DNA of 53,223 nucleotides, from positions 1 through 53,223 of the IMG/VR virus record IMGVR_UViG_3300014325_000017, one strand, 5' to 3'. The position numbers and the translations under genes were made by a program. The first letter of the stretch is position 1; the number at the start of each line of letters is the position of its first letter. Shown piece by piece: positions 1 to 53,223 of this stretch. The notes under the pieces were generated by a model. It was not told the DNA's origin, made no database searches, and saw only the letters and a program-made list of their open reading frames with translations. This DNA is from a virus.

Positions 1-123
1 ATCAGTTTCACAACTAAATTGAACACCAAGTGTTCTTGCTTTACGATCCCAATCAACAACAAGACTATCAATAGCGATAACATTAGGGATACTATTAATA
101 TGGTTTCGCAGAATGGTTTCAAC
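1..123. repeat. Left copy of 123-bp terminal direct repeat
   Basis: Bases 1-123 are identical to 53101-53223. The baseplate wedge gene reads continuously across the join, so the repeat is the overlap of a circular contig (circularly permuted or circular DNA) rather than a gene-level duplication. A short physical terminal repeat cannot be excluded from sequence alone. Confidence 0.97.
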
Positions 124-375
124 CACTGCCATTCTTGGGTTCTTGATAAGTATGTCTTCAAGATATGGAACACCATACGTTATATCCAAGAACCACTCTC
201 CAAGAAACGACAACAGATTTATCTTGATCTGTTGAGCAACTTTATCTGCACCATCTATAGCCCAAATTGAATACTTAGGAACTTGTGGTGGTGCAGGATT
301 AACGCCAGGAGTAGGCGTAGCTGTTGTCCATACAATGTCATGAGTTATTCTGGATAGAGCTATATCAAAAGCCAT
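1..375 (-). CDS. Baseplate wedge protein, gpW/gp25-like (5' part; completed at window end)
   Basis: The ATG is at 375-373 and overlaps the TAA of the spike gene (TAATG). The protein begins MAFDIALSRITHD and reads off the left edge. On the circle it resumes at 53100 and stops at 53050, giving 141 residues. Length, the motif around EWFLDITYGVPYLEDIL, and position between the Gp138 spike and the J-like wedge protein match the gpW/T4 gp25 wedge family, which helps build the baseplate around the hub. Translational coupling to both neighbours is expected from the overlaps. Family assignment rests on these visible motifs and the context. Confidence 0.85.
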   Translation of the reverse strand, partial: MAFDIALSRITHDIVWTTATPTPGVNPAPPQVPKYSIWAIDGADKVAQQIKINLLSFLGEWFLDITYGVPYLEDILIKNPRMAVVETILRNHINSIPNVIAIDSLVVDWDRKARTLGVQFSCETD

Positions 376-1073
376 TAGACAGGCTTCCCTGTATTACCAA
401 GTCCAGGTTGCACACCAATATGGTTATGCATTTCTAGATTATAACTATTGGCTGGCGTTTGAACAGCAACAGTAGAAGCGTGCATAGTCATCGCACCACC
501 AGCATCTATATTAATGAATCCACTATTCGATGGATTTTGCATACGTAAGTAATTAGCTTTGATAATTATACCTCCATCGCTTTGAATAGTTATAGTTGCT
601 TGATCATTTCCTAATGTGATATTGTTGTCTGGATCAATGACCAAATTAGACTTGTTAAATTTCAATACAACATTCTTATCATGCCCAACAGTATCCTTCT
701 GATTAAGACCAGGAATAGCTACACAATCAGAAAGATCAAATTGTCTTGGGTCTTTAGGAGCAGCTTCATTGCCATCTAACCATCCTTCCAATGAACGTTG
801 TTGAAAGGAAAGTTTAACACCATCACCTGGTTGTAACGGCATAGTAAATGAAGCTTTACCACCTCCTGTTGTTGGCCACATAACAGGAACCTCTACAATC
901 TTAGGAGCTTCTAAAGTATCATCACTAGACAACGATTTAGGAAATGATGGAGCAACAACAGCTCGGTTTCTCACAGCATCATAACTGATTACTTTACCTG
1001 GGATAGAAGTATTTAAATCACTGAGTGATGATTCAATCATCAACTGCAATGCTTCTACAACTTCATTATACAT
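375..1073 (-). CDS. Gp138-like baseplate spike / membrane-piercing protein
   Basis: The product has 232 residues. Residues 20-100 form an OB-fold-like region (PGKVISYDAVRNRAVVAPSF, later LQPGDGVKLSF) typical of the Gp138 N-terminal domain. The middle (about 130-190) has short beta repeats (LVIDPDNNITLGND, ATITIQSDGGIIIKA) as in spike beta-helices. The C-terminus carries MHNHIGVQPG, a His-rich apex resembling metal-binding spike tips. Such proteins sit at the centre of the baseplate and pierce the outer membrane. The start follows an AGG at 9 nt; the stop overlaps the next ATG. Confidence 0.85.
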   Translation of the reverse strand: MYNEVVEALQLMIESSLSDLNTSIPGKVISYDAVRNRAVVAPSFPKSLSSDDTLEAPKIVEVPVMWPTTGGGKASFTMPLQPGDGVKLSFQQRSLEGWLDGNEAAPKDPRQFDLSDCVAIPGLNQKDTVGHDKNVVLKFNKSNLVIDPDNNITLGNDQATITIQSDGGIIIKANYLRMQNPSNSGFINIDAGGAMTMHASTVAVQTPANSYNLEMHNHIGVQPGLGNTGKPV

Positions 1074-1075
1074 TT

Positions 1076-2053
1076 TCAGAACCTATCATCATCAAATTCA
1101 TCCTCATCATTGTATCCAGTTTTATGTTCCTCACCCCTCCTGGCGCGGCCACCTTTGGTAGATGTTTGACCGGATAGTGGCTTGGCAGGATCAATAACTT
1201 TAAATTCTGACTCCCAATCTCCATCATGTGTATCTCCCCTATGTTGTATTTGTTCACAACGAAAGATGCCTTTTACATCTCTCGTATCCATCTCAACTCT
1301 ATCACCAGGATTTACTTGCGGCATTAGTAATGTCTTAAATCTCCAACCATCGAACTCTTTCAATGGATCACTCTTAGCTTTAGCGGTTTTCTTCTTGGGT
1401 TTAGCGTTACCATCTGACTGTCTACGTTCCCGTTCTGGCGATCCTACTAGACCAGAGTCAGCCGATATAACTATGCCTTGTCTAGTAGTAACCATTCGCT
1501 TTTCAATAACTTGAACATTGCCGTTTTGAATAGACCACTCCTGGCCAGCAGCTTTAGTAACTTTGTCCATTAACGTTCTAGCAGGACCAAAGAACGATAA
1601 ACCGTTCTCCCAAACAAAGTCTATTAAGTTACTAGGCATATTCAACGGCAATCCCATTTTCTTCGATACATCAGTAAGCACTTGCGACGATTTAATTTTC
1701 TTATCATAGCCAACTGAAATTGCCGTATCGCGTATCTCCTGGCCGCCATCTGCGAGTTCAAATTCTGTAACGATATCTGGTAAGTCATATCTTGACCATG
1801 CCACTGTTACATTGCCATTGAAGATCAGAATAGGTCCATCCTGTTCAGCATAACCAGCATAAAGAATACAGCGTGTATCTGGCTTCTCACATAGTTCTCT
1901 TGAAGACTTCTGCATATTCCATATCTGTATCTTATTGCTATTAGGATTTTTCTTAGCAGTCTTTACAATGTCAAACGTTATCCGCAAATCGGTTATCTCA
2001 ACACCGTTGTTGCCTTGTCCTACCTGCAATCTGTATACACGATCAAACAGCAA
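1076..2053 (-). CDS. Baseplate hub protein (gpD/gp27-like)
   Basis: The product has 325 residues and starts at a TTG overlapping the 3' end of the upstream gene. The N-terminal half (VYRLQVGQGNNGVEITDLRITFDI, IWNMQKSSREL, LYAGYAEQDGPILIFNGNV) is the pattern of hub proteins that trimerise above the spike in simple myoviruses. The C-terminal third is basic, then acidic and low-complexity (KPKKKTAKAKS, ending EDEFDDDRF). It lies directly upstream of the Gp138 spike, as expected for the hub. Start is uncertain. Confidence 0.75.
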   Translation of the reverse strand: MLFDRVYRLQVGQGNNGVEITDLRITFDIVKTAKKNPNSNKIQIWNMQKSSRELCEKPDTRCILYAGYAEQDGPILIFNGNVTVAWSRYDLPDIVTEFELADGGQEIRDTAISVGYDKKIKSSQVLTDVSKKMGLPLNMPSNLIDFVWENGLSFFGPARTLMDKVTKAAGQEWSIQNGNVQVIEKRMVTTRQGIVISADSGLVGSPERERRQSDGNAKPKKKTAKAKSDPLKEFDGWRFKTLLMPQVNPGDRVEMDTRDVKGIFRCEQIQHRGDTHDGDWESEFKVIDPAKPLSGQTSTKGGRARRGEEHKTGYNDEDEFDDDRF

Positions 2054-2414
2054 GTGCTACATTCCTATATTGCGACCATACGCCCGCATCTATTAGTTCT
2101 TGAACTGTGTGATAAACTAATGAGTATTTAGCTGATAAGAAACCATCTTTTGGAACAGGACCGTTTCTAAAATGAGCGGAAATAACTTCTAATTCTCCTG
2201 GCGGCATATCGGCATATCTAAACTGCCAAGTCAAAGGCCAGTTAGGAGATAGAGCTATACCATCAACAACAGTAGCATAAGCAGCATTACGAACAGCCAT
2301 AGACCAATACTTGCCAGACTCATTCCAATCGAGCACAATATAGAACAAGATATTATCAAGCACTATTTCTATCGCCTGACTATTCTCATCAGCAACTTCA
2401 ATGAGCAGTGGCAA
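2043..2414 (-). CDS. Baseplate plug protein (DUF6983-like)
   Basis: A small protein of about 123 residues between the Dit-like and hub genes. I prefer the TTG at 2414 because GGGAG lies 8 nt upstream; the frame is open a few codons further. The sequence (PLLIEVADENSQAIEIVLDN, later NWPLTWQFRYADMPPGELEVI and a C-terminal YHTVQELID) resembles the short beta-rich plug proteins that close the central channel in small contractile baseplates. It overlaps both neighbours, consistent with coupled translation. Family call is from memory of motif and gene order. Confidence 0.6.
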   Translation of the reverse strand: MPLLIEVADENSQAIEIVLDNILFYIVLDWNESGKYWSMAVRNAAYATVVDGIALSPNWPLTWQFRYADMPPGELEVISAHFRNGPVPKDGFLSAKYSLVYHTVQELIDAGVWSQYRNVALAV

Positions 2415-3126
2415 AGATACTACTCCCAAAATAGTTTATCATTCTGCTTGGTGGAACTGGTGGTGTAGGCGGATTAACTCCCCACGGTCCTTCCCATTTC
2501 GTTCCTCTAGCCCATTGTCCAGGAACACTTACGTCTTTATTGGATGTGCTATTACCATTGTTTGAAGTTTTCTTTTCAGTCTTACCAGTCTTACCTTTAG
2601 CACCATCCTGGCCAGAAGCTTTCTCTGGTGGTAGATCAGTTTGCTTTAGTGTTACCTTTTTAATTTTGCGTAGTGTTGCATTTATCTGAAGCCATTGACC
2701 ACCAGTGTTGTTACTATTAGAGCGGTCAAGAGTGAGAGTGGTAAAAGCCATTTCTTCATAACGGCCTAATCCAGTAACAACAGTAATAGGCTTGCGATCT
2801 TTATGCATAGTTCTAAGCTGATCAATAGCATTGATCAATTTAGAATAACACAGTGGACCAAACTCAACTCCGAATGATCCACCGGAAGAAATAGATTGAG
2901 CAATACCAGACAAAGATATTTGAGATGAGCCGGCAGAGATAGCACCAGTTATAGTTATCTCTTCTTGGTTCTGAACAATGTGGTCACTAATTTCCCCATC
3001 GCCTGTTTCAATGGGATACATAGTAACTTTACTTGGTAGATTAATTTGTTCAGATACTAGCACATCAAGGAACAAAGCCCCCAATTGGCTTTGCTGATTT
3101 TGGAAGAACATACTGAACAAACTCAA
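2398..3126 (-). CDS. Dit-like phage tail / baseplate hub protein
   Basis: The product has 242 residues. The N-terminal 150 residues (LDVLVSEQINLPSKVTMYPIETGDGEISDHIVQNQEEITITG, shown here only as landmarks: YPIETGDGEISDHI and EEITITG) match the Dit-like N-terminal domain of contractile baseplates. A flexible Lys/Ser/Asn-rich linker (about 155-195) precedes a Pro-rich stretch (VNPPTPPVPPSR). The TTG at 3126 has AAGGGAC about 10 nt upstream; an ATG at 3111 is an alternative. Located between tape measure and plug, it likely links tube to baseplate. Confidence 0.7.
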   Translation of the reverse strand: MSLFSMFFQNQQSQLGALFLDVLVSEQINLPSKVTMYPIETGDGEISDHIVQNQEEITITGAISAGSSQISLSGIAQSISSGGSFGVEFGPLCYSKLINAIDQLRTMHKDRKPITVVTGLGRYEEMAFTTLTLDRSNSNNTGGQWLQINATLRKIKKVTLKQTDLPPEKASGQDGAKGKTGKTEKKTSNNGNSTSNKDVSVPGQWARGTKWEGPWGVNPPTPPVPPSRMINYFGSSIFATAH

Positions 3127-3256
3127 AGATCAATGTCCCTTCTTGTTTGCATTTGTTACAGTTGTAGCCATAGTAAGTAATGCCATGCCTAATACATTCA
3201 TTGCGTTGCAGCTTCGGTTCTGGGCATAGAGGTAACGATTTGTTTGGCAATTGCAT
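3065..3256 (-). CDS. Possible small zinc-ribbon-like ORF between tape measure and Dit-like genes
   Basis: A 63-residue frame bridges the 71-nt gap between the tape measure stop (3198) and the Dit-like start (3126), overlapping both. It has CIRHGITYYGYNCNKC, a Cys/His pattern compatible with metal binding. Against it: no clear ribosome site, and an alternative 22-codon frame beginning at the ATGA overlap of the tape measure stop (MNVLGMALLTMATT) could be used instead. Tentative. Confidence 0.3.
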   Translation of the reverse strand: MQLPNKSLPLCPEPKLQRNECIRHGITYYGYNCNKCKQEGTLIFEFVQYVLPKSAKPIGGFVP

Positions 3257-5102
3257 CAGACGTTGCCTTCCCTATATCCGTCAGCTTTTGCTGAATAATA
3301 CTAGCGACCATTGATTGATCTTCTGTAGTGACGGTTATATTGTTCGTTGGACTATGGTTAACAGTAACGCTCTGATTACGGTTATCAGTTGTCGATGGTT
3401 TAGCTAATGCACCAGGACCAATTTTAGTTGGGTCTGTTACTTCTGCTCCTGGCGCTGCACTTGGCCACAACCATTCGCCAAGCTTACCCATTCCTGGCTT
3501 CATATATTTGAATGATTGGAAAGTATCAGAAAGCCATTTGTCAATACTCTCAGCTGTCTTATCTTGGGCTTTATTGATGCTTGGAAAATGCTTGTCGATA
3601 TATTGTTGTGTATACTCGAAAGCTAATCCAAATCCAAGACCAGAAGCCGGACCACCAAACTTAGTAGTAACTCTTGGACCACCACCAGCTAAAGGTAATG
3701 CACCTTGTCCTGATGGAACGGGTTCAGTAGCAGGAGTTGGTTTTGCACCTTTACCACCAACAGCATCAGCGGCAGGTTTACCACCAGCTACAACATCTTT
3801 TGCGGCAGTTAATGCACGGCCAAGCGGCCTTAGTATTGTTAGCCAAGTGCCGAACAAAAATCCAACAGCTATAACAGCACCACCTATTGCCAAAACTTTT
3901 GCGCTAGTATCCTCAAGTAATATATTGAAGTCTTTTAAAGCAGCCGACCAATCTCCCTTAACAAGATCAGCAATAAATCTTGGTCCAGCAAATATATCAA
4001 GCTTCTTAAAGTTCTCTGTGAGTTGATCGAATGGGCCTACCCAAGAACCAATAAACGAACCTTTACCTTGTATCCAATAAACCAAATCTTGAATAGCAAA
4101 ACCAACAGCAACAATAGAGGCAGCTAGCAATATCCAAGGCCAATTAGCAGCAAGTGTTGCCGCCGCCCATCTACCTGTCCATATAGTTGCTAGAGTTAAC
4201 TGGCGAATAAGCCAAGGACCAAGAGCAACAGCAAGAGCATAACCAAGAACTTCTACTAGTTGCTTGATTTGAATGACTTCACGATTGAACCACTTAATGC
4301 CATTAACAATTATATCAACCAACCATTTAATGGTTGTTCCTAATATAACCGATACTCTTGTTGTCTTAAGTAGCTCCGCAATTAATGGCGTTATTTGATT
4401 GCGCGCATAAGCAAATGCGCGGCCTATTGTATATGGCGCTTTAGAAAATCGTTCATTTAATGCTTCACTTGGTCTAGCCAAAGCTTGCATAAAAACTTCA
4501 GCAGTTATCTTACCTTCTTTAGCTAATGCTCTTAGTCCATCTTCATCTGTTTTAAAGTATTCTTCAAGTAAGACCAATGCAGATTGAGAGGCGTTCTGTA
4601 GCATTCCAATCATTCTTGGAGATGCTTTACCCATTACGTCTATACGCTCAATAAGAGCAAACATCCTTTGCGATTGCTCTTCAGAAGCCTTGTCTACTCT
4701 TAAGGCTTTATAAACGTTCTCAGTTGCTCTAAGTAAATCCTCTTGGGATAACTTACCTTCACGACTGTTCTGCAAGAACTCTCTAAAGGTATCAGCTACC
4801 TTAGCATATTCAACACCTAACGCATTTGCTATTTCAAGCGTGCGATCCATCGCAGCGTTAACCTCATCTTGTGGTCTAGCAAGATTGTTTAACTGCGAAC
4901 GTATCTTGTTTATTTCTTTACCAGTATCTAATAGCCCATCAATAAACTCATAGATTTTTTCAGCACCAAACGCTAGACCCATTGCGCTAGCAAAGCCTAG
5001 CGTCATACTTTTTATGCGTTGAAAGCCAGCCTCATATTGATTGAGTCCGGCTTCATCAACCTTATAGCCAAGCGTCGTTATTAATGTGCGAACAATCGCC
5101 AT
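3198..5102 (-). CDS. Tail tape measure protein
   Basis: The product has 634 residues. The N-terminus (VRTLITTLGYKVDEAGLNQYE) and the helical region that follows are typical of tape measures of this group. Several hydrophobic segments occur around residues 280-350 and 410-430 (VLGYALAVALGPWLI, WILLAASIVAVGFAI, VLAIGGAVIAVGFLFG). A Gly/Pro/Ala-rich linker lies near 440-480. The C-terminus has VNHSPTNNITVTTEDQSMV, a common tape measure ending. It sets tail length. Its ATG overlaps the preceding TAA (TAATG). Confidence 0.9.
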   Translation of the reverse strand: MAIVRTLITTLGYKVDEAGLNQYEAGFQRIKSMTLGFASAMGLAFGAEKIYEFIDGLLDTGKEINKIRSQLNNLARPQDEVNAAMDRTLEIANALGVEYAKVADTFREFLQNSREGKLSQEDLLRATENVYKALRVDKASEEQSQRMFALIERIDVMGKASPRMIGMLQNASQSALVLLEEYFKTDEDGLRALAKEGKITAEVFMQALARPSEALNERFSKAPYTIGRAFAYARNQITPLIAELLKTTRVSVILGTTIKWLVDIIVNGIKWFNREVIQIKQLVEVLGYALAVALGPWLIRQLTLATIWTGRWAAATLAANWPWILLAASIVAVGFAIQDLVYWIQGKGSFIGSWVGPFDQLTENFKKLDIFAGPRFIADLVKGDWSAALKDFNILLEDTSAKVLAIGGAVIAVGFLFGTWLTILRPLGRALTAAKDVVAGGKPAADAVGGKGAKPTPATEPVPSGQGALPLAGGGPRVTTKFGGPASGLGFGLAFEYTQQYIDKHFPSINKAQDKTAESIDKWLSDTFQSFKYMKPGMGKLGEWLWPSAAPGAEVTDPTKIGPGALAKPSTTDNRNQSVTVNHSPTNNITVTTEDQSMVASIIQQKLTDIGKATSDAIAKQIVTSMPRTEAATQ

Positions 5103-5287
5103 TAAATTTTTTCACGCACAACGATAACCAATTCAGAACTAGGATTAAAGCTTGGAAGCAACCGGATTATTTGTGGCGCTAATCCAGCTTGAACAAGGTT
5201 TTCAAATTCAGGTTGCAGAAGTTGGTTCTTCTTAAGTATATCTTCAAACGCATCTGCTGTTTGTGAAAGGCATTCTTCAGGCGACAT
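5102..5287 (-). CDS. Small conserved tail protein upstream of tape measure
   Basis: A 61-residue protein. The ATG at 5287 has GGGG 8 nt upstream and begins MSPEECLSQTADAFEDIL; the longer open frame from 5311 would lie inside the chaperone extension and is less likely. It sits between the tail chaperone pair and the tape measure, and its stop overlaps the tape measure ATG. I do not recognise a family. Predominantly helical, ending with SELVIVVREKI. Confidence 0.6.
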   Translation of the reverse strand: MSPEECLSQTADAFEDILKKNQLLQPEFENLVQAGLAPQIIRLLPSFNPSSELVIVVREKI

Positions 5288-5288
5288 A

Positions 5289-5914
5289 CTACGTTCCCCT
5301 TTTAGCTTCATCCATTTCTCTCTGCTCCATAGCGGATCGCATATCCATTAGAGCGTTGAGCTTTAACAAATCAATTACATCAACCTCCCCATTCTTGACT
5401 TCGCTAATGCTAACTAATCCCTCTAATATTGGTCGCCAGATAAATATCTCTTCAGCAAAATCTTCACGCAGAACACCTAATGAATTGCCGTGCTTTCTTG
5501 GACCTGACCAATAAGGGTTCTGCCTCGCGTAAAAAGATCAGCGTAATTATACCTCAATACTTCAAAGACAATATATACAACATCGTATATACCATCTATC
5601 GCCATGTTTAATGCGCCTTCATCAAGCCTTGAAGGTTCAGAGTTATCAATAACAACTGAAACAAAATCAGGGTTCAATACCTTCTTAACAAGATCAACTA
5701 GTGAATCTCCATCTAAGCTTTTAGAGATTTGGTTAACAGCAGTATTAAGAGCCTCGGAGTTAGCTTCCGCATCTCTTGCCTCCATGATAGCAGCCAATGG
5801 TGCAAGAAACTTCTTCTGAACTTCACCTAATACTTTCAATGAAAGGAATGCATCAAATCTCCTAACGTAAACTCTATTGCCGTTATCAAGTTTAAACTCG
5901 TGTCTTGTCGGCAT
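5289..5914 (-). CDS. Tail assembly chaperone, long form by predicted -1 frameshift
   Basis: Slipping -1 at CTTTTTA (5530-5536) joins ...NYADLF to YARQNPYWSGPRKHGNS and then LGVLREDFAEEIFIWRPILEG, running about 80 codons to a TAG at 5291-5289. The extension has no good start of its own, exactly fills the otherwise empty 165-nt gap, and is protein-like. This is the organisation of lambda G/GT-type chaperone pairs, where a minor frameshift product is essential for tail length control. The heptamer is not a perfect X XXY YYZ site, so the exact slip point is inferred. Confidence 0.75.
5477..5914 (-). CDS. Tail assembly chaperone, short form
   Basis: The product has 145 residues, starting MPTRHEFKLDNGNRVYVRRFDAF, with a helical middle and ending GQVQESTAIH. 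It lies between the tube protein and the tape measure, the standard position of tail assembly chaperones that hold the tape measure during tube polymerisation. Near its 3' end, at 5530-5536, the coding strand reads CTTTTTA, a slippery run from which the -1 frame gives a long in-frame extension (separate entry). The ATG overlaps nothing and follows the tube gene by 3 nt. Confidence 0.8.
   Translation of the reverse strand: MPTRHEFKLDNGNRVYVRRFDAFLSLKVLGEVQKKFLAPLAAIMEARDAEANSEALNTAVNQISKSLDGDSLVDLVKKVLNPDFVSVVIDNSEPSRLDEGALNMAIDGIYDVVYIVFEVLRYNYADLFTRGRTLIGQVQESTAIH
5530..5536 (-). promoter_or_regulatory. Predicted -1 ribosomal slippery site
   Basis: The coding strand reads GAT CTT TTT ACG. 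A -1 slip on the T5 run gives GAT CTT TTT TAC GCG and enters the extension frame. This supports expression of the long chaperone. Confidence 0.6.
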
Positions 5915-5917
5915 AAG

Positions 5918-6373
5918 TTATGCCGCCTGTGAGAATGCATTACCACCAATCATATATACAGATGGATTACCAGTATGAATAGCCCACGCGCGCGTAGCTA
6001 CTTCTTTGCCAAATTCTGCTGTGGCAGGCTTAACAATCCAAGCAGAAGATGCGGCAAACAAAGTTTCACCACACAAGTCTTGCACAAGGATTGGTCCCAT
6101 TAGACCACCACAAGTTAGAATGTCAGTGCTGAACATAGTAGAAAGAAAGTCATTGGAAATAGAAGTCTGTTGTAGAGTAACAGTTACCGTGCAACGTCTA
6201 TCTGAATTAACAGCACGGGCAATCTCACCATCAGCACCAACTTGGGTAGTCACGCCATCGTTCTGCATTTCAATACTTACAAATGTCCCATCAGCATAAC
6301 CCGTCAATGGAACACCATTAAACACAACCAAAATCTTAGCTGCATTGTAAGTGCGAACAACACCATTAGGCAT
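5918..6373 (-). CDS. Tail tube protein (DUF3277-like)
   Basis: A 151-residue protein with the beta-rich pattern of phage tubes: VPLTGYADGTFVSIEMQNDG near the start, then RRCTVTVTLQQTSISNDFLS. It immediately follows the sheath gene, the usual sheath-tube order. A GGGAGA lies 5-6 nt before the ATG. It polymerises into the inner tail tube through which DNA passes. Length and order fit the DUF3277 family well. Confidence 0.8.
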   Translation of the reverse strand: MPNGVVRTYNAAKILVVFNGVPLTGYADGTFVSIEMQNDGVTTQVGADGEIARAVNSDRRCTVTVTLQQTSISNDFLSTMFSTDILTCGGLMGPILVQDLCGETLFAASSAWIVKPATAEFGKEVATRAWAIHTGNPSVYMIGGNAFSQAA

Positions 6374-6386
6374 TCACTGTCTCCCC

Positions 6387-7481
6387 TTATGCTGCGACAG
6401 AAGCAACTGGCAAGTTCTCGTAAGTCAAGGTTCCCTGTATTTGCACAACATGAATTGCGCCAGCAAGCCTAGCAGTAAAGTATACATCTTGCAGGATACG
6501 TGTTGCCTTTACATTAGGTGGAACTGTAGCTGCAAGTGGAACAGAGATTGTATAACTTGGGATAATGTTACCATCCAGGTCTACTTCTGCCGGTGCAATG
6601 CCACCACGGAAGACGCCACGATCCAATGATTGCTGTAGTCTAGAGCGAATAACAGCAATGCCAGGGTCAGTATAAGGAATACGGTTATCAACCAACTGTT
6701 GAAAGATATTGACTTTGATTTCATCGCAAAGCCAATCACGGAAACGGATTACATCAATCCATTCTCCACCAGCAGTCTTACCATTTTGAGTAATAGCTAT
6801 ATTGCGGAATGGTTCAAATGTATTGCCGTTCTTAGCAAATACATTTTGTGCTGTTGTCTCTGGCAAGAACAAGGAATCAACATTGGTCAAACGTTGATTA
6901 GCCCAAGTCTCCTGGCCCGGATATTTGGTGAAACTCTTAGCAGCGATAGCAACATCAGGAAACTCTTCAGGTTCCGAATGATACCACCATGCGGTCCTAA
7001 AGAGATTGGCTGTCTTCAATGTTGCTGCTGTTGATGTAGTATCTGTGCCAGCGGCAGACGCATTAGTAGGATCAGACAAAACAGTTACGAAAATCTTTTC
7101 ATGAGCCTCAACCCAATTACCGATATCTTCTGCTCTAGTTTCATTGTGAGTTACATCACAGATACCATACCAATCGGAGTTCTCATCAATCAATGCTGAC
7201 AAGTCATCAGCAACAAGAGCAGCATTGTTATCCTTACCAATGAACAATCTTGGTGGATGTGGGATTTGACTAAAGAATACTTGTGCAGCTAGATAAATTG
7301 GATCAGTAGCAACAACGCCAAAATCGTCAATAAGTTGATCAGCATCGGTAATAATATTAACAACACTTCCATCACTGGACGTATACGGTCCGAACAAAAG
7401 CAAGTCCGAAAAGTTAAGTGAGGTAATACCCGCCGTCTGTAGAGAGATTTGAACATTTACCACACGATCAATGTTAGCCAT
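6387..7481 (-). CDS. Contractile tail sheath protein (DUF3383-like)
   Basis: A 364-residue protein starting MANIDRVVNVQISLQTAGI, with LLLFGPYTSSDGSVVNIITDADQ and the motif VAAQVFFSQ-type segment (IYLAAQVFFSQIPHPPRLFIG). The C-terminal part has RLQQSLDRGVFRGGIAP and a beta-rich end (VVQIQGTLTYENL). These are hallmarks of DUF3383 sheath-like proteins. Its presence defines the phage as a myovirus morphotype. GGGAG precedes the ATG. Confidence 0.85.
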   Translation of the reverse strand: MANIDRVVNVQISLQTAGITSLNFSDLLLFGPYTSSDGSVVNIITDADQLIDDFGVVATDPIYLAAQVFFSQIPHPPRLFIGKDNNAALVADDLSALIDENSDWYGICDVTHNETRAEDIGNWVEAHEKIFVTVLSDPTNASAAGTDTTSTAATLKTANLFRTAWWYHSEPEEFPDVAIAAKSFTKYPGQETWANQRLTNVDSLFLPETTAQNVFAKNGNTFEPFRNIAITQNGKTAGGEWIDVIRFRDWLCDEIKVNIFQQLVDNRIPYTDPGIAVIRSRLQQSLDRGVFRGGIAPAEVDLDGNIIPSYTISVPLAATVPPNVKATRILQDVYFTARLAGAIHVVQIQGTLTYENLPVASVAA

Positions 7482-7496
7482 TACAGTCTCCCGTTG

Positions 7497-7988
7497 TTAA
7501 CCCATTCTCCGAGCAGCCATGAAGCCATGTGCTGTAACTGTGCCTTGGTCAGCGTCAGCATATACACCAAGATATACTGTAGTTGTAGTTGATACACTAA
7601 GTCTAGTTGGTGGTAACGTTAATGAAGTCGTCATACCTGCCGATGCTGTAGAATTGGTTGCTAACCCACCATTAGTTCCATCAGGTTCAGTTACAGCAAC
7701 AGTATTAATCCAACTTCTTACTTCCATGTTACTGCTTTGAGTAGTGCTCTGAAAGTAAGAAGCGCCAACAATATCCCAATCACCTATGCCTAAATCCATA
7801 GTAACTAGATCAACCCTAGTTTGATTGGTCAAAGTTATCCTGGCCCCAGGAGCTACTGAGTTATTAACATACGTTCCTATAACTTGTAGTGCTTCAATTT
7901 CATCTTTCGCATGTTGGAAGTTTTGCCTTACATCTATTGTAAGAGCTTCACCTTGAGGTGGTTTAGTCGGATCAATTTGACTGGACAT
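7497..7988 (-). CDS. Structural protein with tail-fibre-type N-terminus
   Basis: A 163-residue protein. The N-terminus (MSSQIDPTKPPQGEALTIDVRQNFQ) is closely similar in pattern to that of the split fibre gene at 49621-50779 ([20 protein letters not shown]). The rest is Ser/Thr-rich and beta-like, ending in TVTAHGFMAARRMG. It lies between the neck/terminator and sheath genes. The shared N-terminus suggests a common attachment or trimerisation module. A decoration or neck-fibre role is inference. Confidence 0.65.
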   Translation of the reverse strand: MSSQIDPTKPPQGEALTIDVRQNFQHAKDEIEALQVIGTYVNNSVAPGARITLTNQTRVDLVTMDLGIGDWDIVGASYFQSTTQSSNMEVRSWINTVAVTEPDGTNGGLATNSTASAGMTTSLTLPPTRLSVSTTTTVYLGVYADADQGTVTAHGFMAARRMG

Positions 7989-8592
7989 AATCCCACCTTG
8001 TTGTTTCTGAATCCCAATTCGTTGTCATGCTATCCCATGATGTTTCATTTTCCGTTGGATAAATAATATCTATCTCTTCATGACAGTATACTGAACCTGT
8101 AGCTGCGCCGGTATATTCACCATCAATGATAACCTTATTGATAAAGCCAACATCATCCTTATAATGATCAGTATAGTAATAATCAAATTGGTAAATTGAT
8201 CTATCTTCAAACTGCGAATTGTTCAATAATGCTGGCATTCTTTGCAGCATCAAGCGATTGCCGATAGCAACATCTAATTCCATTTGCTTATCTACTGAAG
8301 AGTTACCAGCCAGAGCCATAGCAACTTTGCTGGCTATACGATCAGAGTTAGGACCACAGTAAAACTGCAAGCTCACTGTTGCTCTACGCCAGGAGCCAAT
8401 AACCTGAAAGCCGTTTTCATCAATGTATGGGTCTGCTACTTCAAAATTAGGAATATCGTTATCAGTATAGTCTATCACCACATAGGGTTTATCTACTCTG
8501 GGGGCATTCTGATATGACCAGATAATCCTCAAATTTAGAGCGTTCATCGTATTGATTGTATAGTCTAATAGTTCAAAGATACCGGGTATCAT
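7972..8592 (-). CDS. Neck / tail terminator-like protein (LIC_12616-like)
   Basis: A 206-residue protein with NLRIIWSYQNAPRVDKPYVVID near the N-terminus and WRRATVSLQFYCG in the middle, the pattern of proteins that cap the tail tube and join it to the head in this phage type. Near the C-terminus are three Trp-containing repeats (SWDSMTTNWDSETTRWD). Its ATG overlaps the previous stop (ATGA). Confidence 0.6.
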   Translation of the reverse strand: MIPGIFELLDYTINTMNALNLRIIWSYQNAPRVDKPYVVIDYTDNDIPNFEVADPYIDENGFQVIGSWRRATVSLQFYCGPNSDRIASKVAMALAGNSSVDKQMELDVAIGNRLMLQRMPALLNNSQFEDRSIYQFDYYYTDHYKDDVGFINKVIIDGEYTGAATGSVYCHEEIDIIYPTENETSWDSMTTNWDSETTRWDYVQSN

Positions 8593-9002
8593 GGAGCGTT
8601 CTCCAATTTATACCCTTCAATAAGTTCACAAGCATAATAACGCCAGTGAGAAACTTGGGTCTTCCTTGAACGACTCAACATTGTATAGTCAGACTCACCA
8701 AACAAAAGGTAAGCTGAATTATCGTAATAAAAAATATCTCCTGGCGCTGTGCCGCGAAAACCTTCAATGTGCTGACTAACACATTGAAGCCTAGTATCAG
8801 TGTATATCTTTATGTATCTAGTAGCTCTTCTGCCAAATGCCGTTGCTTCTATTCGTCCCATATCTAGGGAGGATGGCATTTGAACTGTTGCCATTACAGA
8901 AATCTGATAGCCTGTATTATCGTCTGGTATATACTGACCTTCTGACCAATAGCCCATAATCCGCTGAACAACGATGAACGGTTTGCGGAATGAAGTGGTC
9001 AA
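8589..9002 (-). CDS. Head completion / neck protein
   Basis: A 137-residue beta-rich protein. The TTG start overlaps the preceding TGA (TTGA). Motifs such as FGRRATRYIKIYTDTRL and GDIFYYDNSAYLLFGE resemble head-closure proteins that occupy this position. No catalytic features are visible. Function is assigned mainly from the order: adaptor, gp10-like, this gene, terminator. Confidence 0.5.
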   Translation of the reverse strand: MTTSFRKPFIVVQRIMGYWSEGQYIPDDNTGYQISVMATVQMPSSLDMGRIEATAFGRRATRYIKIYTDTRLQCVSQHIEGFRGTAPGDIFYYDNSAYLLFGESDYTMLSRSRKTQVSHWRYYACELIEGYKLENAP

Positions 9003-9520
9003 CGCTCAACCTCATTTACATTCCCAACTATTTCATAACGAATAGCGCCAACCATCCTTCCTGTATCTATCAATGGAGAACTAGAGCCTTTGATTGCTAC
9101 TGTTGATGGTGCATTAGGAACCGCCCACGTCTTAGCTTCCCTGATAACCATTTGTATTTTTGCTTGATACCACAAGCCCATATAATTCAACACTTGTCTC
9201 ACTGTATACTTGCCATCAATCATTTGCCCAACAAGGGTTTCTGTATACTTGTATATAGCATCGCGGTATCTATCTGCCGTTGTTCCCATGAATGGTCTGG
9301 CAGGAATGCTATTAGTGCCAAATTCATTGTATACACCAATGTCTACAATGGAGGTTCCATCAGCTTCTTCGCCTCCCATCAAACCAACTTTAACACCCAT
9401 ACCGTTTAGTTCTTTAAAGTCTAATGCAATACCTTTCCAACCCAAGTCTTTGGTTTCAACGTTAGTAACTGTTGGCTTAATGAGTGCGCCAAATCCACCA
9501 GCTATTGCTGCCGCTACCAT
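8999..9520 (-). CDS. Tail completion / neck protein (HK97 gp10-like)
   Basis: About 173 residues. The motif IGVYNEFGTNSIPARPFMG is characteristic of the gp10/gpG-like family of tail-completion proteins, followed by a long helix and a C-terminal LIDTGRMVGAIRYEIVG, also typical. I use the ATG at 9520; a TTG at 9532 is in frame upstream. It overlaps the stop of the adaptor gene. Confidence 0.7.
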   Translation of the reverse strand: MVAAAIAGGFGALIKPTVTNVETKDLGWKGIALDFKELNGMGVKVGLMGGEEADGTSIVDIGVYNEFGTNSIPARPFMGTTADRYRDAIYKYTETLVGQMIDGKYTVRQVLNYMGLWYQAKIQMVIREAKTWAVPNAPSTVAIKGSSSPLIDTGRMVGAIRYEIVGNVNEVER

Positions 9521-10020
9521 ATTGGATACCAAATCCCCATGACTCTTGGATAGATAGCAATAGTAAACTGAATACCATTACGGCAAGGATCACCGTATCT
9601 AGTTGTTATACTTCCAGCCGCACAACGCATCCAATACCTATTCCAAACATCCCAAGGATCAGAAGGGGGACGTTTAGACATAGTAGCCATACCAGTCTTT
9701 TGCGTCATGTTGGCATAGGTTACTTGTATATCGCCTTCCTTTTCAGAAGTAATTGGTCCTGCTACTGGCGTTGCCCCTCCACTTCCCGTTGATGTTTCAT
9801 TACGTAGCGTGACAAGGTAAGCAATAAAGTAGGCTTGTGCTATGTCTTGTTGGCCAGTAGGAATGCACCAAGGTCTGGCTTCATCTGATAGTATTGACAA
9901 CTGCGCCAATACATCAGGGTCAACGTATTCAGGCGATTGCGTATCAAAGAACTGTGGAAAGAACAACTGCAATAGAGGTTCTACTTGCGGCCAGTGATCC
10001 GAATATACATACCCGCTCAT
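9514..10020 (-). CDS. Head-tail adaptor protein (DUF4054-like)
   Basis: A 168-residue protein with FFPQFFDTQ near the start, a helical N-terminal half with AYFIAYLVTLR, and a C-terminal DPWDVWNRYWMRC. Pattern, length and position after the capsid genes match DUF4054 connectors that attach to the portal. Strong GGAGG at 7 nt before the ATG. The stop region overlaps the next gene. Confidence 0.7.
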   Translation of the reverse strand: MSGYVYSDHWPQVEPLLQLFFPQFFDTQSPEYVDPDVLAQLSILSDEARPWCIPTGQQDIAQAYFIAYLVTLRNETSTGSGGATPVAGPITSEKEGDIQVTYANMTQKTGMATMSKRPPSDPWDVWNRYWMRCAAGSITTRYGDPCRNGIQFTIAIYPRVMGIWYPIW

Positions 10021-10364
10021 TTATCCTCCTGGCCGGGTGGCCTATTGCTAGGAGGGCGACTTGCTAGTAACAATGCTAGTATTCCAGCTAATAATTCTGA
10101 AAAGATTTCCCTAGCACGTTGGGCAATTTCAATACAACTCCCTACTGGAAGTGTTCCACTCATAATTAACATTATACAACTAACACCACCAATAGTTGCC
10201 CATATAGCTTCAAGGGTAATGACAAGGCCAAACAAATAGAAACACGCTCGCAGTATATTAAACGGCGAGCGCATTTCTCTTACTCTAGCGATCCTCTGTT
10301 GAATTGAGGATACAAGTTGTCTCCAATCGAAAGGAACAGCAGTATCCCCAATAACTAGGATCAT
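10017..10364 (-). CDS. Two-helix membrane protein, holin candidate
   Basis: A 115-residue protein with a hydrophilic, basic N-terminal 35 residues, then hydrophobic segments around 40-70 (ILRACFYLFGLVITLEAIWATIG, VSCIMLIMSG) and 90-105 (LLAGILALLLASR), ending in a charged tail. Its ATG overlaps the PEP-CTERM gene's TAA (TAATG), so the two are probably translated together. A holin role is possible because no other clear holin was found, but no endolysin lies nearby. A partner of the PEP-CTERM protein is an alternative. Confidence 0.5.
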   Translation of the reverse strand: MILVIGDTAVPFDWRQLVSSIQQRIARVREMRSPFNILRACFYLFGLVITLEAIWATIGGVSCIMLIMSGTLPVGSCIEIAQRAREIFSELLAGILALLLASRPPSNRPPGQEDK

Positions 10365-11017
10365 TACGAGTGAAACTTCCTACGCTTGACGATACCAAGC
10401 CCTATCAAACCCATGCCAAGAACCGCCATGCTTGTTGGCTCTGGAACATTTATTGTAGATGCAGAAGCGTTACCAACAAAGCTTGCAGTAAAGTCAGCGA
10501 TAGTTTGACCTACTACATGCAACGGCGGAATCAAGTTAGAGAAGTCAAGATTGAAAGTGCTTGGTGCCTGTAGATTAGCTGGACTAATAACAGCAGAAAC
10601 CAACGTCAATTGATCTGGTGGATTATTAGCATTAACCACTAGACCAGGACCACCAATGCCACCGAATGCAGCATCAGTAAAAGTTCCGGAAAGGATATTC
10701 GTTCCACCACAGTTGATAGCTGTAGTAAGACAGAACGTTCCTGAATAATGCTGAATAACAGCACTACCGATAACTGTTACTGGATCAACACTCGTAGCAT
10801 TAAGGCTGAAGTCAGCAATTCCTGGCGAACCACCAAACAACTGCGTTATATTTACTACAGCATCATCAATAGTAATAGTTGTTTGAGTGCCCGCAACATT
10901 AGCATCACCAACTACAGTGTTGGTTCCACTAGTCTGACCAAAGCTGACAATCTGAACAGCGTTAGCACTAATGGTAAACGCTGCACTAGCAAGCAAACCA
11001 AGAACAAGTTTAAGCAT
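10364..11017 (-). CDS. Exported PEP-CTERM domain protein
   Basis: A 217-residue protein with a textbook signal peptide (MLKLVLGLLASAAFTISANA, probable cleavage after ANA) and a complete C-terminal sorting signal: VPEP motif, hydrophobic helix (SMAVLGMGLIGLGIV) and KRRKF basic tail. The mature part is Gly/Asn/Thr-rich and beta-like with two Cys. In bacteria such proteins are processed by exosortase (EpsH/XrtA) and linked to exopolysaccharide and flocs. Here it sits between capsid and adaptor genes, coupled to both neighbours by TAATG overlaps. Host capture, surface remodelling or virion decoration are all possible. Confidence 0.9.
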   Translation of the reverse strand: MLKLVLGLLASAAFTISANAVQIVSFGQTSGTNTVVGDANVAGTQTTITIDDAVVNITQLFGGSPGIADFSLNATSVDPVTVIGSAVIQHYSGTFCLTTAINCGGTNILSGTFTDAAFGGIGGPGLVVNANNPPDQLTLVSAVISPANLQAPSTFNLDFSNLIPPLHVVGQTIADFTASFVGNASASTINVPEPTSMAVLGMGLIGLGIVKRRKFHS

Positions 11018-11097
11018 TACACATGTTCCTCATAAGGTTCGTCTTTAGGTTTATCTTTGGTGGGGTCTTGGCTGCGCGTGTTCTGTTCCTTGGCCAT
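11017..11097 (-). CDS. Possible 26-residue leader ORF coupled to the PEP-CTERM gene
   Basis: The ATG at 11097 has GGGAG 7 nt upstream and encodes a hydrophilic peptide (MAKEQNTRSQDPTKDKPKDE...) whose TAA overlaps the PEP-CTERM ATG (TAATG). It overlaps the end of the Pro/Gln-rich gene in another frame. It may serve only to deliver ribosomes to the PEP-CTERM gene. Confidence 0.4.
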   Translation of the reverse strand: MAKEQNTRSQDPTKDKPKDEPYEEHV

Positions 11098-11446
11098 GTT
11101 CCGCTCCCTGTTCTGACTTTTGTTGATTAGGTTGCGGTGGGGGCTGTTGTGGTGTTGGGGTAGGCTGATTCGGAGTAGGTGGTTGCTGACGTTGCTGGGT
11201 AGCACTGGGATTTGTTGTGGAAACACGTTCGCTTCCTGTTGTGCTAGTGTCTTGAACACCCCGTTTTGGATCATTAGCTACCTCCAAAGTTTTCTTTTCA
11301 GAACCGGGTTCAGCCGGTTCTTCCATCAAGTCTTTTACAACTTGATTTTCCATTACATCATCTGGGACTTCCGTAGGCGTGCCCGGAGCAATGAGAATAT
11401 TATTCACATTGATTAAGCGTTGTGAGTTATTAACAAGGAACGGCAT
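11051..11446 (-). CDS. Pro/Gln-rich structural protein
   Basis: A 131-residue protein. The ordered N-terminal half (MPFLVNNSQRLINVNNILIAPGTPTEV) resembles short head proteins found after capsid genes. The C-terminal half is a disordered, Pro/Gln/Thr-rich tail (PTPTPQQPPPQPNQQ). AGGGAG precedes the ATG. It follows the capsid gene closely and probably belongs to the head. Exact role unknown. Confidence 0.6.
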   Translation of the reverse strand: MPFLVNNSQRLINVNNILIAPGTPTEVPDDVMENQVVKDLMEEPAEPGSEKKTLEVANDPKRGVQDTSTTGSERVSTTNPSATQQRQQPPTPNQPTPTPQQPPPQPNQQKSEQGAEHGQGTEHAQPRPHQR

Positions 11447-11458
11447 AGTTAGTTCTCC

Positions 11459-12442
11459 CTAGGTTGTCTTAGCGCCAAGCAAAGCAAGAGGATAGTAAAT
11501 CTGAACTCCTGCACTACGTGCAAGACAATCAGTTACTATCTCTAGATTGCGTGCTTCTGGTGGAAGTTGCGTGAATGGCATAACGTATTCATGCACGTAG
11601 TTATCAGTAGAGGCTTCCACCATAAGCCCCCAATCTTTTCCGCCTGTAGCTACACCCTGCAATTCCCAAATGTTACTAACAGTAATACCAGGGAAGTTTG
11701 CTTGGAATAGTGCAAGCGGAGTAACCGGCAATCCTGCTGTTCCAGTTACAAACTTAGAAGATGCGGCAGTATAGGCTTTCGGTGCAAGGTATAGATTATC
11801 AGCAGTATGAATACCATTATTAGCAAGGTTATAACCATTATACCAAGCAAGCAGATTAGCGTAAATCTGATCACCAGTTAGATTAGTCCAATCACCAGTT
11901 GTCGGCAATATTTGCTCGGGCACATTAGGATTATTAAGAAGTCCATAGATGCCATAAGTAACATCACCTAGAAGCTTAATTGAATTGATCTTCAATTCAA
12001 TTGCACGTCTAGCCATGTCAGCCTTACGCTGATCGAGTGCAACACCAGTGGCTCTACTGGCGCGCAATTCGTTTACGTTGTAACCATAACTATCACCGAT
12101 AGTCTTGACAGTGACAGTCCTTTCCGCGCCACGGACATCAACGCGCGGCAAGTCATCAGCATAGTTGGCAATAACTTTTGCCATACCTACTGAATCATAC
12201 ATACGAATAGTAATAGTCTCTGCCCATTCTGGAACCTCTGTAGAATCAGAGACCAGACGATTGGCATTCATATTGGGAAACAAACGATCGTATGAACGCG
12301 CTTTTACGTAGTCTAGTTGGCGAGCAAGCCAAAGACCGGCAAGCGGGATATCTGTTACGTTGATATCTTCACGGAAGTGTTGCGAAATAAACCTATCTGC
12401 TACTTCAAGATCGCGAGGATCATAGTTACTATCAAGAGGCAT
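11459..12442 (-). CDS. Major capsid protein (DUF2184-like)
   Basis: A 327-residue protein without an obvious delta domain. Landmarks: LWLARQLDYVKARSYDRLFP near the N-terminus, WAETITIRMYDSVG, RAERTVTVKTIGDSYGYN-type segment (RGAERTVTVKTIGDSYGYNV), and KADMARRAIELKINSIKLLG, as in DUF2184 capsids. Located directly after the decoration protein and the protease/scaffold gene. AAGGA lies about 8 nt before the ATG. It forms the icosahedral shell. Confidence 0.85.
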   Translation of the reverse strand: MPLDSNYDPRDLEVADRFISQHFREDINVTDIPLAGLWLARQLDYVKARSYDRLFPNMNANRLVSDSTEVPEWAETITIRMYDSVGMAKVIANYADDLPRVDVRGAERTVTVKTIGDSYGYNVNELRASRATGVALDQRKADMARRAIELKINSIKLLGDVTYGIYGLLNNPNVPEQILPTTGDWTNLTGDQIYANLLAWYNGYNLANNGIHTADNLYLAPKAYTAASSKFVTGTAGLPVTPLALFQANFPGITVSNIWELQGVATGGKDWGLMVEASTDNYVHEYVMPFTQLPPEARNLEIVTDCLARSAGVQIYYPLALLGAKTT

Positions 12443-12454
12443 GATCGTATTCCT

Positions 12455-12952
12455 TTAGGACATTGGGTAATGCATTTCTACAACAGCAACTAATACTGCC
12501 GCACCACCAAGCATGTCAAAGACACTAGCTGGTGGTGAACGAAATACTGCATTTGCCAATGCAACATTTGTCCCAACAGTATTTACCTTACCAGTTGAGG
12601 TAGTAAAGAAGACACCAGCGCCATCAACAACACCAGTTCCATCATCCACTACGCACCAAGCACGGCCACGCCTTAACACGGATACTGCATCATACTGAGT
12701 ATAACCACCACGCGATGCAATAACGTGATCATGAAGAGCAATACCCAAAGCCAATGGCGCCGTTCCACCAGGAGCAACAGTCAATGCCGCTGCTCCGGTT
12801 CTACTGCAAACAACACCAAATGGAATTGCAATAGCACCACAAGCGAATGTATCAACGTTATCATCCATACTATCCGCCTTCATGCCCGGCATTGCCTGAG
12901 CAAAGAAGTAAGGCGGATTATATGGAGCAGAACCGCTAATCGTTTGAGACAT
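12455..12952 (-). CDS. Capsid decoration-like protein
   Basis: A 165-residue, Gly/Ala/Val-rich beta protein (AIPFGVVCSRTGAAALTV, ALGIALHDHVIASRGG, YDAVSVLRRGRAWCVVDDG). This is the profile of head decoration or DUF2190-like proteins encoded next to the major capsid gene. AAAGGA lies 8 nt before the ATG. Confidence 0.65.
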   Translation of the reverse strand: MSQTISGSAPYNPPYFFAQAMPGMKADSMDDNVDTFACGAIAIPFGVVCSRTGAAALTVAPGGTAPLALGIALHDHVIASRGGYTQYDAVSVLRRGRAWCVVDDGTGVVDGAGVFFTTSTGKVNTVGTNVALANAVFRSPPASVFDMLGGAAVLVAVVEMHYPMS

Positions 12953-12957
12953 TTTAG

Positions 12958-13116
12958 TTATCCTTTCCGTGATGGAAGATGTTTAGTTCCACGCTTCTTA
13001 TCAGCCTTCGCAAAGTCTTTAGCTGTAGATTGAGGTATTCCAGCCTTCTTAGCGAACTTCTTACTATGCGCGGCAGCACGCATAAACTTTGCTTGGGCTT
13101 TACTCTTACTAGGCAT
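12958..13116 (-). CDS. Small basic conserved phage protein
   Basis: A 52-residue, Lys/Ala-rich protein (MPSKSKAQAKFMRAAAHSKKF, then GIPQSTAKDFAKADK). The ATG overlaps the TAA of the protease/scaffold gene (TAATG). Similar small basic proteins with a KAQ..FM.AAAH...GIP.S.AK.F core are common in phage head operons and elsewhere in phage genomes; function unknown, nucleic-acid contact is plausible from charge. Confidence 0.75.
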   Translation of the reverse strand: MPSKSKAQAKFMRAAAHSKKFAKKAGIPQSTAKDFAKADKKRGTKHLPSRKG

Positions 13117-14171
13117 TAAGCAGCATCTTCCTTTTCACCACGGATGCGCCTAAGCATCTTTTCTCTGGCAGTCATTGAAGCCGGTTTAGTATCATCAGTC
13201 ATTGATCGAACGTTATCCAGCCGATGCATTTGACTACTTACTTTTTTGATTTTGTTATTGGCAACAGTAATATCAAATGCACTGGACACGTAATCATCAG
13301 ACTTATCATCAAGCTTCAAGTCTGGATTAAGCTTTCCAACAATCTTAGCCTTAACTACCCGGTCAGTATCAGCCTCATCAAACTTTACTTGATGAGATTC
13401 AGCCAATGTTTCAAGTTCAAACCTAGCCTTAAGCTCACTCCTGGCGCTGGCTCTGATAGCGTCAAGTTGTTCACTATGCTTTACAGCATCAGTCTTCAAA
13501 GTATCACGTTCTGCTTCCAATGAATCAAACCGCTGTTTAAGCGTCTTGATATCTTCATTAGCTTTCTTAAGAGCATTGGCTACTTCAGGTGAAGCTTGAT
13601 ATTCAATTTCATCAAGCCTTACAGCAACAAGCTTAGGGTCAGACATTTCTACCTCCAATTCAAAGGACGTTGCATCTGTTGAGTCAAGTCTAAGTCTGGC
13701 ATTACCAGCCCTACCTCTGGGGACAACAGCAAGATGGTTTGGTTTTATGTCGCGTTGTATTACATCATACTTTTGTCCATTCCACTCACCAGATGTTTCG
13801 TCAATATTGCAGGTATAACCCAAGGATAGTTCGCGTTTACTACCTATCCGTTTAGCATCATAGATAATTACATCTGCAACTACGTTAGCATCTTCCTTAC
13901 TACCAGGAGATAGAACAGTTCCAACAATTCCATTAACATTATCTTGGTTAACCATATTACGGTGATTATCCGTAATTGGAATACCATACAAACTAGCGAG
14001 GCTATCTTCTTTGAATACTTCCTCTTCAGGTCTATATTCTCTAGTGATTTTACCGTTTGGTGTTCTGTATTCAAAGATACCAGAGCGGCTTAATACTGGC
14101 CTATCCCGAATAAAGCCTTCAGGCGATACATCAGCCTTTATAGCTACATAGTCATAACGTGATACGGTCAT
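13116..14171 (-). CDS. Prohead protease / scaffold fusion (DUF2213)
   Basis: A 351-residue protein. Residues 1-165 match DUF2213: TPNGKITREYRPEEEVF, then YGIPITDNHR with the family His, SLGYTC and IQRDIKPNHLAVVPRGRAG. Residues 200-260 are a coiled coil (ALKKANEDIKTLKQRFDSLEAERDTL), the likely scaffold. The C-terminus is basic. Such proteins are thought to guide capsid assembly and then process it. The ATG overlaps the upstream stop (ATGA). Confidence 0.85.
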   Translation of the reverse strand: MTVSRYDYVAIKADVSPEGFIRDRPVLSRSGIFEYRTPNGKITREYRPEEEVFKEDSLASLYGIPITDNHRNMVNQDNVNGIVGTVLSPGSKEDANVVADVIIYDAKRIGSKRELSLGYTCNIDETSGEWNGQKYDVIQRDIKPNHLAVVPRGRAGNARLRLDSTDATSFELEVEMSDPKLVAVRLDEIEYQASPEVANALKKANEDIKTLKQRFDSLEAERDTLKTDAVKHSEQLDAIRASARSELKARFELETLAESHQVKFDEADTDRVVKAKIVGKLNPDLKLDDKSDDYVSSAFDITVANNKIKKVSSQMHRLDNVRSMTDDTKPASMTAREKMLRRIRGEKEDAA

Positions 14172-15037
14172 GCTTCTTCTTCCTCTAACATGTTTGCTTC
14201 AAATTCCAATGTTTCAGGAAGAATAGGCTCCGCCCAACAGCGACACTGGTAGTCTTCACCAGGATGATTACCATCTGTTTCTTCAGGTGGACTATCCCAA
14301 GTATAAGTATTGCCATCCACCATTTCATGTTCTTCTCTTACACGTTCATCGCCTACTGTTCGCCATATATAACTTTCAACACCAACGTCTATTTGACGTT
14401 CCTTAGTAAGCTGGCCATTAAGCTTGGCTACTTGATCCCTGGCAATTAAATTTACTCTGCTATCTGCAACATCCATTCTATCGCCAAAGATATCGTATAA
14501 CTCATCAACCATATCCTCTTGCGATCTACCACTTAACAAGGTGTCTCTTGTTAAGTCTGCAATTTGTCGCATTGCCTTTTCAGGAATATCCTTAATCAGT
14601 GCAGCGTTATCCTTAGCCCATTCACGTAGCAATGGAACATAAGTTGATGGGTCTTCTCTAGTAGGATTTACACCATACTGCGAACGTATCAATTGCTTCC
14701 ATTCATTCTTATTATATTCATTGATCTTAGGACCATAACTAATCATTTGCTTAGTTACATGTTGTTGTGGTCCGACCATATCTTCAGCGATCTTTTGAAA
14801 TGCATCATACAAATCGTCTTGCCAAGCATCGTGTCTATACGAACCCTGCTTTACTTCACCAGTAGGCAATGCATGGATATTAGCAGCTTCTTCAGTAACA
14901 TCAGGAACAAGTGGAACTAAATGGCGTCTAATAGATTTACGCATTTCGTTATTCATCCAACGCAACTGGCGCCGGTAAGTAGCCTCAATATGAACAGGAT
15001 ATTTCATAGGTCTTATCTTCTTACGTTTCCTTGGCAT
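14168..15037 (-). CDS. Minor head / head morphogenesis protein (phage Mu F-like)
   Basis: A 289-residue protein with a basic N-terminus. The C-terminal 120 residues carry the Mu F pattern: TRDTLLSGRSQEDMVDEL, ADSRVNLIARDQVAKLNGQL, WRTVGDERVREEHEMVDGNTY, and a final HPGEDYQCRCWAEP Cys cluster. These proteins are injected or needed for head maturation. It follows the portal cassette, as usual. Confidence 0.85.
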   Translation of the reverse strand: MPRKRKKIRPMKYPVHIEATYRRQLRWMNNEMRKSIRRHLVPLVPDVTEEAANIHALPTGEVKQGSYRHDAWQDDLYDAFQKIAEDMVGPQQHVTKQMISYGPKINEYNKNEWKQLIRSQYGVNPTREDPSTYVPLLREWAKDNAALIKDIPEKAMRQIADLTRDTLLSGRSQEDMVDELYDIFGDRMDVADSRVNLIARDQVAKLNGQLTKERQIDVGVESYIWRTVGDERVREEHEMVDGNTYTWDSPPEETDGNHPGEDYQCRCWAEPILPETLEFEANMLEEEEA

Positions 15038-15042
15038 TTATA

Positions 15043-15147
15043 TCACACACCACAGACCCAGTGCAGCCACCAGTTAAACGCTTCGAACGTAATTTCGCCG
15101 CGCCGCCACAATGCCTCAATTCGTCGGTTGTGCTCGATCAAGGTCAT
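15043..15147 (-). CDS. Small ORF between DUF3309-like and head morphogenesis genes
   Basis: A 34-residue peptide (MTLIEHNRRIEALWRRGEIT...), whose ATG directly follows the TAA of the DUF3309-like gene and whose TGA is 6 nt before the next ATG. It exactly fills the gap, which argues for a real, coupled gene. No family recognised; its third-base GC is higher than in neighbours. Confidence 0.45.
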   Translation of the reverse strand: MTLIEHNRRIEALWRRGEITFEAFNWWLHWVCGV

Positions 15148-15315
15148 TTATATTCGTCCCATAATCAATAGGATAATTAATATAATAATGATTACGCCTA
15201 TCAATCCTCCCCCTAGTCCATACGCTGGTGTATACCAAGGTTGACGATATCCCCAACTACCACCAAGAGCAAACACCACTAATAGAATTATGAGCAGAAC
15301 AACAAGTAGGTTCAT
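15148..15315 (-). CDS. DUF3309-like small membrane protein
   Basis: A 55-residue protein with two hydrophobic segments (LLVVLLIILLVVFALGG and GLIGVIIIILIILLIMG) around a GYRQPWYTPAYG loop, the profile of DUF3309 family proteins. Its ATG overlaps the portal stop (ATGA). Likely in the inner membrane; a holin-like role is possible but not shown. Confidence 0.7.
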   Translation of the reverse strand: MNLLVVLLIILLVVFALGGSWGYRQPWYTPAYGLGGGLIGVIIIILIILLIMGRI

Positions 15316-16727
15316 GGGACTCTTGCTCCTGGCGTTGTGCCTCTATTAGCAGTGGCTCTTGGCTGTTTGCCAGGAACGTCCATTAGTGTTGTCTCTACAC
15401 CAGAAGCATATTCAACATCAGTTTCAGGAAATACTGGTAACTCTTCTGAAAAGTCAAAGTCAGCAAACTTGTTAACTATAATCTTCCTAACTTCTTCAGG
15501 AGCTAGTATCTCATTCGTCATCAACGCCATAAGTGCATTGACAGTATTAGCTGTTGCTTGTGATTCAGCTTGTTCAGCTTGTGCTTTCTCTAGATCAGTT
15601 GGTATCCATAGTGGATTAAATACAATCTTCCAATCTTCAGGAGCTTTACCTTTGAGTGATTTCTGAACCCATAGTATTGATGTTAGTTTTTCTAGGGGAG
15701 GTTTAGCATTGACACTTTGGATATGACTTACCATTCCATAGTAAGCTTCTAGATCACCGGCGCCTGTATTGTTCAAACCAGTTGTTGATTTACCGAATAG
15801 AATAGTAACAGGCAAGTTGCTTGATGCTGATAGTGCATTTTGATATTCAGTTATCATTGACTGAATACCATCCATGCCAGCATTTAGAATGTTGTAGTCA
15901 TCACCACCATCAACAACAACAGAGTTTAGATTAGAACGAACAAGATCAACTAGGTTAATACGTTTCTGCACAAGGCTATCATCACCTTGGGCAAACATAT
16001 CACCTAGCCCTTGCATCTTATAGACGCCTTGTTGTTTCCTTTCCAACAAACGTAGTGACCATTCTAGTCCCTGATCATAACGCATCAAGTCTTTATAACA
16101 GGCTTCTAGATTAGAACGACCAGCCCAATAAACTCGGTTATACCAAACTAATCCAGTAGGCATAGGATCGCCACCAACTGGAATTAGTCTTGACTCATGA
16201 ACAAGTATAGCAGGAGAATTGTAAGGTATTAGTTCGTAGTATTCTATCTTACCGAATGTAAGTGGATCAGTATCATCTATGTAAAATCTATCGGTTCCCC
16301 TAATACAGTTTAGATCGAATACTCTAATGTCTTCTACAGTATCAAGAGTATCTAGGTTGAGAGGGTCAGTAAGTTCGCCACCATCTTTAGCGATAAGCAA
16401 TAGAACAGCAGCGCCATAGAGACGCATCCACTTAATGGCTTCTGCCATTTTAGTTAATACTGATAAGCGGTCATATTCAGCTAGTATCAAGTCATCTTCA
16501 TCGCCTTCAATTTCCAAACCCCGTTGGAATGCATCATCGGCAGGTCTATCAACTATTTTTTGTGCTAGTCCATTAGATACGTAGATATTAGTTAAGTCAT
16601 ATGTTGATCTAACACGAGCATAGCTTGATTGATATGTAGCTACAGAACGATCTAAACCGGGCGTGTTTAGCCCACTCATGACATTCATGAAGCCGTCATA
16701 CCGCATATCTTTACGATATACAGTCAT
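15312..16727 (-). CDS. Portal protein (DUF1073-like)
   Basis: The product has about 471 residues. The start is the ATG at 16727, overlapping the terminase TGA (ATGA); the frame is open six codons upstream. Landmarks: TYDLTNIYVSNGLAQKIVDRP and DDAFQRGLEI, KWMRLYGAAVLLL, GDPMPTGLVWYNRVYWAG, NLPVTILFGKSTTGLNNTG, all typical of DUF1073/anti-CBASS Acb1-superfamily portals. It forms the dodecameric DNA entry ring. Confidence 0.85.
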   Translation of the reverse strand: MTVYRKDMRYDGFMNVMSGLNTPGLDRSVATYQSSYARVRSTYDLTNIYVSNGLAQKIVDRPADDAFQRGLEIEGDEDDLILAEYDRLSVLTKMAEAIKWMRLYGAAVLLLIAKDGGELTDPLNLDTLDTVEDIRVFDLNCIRGTDRFYIDDTDPLTFGKIEYYELIPYNSPAILVHESRLIPVGGDPMPTGLVWYNRVYWAGRSNLEACYKDLMRYDQGLEWSLRLLERKQQGVYKMQGLGDMFAQGDDSLVQKRINLVDLVRSNLNSVVVDGGDDYNILNAGMDGIQSMITEYQNALSASSNLPVTILFGKSTTGLNNTGAGDLEAYYGMVSHIQSVNAKPPLEKLTSILWVQKSLKGKAPEDWKIVFNPLWIPTDLEKAQAEQAESQATANTVNALMALMTNEILAPEEVRKIIVNKFADFDFSEELPVFPETDVEYASGVETTLMDVPGKQPRATANRGTTPGARVP

Positions 16728-18113
16728 TCGGCTAATGCTTTCCAACGATCATAGTTGCTAGTATTGTTTATGCATTCAAGAAATGCACCACTACTAGCAT
16801 CAACATAATCATCGTGATCACCACCAGGGAATGAAGCCATCTCTAGTAAGTATTGCTTATTCCAGAATCCTTCTACTATATCAACGTTGCCAGCCTGCCA
16901 TTGTGCAGATAGTGGTTCTGCTCTTGTTGCCTTTGGTCCTGTTTCTCTTACTGCTTTTACTTTAAATCCAGCCAATAGATTTATAAGGCTAGCTGACTGA
17001 TCTTTTCCAGCTTGTCCTGGGTCTTGTGGAATGACTGTTGTAACTCGTTTATAGTTTGATCTGTCCTGATTAGCAACATTAAGCAGGGTGTCACGGATAA
17101 TATCTGCACCGCGACGCATATTAATAGCATCAGCAACAACAAAACGTCCATTAGAACGCCTACCCATTAGTATAGACGCTGTTGCACTAGGTGATGGATT
17201 AGTTTCATTTGGTTCTGTTGCAGCTAAATCCCAACGCCTAACCCAATGCTTGATATCAGTTGGTATAGCAGAGATAGTCTTAACAACGGTCATTGGAAAG
17301 TAAGAGCCTATAGTTGGCTTTATTTTCCAATTGCCATGTAATAGCCTTTCGCGTTCAACGCGATTGAGCATTTCAAGATTAGCACGATAATCAGGATCAG
17401 TTTCACTGAGTATCTTATTATCTTCTAGTGTTGCTGGTATAAACGTAAATGATTTAGGCGATGACTTAGGGAATTGGTTAAGTAGCTCCTGGCGCGTTGA
17501 TGCCCATTCTAACTTAGCATCATGACGAACAAAGTATCTAAGAGCACCAGAACGTTCTGGTATTGGGTAACCAGTATCCTGATCAATATACCATTGAATT
17601 AGATCAGCAATCCAAGAGTCAGCATCAGGATTACATGTTGCACGTATATACGGTCTAACGCCACACGTTGAACGGTTACGTGATAGCATATACCAGAATT
17701 GATTTTCAGTGAAGTGAGTTAACTCATCATAGCCAATAAGTGGTATCTGCGATCCTTGCCAGTCGTTTACATCACTATCATTGTGAAGATGACTGAAGGT
17801 AATAGATGCACCACTAGGAAACGACCATGAGCGATTAGGACTTAACCTAGGAACACCATAGATCGTAGGATACATTTGAAAGCTGGTATCAAACAGTCCG
17901 CCTTCATTTGTTATTTGTGTTGCTTCACGTCTGAAGATAACAGCGCCATAGTCAGGAACATGAACGTTACGCGAAGCCTCTAGTAACAGCGCAAACGTTT
18001 TTCCGCCACCAGCCGCACCACCATAAATGGCAATATCAGCCTGTGATGAAAGGAATTGCCGTTGTGGTCCTGATTGCGCTCTAAGTGTCAGCTTCCCAAT
18101 CCCCCTTTTTCAT
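16724..18113 (-). CDS. terL: Terminase large subunit (5' end needs a frame correction)
   Basis: ATPase and nuclease motifs are clear: Walker A in AIYGGAAGGGKTFALL (about 18040), Walker B LIGYDELTHF, and nuclease motifs WDLAATEP, IPQDPGQAGKDQ and DDYVDA. The frame is open from 18109 but has no ATG, GTG or TTG before the internal Met at 17875, which lies after Walker A. An ATG at 18113-18111 is out of frame by one base across A5G5; with four Gs it would read straight in. So either one homopolymer base is in error, there is programmed shifting, or CTG at 18091 is used. Confidence 0.9.
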
Positions 18114-18150
18114 TACGGTCGATGGTATAAATTTATACCATCGACCGTAA
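18113..18150. promoter_or_regulatory. Perfect 38-nt palindrome abutting terL start
   Basis: Half-site TTACGGTCGATGGTATAAA followed at once by its reverse complement. It fills the gap between the small-terminase stop (18154) and the terL ATG, sharing one base with that ATG. No U-tract on either strand, so an intrinsic terminator is unlikely. The central 22 nt recur at 34797-34818. Most likely an operator or late control element. Confidence 0.8.
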
Positions 18151-18153
18151 CAA

Positions 18154-18492
18154 TTATCCAGTGTCGCCTGTCTCCCCATCTATTGTCTTAGCATTCATAT
18201 CAACATTCATATCAACTTCCCGTCCATTTGATTCAAGAACAATAGCAACGGGATTAGTTGTGTGGTTACTTGTTGAATCCACTCTAATTGCAAGCTGTTG
18301 TGCTGGCTTTCCATAAGAGTAAGCCAGTTTGAGTTTCAAAGCTTCTAGTCTAATACCATCTGAATCAGAGTCATAGATCATATAGTCCAATACTTGCAGC
18401 ATACCTTCAGTATCTTCACGACATGCCGCGCGAAAAGAACTAAATTCCCTGATCTTTTCAAGTGCAGTAACAGGTTCAAATCCATCAGGCAT
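18154..18492 (-). CDS. Putative small terminase subunit
   Basis: A 112-residue protein directly upstream of terL. It is helical, with the segment GIRLEALKLKLAYSYGKPAQQ, which resembles the C-terminal part of small terminases and related phage DNA-binding proteins. The ATG overlaps the nuclease stop (TAATG). Assigned mostly by position; a helix-turn-helix is not obvious. Confidence 0.55.
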   Translation of the reverse strand: MPDGFEPVTALEKIREFSSFRAACREDTEGMLQVLDYMIYDSDSDGIRLEALKLKLAYSYGKPAQQLAIRVDSTSNHTTNPVAIVLESNGREVDMNVDMNAKTIDGETGDTG

Positions 18493-18941
18493 TAGTCAGC
18501 CGCCATTGCAGGAGTGATATCAACATAACCAACATACTTACAAAACCAATTATAGATTTCCGTTGGAGTCATTATCCTTATATCATTCACTGAGTAGGCA
18601 TGACTGTTTATACCAATCCAACTACGCCAAGAAGGAACAGTAATAACTGACAAACCTATTGAAGTATCTCTTCCTGTATACAGACCAAAAAACAAAAAGC
18701 AAAGGCCACCAGCCTTTTGCCATTTAGCTAACCATGCACATTGATCGTTCCTTAGTGCATTCAACGTAAACGAACCTTCCAAGTTCACCTTTATTCTTTT
18801 TTGTTCTACTGCAACAGTCCTACTATCAGGAAGAACTATTAAACGATCTGGCCAACCTGAACTAGTAGCAGATACGGGACAAAGTATGTAGTGCTTATCA
18901 AAGATATCTTTGAACGATGATGCAACATCCCTTTCTCGCAC
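18492..18941 (-). CDS. VRR-NUC-like PD-(D/E)XK nuclease
   Basis: A 149-residue protein with the nuclease core: SGWPDRLIVLPDSRTVAVEQK (catalytic D..E.K pattern), followed by LRNDQCAWLAKWQKAGGLCFLF, exactly as in VRR-NUC domains that cut branched DNA. It starts at GTG. Located just upstream of the terminase genes, it may resolve replication junctions before packaging. Confidence 0.75.
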   Translation of the reverse strand: MRERDVASSFKDIFDKHYILCPVSATSSGWPDRLIVLPDSRTVAVEQKRIKVNLEGSFTLNALRNDQCAWLAKWQKAGGLCFLFFGLYTGRDTSIGLSVITVPSWRSWIGINSHAYSVNDIRIMTPTEIYNWFCKYVGYVDITPAMAAD

Positions 18942-19407
18942 AACCTATGGTCCCCCGAATTGCAAGGATCAAAACCATCTGGGGTAAGAAGCCTTGATCC
19001 TCACAACCCGACCTAGGAAGATGTTTCGCTGCCAATCCCATTGACGGCAACGTGCAATTCATATGCTCCTGGCGCTAGGATCGTCAACCATAAATCTACC
19101 TAGCTCACGTTTCTGTGACGCAAAAATCTAATTCCAACCCAAAGTTACAGTGCCTCGCTGTAACGCCCATTTTTTCACCTAACAATTTCAATGGGTTAAG
19201 TGCGTTACAACGTTACCGCATTTTTTACCCCCTCTATATTATATATAGAAAAAATTTAAAATATCCAATATACCCCAGATGTATTCTATACAAACTACTG
19301 TAACGCTGTAACACCACCATTTTTCCCTTACATTTCAACGACTTACAACGTTACAGTAATCCTAACAACAAACAGTTACGCTGTAACGAAACAAACCGCC
19401 AGGAGCA
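18942..19407. other. 466-bp intergenic region: CTGTAACG repeats flanking an AT-rich block (candidate origin)
   Basis: No convincing gene. About nine copies of CTGTAACG/CGTTACAG or near matches lie at 19144-19150, 19158-19165, 19203-19216, 19298-19312, 19349-19356 and 19375-19388, in direct and inverted order. They flank an AT-rich stretch at 19231-19273 with a CTATAT/ATATAG dyad. An 8-bp inverted repeat (AGGATCAA/TTGATCCT) lies at 18966-19000. Single copies of the genome-wide word CTCCTGGCG occur at 19066 and 19397. Iterons plus an AT-rich unwinding element next to helicase and primase genes suggest a replication origin; a promoter region for late genes is an alternative. Confidence 0.55.
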
Positions 19408-21006
19408 TTAGTCTTCTTCTAATGAATCAATAAACACAGAGAAATCTTGTTTACCAACATATCTCCACTTACGAGTTAATTCAGGATCAGCAGAATTTCT
19501 TCTAACAATAGGAATACGCTTAACAACACTTTCAACTTGAAAATACTTAGGAAGCACTTTTCTTATTTCATCCCTATGTTTAGTCTTACTTGAATTAGGA
19601 AACCAAGTTTCTGTTTCCATCCACTGAAGCATTTCATCCATTGTAAATCCATCATCCCAATTTTCGTTATCATGATAAACCATTTGATTCCGATGTAGTT
19701 TCAATTGCTCTAATACTCGATCATAGTAATCCGGGCGCATTTCTCTACTAGCAACCATAGTTTTCTGTAATTCTAATTCAGCATCAGTTAAATGCGGTTT
19801 TACGCCAATTTCCCAAAGATACTTGGCTTGCGCCAGGAGCATTAATAACTCAGTTTGAATAGCATCAATGTCAATATTAATTGCATGACAATACACTGGT
19901 ATATACCGAGTGTTTCCCGTTAAATCCATAAAGTATCTACCGCCTTCATTAGTGGTAATAATGAATATTCCACTTCTAGGCAAATACTCAACATCATCGC
20001 TATGCATCGGTCTATTGGTATCATTCAAACTAGAAAGGAAAGCTTTAATATAGTTCTGATCTTTTCCTCTTGTTCCTCCCATTTCTGGAAATTCAACAAC
20101 AGCCTTACCGGCAATCTGGCGTGTTACTTCATAGCCTTCCATATACTTAGTGAAAAAGAATTGATGAAAAAACGATTTATGAAAAGCCAACAAACCACAT
20201 AGTCTACTCTTACCGCTGTTCTGTGGTCCCTCTAATACAACAACGCCACGATAATCATAACCTGGATCATAGCATCTAGCCATCATGCCTAAGAAGATAC
20301 TATGACCAGCAACACTAGCCCAATCTTTGTTCTCAACACCAGCGTAACGATGCAAAAAGTCCATTCGATCAATAAAATCCCACTCCGGTAAACTATCGAA
20401 ATAATCCTTATAGATGTTAATATGATTTTGCCTTGCTGCATAAAGTAATGCATCATCCAATGCGCGCCAAGAGCACTCTCGATTAAAGAACTTTAGTAGA
20501 TACTGCTTTAGTGCAGACTTCTGATATTTAGCTGTTGCTGAAATATACGTCTTATCATTAACCTTTATCTGTTCTCTTGGTAACTCACTATTCCAAGGTA
20601 TCTTCCCTTCATAGTATATCTTATTAGAGTATTCATCAAAGTAAATATGTAAATTCCTATTATTCAATAGGATCGTAACAATGTTCTCCTGAGTCGGAAC
20701 TCTATTTCCCTTATCGTCTCTAACGAATTTCAATCCTTCTGGTATATCATCCCTTACTTGTTCATACATCCTTCTTTCACGTTCCATCTTAACAAGTATC
20801 TTAAGCTCTTGTTTAATGGCTGTTTTAACTCTGCCATTAAATGCACTAGCAATATTTTCAATTGAAACTGTTGCTGCGCTAAGATCGCTTTCAGCATCAT
20901 CAGCTAATAACGTTACAATTTCATTTCTATGATTCATATACCATTGCTTCGCCTCAGAAACATCATCAAAGCCTGAGATAATCTTGATGACTTCTTGAAT
21001 GTTCAT
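19408..21006 (-). CDS. VirE-like P-loop helicase / primase-helicase
   Basis: A 532-residue protein. The C-terminal ATPase has Walker A VLEGPQNSGKSRL (about residue 250), a GKAVVEFPEMGG Walker B region, SSLNDTNRPMHSDDVEYLPR and IFIITTNEGGRYF, the signature of the virulence-associated E family of primase-associated helicases. The N-terminal 200 residues lack a clear catalytic motif. It follows the primase gene by 5 nt with AAGGA before the ATG. It likely unwinds DNA at the origin together with the primase. Confidence 0.85.
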   Translation of the reverse strand: MNIQEVIKIISGFDDVSEAKQWYMNHRNEIVTLLADDAESDLSAATVSIENIASAFNGRVKTAIKQELKILVKMERERRMYEQVRDDIPEGLKFVRDDKGNRVPTQENIVTILLNNRNLHIYFDEYSNKIYYEGKIPWNSELPREQIKVNDKTYISATAKYQKSALKQYLLKFFNRECSWRALDDALLYAARQNHINIYKDYFDSLPEWDFIDRMDFLHRYAGVENKDWASVAGHSIFLGMMARCYDPGYDYRGVVVLEGPQNSGKSRLCGLLAFHKSFFHQFFFTKYMEGYEVTRQIAGKAVVEFPEMGGTRGKDQNYIKAFLSSLNDTNRPMHSDDVEYLPRSGIFIITTNEGGRYFMDLTGNTRYIPVYCHAINIDIDAIQTELLMLLAQAKYLWEIGVKPHLTDAELELQKTMVASREMRPDYYDRVLEQLKLHRNQMVYHDNENWDDGFTMDEMLQWMETETWFPNSSKTKHRDEIRKVLPKYFQVESVVKRIPIVRRNSADPELTRKWRYVGKQDFSVFIDSLEED

Positions 21007-21011
21007 TGACG

Positions 21012-22061
21012 TTATTCCTTCCCCATGCTCTGTTTGCCAACCTCAATACCGTATAGCAGTGTTTCCATATCCTTTTTAGTGTTTCTATGTCCTGGCCAAT
21101 AATCGCAAGCATCCATTGTTAGATCAATGGTTTCATTCTCATCAATTAACTGTTGTTCAATAAGCTTACCTAGTAGATACGCAATACTTCTAAGCCCATT
21201 ATGCCTATCACCATGTGGAAGCGAAGTCAGTTCAATAAGTTTAACTTCCCTAATACGCAATGCTTGTTTCTTAGTATAAAGCTTTTCAGGAGCACCACGA
21301 TGGTTAACGGTTTCAATTGGAACTTGAACAGTCTGATTAGGTATTCCGTGATAGTCATACCACGCAATACGCTTCTTTACAGGGTCTTCCATTCCATGAA
21401 AGATTGGCGCGGCTGTATATATAGGTTGAATAGGATCAAATAAAGCCAAGTCAACACCAGCCTTATTACCATGCAATAGTCTTTTCAAATCGTAATTAGA
21501 ACAAGGTTGATCTGCCCAAAAGAACATCCTCATTCGTATTCCTGGCTTAATACCAAAGCTTGCACTAGCAATAAAAAAGCATTGCGCCATTCTGAAACAG
21601 TAAGGCAATCTAAGCATAATCTCACTAGAATAAGCTTGTAGTTCTCTAATTTCCCCTTCCTCAATATCATCTAACATGCTTTTTGAAATAGGATTGCTGA
21701 ATGTATCTACATCTAATGCAAACCAATTTAGGTTCTGCAATATCAACGTAGCATCATCGCCTTTGTAGCGTCTAACTACATTGCGAGTTTTAGTTTCATC
21801 CTTAACTCTAGCTCGTATATAGCAACAACGTGGCTTTGCTAACATCCTCTTGGACAACAAGTAAAGATCATAGAGATTCCAAATAGGAACCTCAAAGAAA
21901 TTGAAATACTTTACATTATCATATGGTCGTTGATTACCGTTCGCATAGTTGTGTTTAGTGAGGAACAGTTTAGGGGACGCGGCTTGCGCCACCGTCACAT
22001 AGTTGTCAGCCAAAATTTGACTTGCGGGAGTTTCGTTCTCGGCGTATATGTTCACGCGCAT
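21012..22061 (-). CDS. AEP-superfamily DNA primase
   Basis: A 349-residue protein with the archaeo-eukaryotic primase pattern: NWFALDVDTF (DxD metal site), IASASFGIKPGIRMRMFFWA (motif II region) and a C-terminal helical DRHNGLRSIAYLLGKLI resembling PriCT-type modules. AAAGGG lies 7 nt before the ATG. With the VirE-like helicase, DnaE-like polymerase and exonuclease it forms a phage-encoded replisome. Confidence 0.75.
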   Translation of the reverse strand: MRVNIYAENETPASQILADNYVTVAQAASPKLFLTKHNYANGNQRPYDNVKYFNFFEVPIWNLYDLYLLSKRMLAKPRCCYIRARVKDETKTRNVVRRYKGDDATLILQNLNWFALDVDTFSNPISKSMLDDIEEGEIRELQAYSSEIMLRLPYCFRMAQCFFIASASFGIKPGIRMRMFFWADQPCSNYDLKRLLHGNKAGVDLALFDPIQPIYTAAPIFHGMEDPVKKRIAWYDYHGIPNQTVQVPIETVNHRGAPEKLYTKKQALRIREVKLIELTSLPHGDRHNGLRSIAYLLGKLIEQQLIDENETIDLTMDACDYWPGHRNTKKDMETLLYGIEVGKQSMGKE

Positions 22062-22351
22062 ACGACTACCCTTTCAGTTGTATGTAGTTAGTTCGCTTGG
22101 TTATGTGTGACTTGACGTAGGCGGTTCTCCTAGAACTGTTTATGTGTATACGCGGACTTCCTATGCTGTTGTGTTGGCTAGCCTTTTGGTTAGCTATGTG
22201 TGCTGCATTGCAAAGACTTAGCTCCTGGTGCGGTCCCTCACTGCGCCAGGAGCATTCTTACAAGAGGGCGATCACGGTAAACCTCATCCCGTCGCTAAGG
22301 CAATCGAAAAGATCGCCACATAGCGAAACAATCTAATTGCGAATACAGAAC
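22062..22351. other. Divergent intergenic region between primase and winged-helix-like gene
   Basis: Holds three copies of TATGTGT (about 22102, 22141 and 22195) and the hairpin listed at 22221-22253. TTGACG at 22112 resembles a -35 box but has no good -10 at normal spacing. A 64-codon plus frame (22142-22336) overlaps the hairpin and lacks a ribosome site, so I do not call it. Confidence 0.5.
22221..22253. terminator. Hairpin made from the CTCCTGGCG-type word
   Basis: GCTCCTGGTGC pairs with GCGCCAGGAGC (one U-G pair) around an 11-nt loop. It lies between divergent genes, so it is more likely a processing or regulatory stem than a simple terminator. No U-tract. Confidence 0.5.
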
Positions 22352-22633
22352 ATGGTGATAGTTCAAGCAACTACCGTAAGCACTGTTGATAAACTCTATA
22401 TCTTATGGGCTTTATGTTTGGTTGCCCATTATGAAGAGAAAGGTAGAACTAAATCACGCTGGCATGTTAAAGAAGAATTTGGGGAAGAGACAATGGAAAC
22501 ATGGTCTCTGTATTGCGATATAGCAGAAGAGATGAAATATCTTGACCAATCAAAGATGAAGCTAACTGCAACCGGCAGAAAAGCAGTCGATAACTGGTCA
22601 AGAATAGCAGACAAACTTTATTCGGCTACATAA
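22352..22633 (+). CDS. Small winged-helix-like protein on the opposite strand
   Basis: A 93-residue protein from the ATG at 22352 (TTG at 22337 also possible). It contains TKSRWHVKEEFGEETMETWS and ends with MKLTATGRKAVDNW, the LT..G pattern of winged-helix C-terminal strands. It is the only convincing plus-strand gene within the 35-kb minus block, divergent from the primase and convergent with the exonuclease (6-nt gap). Opposite orientation suggests a separately expressed regulator. No strong ribosome site seen. Confidence 0.6.
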   Translation: MVIVQATTVSTVDKLYILWALCLVAHYEEKGRTKSRWHVKEEFGEETMETWSLYCDIAEEMKYLDQSKMKLTATGRKAVDNWSRIADKLYSAT

Positions 22634-22638
22634 ACAAG

Positions 22639-23187
22639 CTACCATTCCTTTACCATTTGCATTTCAACTAACTTACGATAGCACTTAGCTGTTATCTCAC
22701 AATCAATTTGCGCCGAATGTGCGCCATAAAAAATTTCACCGAATAACTGCAAATGCAAATCTTGTAGTGTTAAACGAAAGCCTTGCATCTGTGATGAAAT
22801 CTCCGCAGTGCAGACATGGTTCATTGGCCAGGGAAACTGTATACTCTTTCCCAACCTGAAGAGTTCCCAATAAATGATTGACCGATCGTAATTAACATTG
22901 TGCCCTACTAGAGTAGTGCAACCTAAAAAGAACTCACATAAATTTTTGTATATACTAATGAAAGCAGGACAGTCTTTAATATCATCATTAGTAATTCCAT
23001 GTATCTTGATAGCTTCTTCTGGAATAGGTATCCTAGGTTTACAACGTAAATGTAGCTTATCAATCTGGTCTAAGTTATCGTCCAGCTTGATTGCTGCAAG
23101 TTCTACTAAGTATGGTTGAAACTCCTGGCTTGCAGCCATTGGCGCCAGGAGTGCTGTAGATTCAGTGTCAAAGACTATAGTGGTCAT
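22639..23187 (-). CDS. DnaQ-like DEDDh 3'-5' exonuclease
   Basis: A 182-residue protein with all three exonuclease motifs: Exo I IVFDTESTALL, HGITNDDI then Exo II TLVGHNVNYDRSI, and Exo III with His and Asp in GAHSAQIDCEITAKCY. It probably supplies proofreading for the phage DnaE-like polymerase, as epsilon does in bacteria. The ATG overlaps the stop of the zinc-finger gene (ATGA). The upstream strand carries one CGCCAGGAG inside the coding region. Confidence 0.85.
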   Translation of the reverse strand: MTTIVFDTESTALLAPMAASQEFQPYLVELAAIKLDDNLDQIDKLHLRCKPRIPIPEEAIKIHGITNDDIKDCPAFISIYKNLCEFFLGCTTLVGHNVNYDRSIIYWELFRLGKSIQFPWPMNHVCTAEISSQMQGFRLTLQDLHLQLFGEIFYGAHSAQIDCEITAKCYRKLVEMQMVKEW

Positions 23188-23507
23188 TCAATGCTACTCT
23201 CATCTTCATAGCCAACAGCTACATGTTCATCATAGCCAAATACACCACTACCTCTATAATAGTTTGATCTATCATTCATCTTAGTTACGTTATTAGGATG
23301 ATAGACATGTTCTTCCATTGGCTTTTGAATTATCTTACCACCAACATTTTCATAAGTAAAAGTTGGAATCACTTTCTTAGGCTTGGGTTTTATATTCTTT
23401 ACTTTAACTGAATGATGCCAGTGCCAAAGTTTCTGACATTGTGAACTACAGAAACGAGCAATTTTCCTTGTTGGATTAAACTCTCTTTCGCACTGCTCAC
23501 ATTTCAT
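23184..23507 (-). CDS. Zinc-ribbon protein
   Basis: A 107-residue protein starting MKCEQCEREFNPTRKIARFCSSQC-type sequence: CEQC at residues 3-6 and CSSQC near 21 form a treble-clef/zinc-ribbon pattern. The rest is basic then acidic and Tyr-rich. The ATG at 23507 has GGAGGG 5 nt upstream; the longer frame from 23549 runs through the upstream hairpin. Overlaps the exonuclease start. Confidence 0.65.
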   Translation of the reverse strand: MKCEQCEREFNPTRKIARFCSSQCQKLWHWHHSVKVKNIKPKPKKVIPTFTYENVGGKIIQKPMEEHVYHPNNVTKMNDRSNYYRGSGVFGYDEHVAVGYEDESSIE

Positions 23508-23524
23508 AGAACCCTCCCAGAGCA

Positions 23525-23585
23525 CAGAAAAACCATCTAGCAGCAACAAGGTATAGGCGGTTTTGCCGCCTTGTCTAGATGGTTT
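23525..23585 (-). terminator. Nested stem-loop with U-run (minus strand)
   Basis: On the minus strand ACCATCTAG pairs with CTAGATGGT, enclosing an inner GGCGG/CCGCC hairpin, and the outer stem is followed by TTTTTCTG. This looks like an intrinsic terminator or attenuator between the small gene at 23639-23785 and the zinc-ribbon gene. Confidence 0.5.
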
Positions 23586-23638
23586 CTGCCCCCTTCCCGC
23601 GTCATCTCCTACCCTTGATCCGGTTCATGGCTCCCCTC

Positions 23639-23785
23639 TCATGGTTCCTCGGGAACCGGCTCGGTGTTCACCGCTACCTGTTCCGTTTGGTTATCAATGT
23701 TCTCTAGTCGGACGTTCATATCTTCCAGCAATTCAGTAATCCTATTGAGTATATCCAGCAACTTATCTAACTGTTCATCAGTCAT
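23639..23785 (-). CDS. Small coiled-coil protein
   Basis: A 48-residue protein missed by length cut-offs: MTDEQLDKLLDILNRITELL..., a heptad-like amphipathic helix followed by an acidic Pro-rich tail ending EPVPEEP. AGGA lies 7 nt before the ATG. It is 3 nt downstream of the gene at 23789-24037, so it belongs to the same operon. Function unknown. Confidence 0.65.
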   Translation of the reverse strand: MTDEQLDKLLDILNRITELLEDMNVRLENIDNQTEQVAVNTEPVPEEP

Positions 23786-23788
23786 AGC

Positions 23789-24037
23789 TTAGTCCTTTCT
23801 GTAAGATAGCAACGTGAAGCTTTCATTTTCTACGAAGAACTTTTCAAGAATCCAACTTATCTCACTCAATAGAGGGCTACGCTTATCGCGTGTAATAGCA
23901 ATGACGTTAGTATTACCCTCTGAAACAACTACCTTCAGTTTTCTCCCATCAATGGGAGACTTAAACTGGTAGATACTCCCTTCCTTGCCTGTTTCAACCA
24001 AGTTGTTTTCAAGCGATGTTAGGTTCTGCTTGATCAA
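23789..24037 (-). CDS. Hypothetical small protein
   Basis: An 82-residue protein (MIKQNLTSLENNLVETGKEG...) of alternating beta strands, KLKVVVSEGNTNVIAITRD. The TTG start overlaps the preceding TGA (TTGA) with AAAGGT upstream. It is one of four small tightly packed genes downstream of the 171-residue protein gene. No family recognised. Confidence 0.6.
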   Translation of the reverse strand: MIKQNLTSLENNLVETGKEGSIYQFKSPIDGRKLKVVVSEGNTNVIAITRDKRSPLLSEISWILEKFFVENESFTLLSYRKD

Positions 24038-24246
24038 TGCAGCTTACCTTTTACAATCAAATGGGAAACATCTTTCTCTAATAGGTTTGCATAATGCCGT
24101 AAGATGTTAATGGTATCCTCAATCGGCAATGAGGTTAACACCCTGCCGTATTCTGTATTTACTTCCTTGTAGATACAGACCCAATTCTCAATCCTCTCAC
24201 TATTCCCTAATGCATTACCGATAAAATTGGAAACGTCATCACTCAT
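24034..24246 (-). CDS. Hypothetical small helical protein
   Basis: A 70-residue protein beginning MSDDVSNFIGNALGNSERIE, with a helical LPIEDTINILRHYANLLEKD. GGGGGAG lies 9-10 nt before the ATG, which overlaps the upstream gene's end. Function unknown; co-expressed with the neighbouring replication-region genes. Confidence 0.6.
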   Translation of the reverse strand: MSDDVSNFIGNALGNSERIENWVCIYKEVNTEYGRVLTSLPIEDTINILRHYANLLEKDVSHLIVKGKLH

Positions 24247-24499
24247 CTTGTGTTACTCCCCCTGGAACGATCTTTTCGTAAATAGGCGCTAATGCATCAA
24301 GCTTGCGCTCAATCACCATCAACGCCAGGAGTATATTTTCCGCTTCACCTTTGATCGTATCCACAAAAGGCATTTCAGTAATATCCCAGAAATTCTTTTC
24401 CTTATCACAACTGACTATAAGAAGCTTCACACCAGTTAAAGCAGAGTCTATTGCATACCCCAATCGCCTATTGCGTCTTTGTATTTCATACGTAAACAT
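24239..24499 (-). CDS. Hypothetical small protein
   Basis: An 86-residue protein (MFTYEIQRRNRRLGYAID...) with a beta N-terminal half and a long helix GEAENILLALMVIERKLDALAP. AAAGGA precedes the ATG. One CGCCAGGAG word lies inside it on the plus strand (24323). No family recognised. Confidence 0.6.
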   Translation of the reverse strand: MFTYEIQRRNRRLGYAIDSALTGVKLLIVSCDKEKNFWDITEMPFVDTIKGEAENILLALMVIERKLDALAPIYEKIVPGGVTQDE

Positions 24500-24502
24500 T
24501 GA

Positions 24503-25018
24503 TCAGTCCTTTGTTCCATCAGACCATGACCACGCAATTTGATTTAGGTATTTGTGCATATAGCCACGTTGGAAATTGAAATTCCAAGGTTTCCTATGAA
24601 TCTTCTGATACGCGGTTCCTAGTATACGCCTTGAATTATCACTGATACGCACATCAGGAAATTCCGATTTCTCCGCTGCAAAGCCAGCATAATCAATTTC
24701 CTTTTCAGTGAACCTGTCTGAATTATCCAGTATATACTTAAGCATATCACGGAAATCAGCAATTTCATCCCGATCAATCAGCTTGTTATACGGGATACGT
24801 CTTCCCTTCTTGTAGATAATATCTTCAGAGATGAAGTCTTCAAACTTAGGTTCACTGGTATAACTGGTATCGCTACTATTAAAGCCAGTATCGTCTTCAT
24901 CAAACAAGTCATCAATCTTCTTATCCATTGCATCCATCTTGGAAACCATGTTACGCAATAGATTTTCAATTCGGTTCAGGTGTTCTTTAACAGTAGATTG
25001 TCCAACATCGCTTGGCAT
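24503..25018 (-). CDS. Hypothetical protein with N-terminal coiled coil
   Basis: A 171-residue protein. Residues 8-40 are a coiled coil (VKEHLNRIENLLRNMVSKMDAM), followed by an acidic linker and a globular C-terminal half ending FNFQRGYMHKYLNQIAWSW. GGAG lies 8 nt upstream of the ATG. Position downstream of the possible SSB gene suggests a DNA-metabolism role, but no motif supports a specific one. Confidence 0.55.
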   Translation of the reverse strand: MPSDVGQSTVKEHLNRIENLLRNMVSKMDAMDKKIDDLFDEDDTGFNSSDTSYTSEPKFEDFISEDIIYKKGRRIPYNKLIDRDEIADFRDMLKYILDNSDRFTEKEIDYAGFAAEKSEFPDVRISDNSRRILGTAYQKIHRKPWNFNFQRGYMHKYLNQIAWSWSDGTKD

Positions 25019-25072
25019 TGTATTACTCCTATCAGAAAAATGGGTAGGCCAGAAGCCTACCCATTCATTACA

Positions 25073-25837
25073 TTAGAAACCTTCCTCAACTTGTGGTGCG
25101 GAAATCCTTATTTCTCCCGCATCAAAACTCTTTTCAAAGTCCTTAGCAGCTTCCCAAATACTTCTACCGTTAGGCAAGTCCAGTGTAGATACCGCCTTAC
25201 CCTCTTTCATGTTCAACGTGATAACTGGCAGATACCAACTATAAGTGCCACGCTTAATCAGTTCAGTTGTCATCCGGTAAGTGTAGTAATAGAACGGTGC
25301 GCGGAACAATCCTTGACTGGTCTTTATCTTAGGTGAATATATAATCTTGCTTGACCACAACTTAGCTCTGGTCAACATGGTTCCCGTAAACGGGAAGATA
25401 CAAGTTTCAATATCGCCAGTATCTTCATCGACATCATACACATAGAAGTGTCTGGCTTGAACGATACTGTTGCCTTCCATAGTAACAGGTCTGAATGCAG
25501 TGCGGTTCTCCTGATCACATTGCATCTTCCAACCTTGTTCATCGGTTCCCCAATCGCGAACAAAGCCACCACGATCAGGCAACCATTCAGTATAATTCCA
25601 ACAATGAACAAGTGGAATAACTAGCATATTAGTTGCTAGCTTTCCTGTTGCAACATTGCAGAACATACCAGCCTTTGCACCATCTAAATCGTTAAGCTGT
25701 GGACTTAGTGGCTGTAGTATCTTCAGGAACGGTATCGTTTGATCCTTAATATCGAACGATTTACTGGACCTGTTAGAAGCTTCAATAAACTCTTCTTCCG
25801 ATACACCGTTAACCACTGGCAGGTTTTCATCGCTCAT
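25073..25837 (-). CDS. Conserved phage protein, single-stranded-DNA-binding candidate
   Basis: A 254-residue protein with the conserved PFLKILQPLSPQLNDLDGAKA and LVIPLVHCWNYTEWLPDRGGF region found in a widespread phage family encoded beside replication genes. The C-terminus is acidic (ISAPQVEEGF), as in many phage SSBs. GAAGGG precedes the ATG. The SSB role is inference from context and tail. Confidence 0.55.
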   Translation of the reverse strand: MSDENLPVVNGVSEEEFIEASNRSSKSFDIKDQTIPFLKILQPLSPQLNDLDGAKAGMFCNVATGKLATNMLVIPLVHCWNYTEWLPDRGGFVRDWGTDEQGWKMQCDQENRTAFRPVTMEGNSIVQARHFYVYDVDEDTGDIETCIFPFTGTMLTRAKLWSSKIIYSPKIKTSQGLFRAPFYYYTYRMTTELIKRGTYSWYLPVITLNMKEGKAVSTLDLPNGRSIWEAAKDFEKSFDAGEIRISAPQVEEGF

Positions 25838-25842
25838 TTGTA

Positions 25843-26352
25843 TTACCCTTCGATCTTGGTTGCATAGCTACGGTAAACATTGAAGATTTCTTCCGGTATC
25901 ATCTCCCCTTCACTGTCCATACTCCTGGCCCAAGCATTCAACGTTTGATAGTGAATGCTCTTCTTCTCTTGATAGTCCAACTTCATACTATCAAGATACT
26001 CGGATAGTCTAACGCGCACACTGGCATCAGCAGTTTTAGGTATATACACTTCCACTACGTTCTTAACCATGCCAGCATGGCCATTATCTTCTAACCACTC
26101 TTCCGCCTTGTCAACCCTGTCCTTTGGCAACGTGACAGCTAAAACAGGGTTGACTTTTAATTTGTATCCACTTGTCAAACGAAACTCACTCATACCGATA
26201 TCAACCATGATATCCGGTATCTTGACTTCTGAAAGTTGTTTCGCTTGATTCTTTTTAGCGTTCAACATTGCTTCCATTCTACGTATGTCTTCTTCAAGTA
26301 TACATAGATCTTCTCCAAGAGATGTTAGTTGTCTTAGTCTGTCATCACTCAT
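25843..26352 (-). CDS. Conserved phage protein with N-terminal coiled coil
   Basis: A 169-residue protein. Residues 10-45 form a coiled coil (LGEDLCILEEDIRRMEAMLN), followed by an alpha/beta domain with FRLTSGYKLKVNPVLAVTLP and EEWLEDNGHAGMVKNVVEV. Such proteins commonly sit between the helicase and SSB-like genes in phages. AAGGGG lies 8 nt before the ATG, which overlaps the helicase stop. Function unknown. Confidence 0.55.
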   Translation of the reverse strand: MSDDRLRQLTSLGEDLCILEEDIRRMEAMLNAKKNQAKQLSEVKIPDIMVDIGMSEFRLTSGYKLKVNPVLAVTLPKDRVDKAEEWLEDNGHAGMVKNVVEVYIPKTADASVRVRLSEYLDSMKLDYQEKKSIHYQTLNAWARSMDSEGEMIPEEIFNVYRSYATKIEG

Positions 26353-27764
26353 TCAGTTTCCCCTTTCAGGAATTGTTGCAACTTACCTTCTTTCAGTAAC
26401 TCCCTAAAGCGTTCAGCAAGGTTAGCTTTATTCTTTAGAACTCGCAAGATGATATCATCAATCTTACCTCTCACAACAATATCATGGATTGTTACCTTAT
26501 TGGTTTGACCAATGCGATGTGCTCGATCTTCCGCTTGCAGTCTGTCTGTTGATGAATACGTATTAGAATAGAAGATCATTGTATTAGCTTCATTCAACGT
26601 CAGACCTAATCCACCAGTTTGCACTGTAATAACCAACGCTTTAATATGCGAGCCATTGCGCCAGGAGTTCACCTGTTCAAGCATATTGTCTGTTCCGCCA
26701 ACAATACCTATTGAACCAATACCATAACTGGCTAATGCAGTAGTGACTAAGCTAACATCTTTAATAAAACGGCAGAATACAATGCACTTACTACTAGCTT
26801 GTTCAACTAATTCAACAACATAATTTGCTCTGTTGCTCGGTATAGTTTGATCAGTAATATGACCACAAAGAACCTGTTGCAGTCTCATTATTCTGGTGAT
26901 GGCCATAGTGCCATCCACGATAGTTCCATTGTCTAACTCTAACAGTAAGTCTTCTTCCAGTCTATCATACATGTCTTCTTGTTCTGGTGTCATTGCTATT
27001 CTATGTTTTACGTAAACCTTATCAGGCAAGTCTAAGCAGTCTCGTTTACGCTTGTTATAGGCGAACGGTGCAATGGATGCTGCTAATATTTCTTTGTTCT
27101 GAAAGCCGATAATTTCTCTATTCTCAAACCCTCCCATAACACAATACATATTTCTAAAAGATGTAATGAACTTATGACCTATAATTTTCCAATCAAGAAA
27201 TTTGAACTGGGCAAATAGATTATGTATTCCCTCTTCCGCCTCGGAGCCTGTAGCAATCCTTCTGTATTTAGCTAGTTCACCAAGTTTGATTGCAGCTTTC
27301 GTTCTTGTTGCGCCAGGAGCTTTTATCTTGTGACTTTCGTCTATACAAAGATAAGTATGTCTCCTGGCGCGTAAGAGCCTTAACAAATACTCTTGGCCTT
27401 TCTTATGGCTTAAAGCTTCAATGTTCATAAGGAATACAAGTATTTTTCCAGAGTTTATTATGTCTCTGGTTAGTTTCTCTTGTATTTCTTCTTTGTTCTT
27501 TGATCTGAATACCTGAATAAAAATCTTATCCAAGCAATTTGAATGAGTTTCAAATTGCTCAACCCAGTTGGAATGAACTCCATTTGGTGCAAGTATAATA
27601 GCGCAATTGATTTTACCTTCTTTTATTAGTTCATCAATTTCATGCACTATTATTGCACTCTTTCCCGTGCCCATTTCTAGGAAATAGGCAAACCCAAGAT
27701 TACCTCTCGCTTTATTCAAAGCTTCCTTTTGATGTTGGTAGAGTGGTGGCGGATTCATTTCCAT
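26349..27764 (-). CDS. SNF2-family DNA helicase/translocase
   Basis: A 471-residue protein with all SF2 motifs: Q-like LYQHQKEALNKA, Walker A LEMGTGKSA, Walker B CIDESHKIK, motif III ATGSEAEEG, and C-terminal VQTGGLGLTLNEANTM and DRLQAEDRAHRIGQ (motifs V and VI of SNF2 enzymes). It likely remodels or unwinds replication or recombination intermediates. AGCAGGAA precedes the ATG. The start overlaps the HNH gene end. Confidence 0.9.
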   Translation of the reverse strand: MEMNPPPLYQHQKEALNKARGNLGFAYFLEMGTGKSAIIVHEIDELIKEGKINCAIILAPNGVHSNWVEQFETHSNCLDKIFIQVFRSKNKEEIQEKLTRDIINSGKILVFLMNIEALSHKKGQEYLLRLLRARRHTYLCIDESHKIKAPGATRTKAAIKLGELAKYRRIATGSEAEEGIHNLFAQFKFLDWKIIGHKFITSFRNMYCVMGGFENREIIGFQNKEILAASIAPFAYNKRKRDCLDLPDKVYVKHRIAMTPEQEDMYDRLEEDLLLELDNGTIVDGTMAITRIMRLQQVLCGHITDQTIPSNRANYVVELVEQASSKCIVFCRFIKDVSLVTTALASYGIGSIGIVGGTDNMLEQVNSWRNGSHIKALVITVQTGGLGLTLNEANTMIFYSNTYSSTDRLQAEDRAHRIGQTNKVTIHDIVVRGKIDDIILRVLKNKANLAERFRELLKEGKLQQFLKGETE

Positions 27765-28234
27765 CGTATTCCTGCTTTTATATTATGAATTGTATTAGGG
27801 TGAACACCATATTTGTTAGCCATATCTACATTGAATCCATAGTATCTCCCTCCTGTTCGTTTTATTTCAGCTTTGATTTCCTCAACCTGTTCTTTAGTCA
27901 AAATTGCATTAGGGTGATCCATTCCTTTTAGACTTGGAAATTTCAATCTCTTCTTAGATAAAGCATCTTGGCTATTCTCTTTTCTTGTTCCCAAAAACAA
28001 ATGATCTAAGTTAACACAATTAGGCTGATCGCAATGATGGCATACGCACAAATCATTTTCAATTGGGCCATTGGAAAATTCCCATACAAACCTAGTAGCA
28101 ATTAGTTTTTTACCGTTAACGTTTATTCGTGGAAATAATCCTTCATTATAAATATGGCAACCAGTTTCATCTTCTATCTTAGTTCTACTTCTTATTATGT
28201 TCATTGCCATACTAGGCGAATTTCTAATAGTCAT
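27755..28234 (-). CDS. HNH homing endonuclease
   Basis: A 159-residue protein. The HNH_3-type core is CVCHHCDQPNCVNLDHLFLG, followed by TRKENSQDALSKKR. The C-terminal 45 residues (TKEQVEEIKAEIKR ... YGVHPNTIHNIKAG) are a DNA-binding helix-turn-helix module as in free-standing phage homing enzymes. ATG at 28234 or 28210. It lies beside a compositionally odd gene, consistent with a mobile insertion between polymerase and helicase genes. Confidence 0.85.
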   Translation of the reverse strand: MTIRNSPSMAMNIIRSRTKIEDETGCHIYNEGLFPRINVNGKKLIATRFVWEFSNGPIENDLCVCHHCDQPNCVNLDHLFLGTRKENSQDALSKKRLKFPSLKGMDHPNAILTKEQVEEIKAEIKRTGGRYYGFNVDMANKYGVHPNTIHNIKAGIRWK

Positions 28235-28424
28235 TTGGGGCGGTTTCTTCCTTCAGTATGTGCTCGCGCACGGCCTTCACCACCCAATGCCGTGCGCGCC
28301 GCCCTATGTCGTCAAGCTGATCCTCGGTGTAGGCGGCTGGAACAGCCGCCAGACAGCGACGCGCCAGCCCAATATTAAATTCCCGATCAGTCGAACGCTC
28401 GAAAGCGTCAAGCAAGTCTTCCAT
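28224..28424 (-). CDS. Small GC-rich gene, probably acquired
   Basis: A 66-residue helical protein (MEDLLDAFERSTDREFNIGL..., then RARHWVVKAVREHIL). GGAAGGAA lies 9 nt before the ATG. Its codons are much richer in G and C than those of its neighbours (for example 28260-28360), and it sits between the DNA polymerase and an HNH endonuclease. This points to recent transfer, perhaps together with the HNH gene. Function unknown. Confidence 0.65.
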   Translation of the reverse strand: MEDLLDAFERSTDREFNIGLARRCLAAVPAAYTEDQLDDIGRRARHWVVKAVREHILKEETAPNDY

Positions 28425-28427
28425 GTG

Positions 28428-31235
28428 TTAGGTTCCTTCCAAGCATCTATATAGATTGATATACACTCTTCTAGTTCCTTCTCTTACTTCACCACGAAAC
28501 AAGAACCAATCCCCTGCTTTGTATTTCTCAGTAATCGGTAAGCCTAAGCGAGTGAATAGCTTTCTGTCAATAGAGGCTGGTATTGTGTCGCTATCATCTT
28601 CAAGAACCAATGTAAGCCACTTATCATTAGGCACACGCAAACCATTACGCTGTAATAGAAACCTCATTTCATTAAGGCTTCTAATTTTCCAGCTAACTAT
28701 CTTGGCAATGAAAGTAAAACTACCAGCAACATCAGTGATATCAACTAAATTCCAAACTCTATGTTTAATTCCGTATTTCTCTGGGTTCTCCAATAAATCT
28801 TTAAAGCGAGTTCTACCTTCAAAGACGTTATCATAAGGGGTTTTCCCGTTAGCCAGCTTGTTTGCTTGACCATTCTGTAAAGCTATTCCTTCCTTATTGC
28901 GCGCTATAATATCATTGGCATGTCTTGGCCCAATACCGATAACATTGGTAAGACCACCAATCAAAGTATTATTATGAATGGACCACTCTAAACCACTATG
29001 CTCTACATCAAACGTCTTGAATTTATAACCCATCCTATCAAGCTCGCGTAGATACTGCTTAACAGCCATAGGATCACGTATATACTTCAATGTAGACAAT
29101 GCAAACTGTAATGGGAAATGTCCTTTAAGAACACAACACCAATAACTAAGCATTGCATAAGCAACACTATGGCTCTTGTTGAATGCATATCCGCCGGCAC
29201 TGTTGACTGTTTCCCATATCTTCCTGGCTAATTCATCACTGATACCTTTAGCTTTAGCGCCATCAAGAAACGTTTCATAGTAACGTTCAAAATACTCCAA
29301 GCCTAATGACTTACTCATTCCCTTACGTAATGCTGTAGTATCTTCCCAAGATAAACCGCCAATTTCTCTGACTATCCTTAGCATTTGCTCTTGGTAAACA
29401 ATAAGCCCATAAGTTTCCTTTGTAATGTCTTCCATCAATGGATGTAGTAATTCAGTAGACTTCTTATTCATTCTCCTGGCGCTCCATTCGTGAGCAGCGC
29501 CACTAATCAATGGTCCAGGTCTAGCTAATGCTGTTAGTGCAGCAATGTCAGTAAAGCGGTCAACAGAGACACGTCTAGTCAAGCCTTGTAGTGCTTGACC
29601 TTCAAACTGGAAGATACCGCAAAACAGTTTACTTCTTAGAACTTTGAATGCAACGTCATCATCAAGAGGATGCGCCAGGAGTTGATGATATGACCAACCA
29701 ACTTGTTGCAAGCAATCACTAATAATAGTCAGTGTTCTTAGGCCAAGTGCATCAACCTTCATGAGATTAATACTAGCAGCATCACGGTAATCTAAGTGAA
29801 TCGTGTTGCTTCTAGTATCTCTTGCAACATAATGGTTGATAGGCTTATCGGTTATAACAACACCAGCAGCGTGTATACCGCTATGACTGGCGTGTGCTTC
29901 CAGTTGCGTTGCATAGGCTATATTAGGATATTGCTTTACTAATGCTTTGCCAACGTCACTCTCTTCAATAGTATCAGCTATACAAAAGTTGGCTCTGTCA
30001 TCACCATCGTTTCGTTTAATAATTATATCGCTGATCTGTTCAACTTGATAAGCCGGAATACGTAAGGCTTTAGCTGTTATGTTTAGTGCAGACTTCGCTT
30101 TGTATCTTGATATAGTCCCTATCCTGGCAACTTTGTCAGCACCATACTTGTCAGACAAATAGCTGAATACTAAGTCTCTCTTGTCATCCTGGAAATCAAT
30201 ATCAATGTCAGGCAAATCGTAGCGGGTTACATCAATGAATCTTTCAAAGATAAGCCCATGAGGTAGAGGGTCAATGTCAGTGATACCAAGAAGATAGCAA
30301 ACAAGACTGCCACAACTGGAACCACGAGCAGGACCAACCAACATGTGCTTCTTTGCATAATTAACCATATCTGCAATAACCAAGAAGTAGTCTTCAAATC
30401 CTTTGTCAGCAATAAGTTGTAATTCATGATTCAGCCTTGTGTAGTAGTCTCCAACAATTAACAGGTTACGTTGTTCTGCACCCTGTAAACAAAGTTCCAA
30501 TAACGGAACGGTCTTATCAACTGTAATATTTTTGGCGGGTTCTATAGTAGCAATACATTCATCAGACAAGATGTTAGCGAAGTGTAGATAGATATCTGTT
30601 GTTTCCTTTGAATAGAAATACCATTCATCTTCAGTTAGTAAGTGCATTGGGCTAGGACGATTGAAAGCATTGAAGCCACAAGCTATCTCATAAGCTTCTC
30701 TGTTCTCTGGCTTGATCATGTAGTTATCAGAAACAGGTATTAAGTTAGTTCGTTCTGAAAGTAGTTGCTTATTAGTTGCAGGATGCATTTCAATGAAAAC
30801 GCGTTCTGGTAACAGGTGGTTGTTAACACCTAATCCGCTATTACCAGACAGGATTATAATATCTTGTGAGAAGTCCTGTAGCTTGTTCAGTGGAAGTCTT
30901 GGATGATAGTAGTAGTTAAAGAACGCTTCTTCTACAGTTGCGTATAGTTCGCGTAAACCGGCATTGCTGCGTGCCAGGAGCGATAACCAATAAAGGTTCT
31001 GCTTTCTACTACTTGTTTGCAGACTATCAGTAAACGCTAGCTCAACACCAAAGATCGGTTTAATACCTTTGATCTTACAATGTCGGTTCCATTGAACATG
31101 TCCGTAGGTTGAATTACGATCAGTAATAGCGGCAGCTTTACAGCCTATCGTCTGTAGATAGTCAGTAACCGATTCTATTGGTCCATAGGCTGTTCTAAAG
31201 CTGTATTCAGTCCGGCATTTTAACTGTGTTTTCAT
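28428..31235 (-). CDS. dnaE: DNA polymerase III alpha subunit (family C, DnaE-like)
   Basis: A 935-residue protein. The N-terminal PHP domain has FRTAYGPIESV, AITDRNSTYGHV and KPIFGVELAF. The catalytic palm has VGPARGSSCGSLVCYLLGI and the aspartates of LPDIDIDF. Further conserved blocks: LEAHASHSGIHAAGVVI, LRTLTIISDC, LARPGPLISGAA, GLIVYQEQMLRI and AYGFNKSHSVAY-type (YAFNKSHSVAYAML). It is shorter than cellular DnaE (about 1160), so C-terminal replisome-binding domains are reduced. It replicates the phage genome. Confidence 0.95.
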   Translation of the reverse strand: MKTQLKCRTEYSFRTAYGPIESVTDYLQTIGCKAAAITDRNSTYGHVQWNRHCKIKGIKPIFGVELAFTDSLQTSSRKQNLYWLSLLARSNAGLRELYATVEEAFFNYYYHPRLPLNKLQDFSQDIIILSGNSGLGVNNHLLPERVFIEMHPATNKQLLSERTNLIPVSDNYMIKPENREAYEIACGFNAFNRPSPMHLLTEDEWYFYSKETTDIYLHFANILSDECIATIEPAKNITVDKTVPLLELCLQGAEQRNLLIVGDYYTRLNHELQLIADKGFEDYFLVIADMVNYAKKHMLVGPARGSSCGSLVCYLLGITDIDPLPHGLIFERFIDVTRYDLPDIDIDFQDDKRDLVFSYLSDKYGADKVARIGTISRYKAKSALNITAKALRIPAYQVEQISDIIIKRNDGDDRANFCIADTIEESDVGKALVKQYPNIAYATQLEAHASHSGIHAAGVVITDKPINHYVARDTRSNTIHLDYRDAASINLMKVDALGLRTLTIISDCLQQVGWSYHQLLAHPLDDDVAFKVLRSKLFCGIFQFEGQALQGLTRRVSVDRFTDIAALTALARPGPLISGAAHEWSARRMNKKSTELLHPLMEDITKETYGLIVYQEQMLRIVREIGGLSWEDTTALRKGMSKSLGLEYFERYYETFLDGAKAKGISDELARKIWETVNSAGGYAFNKSHSVAYAMLSYWCCVLKGHFPLQFALSTLKYIRDPMAVKQYLRELDRMGYKFKTFDVEHSGLEWSIHNNTLIGGLTNVIGIGPRHANDIIARNKEGIALQNGQANKLANGKTPYDNVFEGRTRFKDLLENPEKYGIKHRVWNLVDITDVAGSFTFIAKIVSWKIRSLNEMRFLLQRNGLRVPNDKWLTLVLEDDSDTIPASIDRKLFTRLGLPITEKYKAGDWFLFRGEVREGTRRVYINLYRCLEGT

Positions 31236-31299
31236 TATAGTATTTCCAGTTGTTCCAAGAAATTGCCGCTTCCATAGCTAATGAAAGCGGCAATTCATA

Positions 31300-31842
31300 T
31301 CAATCTTCTGTTTTATCTTCTATAAAACCAATCTCTTTCTTAGGGGGATTTATCAAGCGTAACAATTCTAATGTAGTTGTTATATGATTCACTGTTGACC
31401 GGAACGCGTTTATTGAAAATTCTTCTAAGCGTTTTTCCATTTCGACTGACAACAAACCTTCTTCATTATAGAATTTAATTAGTTGCTTTATCAATTTCAT
31501 ATGTCTTCCTTCTGCATAAATTCCATTTTGTTCAAGGCTCTTTCTCATTTTACTATCCAAACCTATTAGCTTCCAGATAACAGGTCTTCTTGAAATACAA
31601 TCAAGATTAAGTTTCTTTTCTTTAAAATCCTTTATTACATCTTCTCTTGCCTTGCGAACAACAGTCATAAAAGAGGATCGTTCATAAGAATCCGGTAATG
31701 GCTCTTCTTCAGTTGGAAGTATTCCATGAATACTTAGAATATCTTGAAAGGCTCCATTTGATATTTCTCCATTATTCTGCATAAGATATGCAAATACATC
31801 ACGAGCAATAACGTTCGTAAATTCATACGATGTAGCACTCAT
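31300..31842 (-). CDS. Hypothetical helical protein
   Basis: A 180-residue, mostly helical, charged protein starting MSATSYEFTNVIARDVFAYLM. A C-terminal helix-rich part (AFRSTVNHITTTLELLRLIN) may dimerise. GGAG lies 8-9 nt before the ATG. It is encoded between the second ParB-like gene and the polymerase. No family recognised. Confidence 0.55.
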   Translation of the reverse strand: MSATSYEFTNVIARDVFAYLMQNNGEISNGAFQDILSIHGILPTEEEPLPDSYERSSFMTVVRKAREDVIKDFKEKKLNLDCISRRPVIWKLIGLDSKMRKSLEQNGIYAEGRHMKLIKQLIKFYNEEGLLSVEMEKRLEEFSINAFRSTVNHITTTLELLRLINPPKKEIGFIEDKTED

Positions 31843-31848
31843 TTTGTC

Positions 31849-33015
31849 TTACTCCGTATAGTTGTTTGAGACTTCAACCAAAGCACGGGTATCTTTTACT
31901 TCTAGCAAGCCTTTAAGTTCTCTAAGTTTATCAGCAATGTTTCTTAGTTTAATTTCCACAATAGAAGTATAGTCTTCTTCATTTAACCCATTCATTACTC
32001 TAATGGTCGTTTTCATTTGAATATAACCACTGACAGCCCTAGTCAATCCTGATTCAATATCAGTAAGGTTTCTTTCAAGTGTAGTCAGCCCATGTTGTCT
32101 GGCTAATCTTTCTTTTTCCTTTTTACTACGGGTTAGATTCAATCCTTCTTCAACAATGATCTTTCTAATATTAGTTGAGTTAAACCTCTTATCACTAGGA
32201 ATGCCAGCTTGAAAAGTTTCACGTCCACTAGGTGACTTCTTAGGAGGGGGAGCAAGTTTATTTTTTATTGTTTCATATAACTTTAATTGATGTTCAACGG
32301 ATATACTATAATCTTTCACTGCTTTAGTGAAAGTTCTAACATGGTCTGGCTTTTCAAATTTACTGATTGCCTCTTCACTAACAAGAGGTTTAATAGGAGT
32401 CTTATCTTCTTTCATAAATGGGTTATTAGTTTTATGCCAAGCAGCAATTTCGCCAGAGTCTTTCATTGTTTCAATTGCTAATTGAATATTATTTATATTT
32501 AAAGTTCCATTAAAAAATTTGAAAATAGTTTCTTTTCCAACATTACCGCCAGCTTTAACATCAGCTAAAAGTTGGCCATTGCGATTTGGATCATCACCGC
32601 CGATAAAATTATCGGCGGTGTCAGAATGTAGCAATTTCAACATGATATAACCCATCGCCGCGCGGACAGCTTCCGCTATAGCAAAATACTGGTCACGCTT
32701 CTGTGTCGCGTTTTCATTGTTCATTAATATAATAGCTTCTTCATCACTCGCATCGCGAATAGTAAAGAAGGCTCCTGTTAATCCAGCACGCTTGGCAGCG
32801 GTTAATCTTGCATGGCCAAACATCAATTGAAAATGATTTGGTTTAGTTGGATGTGGTCTAACAATACAAGAGTTCCAGAAACCAGTTTGTTCAACTGATC
32901 TTTGTAGAGATTCAATATGGTCTTCCGCTAATGGATTTCTTTCTAAGTCTCTATATGGATTGTTTTCGATCCTATCAAAATCAATCCAACTCATAGCATT
33001 AGTCATATGGTCCAT
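31849..33015 (-). CDS. ParB-like nuclease-fold DNA-binding protein (second copy)
   Basis: About 388 residues. The N-terminus carries the ParB/Srx fold: IENNPYRDLERNPLAEDHIESL, then the LMFGHARLTAAKRAG box (GxxR equivalent). The central region is helical with FKFFNGTLNINNIQLAI, a likely helix-turn-helix, and the C-terminal part is coiled coil. The ATG at 33015 has GAGGA 8 nt upstream; the frame is open three codons earlier. A perfect 12-bp inverted repeat lies inside this gene (32595-32620). Confidence 0.75.
   Translation of the reverse strand: MDHMTNAMSWIDFDRIENNPYRDLERNPLAEDHIESLQRSVEQTGFWNSCIVRPHPTKPNHFQLMFGHARLTAAKRAGLTGAFFTIRDASDEEAIILMNNENATQKRDQYFAIAEAVRAAMGYIMLKLLHSDTADNFIGGDDPNRNGQLLADVKAGGNVGKETIFKFFNGTLNINNIQLAIETMKDSGEIAAWHKTNNPFMKEDKTPIKPLVSEEAISKFEKPDHVRTFTKAVKDYSISVEHQLKLYETIKNKLAPPPKKSPSGRETFQAGIPSDKRFNSTNIRKIIVEEGLNLTRSKKEKERLARQHGLTTLERNLTDIESGLTRAVSGYIQMKTTIRVMNGLNEEDYTSIVEIKLRNIADKLRELKGLLEVKDTRALVEVSNNYTE
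32595..32620. repeat. Perfect 12-bp inverted repeat within the ParB-like gene
   Basis: CACCGCCGATAA and its reverse complement are separated by AA. It lies in coding sequence (TADNFIGGDDPN). The GC-rich arms stand out from flanking AT-rich sequence. It could be a binding site for the encoded ParB-like protein. Confidence 0.6.
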
Positions 33016-33020
33016 TGGTT

Positions 33021-33350
33021 TCATTCCTCTATAACTATTCCCATTCTACGTAAAGCGGGTATACAAGCTTTACGTATCCTTGCATTTGGTCCCCCAGATC
33101 CATATTTATTACTACAATAGCGAACTGTTCTTTCAAACCTAATTGCAGGCAATTTACAACGGAAAGTATTTTTATCAGTATTCACGATGATAAAGTTTTC
33201 TTGACCTTGATACCCGCCTAACATTCCTGATGGGCCAGGAGTATTAAACTTCAATGTATTAAATTCTTCTTGTGTAAACTGTATAGTAACTTCTGCTGAA
33301 GTTATTCCAACGATCTTCTTAGGAGCATTTCGATTTGGTTTTCGCATCAT
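33021..33350 (-). CDS. Hypothetical basic protein
   Basis: About 109 residues, basic, ending RIRKACIPALRRMGIVIEE. GGGAG lies 6 nt before the ATG at 33350. The TGA overlaps the frame of the next gene (ATGA). Contains VTIQFTQEEFNTLKFNTPGP. No family recognised; one GCCAGGAG near-copy of the genome-wide word lies inside. Confidence 0.5.
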   Translation of the reverse strand: MMRKPNRNAPKKIVGITSAEVTIQFTQEEFNTLKFNTPGPSGMLGGYQGQENFIIVNTDKNTFRCKLPAIRFERTVRYCSNKYGSGGPNARIRKACIPALRRMGIVIEE

Positions 33351-33651
33351 CAATTTCTCCCAATGCTGTCTTTCCAGCTTCAGTTATCCTAATAGAATTA
33401 TAATACATACCTCTTTCGTCTTCATGATCCCATTCAATAAATCCTTTTTCCATTAGTGTATCTACAGCTTTACAGTAGACTTGTGCCCAACCAATCGGCC
33501 TATTTAGAATAAGCCTTAGTAGCCAAACCTCATTCCTATTTAGCTTGGCTTCCTTGGTCTGCTTCAATCGGTTCTTGTTCGCCGTCACCTTGAATAGTTC
33601 CACTTTCTTTTCCTTTGGTTTTGCGTTTCCGCTTACCGTTACCGTTTCCAT
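33319..33651 (-). CDS. Winged-helix-like small protein
   Basis: About 110 residues from the ATG at 33651 (AGGAAG 9 nt upstream). The core LNRNEVWLLRLILNRPIGWAQ ... VDTLMEKGFIEW ... IRITEAGKTALGEI is a winged-helix pattern. It overlaps the low-complexity C-terminus of the ParB-like gene in another frame. Could be a transcription regulator of the early leftward operon. Confidence 0.55.
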   Translation of the reverse strand: METVTVSGNAKPKEKKVELFKVTANKNRLKQTKEAKLNRNEVWLLRLILNRPIGWAQVYCKAVDTLMEKGFIEWDHEDERGMYYNSIRITEAGKTALGEIDDAKTKSKCS

Positions 33652-34768
33652 TTGGCTTTTCTTCCTGTTGCTCATCACCAATGTAGTCCCATCCTGTTCC
33701 GATACACTCATGTCTAGTCTTGAACATAGAAAGCTTTAATTCATCTGGATAGTGTTTACTGATAGCCTCATCAATTACTGGTGGGCGTTCTTTAACGTTT
33801 CCTTGAATAGAAGGGAACCAATCGGGGTTATACATCATTAACCCCTTAATAGCGATCATAATGACTTCATTCATAATAGGTGTATTTAAGTCACGCTTAT
33901 TCGCATAACTATAAACACTAATAATATCCCGATAAGCCAAGCCCCATTCATTTAAAGCCCAAACAGCATTGGCGATTTGCGTTCTATGAACATACATATA
34001 CAGCACGCAATTATCAGCAAACGGGATGTTGGCAGTGTTATCAGTGAACTCTGTATAGATCACGTTGTAAACAGCACCATTGCCTTTCGCCTGCTCCTGG
34101 CGCGTTTGCTTGACTGTTTCACGGGTTATCTTTGGATCAGGCTTATCTACCGCTTCCCGCATAATACGTTCAAAGTTTTCTTTGCTTTGTGTTGCTTCAT
34201 CCCACTTATCTGAATTGATGGTTTCTAGTTCCATCATTTTCTTTACACTGGCTAATGTAAGGATTCCTCTCGTGATAGAGGTTATTATATTTCCATTCGA
34301 TCCATGCCGTTTAGCTCTATCATAAATAAAGATAGCATTCTTAAGCGTATTATCAGCAACGCAAGTTATTGAAGCTATCTTCTCTTGGGAAACTTGCTTC
34401 TTTAATTGATTGTTAGCTATATCATAACAACTAGCCGCTGCAATTGCTCTTGCGCCAGCAGATAAAAAAGTATGAACCGTATTGCTAGAAGCTGTAATTA
34501 ACAAAGCTTCTTCAGGTGGTCCATTGAATTGAGCTACAGGTAAGGATAATCCTTCTAAGCTTGCGATCCTAGCACGCTTCCTACCAGAGATTAGCTTACC
34601 TTCATATTCAATAGCGGCAGTATGAATGTAGCCCTCTATTAATATTCTTTGACGCAACAGGATGAAATCATCGCTGGTTTCCTCTATCGGGCCAAACAGA
34701 TTAGTAGCGAAGCTGTGGGACTCGTAGCTGCCAGCCTGTTCTGGCGAAACGATGACTATGCTATCCAT
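33536..34768 (-). CDS. ParB-like nuclease-fold DNA-binding protein (first copy)
   Basis: A 410-residue protein. Residues 1-90 resemble the ParB/RepB N-terminal fold: FGPIEETSDDFILLRQRILIEGYI, then KLISGRKRARIASLEGLSLP. A helical middle (NNQLKKQVSQEKIASITCVADNTL) is a likely helix-turn-helix. The C-terminal 60 residues are Lys/Gly-rich then acidic. A 22-nt palindrome lies 29 nt upstream of the ATG, and GAGGGA precedes it. Confidence 0.75.
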   Translation of the reverse strand: MDSIVIVSPEQAGSYESHSFATNLFGPIEETSDDFILLRQRILIEGYIHTAAIEYEGKLISGRKRARIASLEGLSLPVAQFNGPPEEALLITASSNTVHTFLSAGARAIAAASCYDIANNQLKKQVSQEKIASITCVADNTLKNAIFIYDRAKRHGSNGNIITSITRGILTLASVKKMMELETINSDKWDEATQSKENFERIMREAVDKPDPKITRETVKQTRQEQAKGNGAVYNVIYTEFTDNTANIPFADNCVLYMYVHRTQIANAVWALNEWGLAYRDIISVYSYANKRDLNTPIMNEVIMIAIKGLMMYNPDWFPSIQGNVKERPPVIDEAISKHYPDELKLSMFKTRHECIGTGWDYIGDEQQEEKPNGNGNGKRKRKTKGKESGTIQGDGEQEPIEADQGSQAK

Positions 34769-34796
34769 CCCGGTTCCCTCATTTTTCGTTTCGTTC

Positions 34797-34818
34797 GATG
34801 GTATAAATTTATACCATC
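34797..34818. promoter_or_regulatory. 22-nt palindrome shared with the terL site
   Basis: GATGGTATAAA followed by its reverse complement, just upstream of the ParB-like gene. The same 22 nt form the core of the 38-nt palindrome at 18113-18150. The recurrence 16 kb apart, each time just before a gene start, indicates a specific DNA-binding site. Confidence 0.75.
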
Positions 34819-34853
34819 AGATGTAATGACTTTTCGCACTGCACAAAACAACA

Positions 34854-34885
34854 GCGCCAGGAGCAAGTTTCCCTACTCCTGGCGC
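34854..34885. repeat. Inverted repeat of the genome-wide word, outward order
   Basis: GCGCCAGGAG, 12-nt spacer, CTCCTGGCGC. It lies 17 nt downstream of the stop of the minus gene at 34902, upstream of the palindrome. Probably forms the 3' stem-loop of that gene's mRNA; no U-tract. Confidence 0.65.
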
Positions 34886-34901
34886 GGAAGTCAAGGCACA
34901 A

Positions 34902-35654
34902 CTACGCTGCTTCGTCTTCATCCTTTGCGGTAGACTCAGCGAAAACGTCTTCCGGTTTCAGCCAATAACCTTCATCAGATTCAGACAGTGACGCATCATA
35001 GATCGCCACATAACCCGATCTAATGTCCTGTAGTAGATACGTGGAAGATGGGCCATTAAACCAGTTCTTACCGCCACGGCTTTCAACAACAATGTCCCGT
35101 GGATAGTCCATGAAGTCCATATACTCTACAACGCTCATCCCATCCTTGTAGCAGTATTCATAGTTATACCAAGCGTGCGTGCCACTGCGACGCGGATTAG
35201 GCTCTTTCAGCTTGTGGATATGATACTTAGCATCGGAAAGAATGTTGTTCATGCCACGCCGCTGAATTGGTTGGCGCGGCTCTACTGGACGAACAGCAAT
35301 TTCATCCTTCAATGCTTCAATGGATTCTTCATCCAATGAAACACTAAGTATCCTACCGTCATTCTCATCAAACTCGCGTAGCAGTATTCCCTTTTCAATA
35401 AGTCTAATATCTTTGGGAATACCTAGTGCAATACGCTTAAGTTCTGGCGCTAGTGTTGTATAGCTAATCGAGTCGCCTACTTCTGCAAGCTCTTTGAACC
35501 TACGGATTGAGCTAACTTCCGCTGGCCTAAGCTTGCGTCTTGTGCGCCGGGTTTTCTCTTCTTCACCACCGTTGGCCATTTCATCGGGAGTGTTGGCCAT
35601 TTGGGATGGGTCAACATTCCCCTGATCTGCCTGCATAGTCTGCAAGTCACTCAT
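34902..35654 (-). CDS. Hypothetical phage protein at the head of the leftward operon
   Basis: A 250-residue protein. The ATG at 35654 (MSDLQTMQADQGNVD) has GGAG 6 nt upstream; the open frame extends to 35684 but lacks a site there. Residues 30-55 are basic (EEKTRRTRRKLRPAEVSS), followed by an alpha/beta region with FDENDGRILSVSLDEESIE and WFNGPSSTYLLQDIRSG. As the first gene of the leftward early operon it may be regulatory. No family recognised. Confidence 0.55.
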   Translation of the reverse strand: MSDLQTMQADQGNVDPSQMANTPDEMANGGEEEKTRRTRRKLRPAEVSSIRRFKELAEVGDSISYTTLAPELKRIALGIPKDIRLIEKGILLREFDENDGRILSVSLDEESIEALKDEIAVRPVEPRQPIQRRGMNNILSDAKYHIHKLKEPNPRRSGTHAWYNYEYCYKDGMSVVEYMDFMDYPRDIVVESRGGKNWFNGPSSTYLLQDIRSGYVAIYDASLSESDEGYWLKPEDVFAESTAKDEDEAA

Positions 35655-35678
35655 GAAGTCTCCTGTAAATAATGTTGC

Positions 35679-35703
35679 GCGCAAACCCCTAATGGGTTCG
35701 CGC
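35679..35703 (-). promoter_or_regulatory. 10-bp hairpin in the leftward leader
   Basis: GCGCAAACCC and GGGTTCGCGC pair (one wobble) around a 5-nt loop. It lies just after the proposed -10 box, so would form the 5' end of the leftward mRNA and may stabilise it. Confidence 0.5.
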
Positions 35704-35707
35704 TATA

Positions 35708-35735
35708 AAGATACGCTCTTCCCATTCACTGGCAA
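35708..35735 (-). promoter_or_regulatory. Candidate leftward promoter
   Basis: On the minus strand TTGCCA (35735-35730), 16 nt, then TATCTT (35713-35708). It lies about 55 nt upstream of the first leftward ATG. Weak match to sigma-70 boxes. Confidence 0.35.
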
Positions 35736-35763
35736 GAGTGAAAATCACTGCAATCATAAATTT

Positions 35764-35794
35764 CATAGCTTGACGGATTTCCCGTCAAGCTATG
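35764..35794. repeat. 13-bp perfect stem-loop
   Basis: CATAGCTTGACGG pairs with CCGTCAAGCTATG around a 5-nt loop. Lies in the control region upstream of the leftward promoter. No U-tract. May be a protein-binding dyad or the end of a short leftward transcript. Confidence 0.6.
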
Positions 35795-36565
35795 TGTAAT
35801 CGAAACAGCAACCATCGGCGCCGATAGCCATAGGCACGATAGGTAGGCGTAGTAGGATCGCGCAATCCGATGTGAAGCCTATCAATCTCCGCGAGCCTGT
35901 CAACGGGTTGCGCGCACTGCGCGCCAGGAGTATGATCACACTCACGTTGAACGGGGTCCAACATGAACGACACATCTTAATCGGGTTTCCATTACAACGT
36001 ATATGCAACCATCATACATTAGTAGATGTATGAGTATATACGCTTGCCTACTGTAAAGTAGGACAGCATGGCTACCCTAATCCTGCTCACGGTTCTGTGA
36101 GCCTATGATCACGATTTCGTGATCACTTGCCCCTAGGAGCAGGCTACAGCCCCTCCCTAGGCGTGGCCGCATGTCCCCTAGCTCCTGACCCCTTCCCTGG
36201 CTCCTAGTGCCCGTTCCACGGGCCTTCCTGGCCCCTAGGCTCCGCTCCTGGCGCTGGCTGTCAACCCCCCGAGGCTGGCGATCCTGGCTCCTGCCAGGGA
36301 GCACAACCATAAGCTGAACTACCCCCTTGTTTATTCCGCTGGCGTTTGGTATAAGGTTCTTGGCTACTGAGAGTTTCAGTAGCGTCTACCTGATCTTTGA
36401 TAATCGAATCAGACGAAGCGGAGCAGCACAAACGCCTTAGCGTTTGCGCGGTGGCAGTGAAGGCACAACTAGCGTAGCCGACAAATTCCATCGCGCAAAT
36501 CTGGTTTGTATCTGCAAGCGTAGCGCAGTGATGCGCCATGTCCCCTTTGTCGCGGTTCACACTCT
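35795..36565. other. Control region between divergent operons: hairpin cluster and GC-rich degenerate repeats
   Basis: No convincing gene. Hairpins: CATACAT/ATGTATG (36007-36026), CCTACT/AGTAGG (36047-36062), GCTCAC/GTGAGC (about 36086-36103), TGATCACG/CGTGATCA (about 36106-36125), GCTACTGA/TCAGTAGC (about 36363-36383) and CAAACGC/GCGTTTG (about 36429-36446). Between 36130 and 36300 is a GC-rich block of degenerate repeats of CCCCTAG, CTCCTGGC and CCTAGGAGC, quite unlike the rest of the genome. Short frames here (62-103 codons on the minus strand) lack ribosome sites. Candidate origin or control locus. Confidence 0.5.
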
Positions 36566-36592
36566 TTGACAATTTAATGGGCTTACGAGAAT
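36566..36592 (+). promoter_or_regulatory. Candidate rightward early promoter
   Basis: A perfect TTGACA at 36566-36571 with GAGAAT 15 nt downstream at 36587-36592. It lies about 100 nt upstream of the first ribozyme cleavage site, in the right place to drive the whole cassette array. The -10 is weak and spacing short. Confidence 0.4.
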
Positions 36593-36670
36593 CAGATGGT
36601 TGCCATCAGGCGATAAAGATATCCCATCGCGTAGGTCCAAATTTCCGTTGTTTCTTTTTCTAGGTGCAAC

Positions 36671-36690
36671 GTGGTGCAGCAATGCGCCAC
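36671..36690 (+). repeat. Hairpin preceding ribozyme 1
   Basis: GTGGTGC pairs with GCGCCAC (one U-G pair) around AGCAAT, ending 6 nt before the cleavage site of ribozyme 1. Unlike later modules it does not use the CTCCTGGCG word. Confidence 0.5.
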
Positions 36691-36741
36691 GCTGTTTCAG
36701 GATGTGTATCCTGACTGATGATTGCGAAAGCATGAAACAGC
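36691..36741 (+). ncRNA. Type III hammerhead ribozyme 1
   Basis: Core CTGATGA and GAAA are intact. Stem III GCTGT/ACAGC, stem I TCAGGAT/ATCCTGA with GTGT loop, stem II closed by a GAAA loop (TGC/GCA). Predicted cleavage after 36696 (GUU). It releases the first cassette mRNA, whose ATG is 76 nt downstream. Confidence 0.9.
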
Positions 36742-36772
36742 AAAGTTACCTATGAAAAGGATGTGTATACAA

Positions 36773-37018
36773 ATGAATAGCGAAACTAAGAGATGCAATC
36801 TCACGACAAAGCGTGACTTGTTCATTTTCATCAAGACTTGTCATCAAGTCATGATCCAAGTTCGCTTTGGCGTAAGTGAACGTTGGGTAAAGATAAGCAA
36901 GCGTGAGGCTATGGATTTGGCCAATGACTTGCCTGATAATACAGCGACATACTGTGAAATGTATTCGGGCACTTTTGGCCAATACGATTTCAAGTCTGGC
37001 AATCTTTACCTTGGATGA
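36773..37018 (+). CDS. Small early protein, cassette 1
   Basis: An 81-residue protein (MNSETKRCNLTTKRDLFIFI...), with WVKISKREAMDLANDLPDNTA near the middle. The ATG at 36773 is chosen because every other cassette has its start 67-77 nt after the cleavage site; upstream in-frame ATGs lie inside the ribozyme. AAAAGGA precedes it. Sole gene of its cassette. Function unknown; probably acts early in infection. Confidence 0.65.
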   Translation: MNSETKRCNLTTKRDLFIFIKTCHQVMIQVRFGVSERWVKISKREAMDLANDLPDNTATYCEMYSGTFGQYDFKSGNLYLG

Positions 37019-37025
37019 CTGCTTA

Positions 37026-37053
37026 AGCTCCTGGCGCAACAACGCCAGGAGCT
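37026..37053 (+). repeat. Inter-cassette stem-loop 1 (CTCCTGGCG type)
   Basis: AGCTCCTGGCG pairs with CGCCAGGAGCT around CAACAA. It begins 8 nt after the cassette 1 stop and ends 12 nt before the cleavage site of ribozyme 2. No U-tract. Confidence 0.85.
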
Positions 37054-37056
37054 AAT

Positions 37057-37114
37057 CGCTTGATACCAGGATGTGTTGTCCTGGCTGATGATTGCGAAAG
37101 CATGAAATCAAGTG
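37057..37114 (+). ncRNA. Type III hammerhead ribozyme 2
   Basis: Core CTGATGA and GAAA intact. Stem III CGCTTGAT/ATCAAGTG, stem I CCAGGA/TCCTGG, stem II TGC/GCA with GAAA loop. Predicted cleavage after 37065 (AUA). Stem I differs at its base from copy 1 (CC/GG instead of UC/GA), a compensated change. Confidence 0.92.
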
Positions 37115-37137
37115 AACTCAACCTAGGAACTATGGAA

Positions 37138-37368
37138 ATGAATAAAGCAAGACGCGCAGAGTTACAGAAGGCTTCTGATCTTCTTTCCGAGGCTCGCACT
37201 ATTCTTGAAGGTTTGCGGGATGAAGAACAGGAAGCTTTTGATAACTTGCCTGAAGGTTTGCAGGATGCGGACAAAGGCCAGACTATGCAGGATGCTATCA
37301 ACAACATGGAATACGCTATCAGCAACATAGAAGATGCTGAAAGCTCCATCAGTGATGCTGGTGCATAG
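37138..37368 (+). CDS. Conserved small coiled-coil phage protein, cassette 2
   Basis: A 76-residue acidic helical protein: MNKARRAELQKASDLLSEAR, EEQEAFDNLPEGLQ, then AINNMEYAISNIEDAESSI. This pattern is widespread in phages and mobile elements as a small protein of unknown function. ATG 72 nt after the ribozyme 2 cleavage site. Followed at 2 nt by the zinc-binding gene. Confidence 0.75.
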   Translation: MNKARRAELQKASDLLSEARTILEGLRDEEQEAFDNLPEGLQDADKGQTMQDAINNMEYAISNIEDAESSISDAGA

Positions 37369-37370
37369 TT

Positions 37371-37571
37371 ATGAAGTTTGCTGGTAAGGCTCCTGATAAA
37401 TGCGACGTATGCCACAAAGAACTAAATAAGCGGTTCGTTGATGGCAGAACCATTAGAGGGTATTGGGCTTATATGTGCTCCGAATGTCATACAAACGTTG
37501 GCATTGGATTAGGTATGGGCAAAGGCCAGGTTTTCGTATTGACAACCAAAGGCTGGATAAAGATCGACTAG
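37371..37571 (+). CDS. Small zinc-binding protein, cassette 2
   Basis: A 66-residue protein with CDVCHKEL and, 25 residues on, CSECHTN, a two-knuckle zinc site. Ends GQVFVLTTKGWIKID. The ATG lies 2 nt after the previous stop, so translation is probably coupled. Similar short zinc proteins are common in phage accessory regions; role unknown. Confidence 0.75.
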   Translation: MKFAGKAPDKCDVCHKELNKRFVDGRTIRGYWAYMCSECHTNVGIGLGMGKGQVFVLTTKGWIKID

Positions 37572-37577
37572 CATTGA

Positions 37578-37622
37578 TGCAATTCAACTAGGATGCTTCA
37601 CGGTATCCTAGCTTGAATTGCA
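37578..37622 (+). repeat. Long unique stem-loop
   Basis: TGCAATTCAACTAGGAT pairs with ATCCTAG and TTGAATTGCA (one bulged C) around a 10-nt loop. It occupies the position taken by CTCCTGGCG hairpins elsewhere, ahead of a degenerate ribozyme-like segment. Confidence 0.7.
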
Positions 37623-37662
37623 CCAGTTCTAGTAAGGCTGGCATTGCAATGAAGCAATGAAA
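37623..37662 (+). other. Hammerhead-like remnant
   Basis: The segment has CCAG...CTGG in place of stem I, then CATTGC/GCAATG in place of stem II and GAAAC after it, as in intact copies, but CTGATGA is replaced by CTGGCA. Probably inactive. The next ATG (37690) and AT-rich leader follow as in other cassettes. Confidence 0.4.
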
Positions 37663-37689
37663 CTTAACCTAGTGAAAGTGAAATATACA

Positions 37690-38319
37690 ATGTCATATAC
37701 AGTGGACAACAACGGAACCAATGGCGTGTTGCTGGTTTCTACCCGTCAACATCCGGGTGAAATCATCAAGACAGGTGGCGTGCTAATGCCATCAGCCAAG
37801 GTCAATCGCAATCGTATTGAGACAACCACTAAGTGGGTTGTTTGCTGCGATGAAGTCAATAATAACGCTTTTCTTATTGGCAAGATCGACAAGGTTCTTT
37901 GGATTGGTGAAGGCGAAAACAATCAGTGCGTAGTTAAGATTTCTGAGTATGCACAGATTAACAAAGAAGACGTTTGGACTGACTACGGTGCAAAGAAGTA
38001 TGCTTGGACCTATCTGGATAACCCAAGCGTATGCAAGATGCGGCCGGGTAAATATCAGTTCTTCCCAATTGGTCGTGTTCCCTTTGGCACGATGGCTAAG
38101 ACATTCAACAAGCCTGAAGCCAAGCCTGAGACTGCTAGAGCCTCTTCTATTGAGACTGAAGTTAAGAAGTCTGAACCTGTTATCGTTGAACAGGTCAAGC
38201 TTGATGCTGGTGACTTAAGAGCGATCATTGCCAAGGGTTACGGCATTGATCGTAAACATGTCATGTCGGCGGAAGTTGTCATCAAGTTTGGTGAGCAGAC
38301 AGTTACCATCAAAGGATGA
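37690..38319 (+). CDS. Hypothetical protein
   Basis: A 209-residue protein. Start MSYTVDNNGTN is chosen because the leader before it (CCTAGTGAAAGTGAAATATACA) matches those of other cassettes; an ATG at 37657 lies in the remnant. N-terminal 120 residues are alpha/beta with TKWVVCCDEVNNNAFLIGKID and VLWIGEGENNQ. A Pro/Glu/Lys-rich linker precedes a C-terminal LDAGDLRAIIAKGYGIDRKHV. No family recognised. Confidence 0.65.
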   Translation: MSYTVDNNGTNGVLLVSTRQHPGEIIKTGGVLMPSAKVNRNRIETTTKWVVCCDEVNNNAFLIGKIDKVLWIGEGENNQCVVKISEYAQINKEDVWTDYGAKKYAWTYLDNPSVCKMRPGKYQFFPIGRVPFGTMAKTFNKPEAKPETARASSIETEVKKSEPVIVEQVKLDAGDLRAIIAKGYGIDRKHVMSAEVVIKFGEQTVTIKG

Positions 38320-38329
38320 TTATGAGAAC

Positions 38330-38353
38330 GCTCCTGGCCCAACAGCCAGGAGC
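38330..38353 (+). repeat. Inter-cassette stem-loop 2
   Basis: GCTCCTGGC pairs with GCCAGGAGC around CCAACA. The arms vary from the standard word but remain complementary. Ends 13 nt before the next cleavage site. Confidence 0.8.
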
Positions 38354-38356
38354 TAC

Positions 38357-38415
38357 TTCCCTGATATCAGACTGTGTAGTCTGACTGATGATTGCGAAAG
38401 CATGAAATCAGGGAG
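38357..38415 (+). ncRNA. Type III hammerhead ribozyme 3
   Basis: Core intact. Stem III TTCCCTGAT/ATCAGGGAG. Stem I is TCAGACT/AGTCTGA instead of TCAGGAT/ATCCTGA: both strands changed together, preserving all pairs. Stem II TGC/GCA with GAAA loop. Cleavage after 38366 (AUA). Confidence 0.93.
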
Positions 38416-38437
38416 CCTAGGAAACAAGGAAATACAG

Positions 38438-38713
38438 ATGAAACCGAGTGAATGGAAAAAGTGGAACGATAACGAAAAGCGTGAGTATGCTTTAGCGTTG
38501 CGTTCCACTTTTCGCGGTAAACTTGTTATGGGCAAAGCATTGGCTAAAGCAGTAATGGTTATGCGTAAAGAAGAACTATTAGAAGGATCAACCCTTGAAG
38601 ATATAGAAATGCTTGGCTTGTTATACGAGCCTTGGTTCTCTTATTATCTAACAGAAAGTGAAATGATAGCTGGCCTAGTAGAACTTGCAGAACAGAATGC
38701 AGAACAGGGATAA
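38438..38713 (+). CDS. Hypothetical small protein, cassette 3
   Basis: A 91-residue helical protein (MKPSEWKKWNDNEKREYALA..., GKALAKAVMVMRKEELLEGS, LYEPWFSYYLTESEMIAG). AAGGAAATACAG precedes the ATG, 71 nt after the ribozyme 3 cleavage site. Sole gene of its cassette. Function unknown. Confidence 0.7.
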   Translation: MKPSEWKKWNDNEKREYALALRSTFRGKLVMGKALAKAVMVMRKEELLEGSTLEDIEMLGLLYEPWFSYYLTESEMIAGLVELAEQNAEQG

Positions 38714-38720
38714 TCACATT

Positions 38721-38748
38721 ACTCCTGGCGCACACCAGCGCCAGGAGT
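38721..38748 (+). repeat. Inter-cassette stem-loop 3
   Basis: ACTCCTGGCGC pairs with GCGCCAGGAGT around ACACCA. Begins 7 nt after the cassette 3 stop; ends 15 nt before the ribozyme 4 cleavage site. Confidence 0.87.
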
Positions 38749-38755
38749 AAGCTTG

Positions 38756-38810
38756 TCTTGATATCAGGATGTGTATCCTGACTGATGAGTCCGAAAGGAT
38801 GAAATCGGGA
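38756..38810 (+). ncRNA. Type III hammerhead ribozyme 4
   Basis: Core intact. Stem III TCTTGAT/ATCGGGA (two G-U pairs), stem I TCAGGAT/ATCCTGA, stem II TCC/GGA with GAAA loop. Cleavage after 38763 (AUA). Stem II differs from copies 1-3 (TGC/GCA) with pairing kept. Confidence 0.92.
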
Positions 38811-38840
38811 TAAGTCAATCTAGTGAAAGGAAAACGAAAC

Positions 38841-39035
38841 ATGGAAATCAAGCGGCTTCTTAAAAAGATTGAAAGTCTTGAAGAGAAACTTATTGAAAAG
38901 ATTGAAAGTCTTGAAGAGAAGCTTAGTGAGACTTTGCGTGGTGATGATGAGTTAGAGGTTCGCGTTGATATGTTGGAAGACGAACTTGATGCAATCAAAG
39001 CTGCATTGGCAAAGGTAGTAAACAAAGATGCTTAA
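38841..39035 (+). CDS. Coiled-coil protein with tandem repeat, cassette 4
   Basis: A 64-residue protein, almost entirely coiled coil. It contains a tandem 11-residue repeat, KIESLEEKLIE then KIESLEEKLSE, with matching DNA repeats. GAAAGGAAAA precedes the ATG, 77 nt after cleavage. Its end overlaps the secreted protein gene by 8 nt. Possible oligomeric partner of the downstream envelope proteins. Confidence 0.7.
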   Translation: MEIKRLLKKIESLEEKLIEKIESLEEKLSETLRGDDELEVRVDMLEDELDAIKAALAKVVNKDA

Positions 39036-39252
39036 GACTCTACTGTTCAGCTTCCTTCTTATCGGAATGGCAAATGCAGAAACCAGAATCACCAAAGATA
39101 GCATGGGATATACTCATTATTCTGGTGATGTTAATGGGAAGTCTCATAACGATAGTATGGGCTATAGCCATTATGACTTTCATAGTAACGGGAATACACA
39201 GCATTGTCGCTCTAGCAGAGTTGGCAATTCGGTAAACTTCCGCTGTTACTAG
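39028..39252 (+). CDS. Small secreted protein with repeats, cassette 4
   Basis: A 74-residue protein with a clear signal peptide (MLKTLLFSFLLIGMANA). The mature part carries two copies of DSMGY(T/S)HY within a His/Asn/Ser-rich chain and two Cys near the C-terminus (QHCRSSRVGNSVNFRCY), which could form a disulphide in the periplasm. It overlaps the coiled-coil gene. A periplasmic or outer-surface role, such as blocking superinfection, is speculative. Confidence 0.7.
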   Translation: MLKTLLFSFLLIGMANAETRITKDSMGYTHYSGDVNGKSHNDSMGYSHYDFHSNGNTQHCRSSRVGNSVNFRCY

Positions 39253-39262
39253 GAGATTGGTT

Positions 39263-39385
39263 ATGCGATTGGCTCTTGTCTTGTTCCTGTTTGGTGTTCT
39301 CATAATGACAGTGTTCATTATGGATACGCCTTATAGAACTTGCTTCCCATCAGCCGTAGGCCAAGAGTGTTACGAGAGAAAATGA
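39263..39385 (+). CDS. Small membrane protein, cassette 4
   Basis: A 40-residue protein (MRLALVLFLFGVLIMTVFIM...) with one membrane helix and a short tail containing two Cys (RTCFPSAVGQECYERK). GGAGA lies 7 nt before the ATG. Too short for standard ORF cut-offs but neatly packed; its stop overlaps the next ATG (ATGA). Unknown function, probably periplasm-facing tail. Confidence 0.65.
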   Translation: MRLALVLFLFGVLIMTVFIMDTPYRTCFPSAVGQECYERK

Positions 39386-39456
39386 GCGACTGGACAAGAC
39401 TACAGATAGGTATCATCGGTATACTCTTGCTGATAATCCTATATGCAATACTCTAG
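39382..39456 (+). CDS. Tiny membrane protein, cassette 4
   Basis: A 24-residue peptide (MSDWTRLQIGIIGILLLIIL...) that is essentially a single membrane helix. The ATG overlaps the previous stop (ATGA). Ends just before the next stem-loop. Possibly an accessory subunit of the upstream small membrane protein. Confidence 0.55.
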   Translation: MSDWTRLQIGIIGILLLIILYAIL

Positions 39457-39461
39457 CTAAA

Positions 39462-39486
39462 CTCCTGGCGCACAAAGCGCCAGGAG
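39462..39486 (+). repeat. Inter-cassette stem-loop 4
   Basis: CTCCTGGCGC pairs with GCGCCAGGAG around ACAAA. Ends 13 nt before the ribozyme 5 cleavage site. Confidence 0.87.
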
Positions 39487-39491
39487 CGTTC

Positions 39492-39546
39492 TCCTGATAT
39501 CAGGATGTGTATCCTGACTGATGATTCCTAAAGGATGAAATCGGGA
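39492..39546 (+). ncRNA. Type III hammerhead ribozyme 5
   Basis: Core intact. Stem III TCCTGAT/ATCGGGA, stem I TCAGGAT/ATCCTGA, stem II TCC/GGA with TAAA loop. Cleavage after 39499 (AUA). Confidence 0.92.
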
Positions 39547-39569
39547 ACCTAGGAAGCAAGGAAATACAA

Positions 39570-39827
39570 ATGACAAAGAAGTTTGATCTAATTGTTGAGG
39601 GTAAGTCTGAAGACATTACTAAGGTTGCCCCACATCTATTAGAATTGAACGGACTTGTTTGGAATGAAGAGTTCCCTCCTGATGTTGTAATACTCGAAAC
39701 GGTTACATCAGGAAATAACCCAATCGTTCTGACCAAGCTTGGCAGATACCTAACCGCTGGTGACCAATACGGTTATCGTGTTGCAACAGTAGCCAAGCTT
39801 GTTAATGGTCAACTTGTGAAAGTGTGA
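39570..39827 (+). CDS. Hypothetical small protein, cassette 5
   Basis: An 85-residue alpha/beta protein (MTKKFDLIVEGKSEDITKVA..., TSGNNPIVLTKLGRYLTAGD). CAAGGAAATACAA precedes the ATG, 70 nt after cleavage. Followed at 1 nt by a tiny membrane protein. No family recognised. Confidence 0.65.
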   Translation: MTKKFDLIVEGKSEDITKVAPHLLELNGLVWNEEFPPDVVILETVTSGNNPIVLTKLGRYLTAGDQYGYRVATVAKLVNGQLVKV

Positions 39828-39828
39828 A

Positions 39829-39906
39829 ATGGGGGACTTAATAGTTCCCTTCATCATGATAGCTTTTGTTCTAGCTATACTGATGTATCTACTACTGAAG
39901 CAGTGA
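39829..39906 (+). CDS. Tiny membrane protein, cassette 5
   Basis: A 25-residue single-helix peptide (MGDLIVPFIMIAFVLAILMY...). Its ATG is 1 nt after the previous stop. Similar in size and style to the peptide at 39382-39456, suggesting a recurring type of small membrane peptide in this region. Confidence 0.5.
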   Translation: MGDLIVPFIMIAFVLAILMYLLLKQ

Positions 39907-39912
39907 CATGGC

Positions 39913-39937
39913 TCCTGGCGCACACAAAGCGCCAGGA
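39913..39937 (+). repeat. Inter-gene stem-loop without ribozyme
   Basis: TCCTGGCGC pairs with GCGCCAGGA around ACACAAA. The usual hammerhead is absent; the next gene starts 21 nt downstream with TAAGGAAAATACGA as leader. This shows that hairpin and ribozyme can occur separately. Confidence 0.85.
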
Positions 39938-39957
39938 CTAATGTAAGGAAAATACGA

Positions 39958-40260
39958 ATGATTTGGGTAATGCTACATCCCGAGTTCACGCCTGAGATGT
40001 TGGGGTTCATTCCAAGTTTCTTGGATGACAACGATCCACGATCAGCCAAGGAACAGATACACGCCAACTACATATCCGGCTGGAACAAGTTTGAAGGTTT
40101 CAAGTTGATGGATAACTTATCCCTGATGTATCCAGGCGATCCACGGTTACCGCCTATGGCAACAACTGCTCTACGTGATGAGGTTATTATCTACTACCCT
40201 TACTCTTGGGTTGTGATACTTCAGAAAGATGGAACCTATGAAGTAGCAAGGTTGGACTGA
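39958..40260 (+). CDS. Conserved phage protein, cassette 5
   Basis: A 100-residue protein with HPEFTPEMLGFIPSFLDDND near the start, an AKEQIHANYISGWNKFEGF middle and YSWVVILQKDGTYEVARLD at the end. This is a recognisable, widespread phage family of unknown function. TAAGGAAAATACGA precedes the ATG. Downstream gene overlaps by 1 nt. Confidence 0.75.
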   Translation: MIWVMLHPEFTPEMLGFIPSFLDDNDPRSAKEQIHANYISGWNKFEGFKLMDNLSLMYPGDPRLPPMATTALRDEVIIYYPYSWVVILQKDGTYEVARLD

Positions 40261-40439
40261 TGGGTAACAAACTGTTTGACCCTAATTGGGGTGATGACTC
40301 TAAATCCTACACGCCTGAAGAAATTGAAGAGGCTAAACGTAGGTTCAGACGCAACGATCTAATCTTTATCACTGTTGCTCTTGGTTGTTGTGGCTTCTTC
40401 ATTGTGTTCTGGTTGTATATACTACTGATTGTTCACTGA
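40260..40439 (+). CDS. Small membrane protein, cassette 5
   Basis: A 59-residue protein: a charged N-terminal 35 residues (SYTPEEIEEAKRRFRRNDL) and a C-terminal membrane helix (IFITVALGCCGFFIVFWLYIL). The ATG shares one base with the previous TGA. Ends just before the next stem-loop. Confidence 0.65.
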   Translation: MGNKLFDPNWGDDSKSYTPEEIEEAKRRFRRNDLIFITVALGCCGFFIVFWLYILLIVH

Positions 40440-40443
40440 TAAA

Positions 40444-40471
40444 ACTCCTGGCGCACACAAGCGCCAGGAGT
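40444..40471 (+). repeat. Inter-cassette stem-loop 5
   Basis: ACTCCTGGCGC pairs with GCGCCAGGAGT around ACACAA. Ends 12 nt before the ribozyme 6 cleavage site. Confidence 0.87.
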
Positions 40472-40474
40472 GAC

Positions 40475-40531
40475 TTCCTGATAAGAGAATGTGTATTCTC
40501 TCTGATGAGTCCGAAAGGATGAAATCAGGAA
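40475..40531 (+). ncRNA. Type III hammerhead ribozyme 6
   Basis: Core intact. Stem III TTCCTGAT/ATCAGGAA, stem I AGAGAAT/ATTCTCT (both strands changed relative to copy 1), stem II TCC/GGA with GAAA loop. Cleavage after 40483 (AUA). Confidence 0.93.
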
Positions 40532-40555
40532 CAAGATAACCTAGGAAACAAGGAA

Positions 40556-40747
40556 ATGGATGAATACGCTGAAAGGCTAGAAAAGCTATTTGATGAGTAT
40601 ATACGCGAGCATAGTATGAACCGCTTACTACGTCTTGAAGTATATCAATCATGGAAGAAACTGATACAACTTGGAGAACAACAACTAGTAATGGATCAGA
40701 TAGATGATGTTGTCATTCATCTTAAGAAGAGAATAGGTGACAGCTAA
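40556..40747 (+). CDS. Hypothetical small helical protein, cassette 6
   Basis: A 63-residue helical protein (MDEYAERLEKLFDEYIREHS..., WKKLIQLGEQQLVMDQIDDV). The ATG is 72 nt after cleavage with AAGGA close upstream. Its TAA overlaps the next ATG (TAATG). No family recognised. Confidence 0.65.
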   Translation: MDEYAERLEKLFDEYIREHSMNRLLRLEVYQSWKKLIQLGEQQLVMDQIDDVVIHLKKRIGDS

Positions 40748-40950
40748 TGCCTCCCTATCCAAGACGCTACGGGATTAGGCAAGAGTCGCCTTGTCCGTGT
40801 GGTAGTGGATACACTGCCAGTCCGGTCTATGATGCACGTAGCATCTTTGTATTCTTTGCTTGCAAGAAGTGTGACGCAGAGAAACGCAAAGCCTATAGAC
40901 CGGAAATCTTCACTGATCCTAACTATGAAACTAGTGAGGATATTGAATGA
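40747..40950 (+). CDS. Conserved zinc-binding phage protein, cassette 6
   Basis: A 67-residue protein with SPCPCGSGYTASPVYDARSI and FACKKC, a four-Cys site, and ending YRPEIFTDPNYETSEDIE. The combination of PVYDARGIF-like and YRPEIFTDPNY motifs is common in phage and mobile element genes of unknown function. Coupled to both neighbours. Confidence 0.75.
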   Translation: MPPYPRRYGIRQESPCPCGSGYTASPVYDARSIFVFFACKKCDAEKRKAYRPEIFTDPNYETSEDIE

Positions 40951-41075
40951 CCAACAGAATGCGTTGGATATTGCTAGCCTTGTTGTTTGGCATGGCTATC
41001 ACGTTCAGCGCTATCATGGCCCACTATTGGCCGCACAAGGATTGCGTCCAAATGGGAGAATATAGTTGTGAGTAA
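40947..41075 (+). CDS. Small membrane protein, cassette 6
   Basis: A 42-residue protein (MTNRMRWILLALLFGMAITFSA...) with one membrane helix and a C-terminal tail holding two Cys (KDCVQMGEYSCE). The tail resembles that of the small protein at 39263-39385 (TCFPS...QECYE), suggesting a shared exported Cys pair. The ATG overlaps the previous stop (ATGA). Confidence 0.65.
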   Translation: MTNRMRWILLALLFGMAITFSAIMAHYWPHKDCVQMGEYSCE

Positions 41076-41187
41076 GAAGAAGCGTAAGACGTTCACTAAG
41101 AGAATAAAAGCGTCAAGCAATCCAGGTGGAAAGCGACGCATCATCAAAGCAATCAAAGCAACTGGCAAGAGAACTGGAATAAGGTAG
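41068..41187 (+). CDS. Small basic protein, cassette 6
   Basis: A 39-residue, highly basic peptide (GTG start; VSKKKRKTFTKRIKASSNPG...), overlapping the end of the membrane protein gene. The charge suggests nucleic-acid binding. The longer frame from 40987 is out-of-phase overlap with the membrane gene and is unlikely. Confidence 0.6.
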   Translation: MSKKKRKTFTKRIKASSNPGGKRRIIKAIKATGKRTGIR

Positions 41188-41193
41188 ACTATG

Positions 41194-41216
41194 CTCCTGG
41201 CGCACAACGCCAGGAG
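41194..41216 (+). repeat. Inter-cassette stem-loop 6
   Basis: CTCCTGGCG pairs with CGCCAGGAG around CACAA. Ends 13 nt before the ribozyme 7 cleavage site. Confidence 0.87.
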
Positions 41217-41220
41217 TGAC

Positions 41221-41277
41221 TTCCTGATATCAGGATGCGTATCCTGACTGATGATTCCTAAAGGATGAAATCAGGGA
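41221..41277 (+). ncRNA. Type III hammerhead ribozyme 7
   Basis: Core intact. Stem III TTCCTGAT/ATCAGGGA, stem I TCAGGAT/ATCCTGA with GCGT loop, stem II TCC/GGA with TAAA loop. Cleavage after 41229 (AUA). Confidence 0.92.
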
Positions 41278-41296
41278 AGCCAGTAAAGGAAACAAC

Positions 41297-42340
41297 ATGA
41301 AAAGAGCAAGAATTGAACTAGGTCTAAATGAGTTCAAGTTCAAACCCGTAACTGTATCTATGTTACGGGATGCTGTCTTTGGGCGTAGGATATTCAGTGG
41401 TCCTGGCTTTATTGAAGAATACATGCCAAGAGAAACTGAAATCAATACGTTGAATGATATGGCTCGCTATGCTGTTGACCGTGGTCAAGTGATAGACTTT
41501 GGTTACTGGCCAAATAGCTTCATTCAAGAGACTGCAAGACGTGTAGGGCGTTTGTATACACAAGGTGCATTGCCAATGCCGTTCACTACGCCTTGGATAT
41601 TTCTACACTCCTGGCGTGATGAAAAGAAGGAAGCTGAACTTTTAAAAGAGTTCAGGTTGACTGAGAAAGAACTACTAGATGTGCAAACAAGTGCATACCT
41701 TATTCATCCAATACCAGGAGAAAAAGGCCAGCATTGCATAGACTTTGAGGGTTGTTGCTTAGAAGGCTTTCAGATAAAAGGTCTAGACTTTCTTGGCGTT
41801 GGTGATCGCATCTTCTTTGATGCTGAAAAAAGTCATCAGAGTGATGATGAATACTACGTTCAATGTGTTCCGATGCAATGGCGCTTTGGTGATGTGCTTA
41901 ACGGTTATCCTGGCATGGAAAAAGTCTATGGCTGGACTGATCCAGAGCAAGCCGCTGTAGGCAATATCTGCGATCCTTTGGTAACAGCACTAGCTTTGCT
42001 GAATACCAGAGGCATTGAACAGGAAACCATTAGCGTATCTGAGAGACTGAACAAAGCCAGAGCTAAGAACAAGAAGCCACTTATACCACCATACAGGAAG
42101 GTGAACAGTGCAACCTATATAGCTGCACTACGCCACCATGACAGGCAACGTGGTGAACCTACTGGCGATAAGCGGGCATCTCCTGCAATGCACGTCAGGT
42201 TGGGTCATTGGCGACACTATAAAAAGGGAGAAAGAACATTCATTTACGATACCTTGGTTGCTGCAACACCAGAAACTAAGGAAGCCTTTCGCGCCGCGCG
42301 TAGTCACTATTCAGTTAAGAAGACAACCGAAAACACATAA
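41297..42340 (+). CDS. Conserved phage protein, cassette 7
   Basis: A 347-residue protein, the largest of the rightward region. N-terminal MKRARIELGLNEFKFKPVTV; a middle section with WIFLHSWRDEKKEAELLKEF; C-terminal RLNKARAKNKKPLIPPYRKV then SPAMHVRLGHWRHYKKGERTF, a His-rich block I have seen in many phage hypothetical proteins. AAAGGAAACAAC precedes the ATG, 67 nt after cleavage. Function unknown. Confidence 0.75.
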   Translation: MKRARIELGLNEFKFKPVTVSMLRDAVFGRRIFSGPGFIEEYMPRETEINTLNDMARYAVDRGQVIDFGYWPNSFIQETARRVGRLYTQGALPMPFTTPWIFLHSWRDEKKEAELLKEFRLTEKELLDVQTSAYLIHPIPGEKGQHCIDFEGCCLEGFQIKGLDFLGVGDRIFFDAEKSHQSDDEYYVQCVPMQWRFGDVLNGYPGMEKVYGWTDPEQAAVGNICDPLVTALALLNTRGIEQETISVSERLNKARAKNKKPLIPPYRKVNSATYIAALRHHDRQRGEPTGDKRASPAMHVRLGHWRHYKKGERTFIYDTLVAATPETKEAFRAARSHYSVKKTTENT

Positions 42341-42410
42341 CCCGGCATCCAATACGCCAGGAGCAAGTTCAAAGCTCCTGGCGCATGGTGGCCGGGTATT
42401 TTTGTTTTCA
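42341..42410 (+). terminator. Intrinsic terminator of the rightward array, built on the repeat word
   Basis: The outer stem CCCGGC/GCCGGG encloses an inner stem CGCCAGGAGC/GCTCCTGGCG, followed by TATTTTTGTTTT. It begins directly after the stop of cassette 7. The inner stem has the word in the opposite arm order from the inter-cassette hairpins. Confidence 0.88.
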
Positions 42411-42642
42411 TTACATTGTTAGTCTATCTTACTATGAACGTTATCACGTCATCGTGACTTGCTTACCCAGGCTGGCTTGTATAGACAATCCAATATGCAG
42501 TTATAGCTGCGCCTAGCGCGCTTTTCTGCATATTCGCGCCTAGTGCGTTTCTACCCGTAAAACGTTATATAGCGATCGTATAGAGGTAGTCATGCATTGT
42601 TCTTTATGCATGTTGGGTAGGTAGGGAGAACGCTAGACGCGA
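42411..42642. other. Intergenic region upstream of the last rightward gene
   Basis: Contains two imperfect copies of GCGCCTAGCGCG / GCGCCTAGTGCG (about 42512 and 42537), a CATGCA/TGCATG dyad (about 42591-42612) and TATATAG-like AT-rich sequence. Probably holds a promoter and operator for the 65-residue protein gene; boxes are not clear. Confidence 0.4.
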
Positions 42643-42840
42643 ATGACCAAACTTCCAGATGACTATGTAAATACAGTTAGGGATATCCTTATCCAATTCA
42701 AATTTGCTAGGAGCATTGCTCCTAAAGAATATGGAATGCTAAACGATTCTTTTAAATCTAAAGACATTCCATTGATCGCAGCAAAACGAATCATTAGTCA
42801 TCGCATAAAACAATACACAATGAATAGACCAAGTTACTAG
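42643..42840 (+). CDS. Hypothetical small protein
   Basis: A 65-residue basic protein (MTKLPDDYVNTVRDILIQFK..., IAAKRIISHRIKQYTMNRP). Lies after the array terminator with its own upstream region and no ribozyme. Convergent with the minus genes. GGGAG lies about 15 nt upstream, rather far. Function unknown. Confidence 0.55.
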   Translation: MTKLPDDYVNTVRDILIQFKFARSIAPKEYGMLNDSFKSKDIPLIAAKRIISHRIKQYTMNRPSY

Positions 42841-42865
42841 CTCCTGGCGCACAAACGCCAGGAGC
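42840..42865. terminator. Stem-loop between convergent genes (CTCCTGGCG type)
   Basis: GCTCCTGGCG pairs with CGCCAGGAGC around CACAAA. It starts at the last base of the plus gene stop and lies 6 nt before the minus gene stop. Likely serves as shared 3' end structure for both strands. Confidence 0.8.
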
Positions 42866-42870
42866 ACAAA

Positions 42871-43146
42871 CTACTTATTCTTTATGCCAGCATTATGCGT
42901 AGTCTCTGACATCTTATCAGCCAAACTACTTTTAGCATCTGACTCGCGTTGACCAATATGTTGCCTGACACTAGGTGGCTTATACAATTTCCTACTGGCC
43001 GTGAGTCCCTTCATATCGGGAACCAATGTAGCTTCTCTTAATACAAAAGGCTTAGAGCGCAAGAAGTCTTGCATAACTCTATCTTCTTCTATTCTTGGAT
43101 CAGTAAGCATTAGATAAGGCTCTGGTGTATTATTTTGATCAGACAT
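42871..43146 (-). CDS. Hypothetical protein at the end of the fibre operon
   Basis: A 91-residue, charged, mostly disordered protein (MSDQNNTPEPYLMLTDPRIE..., SVRQHIGQRESDAKSSLADK). GGGAG lies 8-9 nt before the ATG. Last gene of the wrapped late operon. No family recognised. Confidence 0.6.
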   Translation of the reverse strand: MSDQNNTPEPYLMLTDPRIEEDRVMQDFLRSKPFVLREATLVPDMKGLTASRKLYKPPSVRQHIGQRESDAKSSLADKMSETTHNAGIKNK

Positions 43147-43158
43147 GTTCTTAGCTCC

Positions 43159-44214
43159 CTAGATGATTAAACCACCACGCGATGTAATTGAAGGCTGATC
43201 CCCTGGAACGGTAGTATCAGCAGCGCCATTTAAGTTAACAATACCATAACAATCAACTTGGCAATGTCTCCCTCTTGCTGTTCCACTATAAACAGCATTC
43301 CAAGCTTGAACACCACCTTGCATCGTTGCTCCTAAGAAGGCTTGGCTAAAGTTAGGATTATTTTGAATAGTCACAGTAATTCTAGCCATTGTAAGGTTGG
43401 AAGACCAGTCAGCCATAAATCCCCAACGACCACCACCATATATTGTCCATTTAGTCGCCGCCGCTTGCCACGGCCAAACAACACCGCTTAATCCTGCTCT
43501 TGCTAACATCTGGCTACATGGCCCCATAGCAACATTATCAATTGCAATAATACCACCTTGGTCAGCATTAAAGCCAACGCCCCAAGTTTCATAATCAACT
43601 GTATCTGTTCCGACAGCCTCTACTGATACGCCTTGAATATAAAGAGCACCACCATAATATATACTGACACAAACACCATTAATATTTTTAACCAAATAAC
43701 TTCTTGGGTTAGCTTTATCACCATTAAGAATTATTGGTCCTGTTGTCCCAACATAAATGCCAAAAGGATCATACGTCCCAGGAGCAAGTTGCAAGGTAAT
43801 TGTTTGATAAGCCTGTTCTATGTGTTGTGCAATCCAAATCATTGCGTGTTGTATTGTTCGCCAAGGTTTAGCTTGTTCACCAGTTCCCGTAGTATCATTA
43901 CCGTTGGTAACATCAATGTAGAACGTAGTTGGGCCTAATAGAAGAATACGCAACTTACCTTCAATGGCTCTAAGCAATTGAGTTAAGTCATCAGAATCAG
44001 GAACCATATTAGCAGACGATATAACGTTGGCTACCTGACCGTATAGCCAATTGTCTTTATCATCACTCCATTGATTTATACTGTTAAACTGTTCAACAGT
44101 TGGTGGGGCTTGTCCAATATAAGCCCATCCAGCGTCAGCTTGTGCAACAGTAGGGTCATCAGTTAAACCTTGTGTAGCCCAACTTTCTCCGAAACGATCA
44201 AACCATGTAGGCAT
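43159..44214 (-). CDS. Beta-helix tail fibre / spike protein
   Basis: A 351-residue protein. The N-terminus (MPTWFDRFGESWATQGLTDD..., YIGQAPPTVEQFNSINQWSD) is a phage fibre attachment type. From residue 95 a pectin-lyase-like beta-helix appears: FYIDVTNGNDTTGTGEQAKP, TIQHAMIWIAQHIEQAYQTI, LQLAPGTYDPFGI. The ribosome site AGGAG is itself the end of a CGCCAGGAG word (44224-44232). Probable receptor binding. Confidence 0.75.
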   Translation of the reverse strand: MPTWFDRFGESWATQGLTDDPTVAQADAGWAYIGQAPPTVEQFNSINQWSDDKDNWLYGQVANVISSANMVPDSDDLTQLLRAIEGKLRILLLGPTTFYIDVTNGNDTTGTGEQAKPWRTIQHAMIWIAQHIEQAYQTITLQLAPGTYDPFGIYVGTTGPIILNGDKANPRSYLVKNINGVCVSIYYGGALYIQGVSVEAVGTDTVDYETWGVGFNADQGGIIAIDNVAMGPCSQMLARAGLSGVVWPWQAAATKWTIYGGGRWGFMADWSSNLTMARITVTIQNNPNFSQAFLGATMQGGVQAWNAVYSGTARGRHCQVDCYGIVNLNGAADTTVPGDQPSITSRGGLII

Positions 44215-44238
44215 TATTGTTTACTCCTGGCGTGTGGG

Positions 44239-45363
44239 TTATAGGTCTGCTGAAAAGTCAATATAAGCTGGTAGTGATCCATCAGAAGCTACAGGAACTG
44301 CCGCCCAATTGGCTCCTGTGCTTCCACCTGTTGCTGCAAAATGCATCCAAGCTGCATTAGTGCTAGCTCCTACAGATACATTGCTGCAAGCAAGTCCTGC
44401 AACTGTGAATGTGTTAGGAGCAGACATTGTTGTAGTTGGAACGGCACGTTTAGTTACTTTATATGGAACCATTATAAAGTAAGCTGTTACTGGTGATGAT
44501 ACTGTCTGAACTGTTCCAACTCCTAATCCTTCATTTAGAAGTAATGACTTACGTTCAAAGAACCGTTGACAGTTAGATAATTCAATTCTTGGGTCTAACT
44601 TTTCTAGTGGCGTCATAGTAGAGCCAATTTCTAATTGAACACCCCACAAATATATCGTTGCTGTTTGAACGCCAACGCCACCTGATCTACTTGTATAACC
44701 ACTACCATTAGACAACCAAAAATTTAATTGAGTTAGATCACCTGCATTAATTGTTTTACCTGAAACACTAGGCAAAGTTATTGTTGTGCTAAACCTTGTT
44801 GGAGTAGCCATTACTAAATTGAATGCACGACTGCCATTGCCAACAACTGCCGCTGATCCACCAGAGCCAAACTGTTGTTCTAGTTCTACGCCTATCTTCA
44901 TATTACTTTGATCAGACCAAGACCAAAAAGATAAAGTAATTGTCTTACCAGATAACCTTCTTACGTTTTCAATCTTTTGCATTAGGAGAGAATAGTCATT
45001 AACGCCAGAAGTTCCAGCCACATTGTTTATCATAATATATTGACAGGCTTCATCTCCAAATGCTCCTGCCGCTGTGTTAGGTGGCATAGCTCCAACAGAA
45101 GCAGTATAGGTTCCACCACTAAATCCCATATACCAACGATCAGAAGTATATACTCCTGATGTAGTCCAGCTACCTAAGCCGCGTTGATTAATATTAAACA
45201 TACTATTATGAATTAGATTACGGCCAATGTTATTATACAATGGCGCTACGCTGTTAACTTGACCAGCAACGCTAGCCCACTTAGTGCCATCCCATTGAAC
45301 AGCAGCGCCATTAGGTTCTATAACTTGTTGGCCTATAGTTGGGCTACTCGGAAAGTCAAACAT
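44239..45363 (-). CDS. Tail fibre paralogue B
   Basis: A 374-residue protein. It starts FDFPSSPTIGQQVIEPNGAA and continues with VQWDGTKW, an N-terminal module shared with paralogue A. The central carbohydrate-binding-like domain has RNLIHNSMFNINQRGLGSW and YTSDRWYM, and ends LWGVQLEIGSTMTPLEKLDP then CQRFFERKS. The C-terminal 90 residues differ from paralogue A, as expected for the receptor-contacting tip. AGGAG precedes the ATG. Confidence 0.8.
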   Translation of the reverse strand: MFDFPSSPTIGQQVIEPNGAAVQWDGTKWASVAGQVNSVAPLYNNIGRNLIHNSMFNINQRGLGSWTTSGVYTSDRWYMGFSGGTYTASVGAMPPNTAAGAFGDEACQYIMINNVAGTSGVNDYSLLMQKIENVRRLSGKTITLSFWSWSDQSNMKIGVELEQQFGSGGSAAVVGNGSRAFNLVMATPTRFSTTITLPSVSGKTINAGDLTQLNFWLSNGSGYTSRSGGVGVQTATIYLWGVQLEIGSTMTPLEKLDPRIELSNCQRFFERKSLLLNEGLGVGTVQTVSSPVTAYFIMVPYKVTKRAVPTTTMSAPNTFTVAGLACSNVSVGASTNAAWMHFAATGGSTGANWAAVPVASDGSLPAYIDFSADL

Positions 45364-45372
45364 TGCTATCTC

Positions 45373-46662
45373 CTATAGGTCTGCTGAGAATGCTGATGTG
45401 CCAGTCGTTTGAATTTGAAATGCACCACCAGCGGCATTGGTTGCTGAAAAAGTATAACCGAAAGGTGTCGTCTGAAGAGCACTAATAGCGTTGTTATTAA
45501 TTCCACTAAATGCAACGCTGGCTGTTGGAGTTGCCCTCATATAGATTGAAAATAGTATAGTTCCAAAGACACTTAATGAAGCAGCATTAGGATGGTATCC
45601 TGAAGCCATAGCATTTTGTGCCGTTGTATAGAAAAATCTTTGACAGTGGCGTAAGTCATCTTCATATGGAATTTTTTCAAATTGTGTAGCTACAGAACCG
45701 ATTTCTAATTGAACGCCCCATAACCAAATAGCACCAGATTGAATAGGAGTATTGCCTGATCTTACTGCATAGCTAGAACCTGCCGAAAGCCAAAACGTCA
45801 AATGTGTGCAATCGTTACCAGCCGTGCCTAGTGTCTTTCCTGCTATGGATGGCAAGACAAAGGTCAGGGTGTATCTGGCAAATGCTGATGAGCTAAGAGT
45901 GACAGATTGACCGTCAAGTAGAACAGTAGCAGATGGAGAACCACCACCTCCAAAGAATTGATTAAATGAAACACCAAGTTTTAATGCTGTGCCTGCTGTT
46001 GCCCAAAAGGAAACAGTTACAGTCTTATTCGCTAGTCGTCTAACACCTTCAATATATTGAGTAAGCAGAATACCATTACCTGCACCAGCGCCGCCAGTAA
46101 AACTATTTAAGAGCATAACAGAAGCTGATTCATCACCAATTGCATAACGATTACCGTCACTAACAGCAGCTACCGAAATTGAATTGCTATCTCCTGCCGC
46201 TATACAGGAAGCTATCCAACGATCAGAAGTATAGGCAGAACCAACGCCAATGCTAAATGGTCCAGTTCCACGCTGGTTAACAGAGAATGTGCTATTGTGA
46301 ACAAAGTTTCTTCCAACGTTACCTTGTAGTTGTGACGTTCCTATATCTGACCATTGGCCATTTCTCCTGGCGTAGTAGTTGCTGTTACTTGGAGCCTCAC
46401 CAACACTTGCCGGAATAGCAACAGCAGGAACCCATTGACTAGAGTTACCATCGTTGTAGTAAACAAACAACTGACAACTTACGCTATCCCACCATGACGC
46501 GCCAGGAGTAGGGTTGCTTGGTGGCGTATCACCAGTATAACAGTATGGCGCTGTTGGCGTTTGACCTGCAACCCACTTAACGCCATCCCATTTCCTTACT
46601 GTGCCATCAGGCATAGTAACTATTTGATTGGTAGTAGGCGCATTAGGAAAATCAAAAGCCAT
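45373..46662 (-). CDS. Tail fibre paralogue A
   Basis: A 429-residue protein with N-terminal FDFPNAPTTNQIVTMPDGTV and RKWDGVKW, an inserted module WWDSVSCQLFVYYNDGNSSQ also seen in the split fibre gene, then RNFVHNSTFSVNQRGTGPF and LWGVQLEIGSVATQFEKIPY as in paralogue B. The two genes are tandem duplicates that have diverged at the C-terminus, except for a shared final SAD-L ending. Confidence 0.8.
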   Translation of the reverse strand: MAFDFPNAPTTNQIVTMPDGTVRKWDGVKWVAGQTPTAPYCYTGDTPPSNPTPGASWWDSVSCQLFVYYNDGNSSQWVPAVAIPASVGEAPSNSNYYARRNGQWSDIGTSQLQGNVGRNFVHNSTFSVNQRGTGPFSIGVGSAYTSDRWIASCIAAGDSNSISVAAVSDGNRYAIGDESASVMLLNSFTGGAGAGNGILLTQYIEGVRRLANKTVTVSFWATAGTALKLGVSFNQFFGGGGSPSATVLLDGQSVTLSSSAFARYTLTFVLPSIAGKTLGTAGNDCTHLTFWLSAGSSYAVRSGNTPIQSGAIWLWGVQLEIGSVATQFEKIPYEDDLRHCQRFFYTTAQNAMASGYHPNAASLSVFGTILFSIYMRATPTASVAFSGINNNAISALQTTPFGYTFSATNAAGGAFQIQTTGTSAFSADL

Positions 46663-46865
46663 TATAGACTCTCTGTTTTTGGAGTGGCGGGAGCTTGATA
46701 GTCTTCAATATCATGTTGCTTTTCTTGTATATCAGCAAACTCTCTATTAGCAGGATCGTTAGGAACGAACATAACAATTGGACCTGTAAAGTTACCCAAC
46801 GTCTCCCCTTCATCAAGGTCAACTTGAATAACTGTCCGCTCTTCATTGCTGTAGAACAGTTTCAT
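46662..46865 (-). CDS. Small tail-associated protein
   Basis: A 67-residue protein (MKLFYSNEERTVIQVDLDEG..., PIVMFVPNDPANREFADIQE). AGGAG lies 7 nt before the ATG; its end overlaps the start of paralogue A. Possibly a fibre chaperone by position. No family recognised. Confidence 0.55.
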   Translation of the reverse strand: MKLFYSNEERTVIQVDLDEGETLGNFTGPIVMFVPNDPANREFADIQEKQHDIEDYQAPATPKTESL

Positions 46866-46867
46866 GG

Positions 46868-48679
46868 CTATCTCCTAACCTTGGGTATGCGACGTTTAGC
46901 TATTACTCTAACAACAGCCCAATTATCTTCTACCCTTGGACTGTTGCTTGATGAGTATTTCCTGACTTCAGTATCCATCCAAGAACTAGCAGTATCCAAG
47001 CCACTGACTAATAGGCCAGCGTTCTGTGCTTGGATAAGTGCCGCTCTATGGTTACTTGGATACGTTAGATCAGTAACAGGTTGCGAGAATACATTTAAGT
47101 TATCCGCTTGTGTCCATTTCTCCGGATATACCATCTTATTGCCTGCCATCATTTGCTGCCAAGAAGTATGCTTCTTGCCGTATACATAAGCGTTGATGTT
47201 ATGGGCTTTAGGAGTAGTTCTCGAAACACCCCAAGTTAAACCATCAATAGTATCAGTAAGTATCATTGCTTCACCGTCAATCGTGACACTTTCTCCTGGT
47301 GCGAAGGTATCTTTGTATTGAAGCCTGATAGTATCATCTGTTGTTGTCATAGCAACAGCAAGAGCACCAGCATTGTTGTAGCGGATATGGTAAGGCGAAG
47401 GATAAGCTCTAGCATATCCGCTTGTTGCAATGGCTCTATCTATTAGATTCTTTATCAACCACTCTGCTACAATGCGCCAATTGTCAAAGCCAGCAGATAC
47501 CATCCAAGCAAGAGCCAAACCAGTATAGTTTGTCTGCCAGACGTGGGAACCTGTATTGGGAGGGTCTTTAGTAGAAGCTTGACCAGTGTCACACATATCA
47601 TGGAATACATAGTTCCAAGGATTGGAAGATGTATCATTGACATGCTTCATAGCAATAGTGCGTTGCTGTTCAAGCATCTCCGCAAAATGGCTACGTGGCA
47701 TTAGCCAATTAGGAACGTTATCAGGAGTAATCAAATAAGTTTGCGCTGTTGTTCTTAGTGGCCAAGCAAAGTATCTACCTCTATCAGACCACCTTGAATT
47801 AGGTGGTTGCTTTAATGGAATATGGTTTGTAAGAAACTGTTGTTCTTCCAAATAGTATGGATCACCAGTCAGTAGATACGGAATGTAAGTCAGAGATGGA
47901 TGATGCCCACTATCAGTCTTGGTTTTATTAGTGCTCTTGAAGTATGGCGTTCCTTCTTTCTCGGCATACATGTTAGCCTTAGTATAAGTATATAACCAAT
48001 CGAATGGGGCTAGTGTATTAGGATCGCGTTGATGCTGTTGAAAGGAACCGGAAGCTTCTGCTTGGTTACGGAAGAAACTTTCAGGCGCATCTCTTGTCGC
48101 GTATTGAGCTTGCCAACCAGTGATCAAACCAATACCTGGATAGATGCCAGTTTGTCCCTGATCCGCTGGTATGCCGCACAGCGCCATTGGCGTATATGCA
48201 GGAATGTTATACAATGGCCCTTTACATAGATCAGCCGCATCAAGTGTAGGGATTAAGTTAGCATTCATTAGATCGCGCATAGTAAAGCGAACTGGTCTAA
48301 CGGATGATTGCCAACGCCAACGAGAAAACCAATAGTGATAAGGAACACTGATAGTTTCAGTTGTTCCATTGCGAGTAGTAATGACAACTTGATAAGCGCC
48401 TAGATCAGAGATAGGCGTATACCAAGGATTACCAAACTCAAAAATCCATTCTTCTCTGCTACTGTTTTCATCTGGTCTATAGAAGACAGTGAAGTTAGGA
48501 AGTGTAGGACTAGTGCAAAGATAACATTGCTGGATGAAGTCGCCTTCAGGATCAATGAACGATTCAAGTTGTTCTTGTGGATAGAACAGATGAGTAGCCC
48601 CATCGCTCATAATAACGTTGGCGCTAACTGTAGCGGCAGCATCGGCAATTAGATCAACTGAGAACGATTGAACTATCAT
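46868..48679 (-). CDS. Large tail protein with (alpha/alpha)-barrel-like region; depolymerase candidate
   Basis: A 603-residue protein. Residues 140-460 contain HHPSLTYIPYLLTGDPYYLE, WSDRGRYFAWPLRTTAQTYL and HVWQTNYTGLALAWMVSAGF, a repeated helical-hairpin pattern reminiscent of six-hairpin glycosidase or lyase folds. N- and C-terminal parts are beta-rich. Such tail enzymes cut host polysaccharide. With a possible PEP-CTERM/exopolysaccharide host, a capsule or EPS depolymerase fits, but catalytic residues cannot be named. Confidence 0.6.
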   Translation of the reverse strand: MIVQSFSVDLIADAAATVSANVIMSDGATHLFYPQEQLESFIDPEGDFIQQCYLCTSPTLPNFTVFYRPDENSSREEWIFEFGNPWYTPISDLGAYQVVITTRNGTTETISVPYHYWFSRWRWQSSVRPVRFTMRDLMNANLIPTLDAADLCKGPLYNIPAYTPMALCGIPADQGQTGIYPGIGLITGWQAQYATRDAPESFFRNQAEASGSFQQHQRDPNTLAPFDWLYTYTKANMYAEKEGTPYFKSTNKTKTDSGHHPSLTYIPYLLTGDPYYLEEQQFLTNHIPLKQPPNSRWSDRGRYFAWPLRTTAQTYLITPDNVPNWLMPRSHFAEMLEQQRTIAMKHVNDTSSNPWNYVFHDMCDTGQASTKDPPNTGSHVWQTNYTGLALAWMVSAGFDNWRIVAEWLIKNLIDRAIATSGYARAYPSPYHIRYNNAGALAVAMTTTDDTIRLQYKDTFAPGESVTIDGEAMILTDTIDGLTWGVSRTTPKAHNINAYVYGKKHTSWQQMMAGNKMVYPEKWTQADNLNVFSQPVTDLTYPSNHRAALIQAQNAGLLVSGLDTASSWMDTEVRKYSSSNSPRVEDNWAVVRVIAKRRIPKVRR

Positions 48680-48987
48680 GGTGCAGTTACCGTAATGGCA
48701 TATCCACCAGGAGCTAGACTAGTTGATCCGATAACAAGATAACAAGGAACCGAACCACTGTTGGTTAGATCAAACTTATTAGCATCAGGACCACCTAACT
48801 CTAGTTGTTCATCATAAGGATCACCAGAATGAGTTTCTACTGTAACTTCACCTAATTGCATTCCAGCATTATCAGTTGGCACTTGAACTGAAATGCCTTC
48901 TGCCGATCCATTGATCAACACTTGCATTACATCTGAACCCATGAGTTCAACTGTAAACGTATAAGTCATCTTTGGTGGCTTACCCAT
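48676..48987 (-). CDS. Small beta-rich tail protein
   Basis: A 103-residue protein starting MGKPPKMTYTFTVELMGSDV. The ATG at 48987 is 8 nt after AGGAG, which is part of a CGCCAGGAG word (48996-49004); the frame is open to 49035. Late part: GEVTVETHSGDPYDEQLELG, SVPCYLVIGSTSLAPGGYAI. Looks like an immunoglobulin-type or decoration domain. Confidence 0.6.
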   Translation of the reverse strand: MGKPPKMTYTFTVELMGSDVMQVLINGSAEGISVQVPTDNAGMQLGEVTVETHSGDPYDEQLELGGPDANKFDLTNSGSVPCYLVIGSTSLAPGGYAITVTAP

Positions 48988-49027
48988 GTTCTCTACTCCT
49001 GGCGGGTTGTGTAGGTGAAGCACGTTA

Positions 49028-49621
49028 CTAAGCAAGAATCATAGCACGGCCAATAGAAACAGTTGGTCCAAATCCAACTGAAAATCCCGAAGGGACAGCG
49101 CCAACAAATGCTGTAGCACCAAAATTTGTAGTCCAAGTGTTTAAACCACCACTAACCGCAAACGCAAATAAAGGAGTGCCTAAAACAGCAATATTAACGC
49201 CACCAACATTTGTAGCTGGATTATTAGCAACGTTGTTGTTCCAATTTCCCCCATCTGTTGCATTACGTGCCCAGATGCGTTGAGCAATAAAATCAACAGC
49301 AATTCCAAACGTTTTACTTAAAAGCAATGTGAGACCAGTCCCACTTTGAGTAACACCATTCACATAAGTGCTACCATTATAATATAAAGCTGCATTAACT
49401 CCATTTGTGCTCCATGCTGTATTAAGTATTGCGCTAGAATTAGCAATACCAAAAGCAGGACCAGAACCCGAATTAAACGTTGTTTCCCAATACCATTTAC
49501 CTATACTTTCACTATAGATAGACCTTACACCACCATTAGCACTTGAAAATGCTACAGTTAAATTTCCATTAGATAAAGTAGCATTCGCTGTTTTATCTAA
49601 AGGATTCCAGGTAGTGGGCAT
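49028..49621 (-). CDS. SPRY-domain tail protein
   Basis: A 197-residue protein whose whole length matches a SPRY/B30.2-like pattern: LSNGNLTVAFSSANGGVRSI, GKWYWETTFNSGSGPAFGIA and ALYYNGSTYVNGV, later FGIAVDFIAQRIWARNATDG. SPRY domains bind protein or sugar partners and occur in several phage tail proteins. The ATG overlaps the split fibre TAA (TAATG). Confidence 0.75.
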   Translation of the reverse strand: MPTTWNPLDKTANATLSNGNLTVAFSSANGGVRSIYSESIGKWYWETTFNSGSGPAFGIANSSAILNTAWSTNGVNAALYYNGSTYVNGVTQSGTGLTLLLSKTFGIAVDFIAQRIWARNATDGGNWNNNVANNPATNVGGVNIAVLGTPLFAFAVSGGLNTWTTNFGATAFVGAVPSGFSVGFGPTVSIGRAMILA

Positions 49622-50779
49622 TATACCCTCGCGGCCAATATAGTTATACCAACATCAGCTAATGTTGTATCTTGCGTAGCCGGAGCAACAATTTGTATTA
49701 CATCACCAACTGCTAATGATCCACCAGCGCCAGCTAACGTGCAAGAGGTTTTGGATGCACTAGTAATAGTGATTGTTCCGAGTGCTGTTGTAGTGCCACC
49801 ACTTATTTTGTTAACAGTAAATATTGCATTTGCTGTTGTTTGAGTTACATCATAAACACAAGTTCCAGCTAACAATGCTGGAATAGTAAGAGCCATAGCA
49901 CATGGCACATTTACCACTGCATTTGCTGTAGGCTTACCAACAAAAGGAAAAGAAACGGGAACCTGTTGCACTGCTAATGGTAATGATGAATAGTCTAATC
50001 TACCACCAGAAACACCAAACCCTGAATTAGTTGCATTTACCCATTGGCTAGTATTACCGTCATTATACCAAAGATAAAGTTGAGTGCCGACACTATCCCA
50101 CCACAAAGCATTAGCGGTTGGTGCTACTGGCGCAGTGTCCGATACAACAATGGTCGCAGCGCCAGCAGTAACAGCAGTATCTACATATTGTTTGGTAGCT
50201 ATACCCAATGGGTCTGTTGGATTAGCAGCAACAGTAACAGGTTGTTTGAATGCTATACTTGTTGAGTTAAAATCTACAACAGTTACCACCAAACAAAAGC
50301 GATAGCATCCGTGAAGTTCTATTATAACTAAACGCATCTGTGCTATCGGCTGATAGTCCATACACATTATTAGAGACAGTAATAGACATGGCAAAGTCAG
50401 CAACCAATGCTGCTCTACCAACTCTCAGCGAACTAAAGATAGGTGTATTAGACCAAGCATTATTGCTTTGTGGAGTAGATGCGCCACCACGCGCGTAATA
50501 CCAACCATCCTTAGCAGCTTCAGGTATAGTTCCAGAAGCCGAGAAAGCAATGTTGTCTACATACTGTTTAGTTGCAGCTTGAAGATTAGCAACAGGATCA
50601 GCATCAAGCGTAATCTTACCAGTCATAATGCCACCAGCCATCGGCAAGTATGGCCAGTTAGGCGTTCTTGTATCCTGTAGTTGAGTAATCTCTAAGCGCG
50701 CAGTTTCAAAGTTATCGCGAACGCTTTGCGTTGTTGGTGTTCCATAGATAGGCTTGGAGCTATCAATTTGTGAAGCCAT
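49621..50779 (-). CDS. Tail fibre gene split by a +1 frameshift
   Basis: Two frames read as one fibre: the first (50779 on) runs [20 protein letters not shown] to [10 protein letters not shown] with a TAA near 50267; the second supplies [20 protein letters not shown] and then [33 protein letters not shown] and a beta-rich end. The join is needed around 50284-50293, where the coding strand reads GGTGGTAACTG. A single-base assembly error, a real mutation, or programmed shifting are possible. ATKQYVD repeats in both parts confirm that they belong together. Confidence 0.75.
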
Positions 50780-50799
50780 TTATAGTGTCTCCATATTCA

Positions 50800-51588
50800 T
50801 TATCCTGGAATCCCGCGTTGGTCCCAAATACTATTACCATCATCCCAAGTTGAATCGCCACGATCCCAAAGGGAAATAGTAACAGTGATTGGTGGTATAT
50901 TCGATCCAGGCTTTCTAGCTAGTATGCCTATGCCAAAGCCATAGTATATACGCTGATTTTGAAAACCGAATGTATAGTCAGCATTAACATAGTAAGGCCA
51001 AAGCTTAACACCAGCCGCTTTAGGAATCATATAATCTAGTAGCTGCGATCTAGGATCGCTTTCCATTATGAAATCGTTTATGTATACACGCGCATTTGCA
51101 TTACCCCAATCATCAACTCTTGTTCTAGTTACATGCAATGAATTGTTAAAGGCATAGATCAACTCTTCTGCTGTTCCATGTCCATTGTTCAAAGCTATCT
51201 TAAGATACAACAGTGTTCTGTATTCAATATCACCTAGGACAGTTGACTGTGAATAGGGTTCCCGCTTGCGTCGCATTCTGGCTTGGCCAAAGCCACGCCC
51301 AGATATCTGACTAGCAAAGCCAAAGAACGGAATGTAGATAGCATTATCTACTCTGCGAGTAATGCCAACAATAGAACCTATACCGTCTAACTGTAAACCT
51401 TCAGCGGTTTCTAGCCAACGCAAAGTGTATAAATCGTTTAGTGCTTTATCCAACAAGTTAAGTGGAGGATAAAACGCTTTACAAAAATTCTCAGTATTAC
51501 TCTTACCAATGTGTTGAGCAAGCCAATGGTTCCACGCTATTTCAGCGTGATCATGAGGGAACGCCAGAAGGTCTGTTGTATCACTCAT
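50800..51588 (-). CDS. Baseplate protein (DUF2612-like)
   Basis: A 262-residue protein with LLDKALNDLYTLRWLETAEG, LQLDGIGSIVGITR, FFGFASQISGRGFGQARMRR and YRTLLYLKIALNNGHGTAEE, the DUF2612 pattern of proteins next to the J-like wedge. It probably links the wedge to the tail fibres (gpI-like role). The ATG overlaps the J stop (ATGA). Confidence 0.8.
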   Translation of the reverse strand: MSDTTDLLAFPHDHAEIAWNHWLAQHIGKSNTENFCKAFYPPLNLLDKALNDLYTLRWLETAEGLQLDGIGSIVGITRRVDNAIYIPFFGFASQISGRGFGQARMRRKREPYSQSTVLGDIEYRTLLYLKIALNNGHGTAEELIYAFNNSLHVTRTRVDDWGNANARVYINDFIMESDPRSQLLDYMIPKAAGVKLWPYYVNADYTFGFQNQRIYYGFGIGILARKPGSNIPPITVTISLWDRGDSTWDDGNSIWDQRGIPG

Positions 51589-53057
51589 CTGACAGGTTCT
51601 ATCACTACATTGACATGAGTAACATCAAACTGTGAAAGTTCTCTAGCATTGATAGCTATGTTATCCGGTTGATAATCTCCTGGCGCTGGGACAACGTTAG
51701 GATCGGTTTCCATTGCAACAGTTATATCCATCTTGCCAATGCCTGATACACCAGCATAGATAGGACCATAGAACCTTTGAACGATTACATCTTTACCGAT
51801 ACCAAAAGAGTTGCCTGTATTGGTTACTATCGTTTGTATTTGCGGCACGCCACTATCAGGAAACGTCTCTTCATCATAGAGGTAAACATGGATGTTAACC
51901 CAGATGTAAACAGGGATTGGGCGATTGAAGTTTATATCATGCGTATAACCAGAACTATCAGTAACGGTTACTGTCACATCTCCAAAGGTATCTATACCAG
52001 CAGCTTTAGTAAGAAAGATTTGTCTGGCTATTAAATCAGGATCACCACCATAGGCGATAACTTCAATGCTATGTGGTGGTCTACCTTCGCTATCATCTAC
52101 ATCTTCTTCATTCTCGTAAACCTCAACATTGGAGATGCCAGGGACATTCTGTTGTAGTGTTGCCTTGATACTTTCAAGAGTAGCAGCGCCAAGCCTAAAG
52201 ACACCTAGATTATAGCGCAGTCTCAACTCATCATCAGTTTCCTGATTGCGCCCCAAATATCCAGAGACAATGTTGTTAACACTATCCCATCCAATCAATG
52301 TAGATACAATTTGATTTAACGAATTAGCTGATACATCCGCTGGCCCAAAAGTCTCCGCGGTAAAGTCCCCAACACAACCAATTAGTTCAAGTGTTATATT
52401 GGTTGATATCTGAAAGGTAAACGATATAGACTCAATACCGTATATCCTAATTTCATTAGCATCCAGTTCAATGTTAAACTCTGATGATAACAAGGATGTA
52501 TATAGTGCAGTTGCTATATCAATAGGAGCATCACCAGTAACACATGTATATTGATATGTAATAGCGTTGACTTGTATCCAATAAACATCACTTACAACAG
52601 CAGTTTGAATAGCAACGGTTACATCAATAGCAGCTTGGCGAGTTATAGTTACATCTTCATCAAGCAGGAAATTGTCTTGGGTATTATTATTACGGATGAT
52701 ACTACCAGCGGGAACAATAGTGCCTTCGCTTCCATAGCAAACGCACCATGAAGAGGATGCCTGAGCGAATAAGCGCCTAACACCAGAAAAGCTAACGGCG
52801 TGATCCAAGTTAACGCCAGTAGCGGATATAGGATACATAGCATGGTAAACAGCTTCCGCAAGTTCCCACATAGTAGCTTCACGTTCAGCGAACGTATCTA
52901 TGAATTGTCCTGTAAGACTATCAGGTCTAGTTTCAAAGGTAATCCCAGTGGTGAACTGTAAAGTGTCAATGATGGATTGGCGTATCTCTGGCAACCTCAT
53001 ACGAGTGAAGCCAGTTGGTAGAACACCATACATAGTTGTAGATACAAGATCAGACAC
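51585..53057 (-). CDS. Baseplate J-like wedge protein
   Basis: A 490-residue protein starting at GTG (MSDLVSTTMYGVLPTGFTRM). Landmarks: TFAEREATMWELAEAVYHAM, FSGVRRLFAQASSSWCVC, GRNQETDDELRLRYNLGVFR and TLQQNVPGISNVEVYENEED, characteristic of baseplate J family. The GTG overlaps the end of the gpW-like gene. It forms the wedge arms. Confidence 0.9.
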   Translation of the reverse strand: MSDLVSTTMYGVLPTGFTRMRLPEIRQSIIDTLQFTTGITFETRPDSLTGQFIDTFAEREATMWELAEAVYHAMYPISATGVNLDHAVSFSGVRRLFAQASSSWCVCYGSEGTIVPAGSIIRNNNTQDNFLLDEDVTITRQAAIDVTVAIQTAVVSDVYWIQVNAITYQYTCVTGDAPIDIATALYTSLLSSEFNIELDANEIRIYGIESISFTFQISTNITLELIGCVGDFTAETFGPADVSANSLNQIVSTLIGWDSVNNIVSGYLGRNQETDDELRLRYNLGVFRLGAATLESIKATLQQNVPGISNVEVYENEEDVDDSEGRPPHSIEVIAYGGDPDLIARQIFLTKAAGIDTFGDVTVTVTDSSGYTHDINFNRPIPVYIWVNIHVYLYDEETFPDSGVPQIQTIVTNTGNSFGIGKDVIVQRFYGPIYAGVSGIGKMDITVAMETDPNVVPAPGDYQPDNIAINARELSQFDVTHVNVVIEPVR

Positions 53058-53223
53058 GCGGTAGAACCTCCAATTTTACGGATTGTTCTATTGGTCCTAA
53101 ATCAGTTTCACAACTAAATTGAACACCAAGTGTTCTTGCTTTACGATCCCAATCAACAACAAGACTATCAATAGCGATAACATTAGGGATACTATTAATA
53201 TGGTTTCGCAGAATGGTTTCAAC
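53050..53223 (-). CDS. Baseplate wedge gpW/gp25-like gene (3' part; begins at window start on the circle)
   Basis: This is the continuation of the gene at 1-375. It reads ...VQFSCETDLGPIEQSVKLEV and LPRV, then TGA at 53052-53050, overlapping the J-like GTG. Only 53050-53100 is new sequence; the rest repeats the window start. Confidence 0.85.
   Translation of the reverse strand, partial: VETILRNHINSIPNVIAIDSLVVDWDRKARTLGVQFSCETDLGPIEQSVKLEVLPRV
53101..53223. repeat. Right copy of 123-bp terminal direct repeat
   Basis: Identical to bases 1-123; see left copy. Marks closure of the circular contig. Confidence 0.97.

Follow-up and report, generated by a model that had tools for sequence, protein, structure and literature searches.

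A same-strand array of seven type III hammerhead ribozymes, six of them preceded by a matching hairpin, in a phage gene block

The function of phage hammerheads has been a standing question since 2011, when prophages were found to carry clusters of these ribozymes around single genes or short gene blocks and a role in mRNA processing was proposed (Perreault et al., PMC3088659). Here we ask what such a cluster may do on IMGVR_UViG_3300014325_000017, a ~53-kb, myovirus-like contig that we analysed over its full 53,223 nucleotides (the window). The array, which lies within a 4.6-kb stretch, offers seven natural replicates in what would be one transcript, and a hairpin within it that lacks a ribozyme provides a built-in control.

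Detection and structure of the hammerheads

To locate the elements, we used a structural descriptor with stems I, II, and III of at least 4, 3, and 4 bp, respectively, the core CUGANGA, GAA-A15.1 paired to U16.1, and a non-G nucleotide at H17. The scan of the 53-kb window returned seven type III hammerhead ribozymes on the + strand (Table 1) and nothing on the − strand. When the whole window was dinucleotide-shuffled 200 times, the descriptor gave no match. The predicted cuts are exactly those given by a first-pass annotation, which had also placed all copies on the coding strand of the rightward genes and had described intact CTGATGA and GAAA cores and three pairable stems with stem III open. 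These claims hold: CUGAUGA and GAAA are present in all seven copies, stems I and II are closed by loops, and the stems covary. The loose core pattern by itself gave 12 matches vs 4.6 expected, and because this excess is only mild, we dropped the count as evidence.

The same annotation had proposed a covariance-model search as a check, and the outcome depended on the model. Using Rfam at its gathering threshold, we obtained no match over the window. With a relaxed threshold, RF00008 detected copy 4 (E=4.2e-4), copy 6 (E=0.27), and copy 5 (E=1.7), at scores of 19.5-32.2 bits vs a gathering cut-off of 48.5, which is a library threshold and no biochemical criterion. None of the 14 records searched, including phages with the same motif, reached that score. 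In contrast, a covariance model made from 104 non-window sequences, all from other phages, recovered all seven copies at E=1e-19 to 7e-18, with the next match at E=0.27. The RF00008 misses are likely due to a stem II closing pair of U-U or G-U, rather than G-C, together with a short loop II; current RNA-family thresholds miss this phage hammerhead subtype.

Within the core, U16.1 is present in 7/7 copies, and H17 is A in six and U in copy 1. Stem II is closed at 10.1-11.1 by U-U in five copies and by G-U in the other two; none has G10.1-C11.1, the usual consensus pair at this position of hammerheads but no requirement. In hammerhead 1, stem I has 7 bp, stem II consists of UGC/GCA plus the U-U, and stem III has 5 bp. 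Among the seven copies, standard pairs make up 95% of pair cells compared to 81.5% in shuffled controls, and two-sided changes occur at 9 pairs (shuffled mean, 3.2). Among the 104 relatives, 93.8% of cells are paired (60.5% shuffled), with 516 two-sided changes vs 153. As judged from these alignments, covariation in all three stems, both in the window and in other phages, shows selection on RNA pairing. Loop I carries a TGTGT that is conserved across the relatives, loop II is an A-rich tetraloop, and a tertiary contact between the two loops is suggested.

Gene cassettes and the hairpin partner

All seven hammerheads are intergenic, with one ahead of each small gene block. At 7/7 copies, a Shine-Dalgarno sequence (SD) and an ATG lie 26-36 nt 3' of the GAAA, and the distance from the predicted cut to the next start codon is about 70-80 nt. 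The earlier description of a series that divides a rightward small-gene block into cassettes stands; the labels 'early' and 'accessory' are ones that we infer from gene size, position, and strand. The claim that such a series is unusual is weakened by the clusters published in 2011 and by other contigs, since up to five hammerheads are found on other IMG/VR phage contigs and ten on a Parcubacteria metagenome-assembled genome (MAG) contig, which also excludes seven as a record number. From 35.6 to 43.0 kb, we counted 8 promoter-like sites, fewer than the 13.2 in shuffles. Because such sites are not in excess, we rejected a separate promoter for each cassette; their low number fits one long transcript.

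The most informative feature beyond the first-pass annotation is the hairpin that precedes copies 2-7. In each case, a stem of 9-13 bp ends 11-13 nt before the predicted cut, and its sequence is nearly constant among the six. Hammerhead 1 instead has an unrelated hairpin, CGTGGTGCAGCAATGCGCCACG, in front, which overlaps the start of stem III. The common hairpin also occurs twice without a hammerhead, once within cassette 5 and once where the rightward block ends.

We considered whether these hairpins are intrinsic terminators and rejected this identity, since no window hairpin has a U-run directly after its stem. In a loose terminator scan, only the hairpin at 38719 passed (tail, GCTTGTCTTG). 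The hairpins do not match an RNase III processing site either: such a site calls for a double helix of ~20 bp, and the window hairpins have 9-13 bp.

Table 1. Positions of hammerheads, hairpins, and gene cassettes in the window
Feature	Coordinates	Strand	Details
Hammerhead 1	36690..36746	+	cut after 36696; closing pair U-U; E=1.1e-18
Cassette 1	36773..37018	+	ORF 81 aa; no Pfam/PHROG match
Hairpin before hammerhead 2	37026..37053	+	11 bp, AGCTCCTGGCG..CGCCAGGAGCT, 12 nt to cut
Hammerhead 2	37059..37116	+	cut after 37065; closing pair U-U; E=1.8e-18
Cassette 2	37138..38319	+	ORFs 37138-37368, 37371-37571, 37657-38319
Hairpin before hammerhead 3	38330..38353	+	9 bp, 13 nt to cut
Hammerhead 3	38360..38416	+	cut after 38366; closing pair U-U; E=3.1e-19
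Cassette 3	38438..38713	+	ORF 91 aa
Hairpin before hammerhead 4	38719..38750	+	13 bp, 13 nt to cut
Hammerhead 4	38757..38813	+	cut after 38763; closing pair G-U; E=6.7e-18
Cassette 4	38841..39456	+	ORFs 38841-39035, 39028-39252, 39263-39385, 39382-39456
Hairpin before hammerhead 5	39462..39486	+	10 bp, 13 nt to cut
Hammerhead 5	39493..39549	+	cut after 39499; closing pair U-U; E=2.3e-19
Cassette 5	39570..40439	+	ORFs 39570-39827, 39829-39906, 39958-40260, 40260-40439; divided at 39912 by the hairpin without hammerhead
Same hairpin without hammerhead	39912..39937	+	SD + ATG of ORF 39958 directly 3'
Hairpin before hammerhead 6	40444..40471	+	11 bp, 12 nt to cut
Hammerhead 6	40477..40533	+	cut after 40483; closing pair G-U; E=1e-19
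Cassette 6	40556..41187	+	ORFs 40556-40747, 40747-40950, 40947-41075, small ORF to 41187
Hairpin before hammerhead 7	41192..41218	+	11 bp, 11 nt to cut
Hammerhead 7	41223..41279	+	cut after 41229; closing pair U-U; E=1.8e-18
Cassette 7	41297..42340	+	ORF 347 aa
Same hairpin without hammerhead	42841..42864	+	3' end of rightward block, facing convergent leftward genes

In other phages, the hairpin coupling recurs. Strong upstream folding (z<-2) is seen at 71% of other-phage hammerheads vs 16% of matched hammerhead-free gene starts (p=2e-21). Stems of 8 bp or more are present in the adjacent 60 nt of 57 of the 94 clustered relatives, compared to 14-29 of 94 at eight other offsets, and the upstream folding signal is confined to the 60 nt adjoining the hammerhead. 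Hairpin sequences vary from phage to phage. TTTT follows the stem in only 7 of 108 hairpins overall, indicating that most are not terminators. An SD and an ORF lie within 60 nt in 66 of the 94 clustered relatives (55 of 470 random positions). Such coupling provides a specific clue to the purpose of the cut, and a regular hairpin partner of phage hammerheads appears not to have been described previously.

The hammerheads are not tied to particular genes, since the related phages encode homologues of the 347-aa protein (40-43% identity) with no adjacent hammerhead, and none lies directly before these genes in the related contigs. A search of IMG/VR gave no match to the exact hairpin-plus-hammerhead pattern of the window, and the first 25 kb of the phage has no close DNA relatives in INPHARED. 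Judged by terminase (~49-51% identity), the closest named phages are Rhizobium phages RHph_TM3_3_3 and RHph_N28_2 and a faecal phage scaffold, all without such hammerheads. A pattern scan of GTDB genomes gave mostly chance matches, with a full hammerhead at only 12 of 120 loci.

Possible role of the cuts

Given a hammerhead for each gene block and a matching hairpin at six of them, the long message probably cuts itself into gene-sized pieces. We consider it likely, at roughly two chances in three, that the seven type III hammerheads act in cis and serve co-transcriptional RNA punctuation. A single rightward transcript, presumably made early in infection, would span about 36-42.8 kb, and each intergenic ribozyme would fold on leaving the polymerase and cleave in the cell after U-A (U-U in copy 1). 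The upstream mRNA at copies 2-7 would then end in the stable 9-13 bp hairpin, followed by a tail of 11-13 nt that carries a 2',3'-cyclic phosphate, a 3' end resembling that left by an intrinsic terminator, although the polymerase would continue. The downstream mRNA would carry its 5'-OH on the stem I hairpin, with the next start codon about 70-80 nt further on. This would yield mono- to tetracistronic mRNAs whose decay and translation could be set separately, a job like that of RNase III in T7. Punctuation would be dispensable at any one site, because homologues of the 347-aa gene lack a hammerhead and the hairpin at 39912 stands without one.

More broadly, we tentatively propose, at somewhat less than even odds, a two-part device: a hairpin conserved in structure and free in sequence, followed ~5-13 nt on by the cut of a type III hammerhead that sits immediately ahead of an SD and start codon. 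While transcription continues, such a device would provide 3' ends resembling those of terminators as well as 5'-OH 5' ends. It would be present in many phage lineages and a Parcubacteria MAG while being largely invisible to Rfam thresholds.

Unaided minimum free energy (MFE) folding produced the full three-stem fold in copies 2, 4, and 6. In copies 1, 5, and 7, stem III was outcompeted by other pairings, and in copy 3, stem III was kept and stem I was lost; these misplacements count against punctuation. So does the location of copy 1 at the presumed start of the transcript, with no upstream mRNA to be given a 3' end, as well as the lack of a strong upstream hairpin in about 30-40% of the relatives.

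Other readings of the locus are possible. The hairpin might only shield the folding of the ribozyme, which in turn would only trim the downstream leader and so set translation. Many other-phage hairpins do sit 0-5 nt before stem III, the stem III strands in the window are able to mispair, and for hammerhead 1, at the presumed transcript start, leader trimming is the only obvious role. Nevertheless, the same hairpin is found without a hammerhead at 39912, at 42841, and at gene borders of the relative L118, whose hairpin sites gave no match to a known ribozyme or any other Rfam RNA. The hairpin is therefore of use at 3' ends in its own right, and we regard shielding and trimming alone as unlikely. 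It is rather improbable, in our estimate, that the hairpin-hammerhead blocks persist chiefly because they offer short stretches of DNA homology for gene swaps between phages, with self-cleavage tolerated or a by-product. This would be consistent with copies that are mutually 60-78% alike over 90 nt, with intervening genes that are unrelated orphans, with relatives whose hammerheads lie beside different genes and are missing beside shared ones, and with hairpin arms that are identical in relatives at 40-60% protein identity. However, covariation in three stems shows that RNA pairing, not DNA identity, is under selection, the compensatory pair changes already seen exceed neutral divergence, the catalytic core is invariant, and recombination does not need a coding-strand site immediately 5' of an SD and start codon.

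Hammerhead cleavage leaves a 5'-OH and a 2',3'-cyclic phosphate, which are suitable substrates for RtcB, and seven cuts on one strand would release six linear units. RtcB could conceivably ligate these into long-lived circles, either mRNAs or noncoding RNAs. Yet most of the units are coding, with an SD adjoining the start codon, no RNA ligase was seen among the window proteins scanned (a set comprising part of the small ORFs), and a search by Perreault et al. for spliced or circular products was negative (PMC3088659). We judge ligation highly improbable. As for chance or decayed, inactive motifs, this explanation could draw on the lack of an Rfam gathering match and on the U-U mismatch closing stem II in five copies. 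The latter does not exclude membership in the hammerhead class, because U10.1-U11.1 hammerheads are a documented variant known to be active (PMC3088659); with no match in 200 shuffles and with the stem covariation, we give this explanation almost no credence. Punctuation remains our preferred reading.

Comparison with known systems

Clustered phage hammerheads are already known in kind, including a triple at Agrobacterium ardA and clusters in Azorhizobium and Clostridium scindens; three sets of tandem phage-type hammerheads were shown to cleave in vitro, one of them also in E. coli (PMC3088659). Like the array, these clusters place several same-strand hammerheads beside phage genes. The window differs in having seven copies of one type in 4.6 kb and in the hairpin coupling of copies 2-7, which is absent from the main text of that paper.

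Hammerhead 5 is 90.7% identical over 43 nt to the hammerhead of Bruynoghevirus (LUZ24/PaP3-like), which is likewise type III with a TGTGT loop I and a U-U closing stem II; the PaP3 ribozyme was reported to be active (PMC3088659). The Bruynoghevirus element lies directly before the first early gene, as one copy per genome (R1 model, record searched), with the cut ~50 nt before the start codon and only a weak preceding hairpin. Rfam RF00008 (Hammerhead_3) shares the core, stems, and cut site, although the window copies fall below its gathering cut-off.

Theta (HDV-like) ribozymes of gut phages also process phage transcripts by self-cleaving RNA, but they belong to another ribozyme class and are linked to tRNA genes (PMC10879173). 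In T7, a ~7-kb rightward early polycistron is cut intergenically by host RNase III at five sites, yielding mono- and dicistronic mRNAs (PMC4858673). The parallel is one of analogy only, since T7 relies on a protein enzyme and long hairpins, whereas the RNA of the array would cleave itself.

Hammerheads of the rightward block

The 53,223-bp window record (IMG/VR virus) encodes a tailed phage with a baseplate (terminase, portal, major head, tape measure, baseplate wedge, DNA polymerase and helicases), and most of its genes are oriented leftward. One block is oriented rightward and holds ~15-20 small ORFs, nearly all lacking Pfam or PHROG matches. Within this block, a descriptor scan found exactly seven hammerheads of the form III-U-H/I-loop-I'-CUGAUGA-II-loop-II'-GAAA-III' (slash, cut), with none on the opposite strand of the window and none in 200 dinucleotide shuffles. 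The cut positions proposed in the first-pass annotation were all correct, as was its placement of every copy on the coding strand of the rightward genes.

Standard pairs fill 95% of pair cells in the alignment of the seven copies, and 9/17 pairs changed on both sides. Stem I occurs as TCAGGA/TCCTGA, CCAGGA/TCCTGG, TCAGAC/GTCTGA or AGAGAA/TTCTCT and stem II as TGC/GCA or TCC/GGA; stem III is likewise variable. A covariance model of the seven copies (R1) picked up 104 sequences from other phage contigs at E<=0.01; these have 93.8% paired cells versus 60.5% in shuffles, and 516 two-sided changes versus 153. A second model, made only from these 104 non-window sequences, returned the window copies at E=1e-19 to 7e-18 (next match in the window, E=0.27); having been gathered by the window-derived pattern and model, the 104 are independent in letters only, not in choice.

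In the Rfam search, which the first-pass annotation had named as a check, RF00008 gave three weak matches in the window and none at gathering level. Gathering-level Rfam matches were also absent from 14 records, including other contigs and phages bearing the same motif. The probable cause is the closing pair of stem II, U-U in five copies and G-U in two; hammerheads with U10.1-U11.1 are known to be active (PMC3088659).

Features of the window and of other loci
Feature	Record	Position	Remark
C-rich stretch	window	36140-36300	many CTCCTGGC/CCTAGG-like pieces; divergent region ahead of array
Rightward block	window	36.7-42.84 kb
Copy 1	window	cut after 36696
Copy 2	window	cut after 37065
Copy 3	window	cut after 38366
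Copy 4	window	cut after 38763
Direct repeat	window	38856-38921	33 nt, 91% identical; within ORF 38841-39035
Copy 5	window	cut after 39499
Lone hairpin	window	39912-39958, with SD and ATG	no hammerhead
Copy 6	window	cut after 40483
Copy 7	window	cut after 41229
347-aa gene	window	41297..42340 (+)	cassette 7
Lone hairpin	window	42841	3' end of rightward block
Double-hairpin borders	L118	6960-7035, 7890-7965	no hammerhead; one before 347-aa homologue
Ten hammerheads	L333, JANLIU010000041.1:1-8000	2475-6532	Parcubacteria MAG contig; ~4 kb
TGTGT-loop hammerheads	GTDB loci L225, L265, L270, L291, L304, L312, L317, L319		Vogelbacteria, Parcubacteria, Colwellbacteria, Uhrbacteria, Kaiserbacteria, Nomurabacteria

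The direct repeat encodes a repeated coiled-coil-like segment. The C-rich stretch, close to where leftward and rightward transcription both begin, is a possible replication or packaging signal.

Coupling to an upstream hairpin

Each of copies 2-7 is preceded by a perfect hairpin of 9-13 bp, CTCCTGGC(GC)-loop-(GC)GCCAGGAG, which ends 11-13 nt before the cut and whose outer pairs covary (AGCTCC/GGAGCT, TTACTCC/GGAGTAA, ACTCC/GGAGT). In every window hammerhead, GAAA lies 26-36 nt upstream of an SD and start codon, and promoter-like sites around the array were no more frequent than expected by chance. Each border between cassettes thus consists of the end of the last gene, then the hairpin, the hammerhead and an SD, with the next gene behind it. 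The same hairpin also stands alone at two sites; at the first of these, an SD and ATG follow at once, providing a natural control for hairpin function.

At other loci, the 60 nt preceding stem III folded with z<-2 in 71% of 97 distinct hammerheads; among 262 hammerhead-less gene starts of the same contigs the share was 16% (Mann-Whitney p=2e-21, to be taken loosely since the clustering method is simple and the contigs are not fully independent). After clustering of similar upstream sequences by a simple k-mer method, stems of 8 bp or more were present in the adjacent 60 nt in 57/94, versus 14-29/94 at eight further offsets on either side; this position-specific contrast is sturdier than the p-value. 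The hairpin sequence varies from phage to phage, the stem often lies 5-13 nt from the cut, and TTTT follows in only 7/108.

Related phages and other hammerhead loci

Contigs L036, L086, L094, L118 and L119 have several proteins in common with the window phage (DNA polymerase identity 55% in L086 and 61% in L119; 347-aa gene, 40-43%) and carry zero to two R1-grade hammerheads each; L118 has one divergent copy. In the upstream DNA of L036, L086, L118, L119 and L120, no hammerhead directly precedes the 347-aa homologue, and the CTCCTGGC hairpin is present at other gene borders of related contigs. Hammerheads are thus gained and lost fast, hairpins less so, and neither is bound to a particular gene. 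This pattern is more in line with interchangeable punctuation than with regulation of specific genes.

At the two L118 borders, the CTCCTGGC hairpin (CTCCTGGCC..GGCCAGGAG) is lengthened by a second, covarying 9-bp helix (CTAGACTGT/ACAGTCTAG; TTAAACTGT/ACAGTTTAA), and another hairpin follows just ahead of the SD. These structures resemble the long double helices cut by RNase III and are possibly sites for that enzyme; they may alternatively be an undescribed processing element.

Most hammerheads of L333 directly follow a hairpin of the GGGGATT type. Between the L333 hammerheads lie mostly non-coding units, each a few hundred nt long, in which a structured element, CTTAAGT...ACTTAAGGCAGTGCTTTCGAAAGAGAGTGCTG, recurs. 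The locus has the look of an array whose non-coding RNAs are set free by hammerhead cleavage, and it gave no Rfam match. TGTGT-loop hammerheads with a G-C closing pair recur in Patescibacteria/CPR genomes, some with a hairpin immediately upstream. 'Pseudomonas phage phiKMVC5-4' (L008, MN553586.1) is listed under Bruynoghevirus and bears the hammerhead of the LUZ24 type; the phiKMV-like name of this record thus seems to be a misnomer.

Proposed processing and known systems

From the sequence we establish the motif, its covariation, strand, intergenic position, spacing and hairpin coupling. After cleavage, the upstream product would retain a 3' hairpin, expected to slow 3' exonucleases; hairpin and short tail would mimic the transcript end that an intrinsic terminator leaves, while transcription continues. 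The downstream product would begin with a 5'-OH on a hairpin, which in bacterial RNA decay is a poor substrate for 5'-end-dependent degradation.

The first-pass annotation considered a tandem series unusual. The cluster is large, but the locus is not a new class, because prophage hammerhead clusters and the U-U variant have already been published, as has the finding that the related ribozyme of PaP3 is active (PMC3088659). The main text of that paper, supplements aside, makes no mention of hairpin-hammerhead coupling, and priority for it is uncertain. Prophage tandem hammerheads cleave in vitro, one set also in E. coli (PMC3088659). In T7, an early RNA of ~7,000 nt is processed by RNase III, whose five cleavage sites yield mono- and dicistronic mRNAs (PMC4858673). 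By analogy, we infer that the window RNA may perform such cutting by itself: whereas T7 relies on a protein, the window phage would use self-cleaving RNA.
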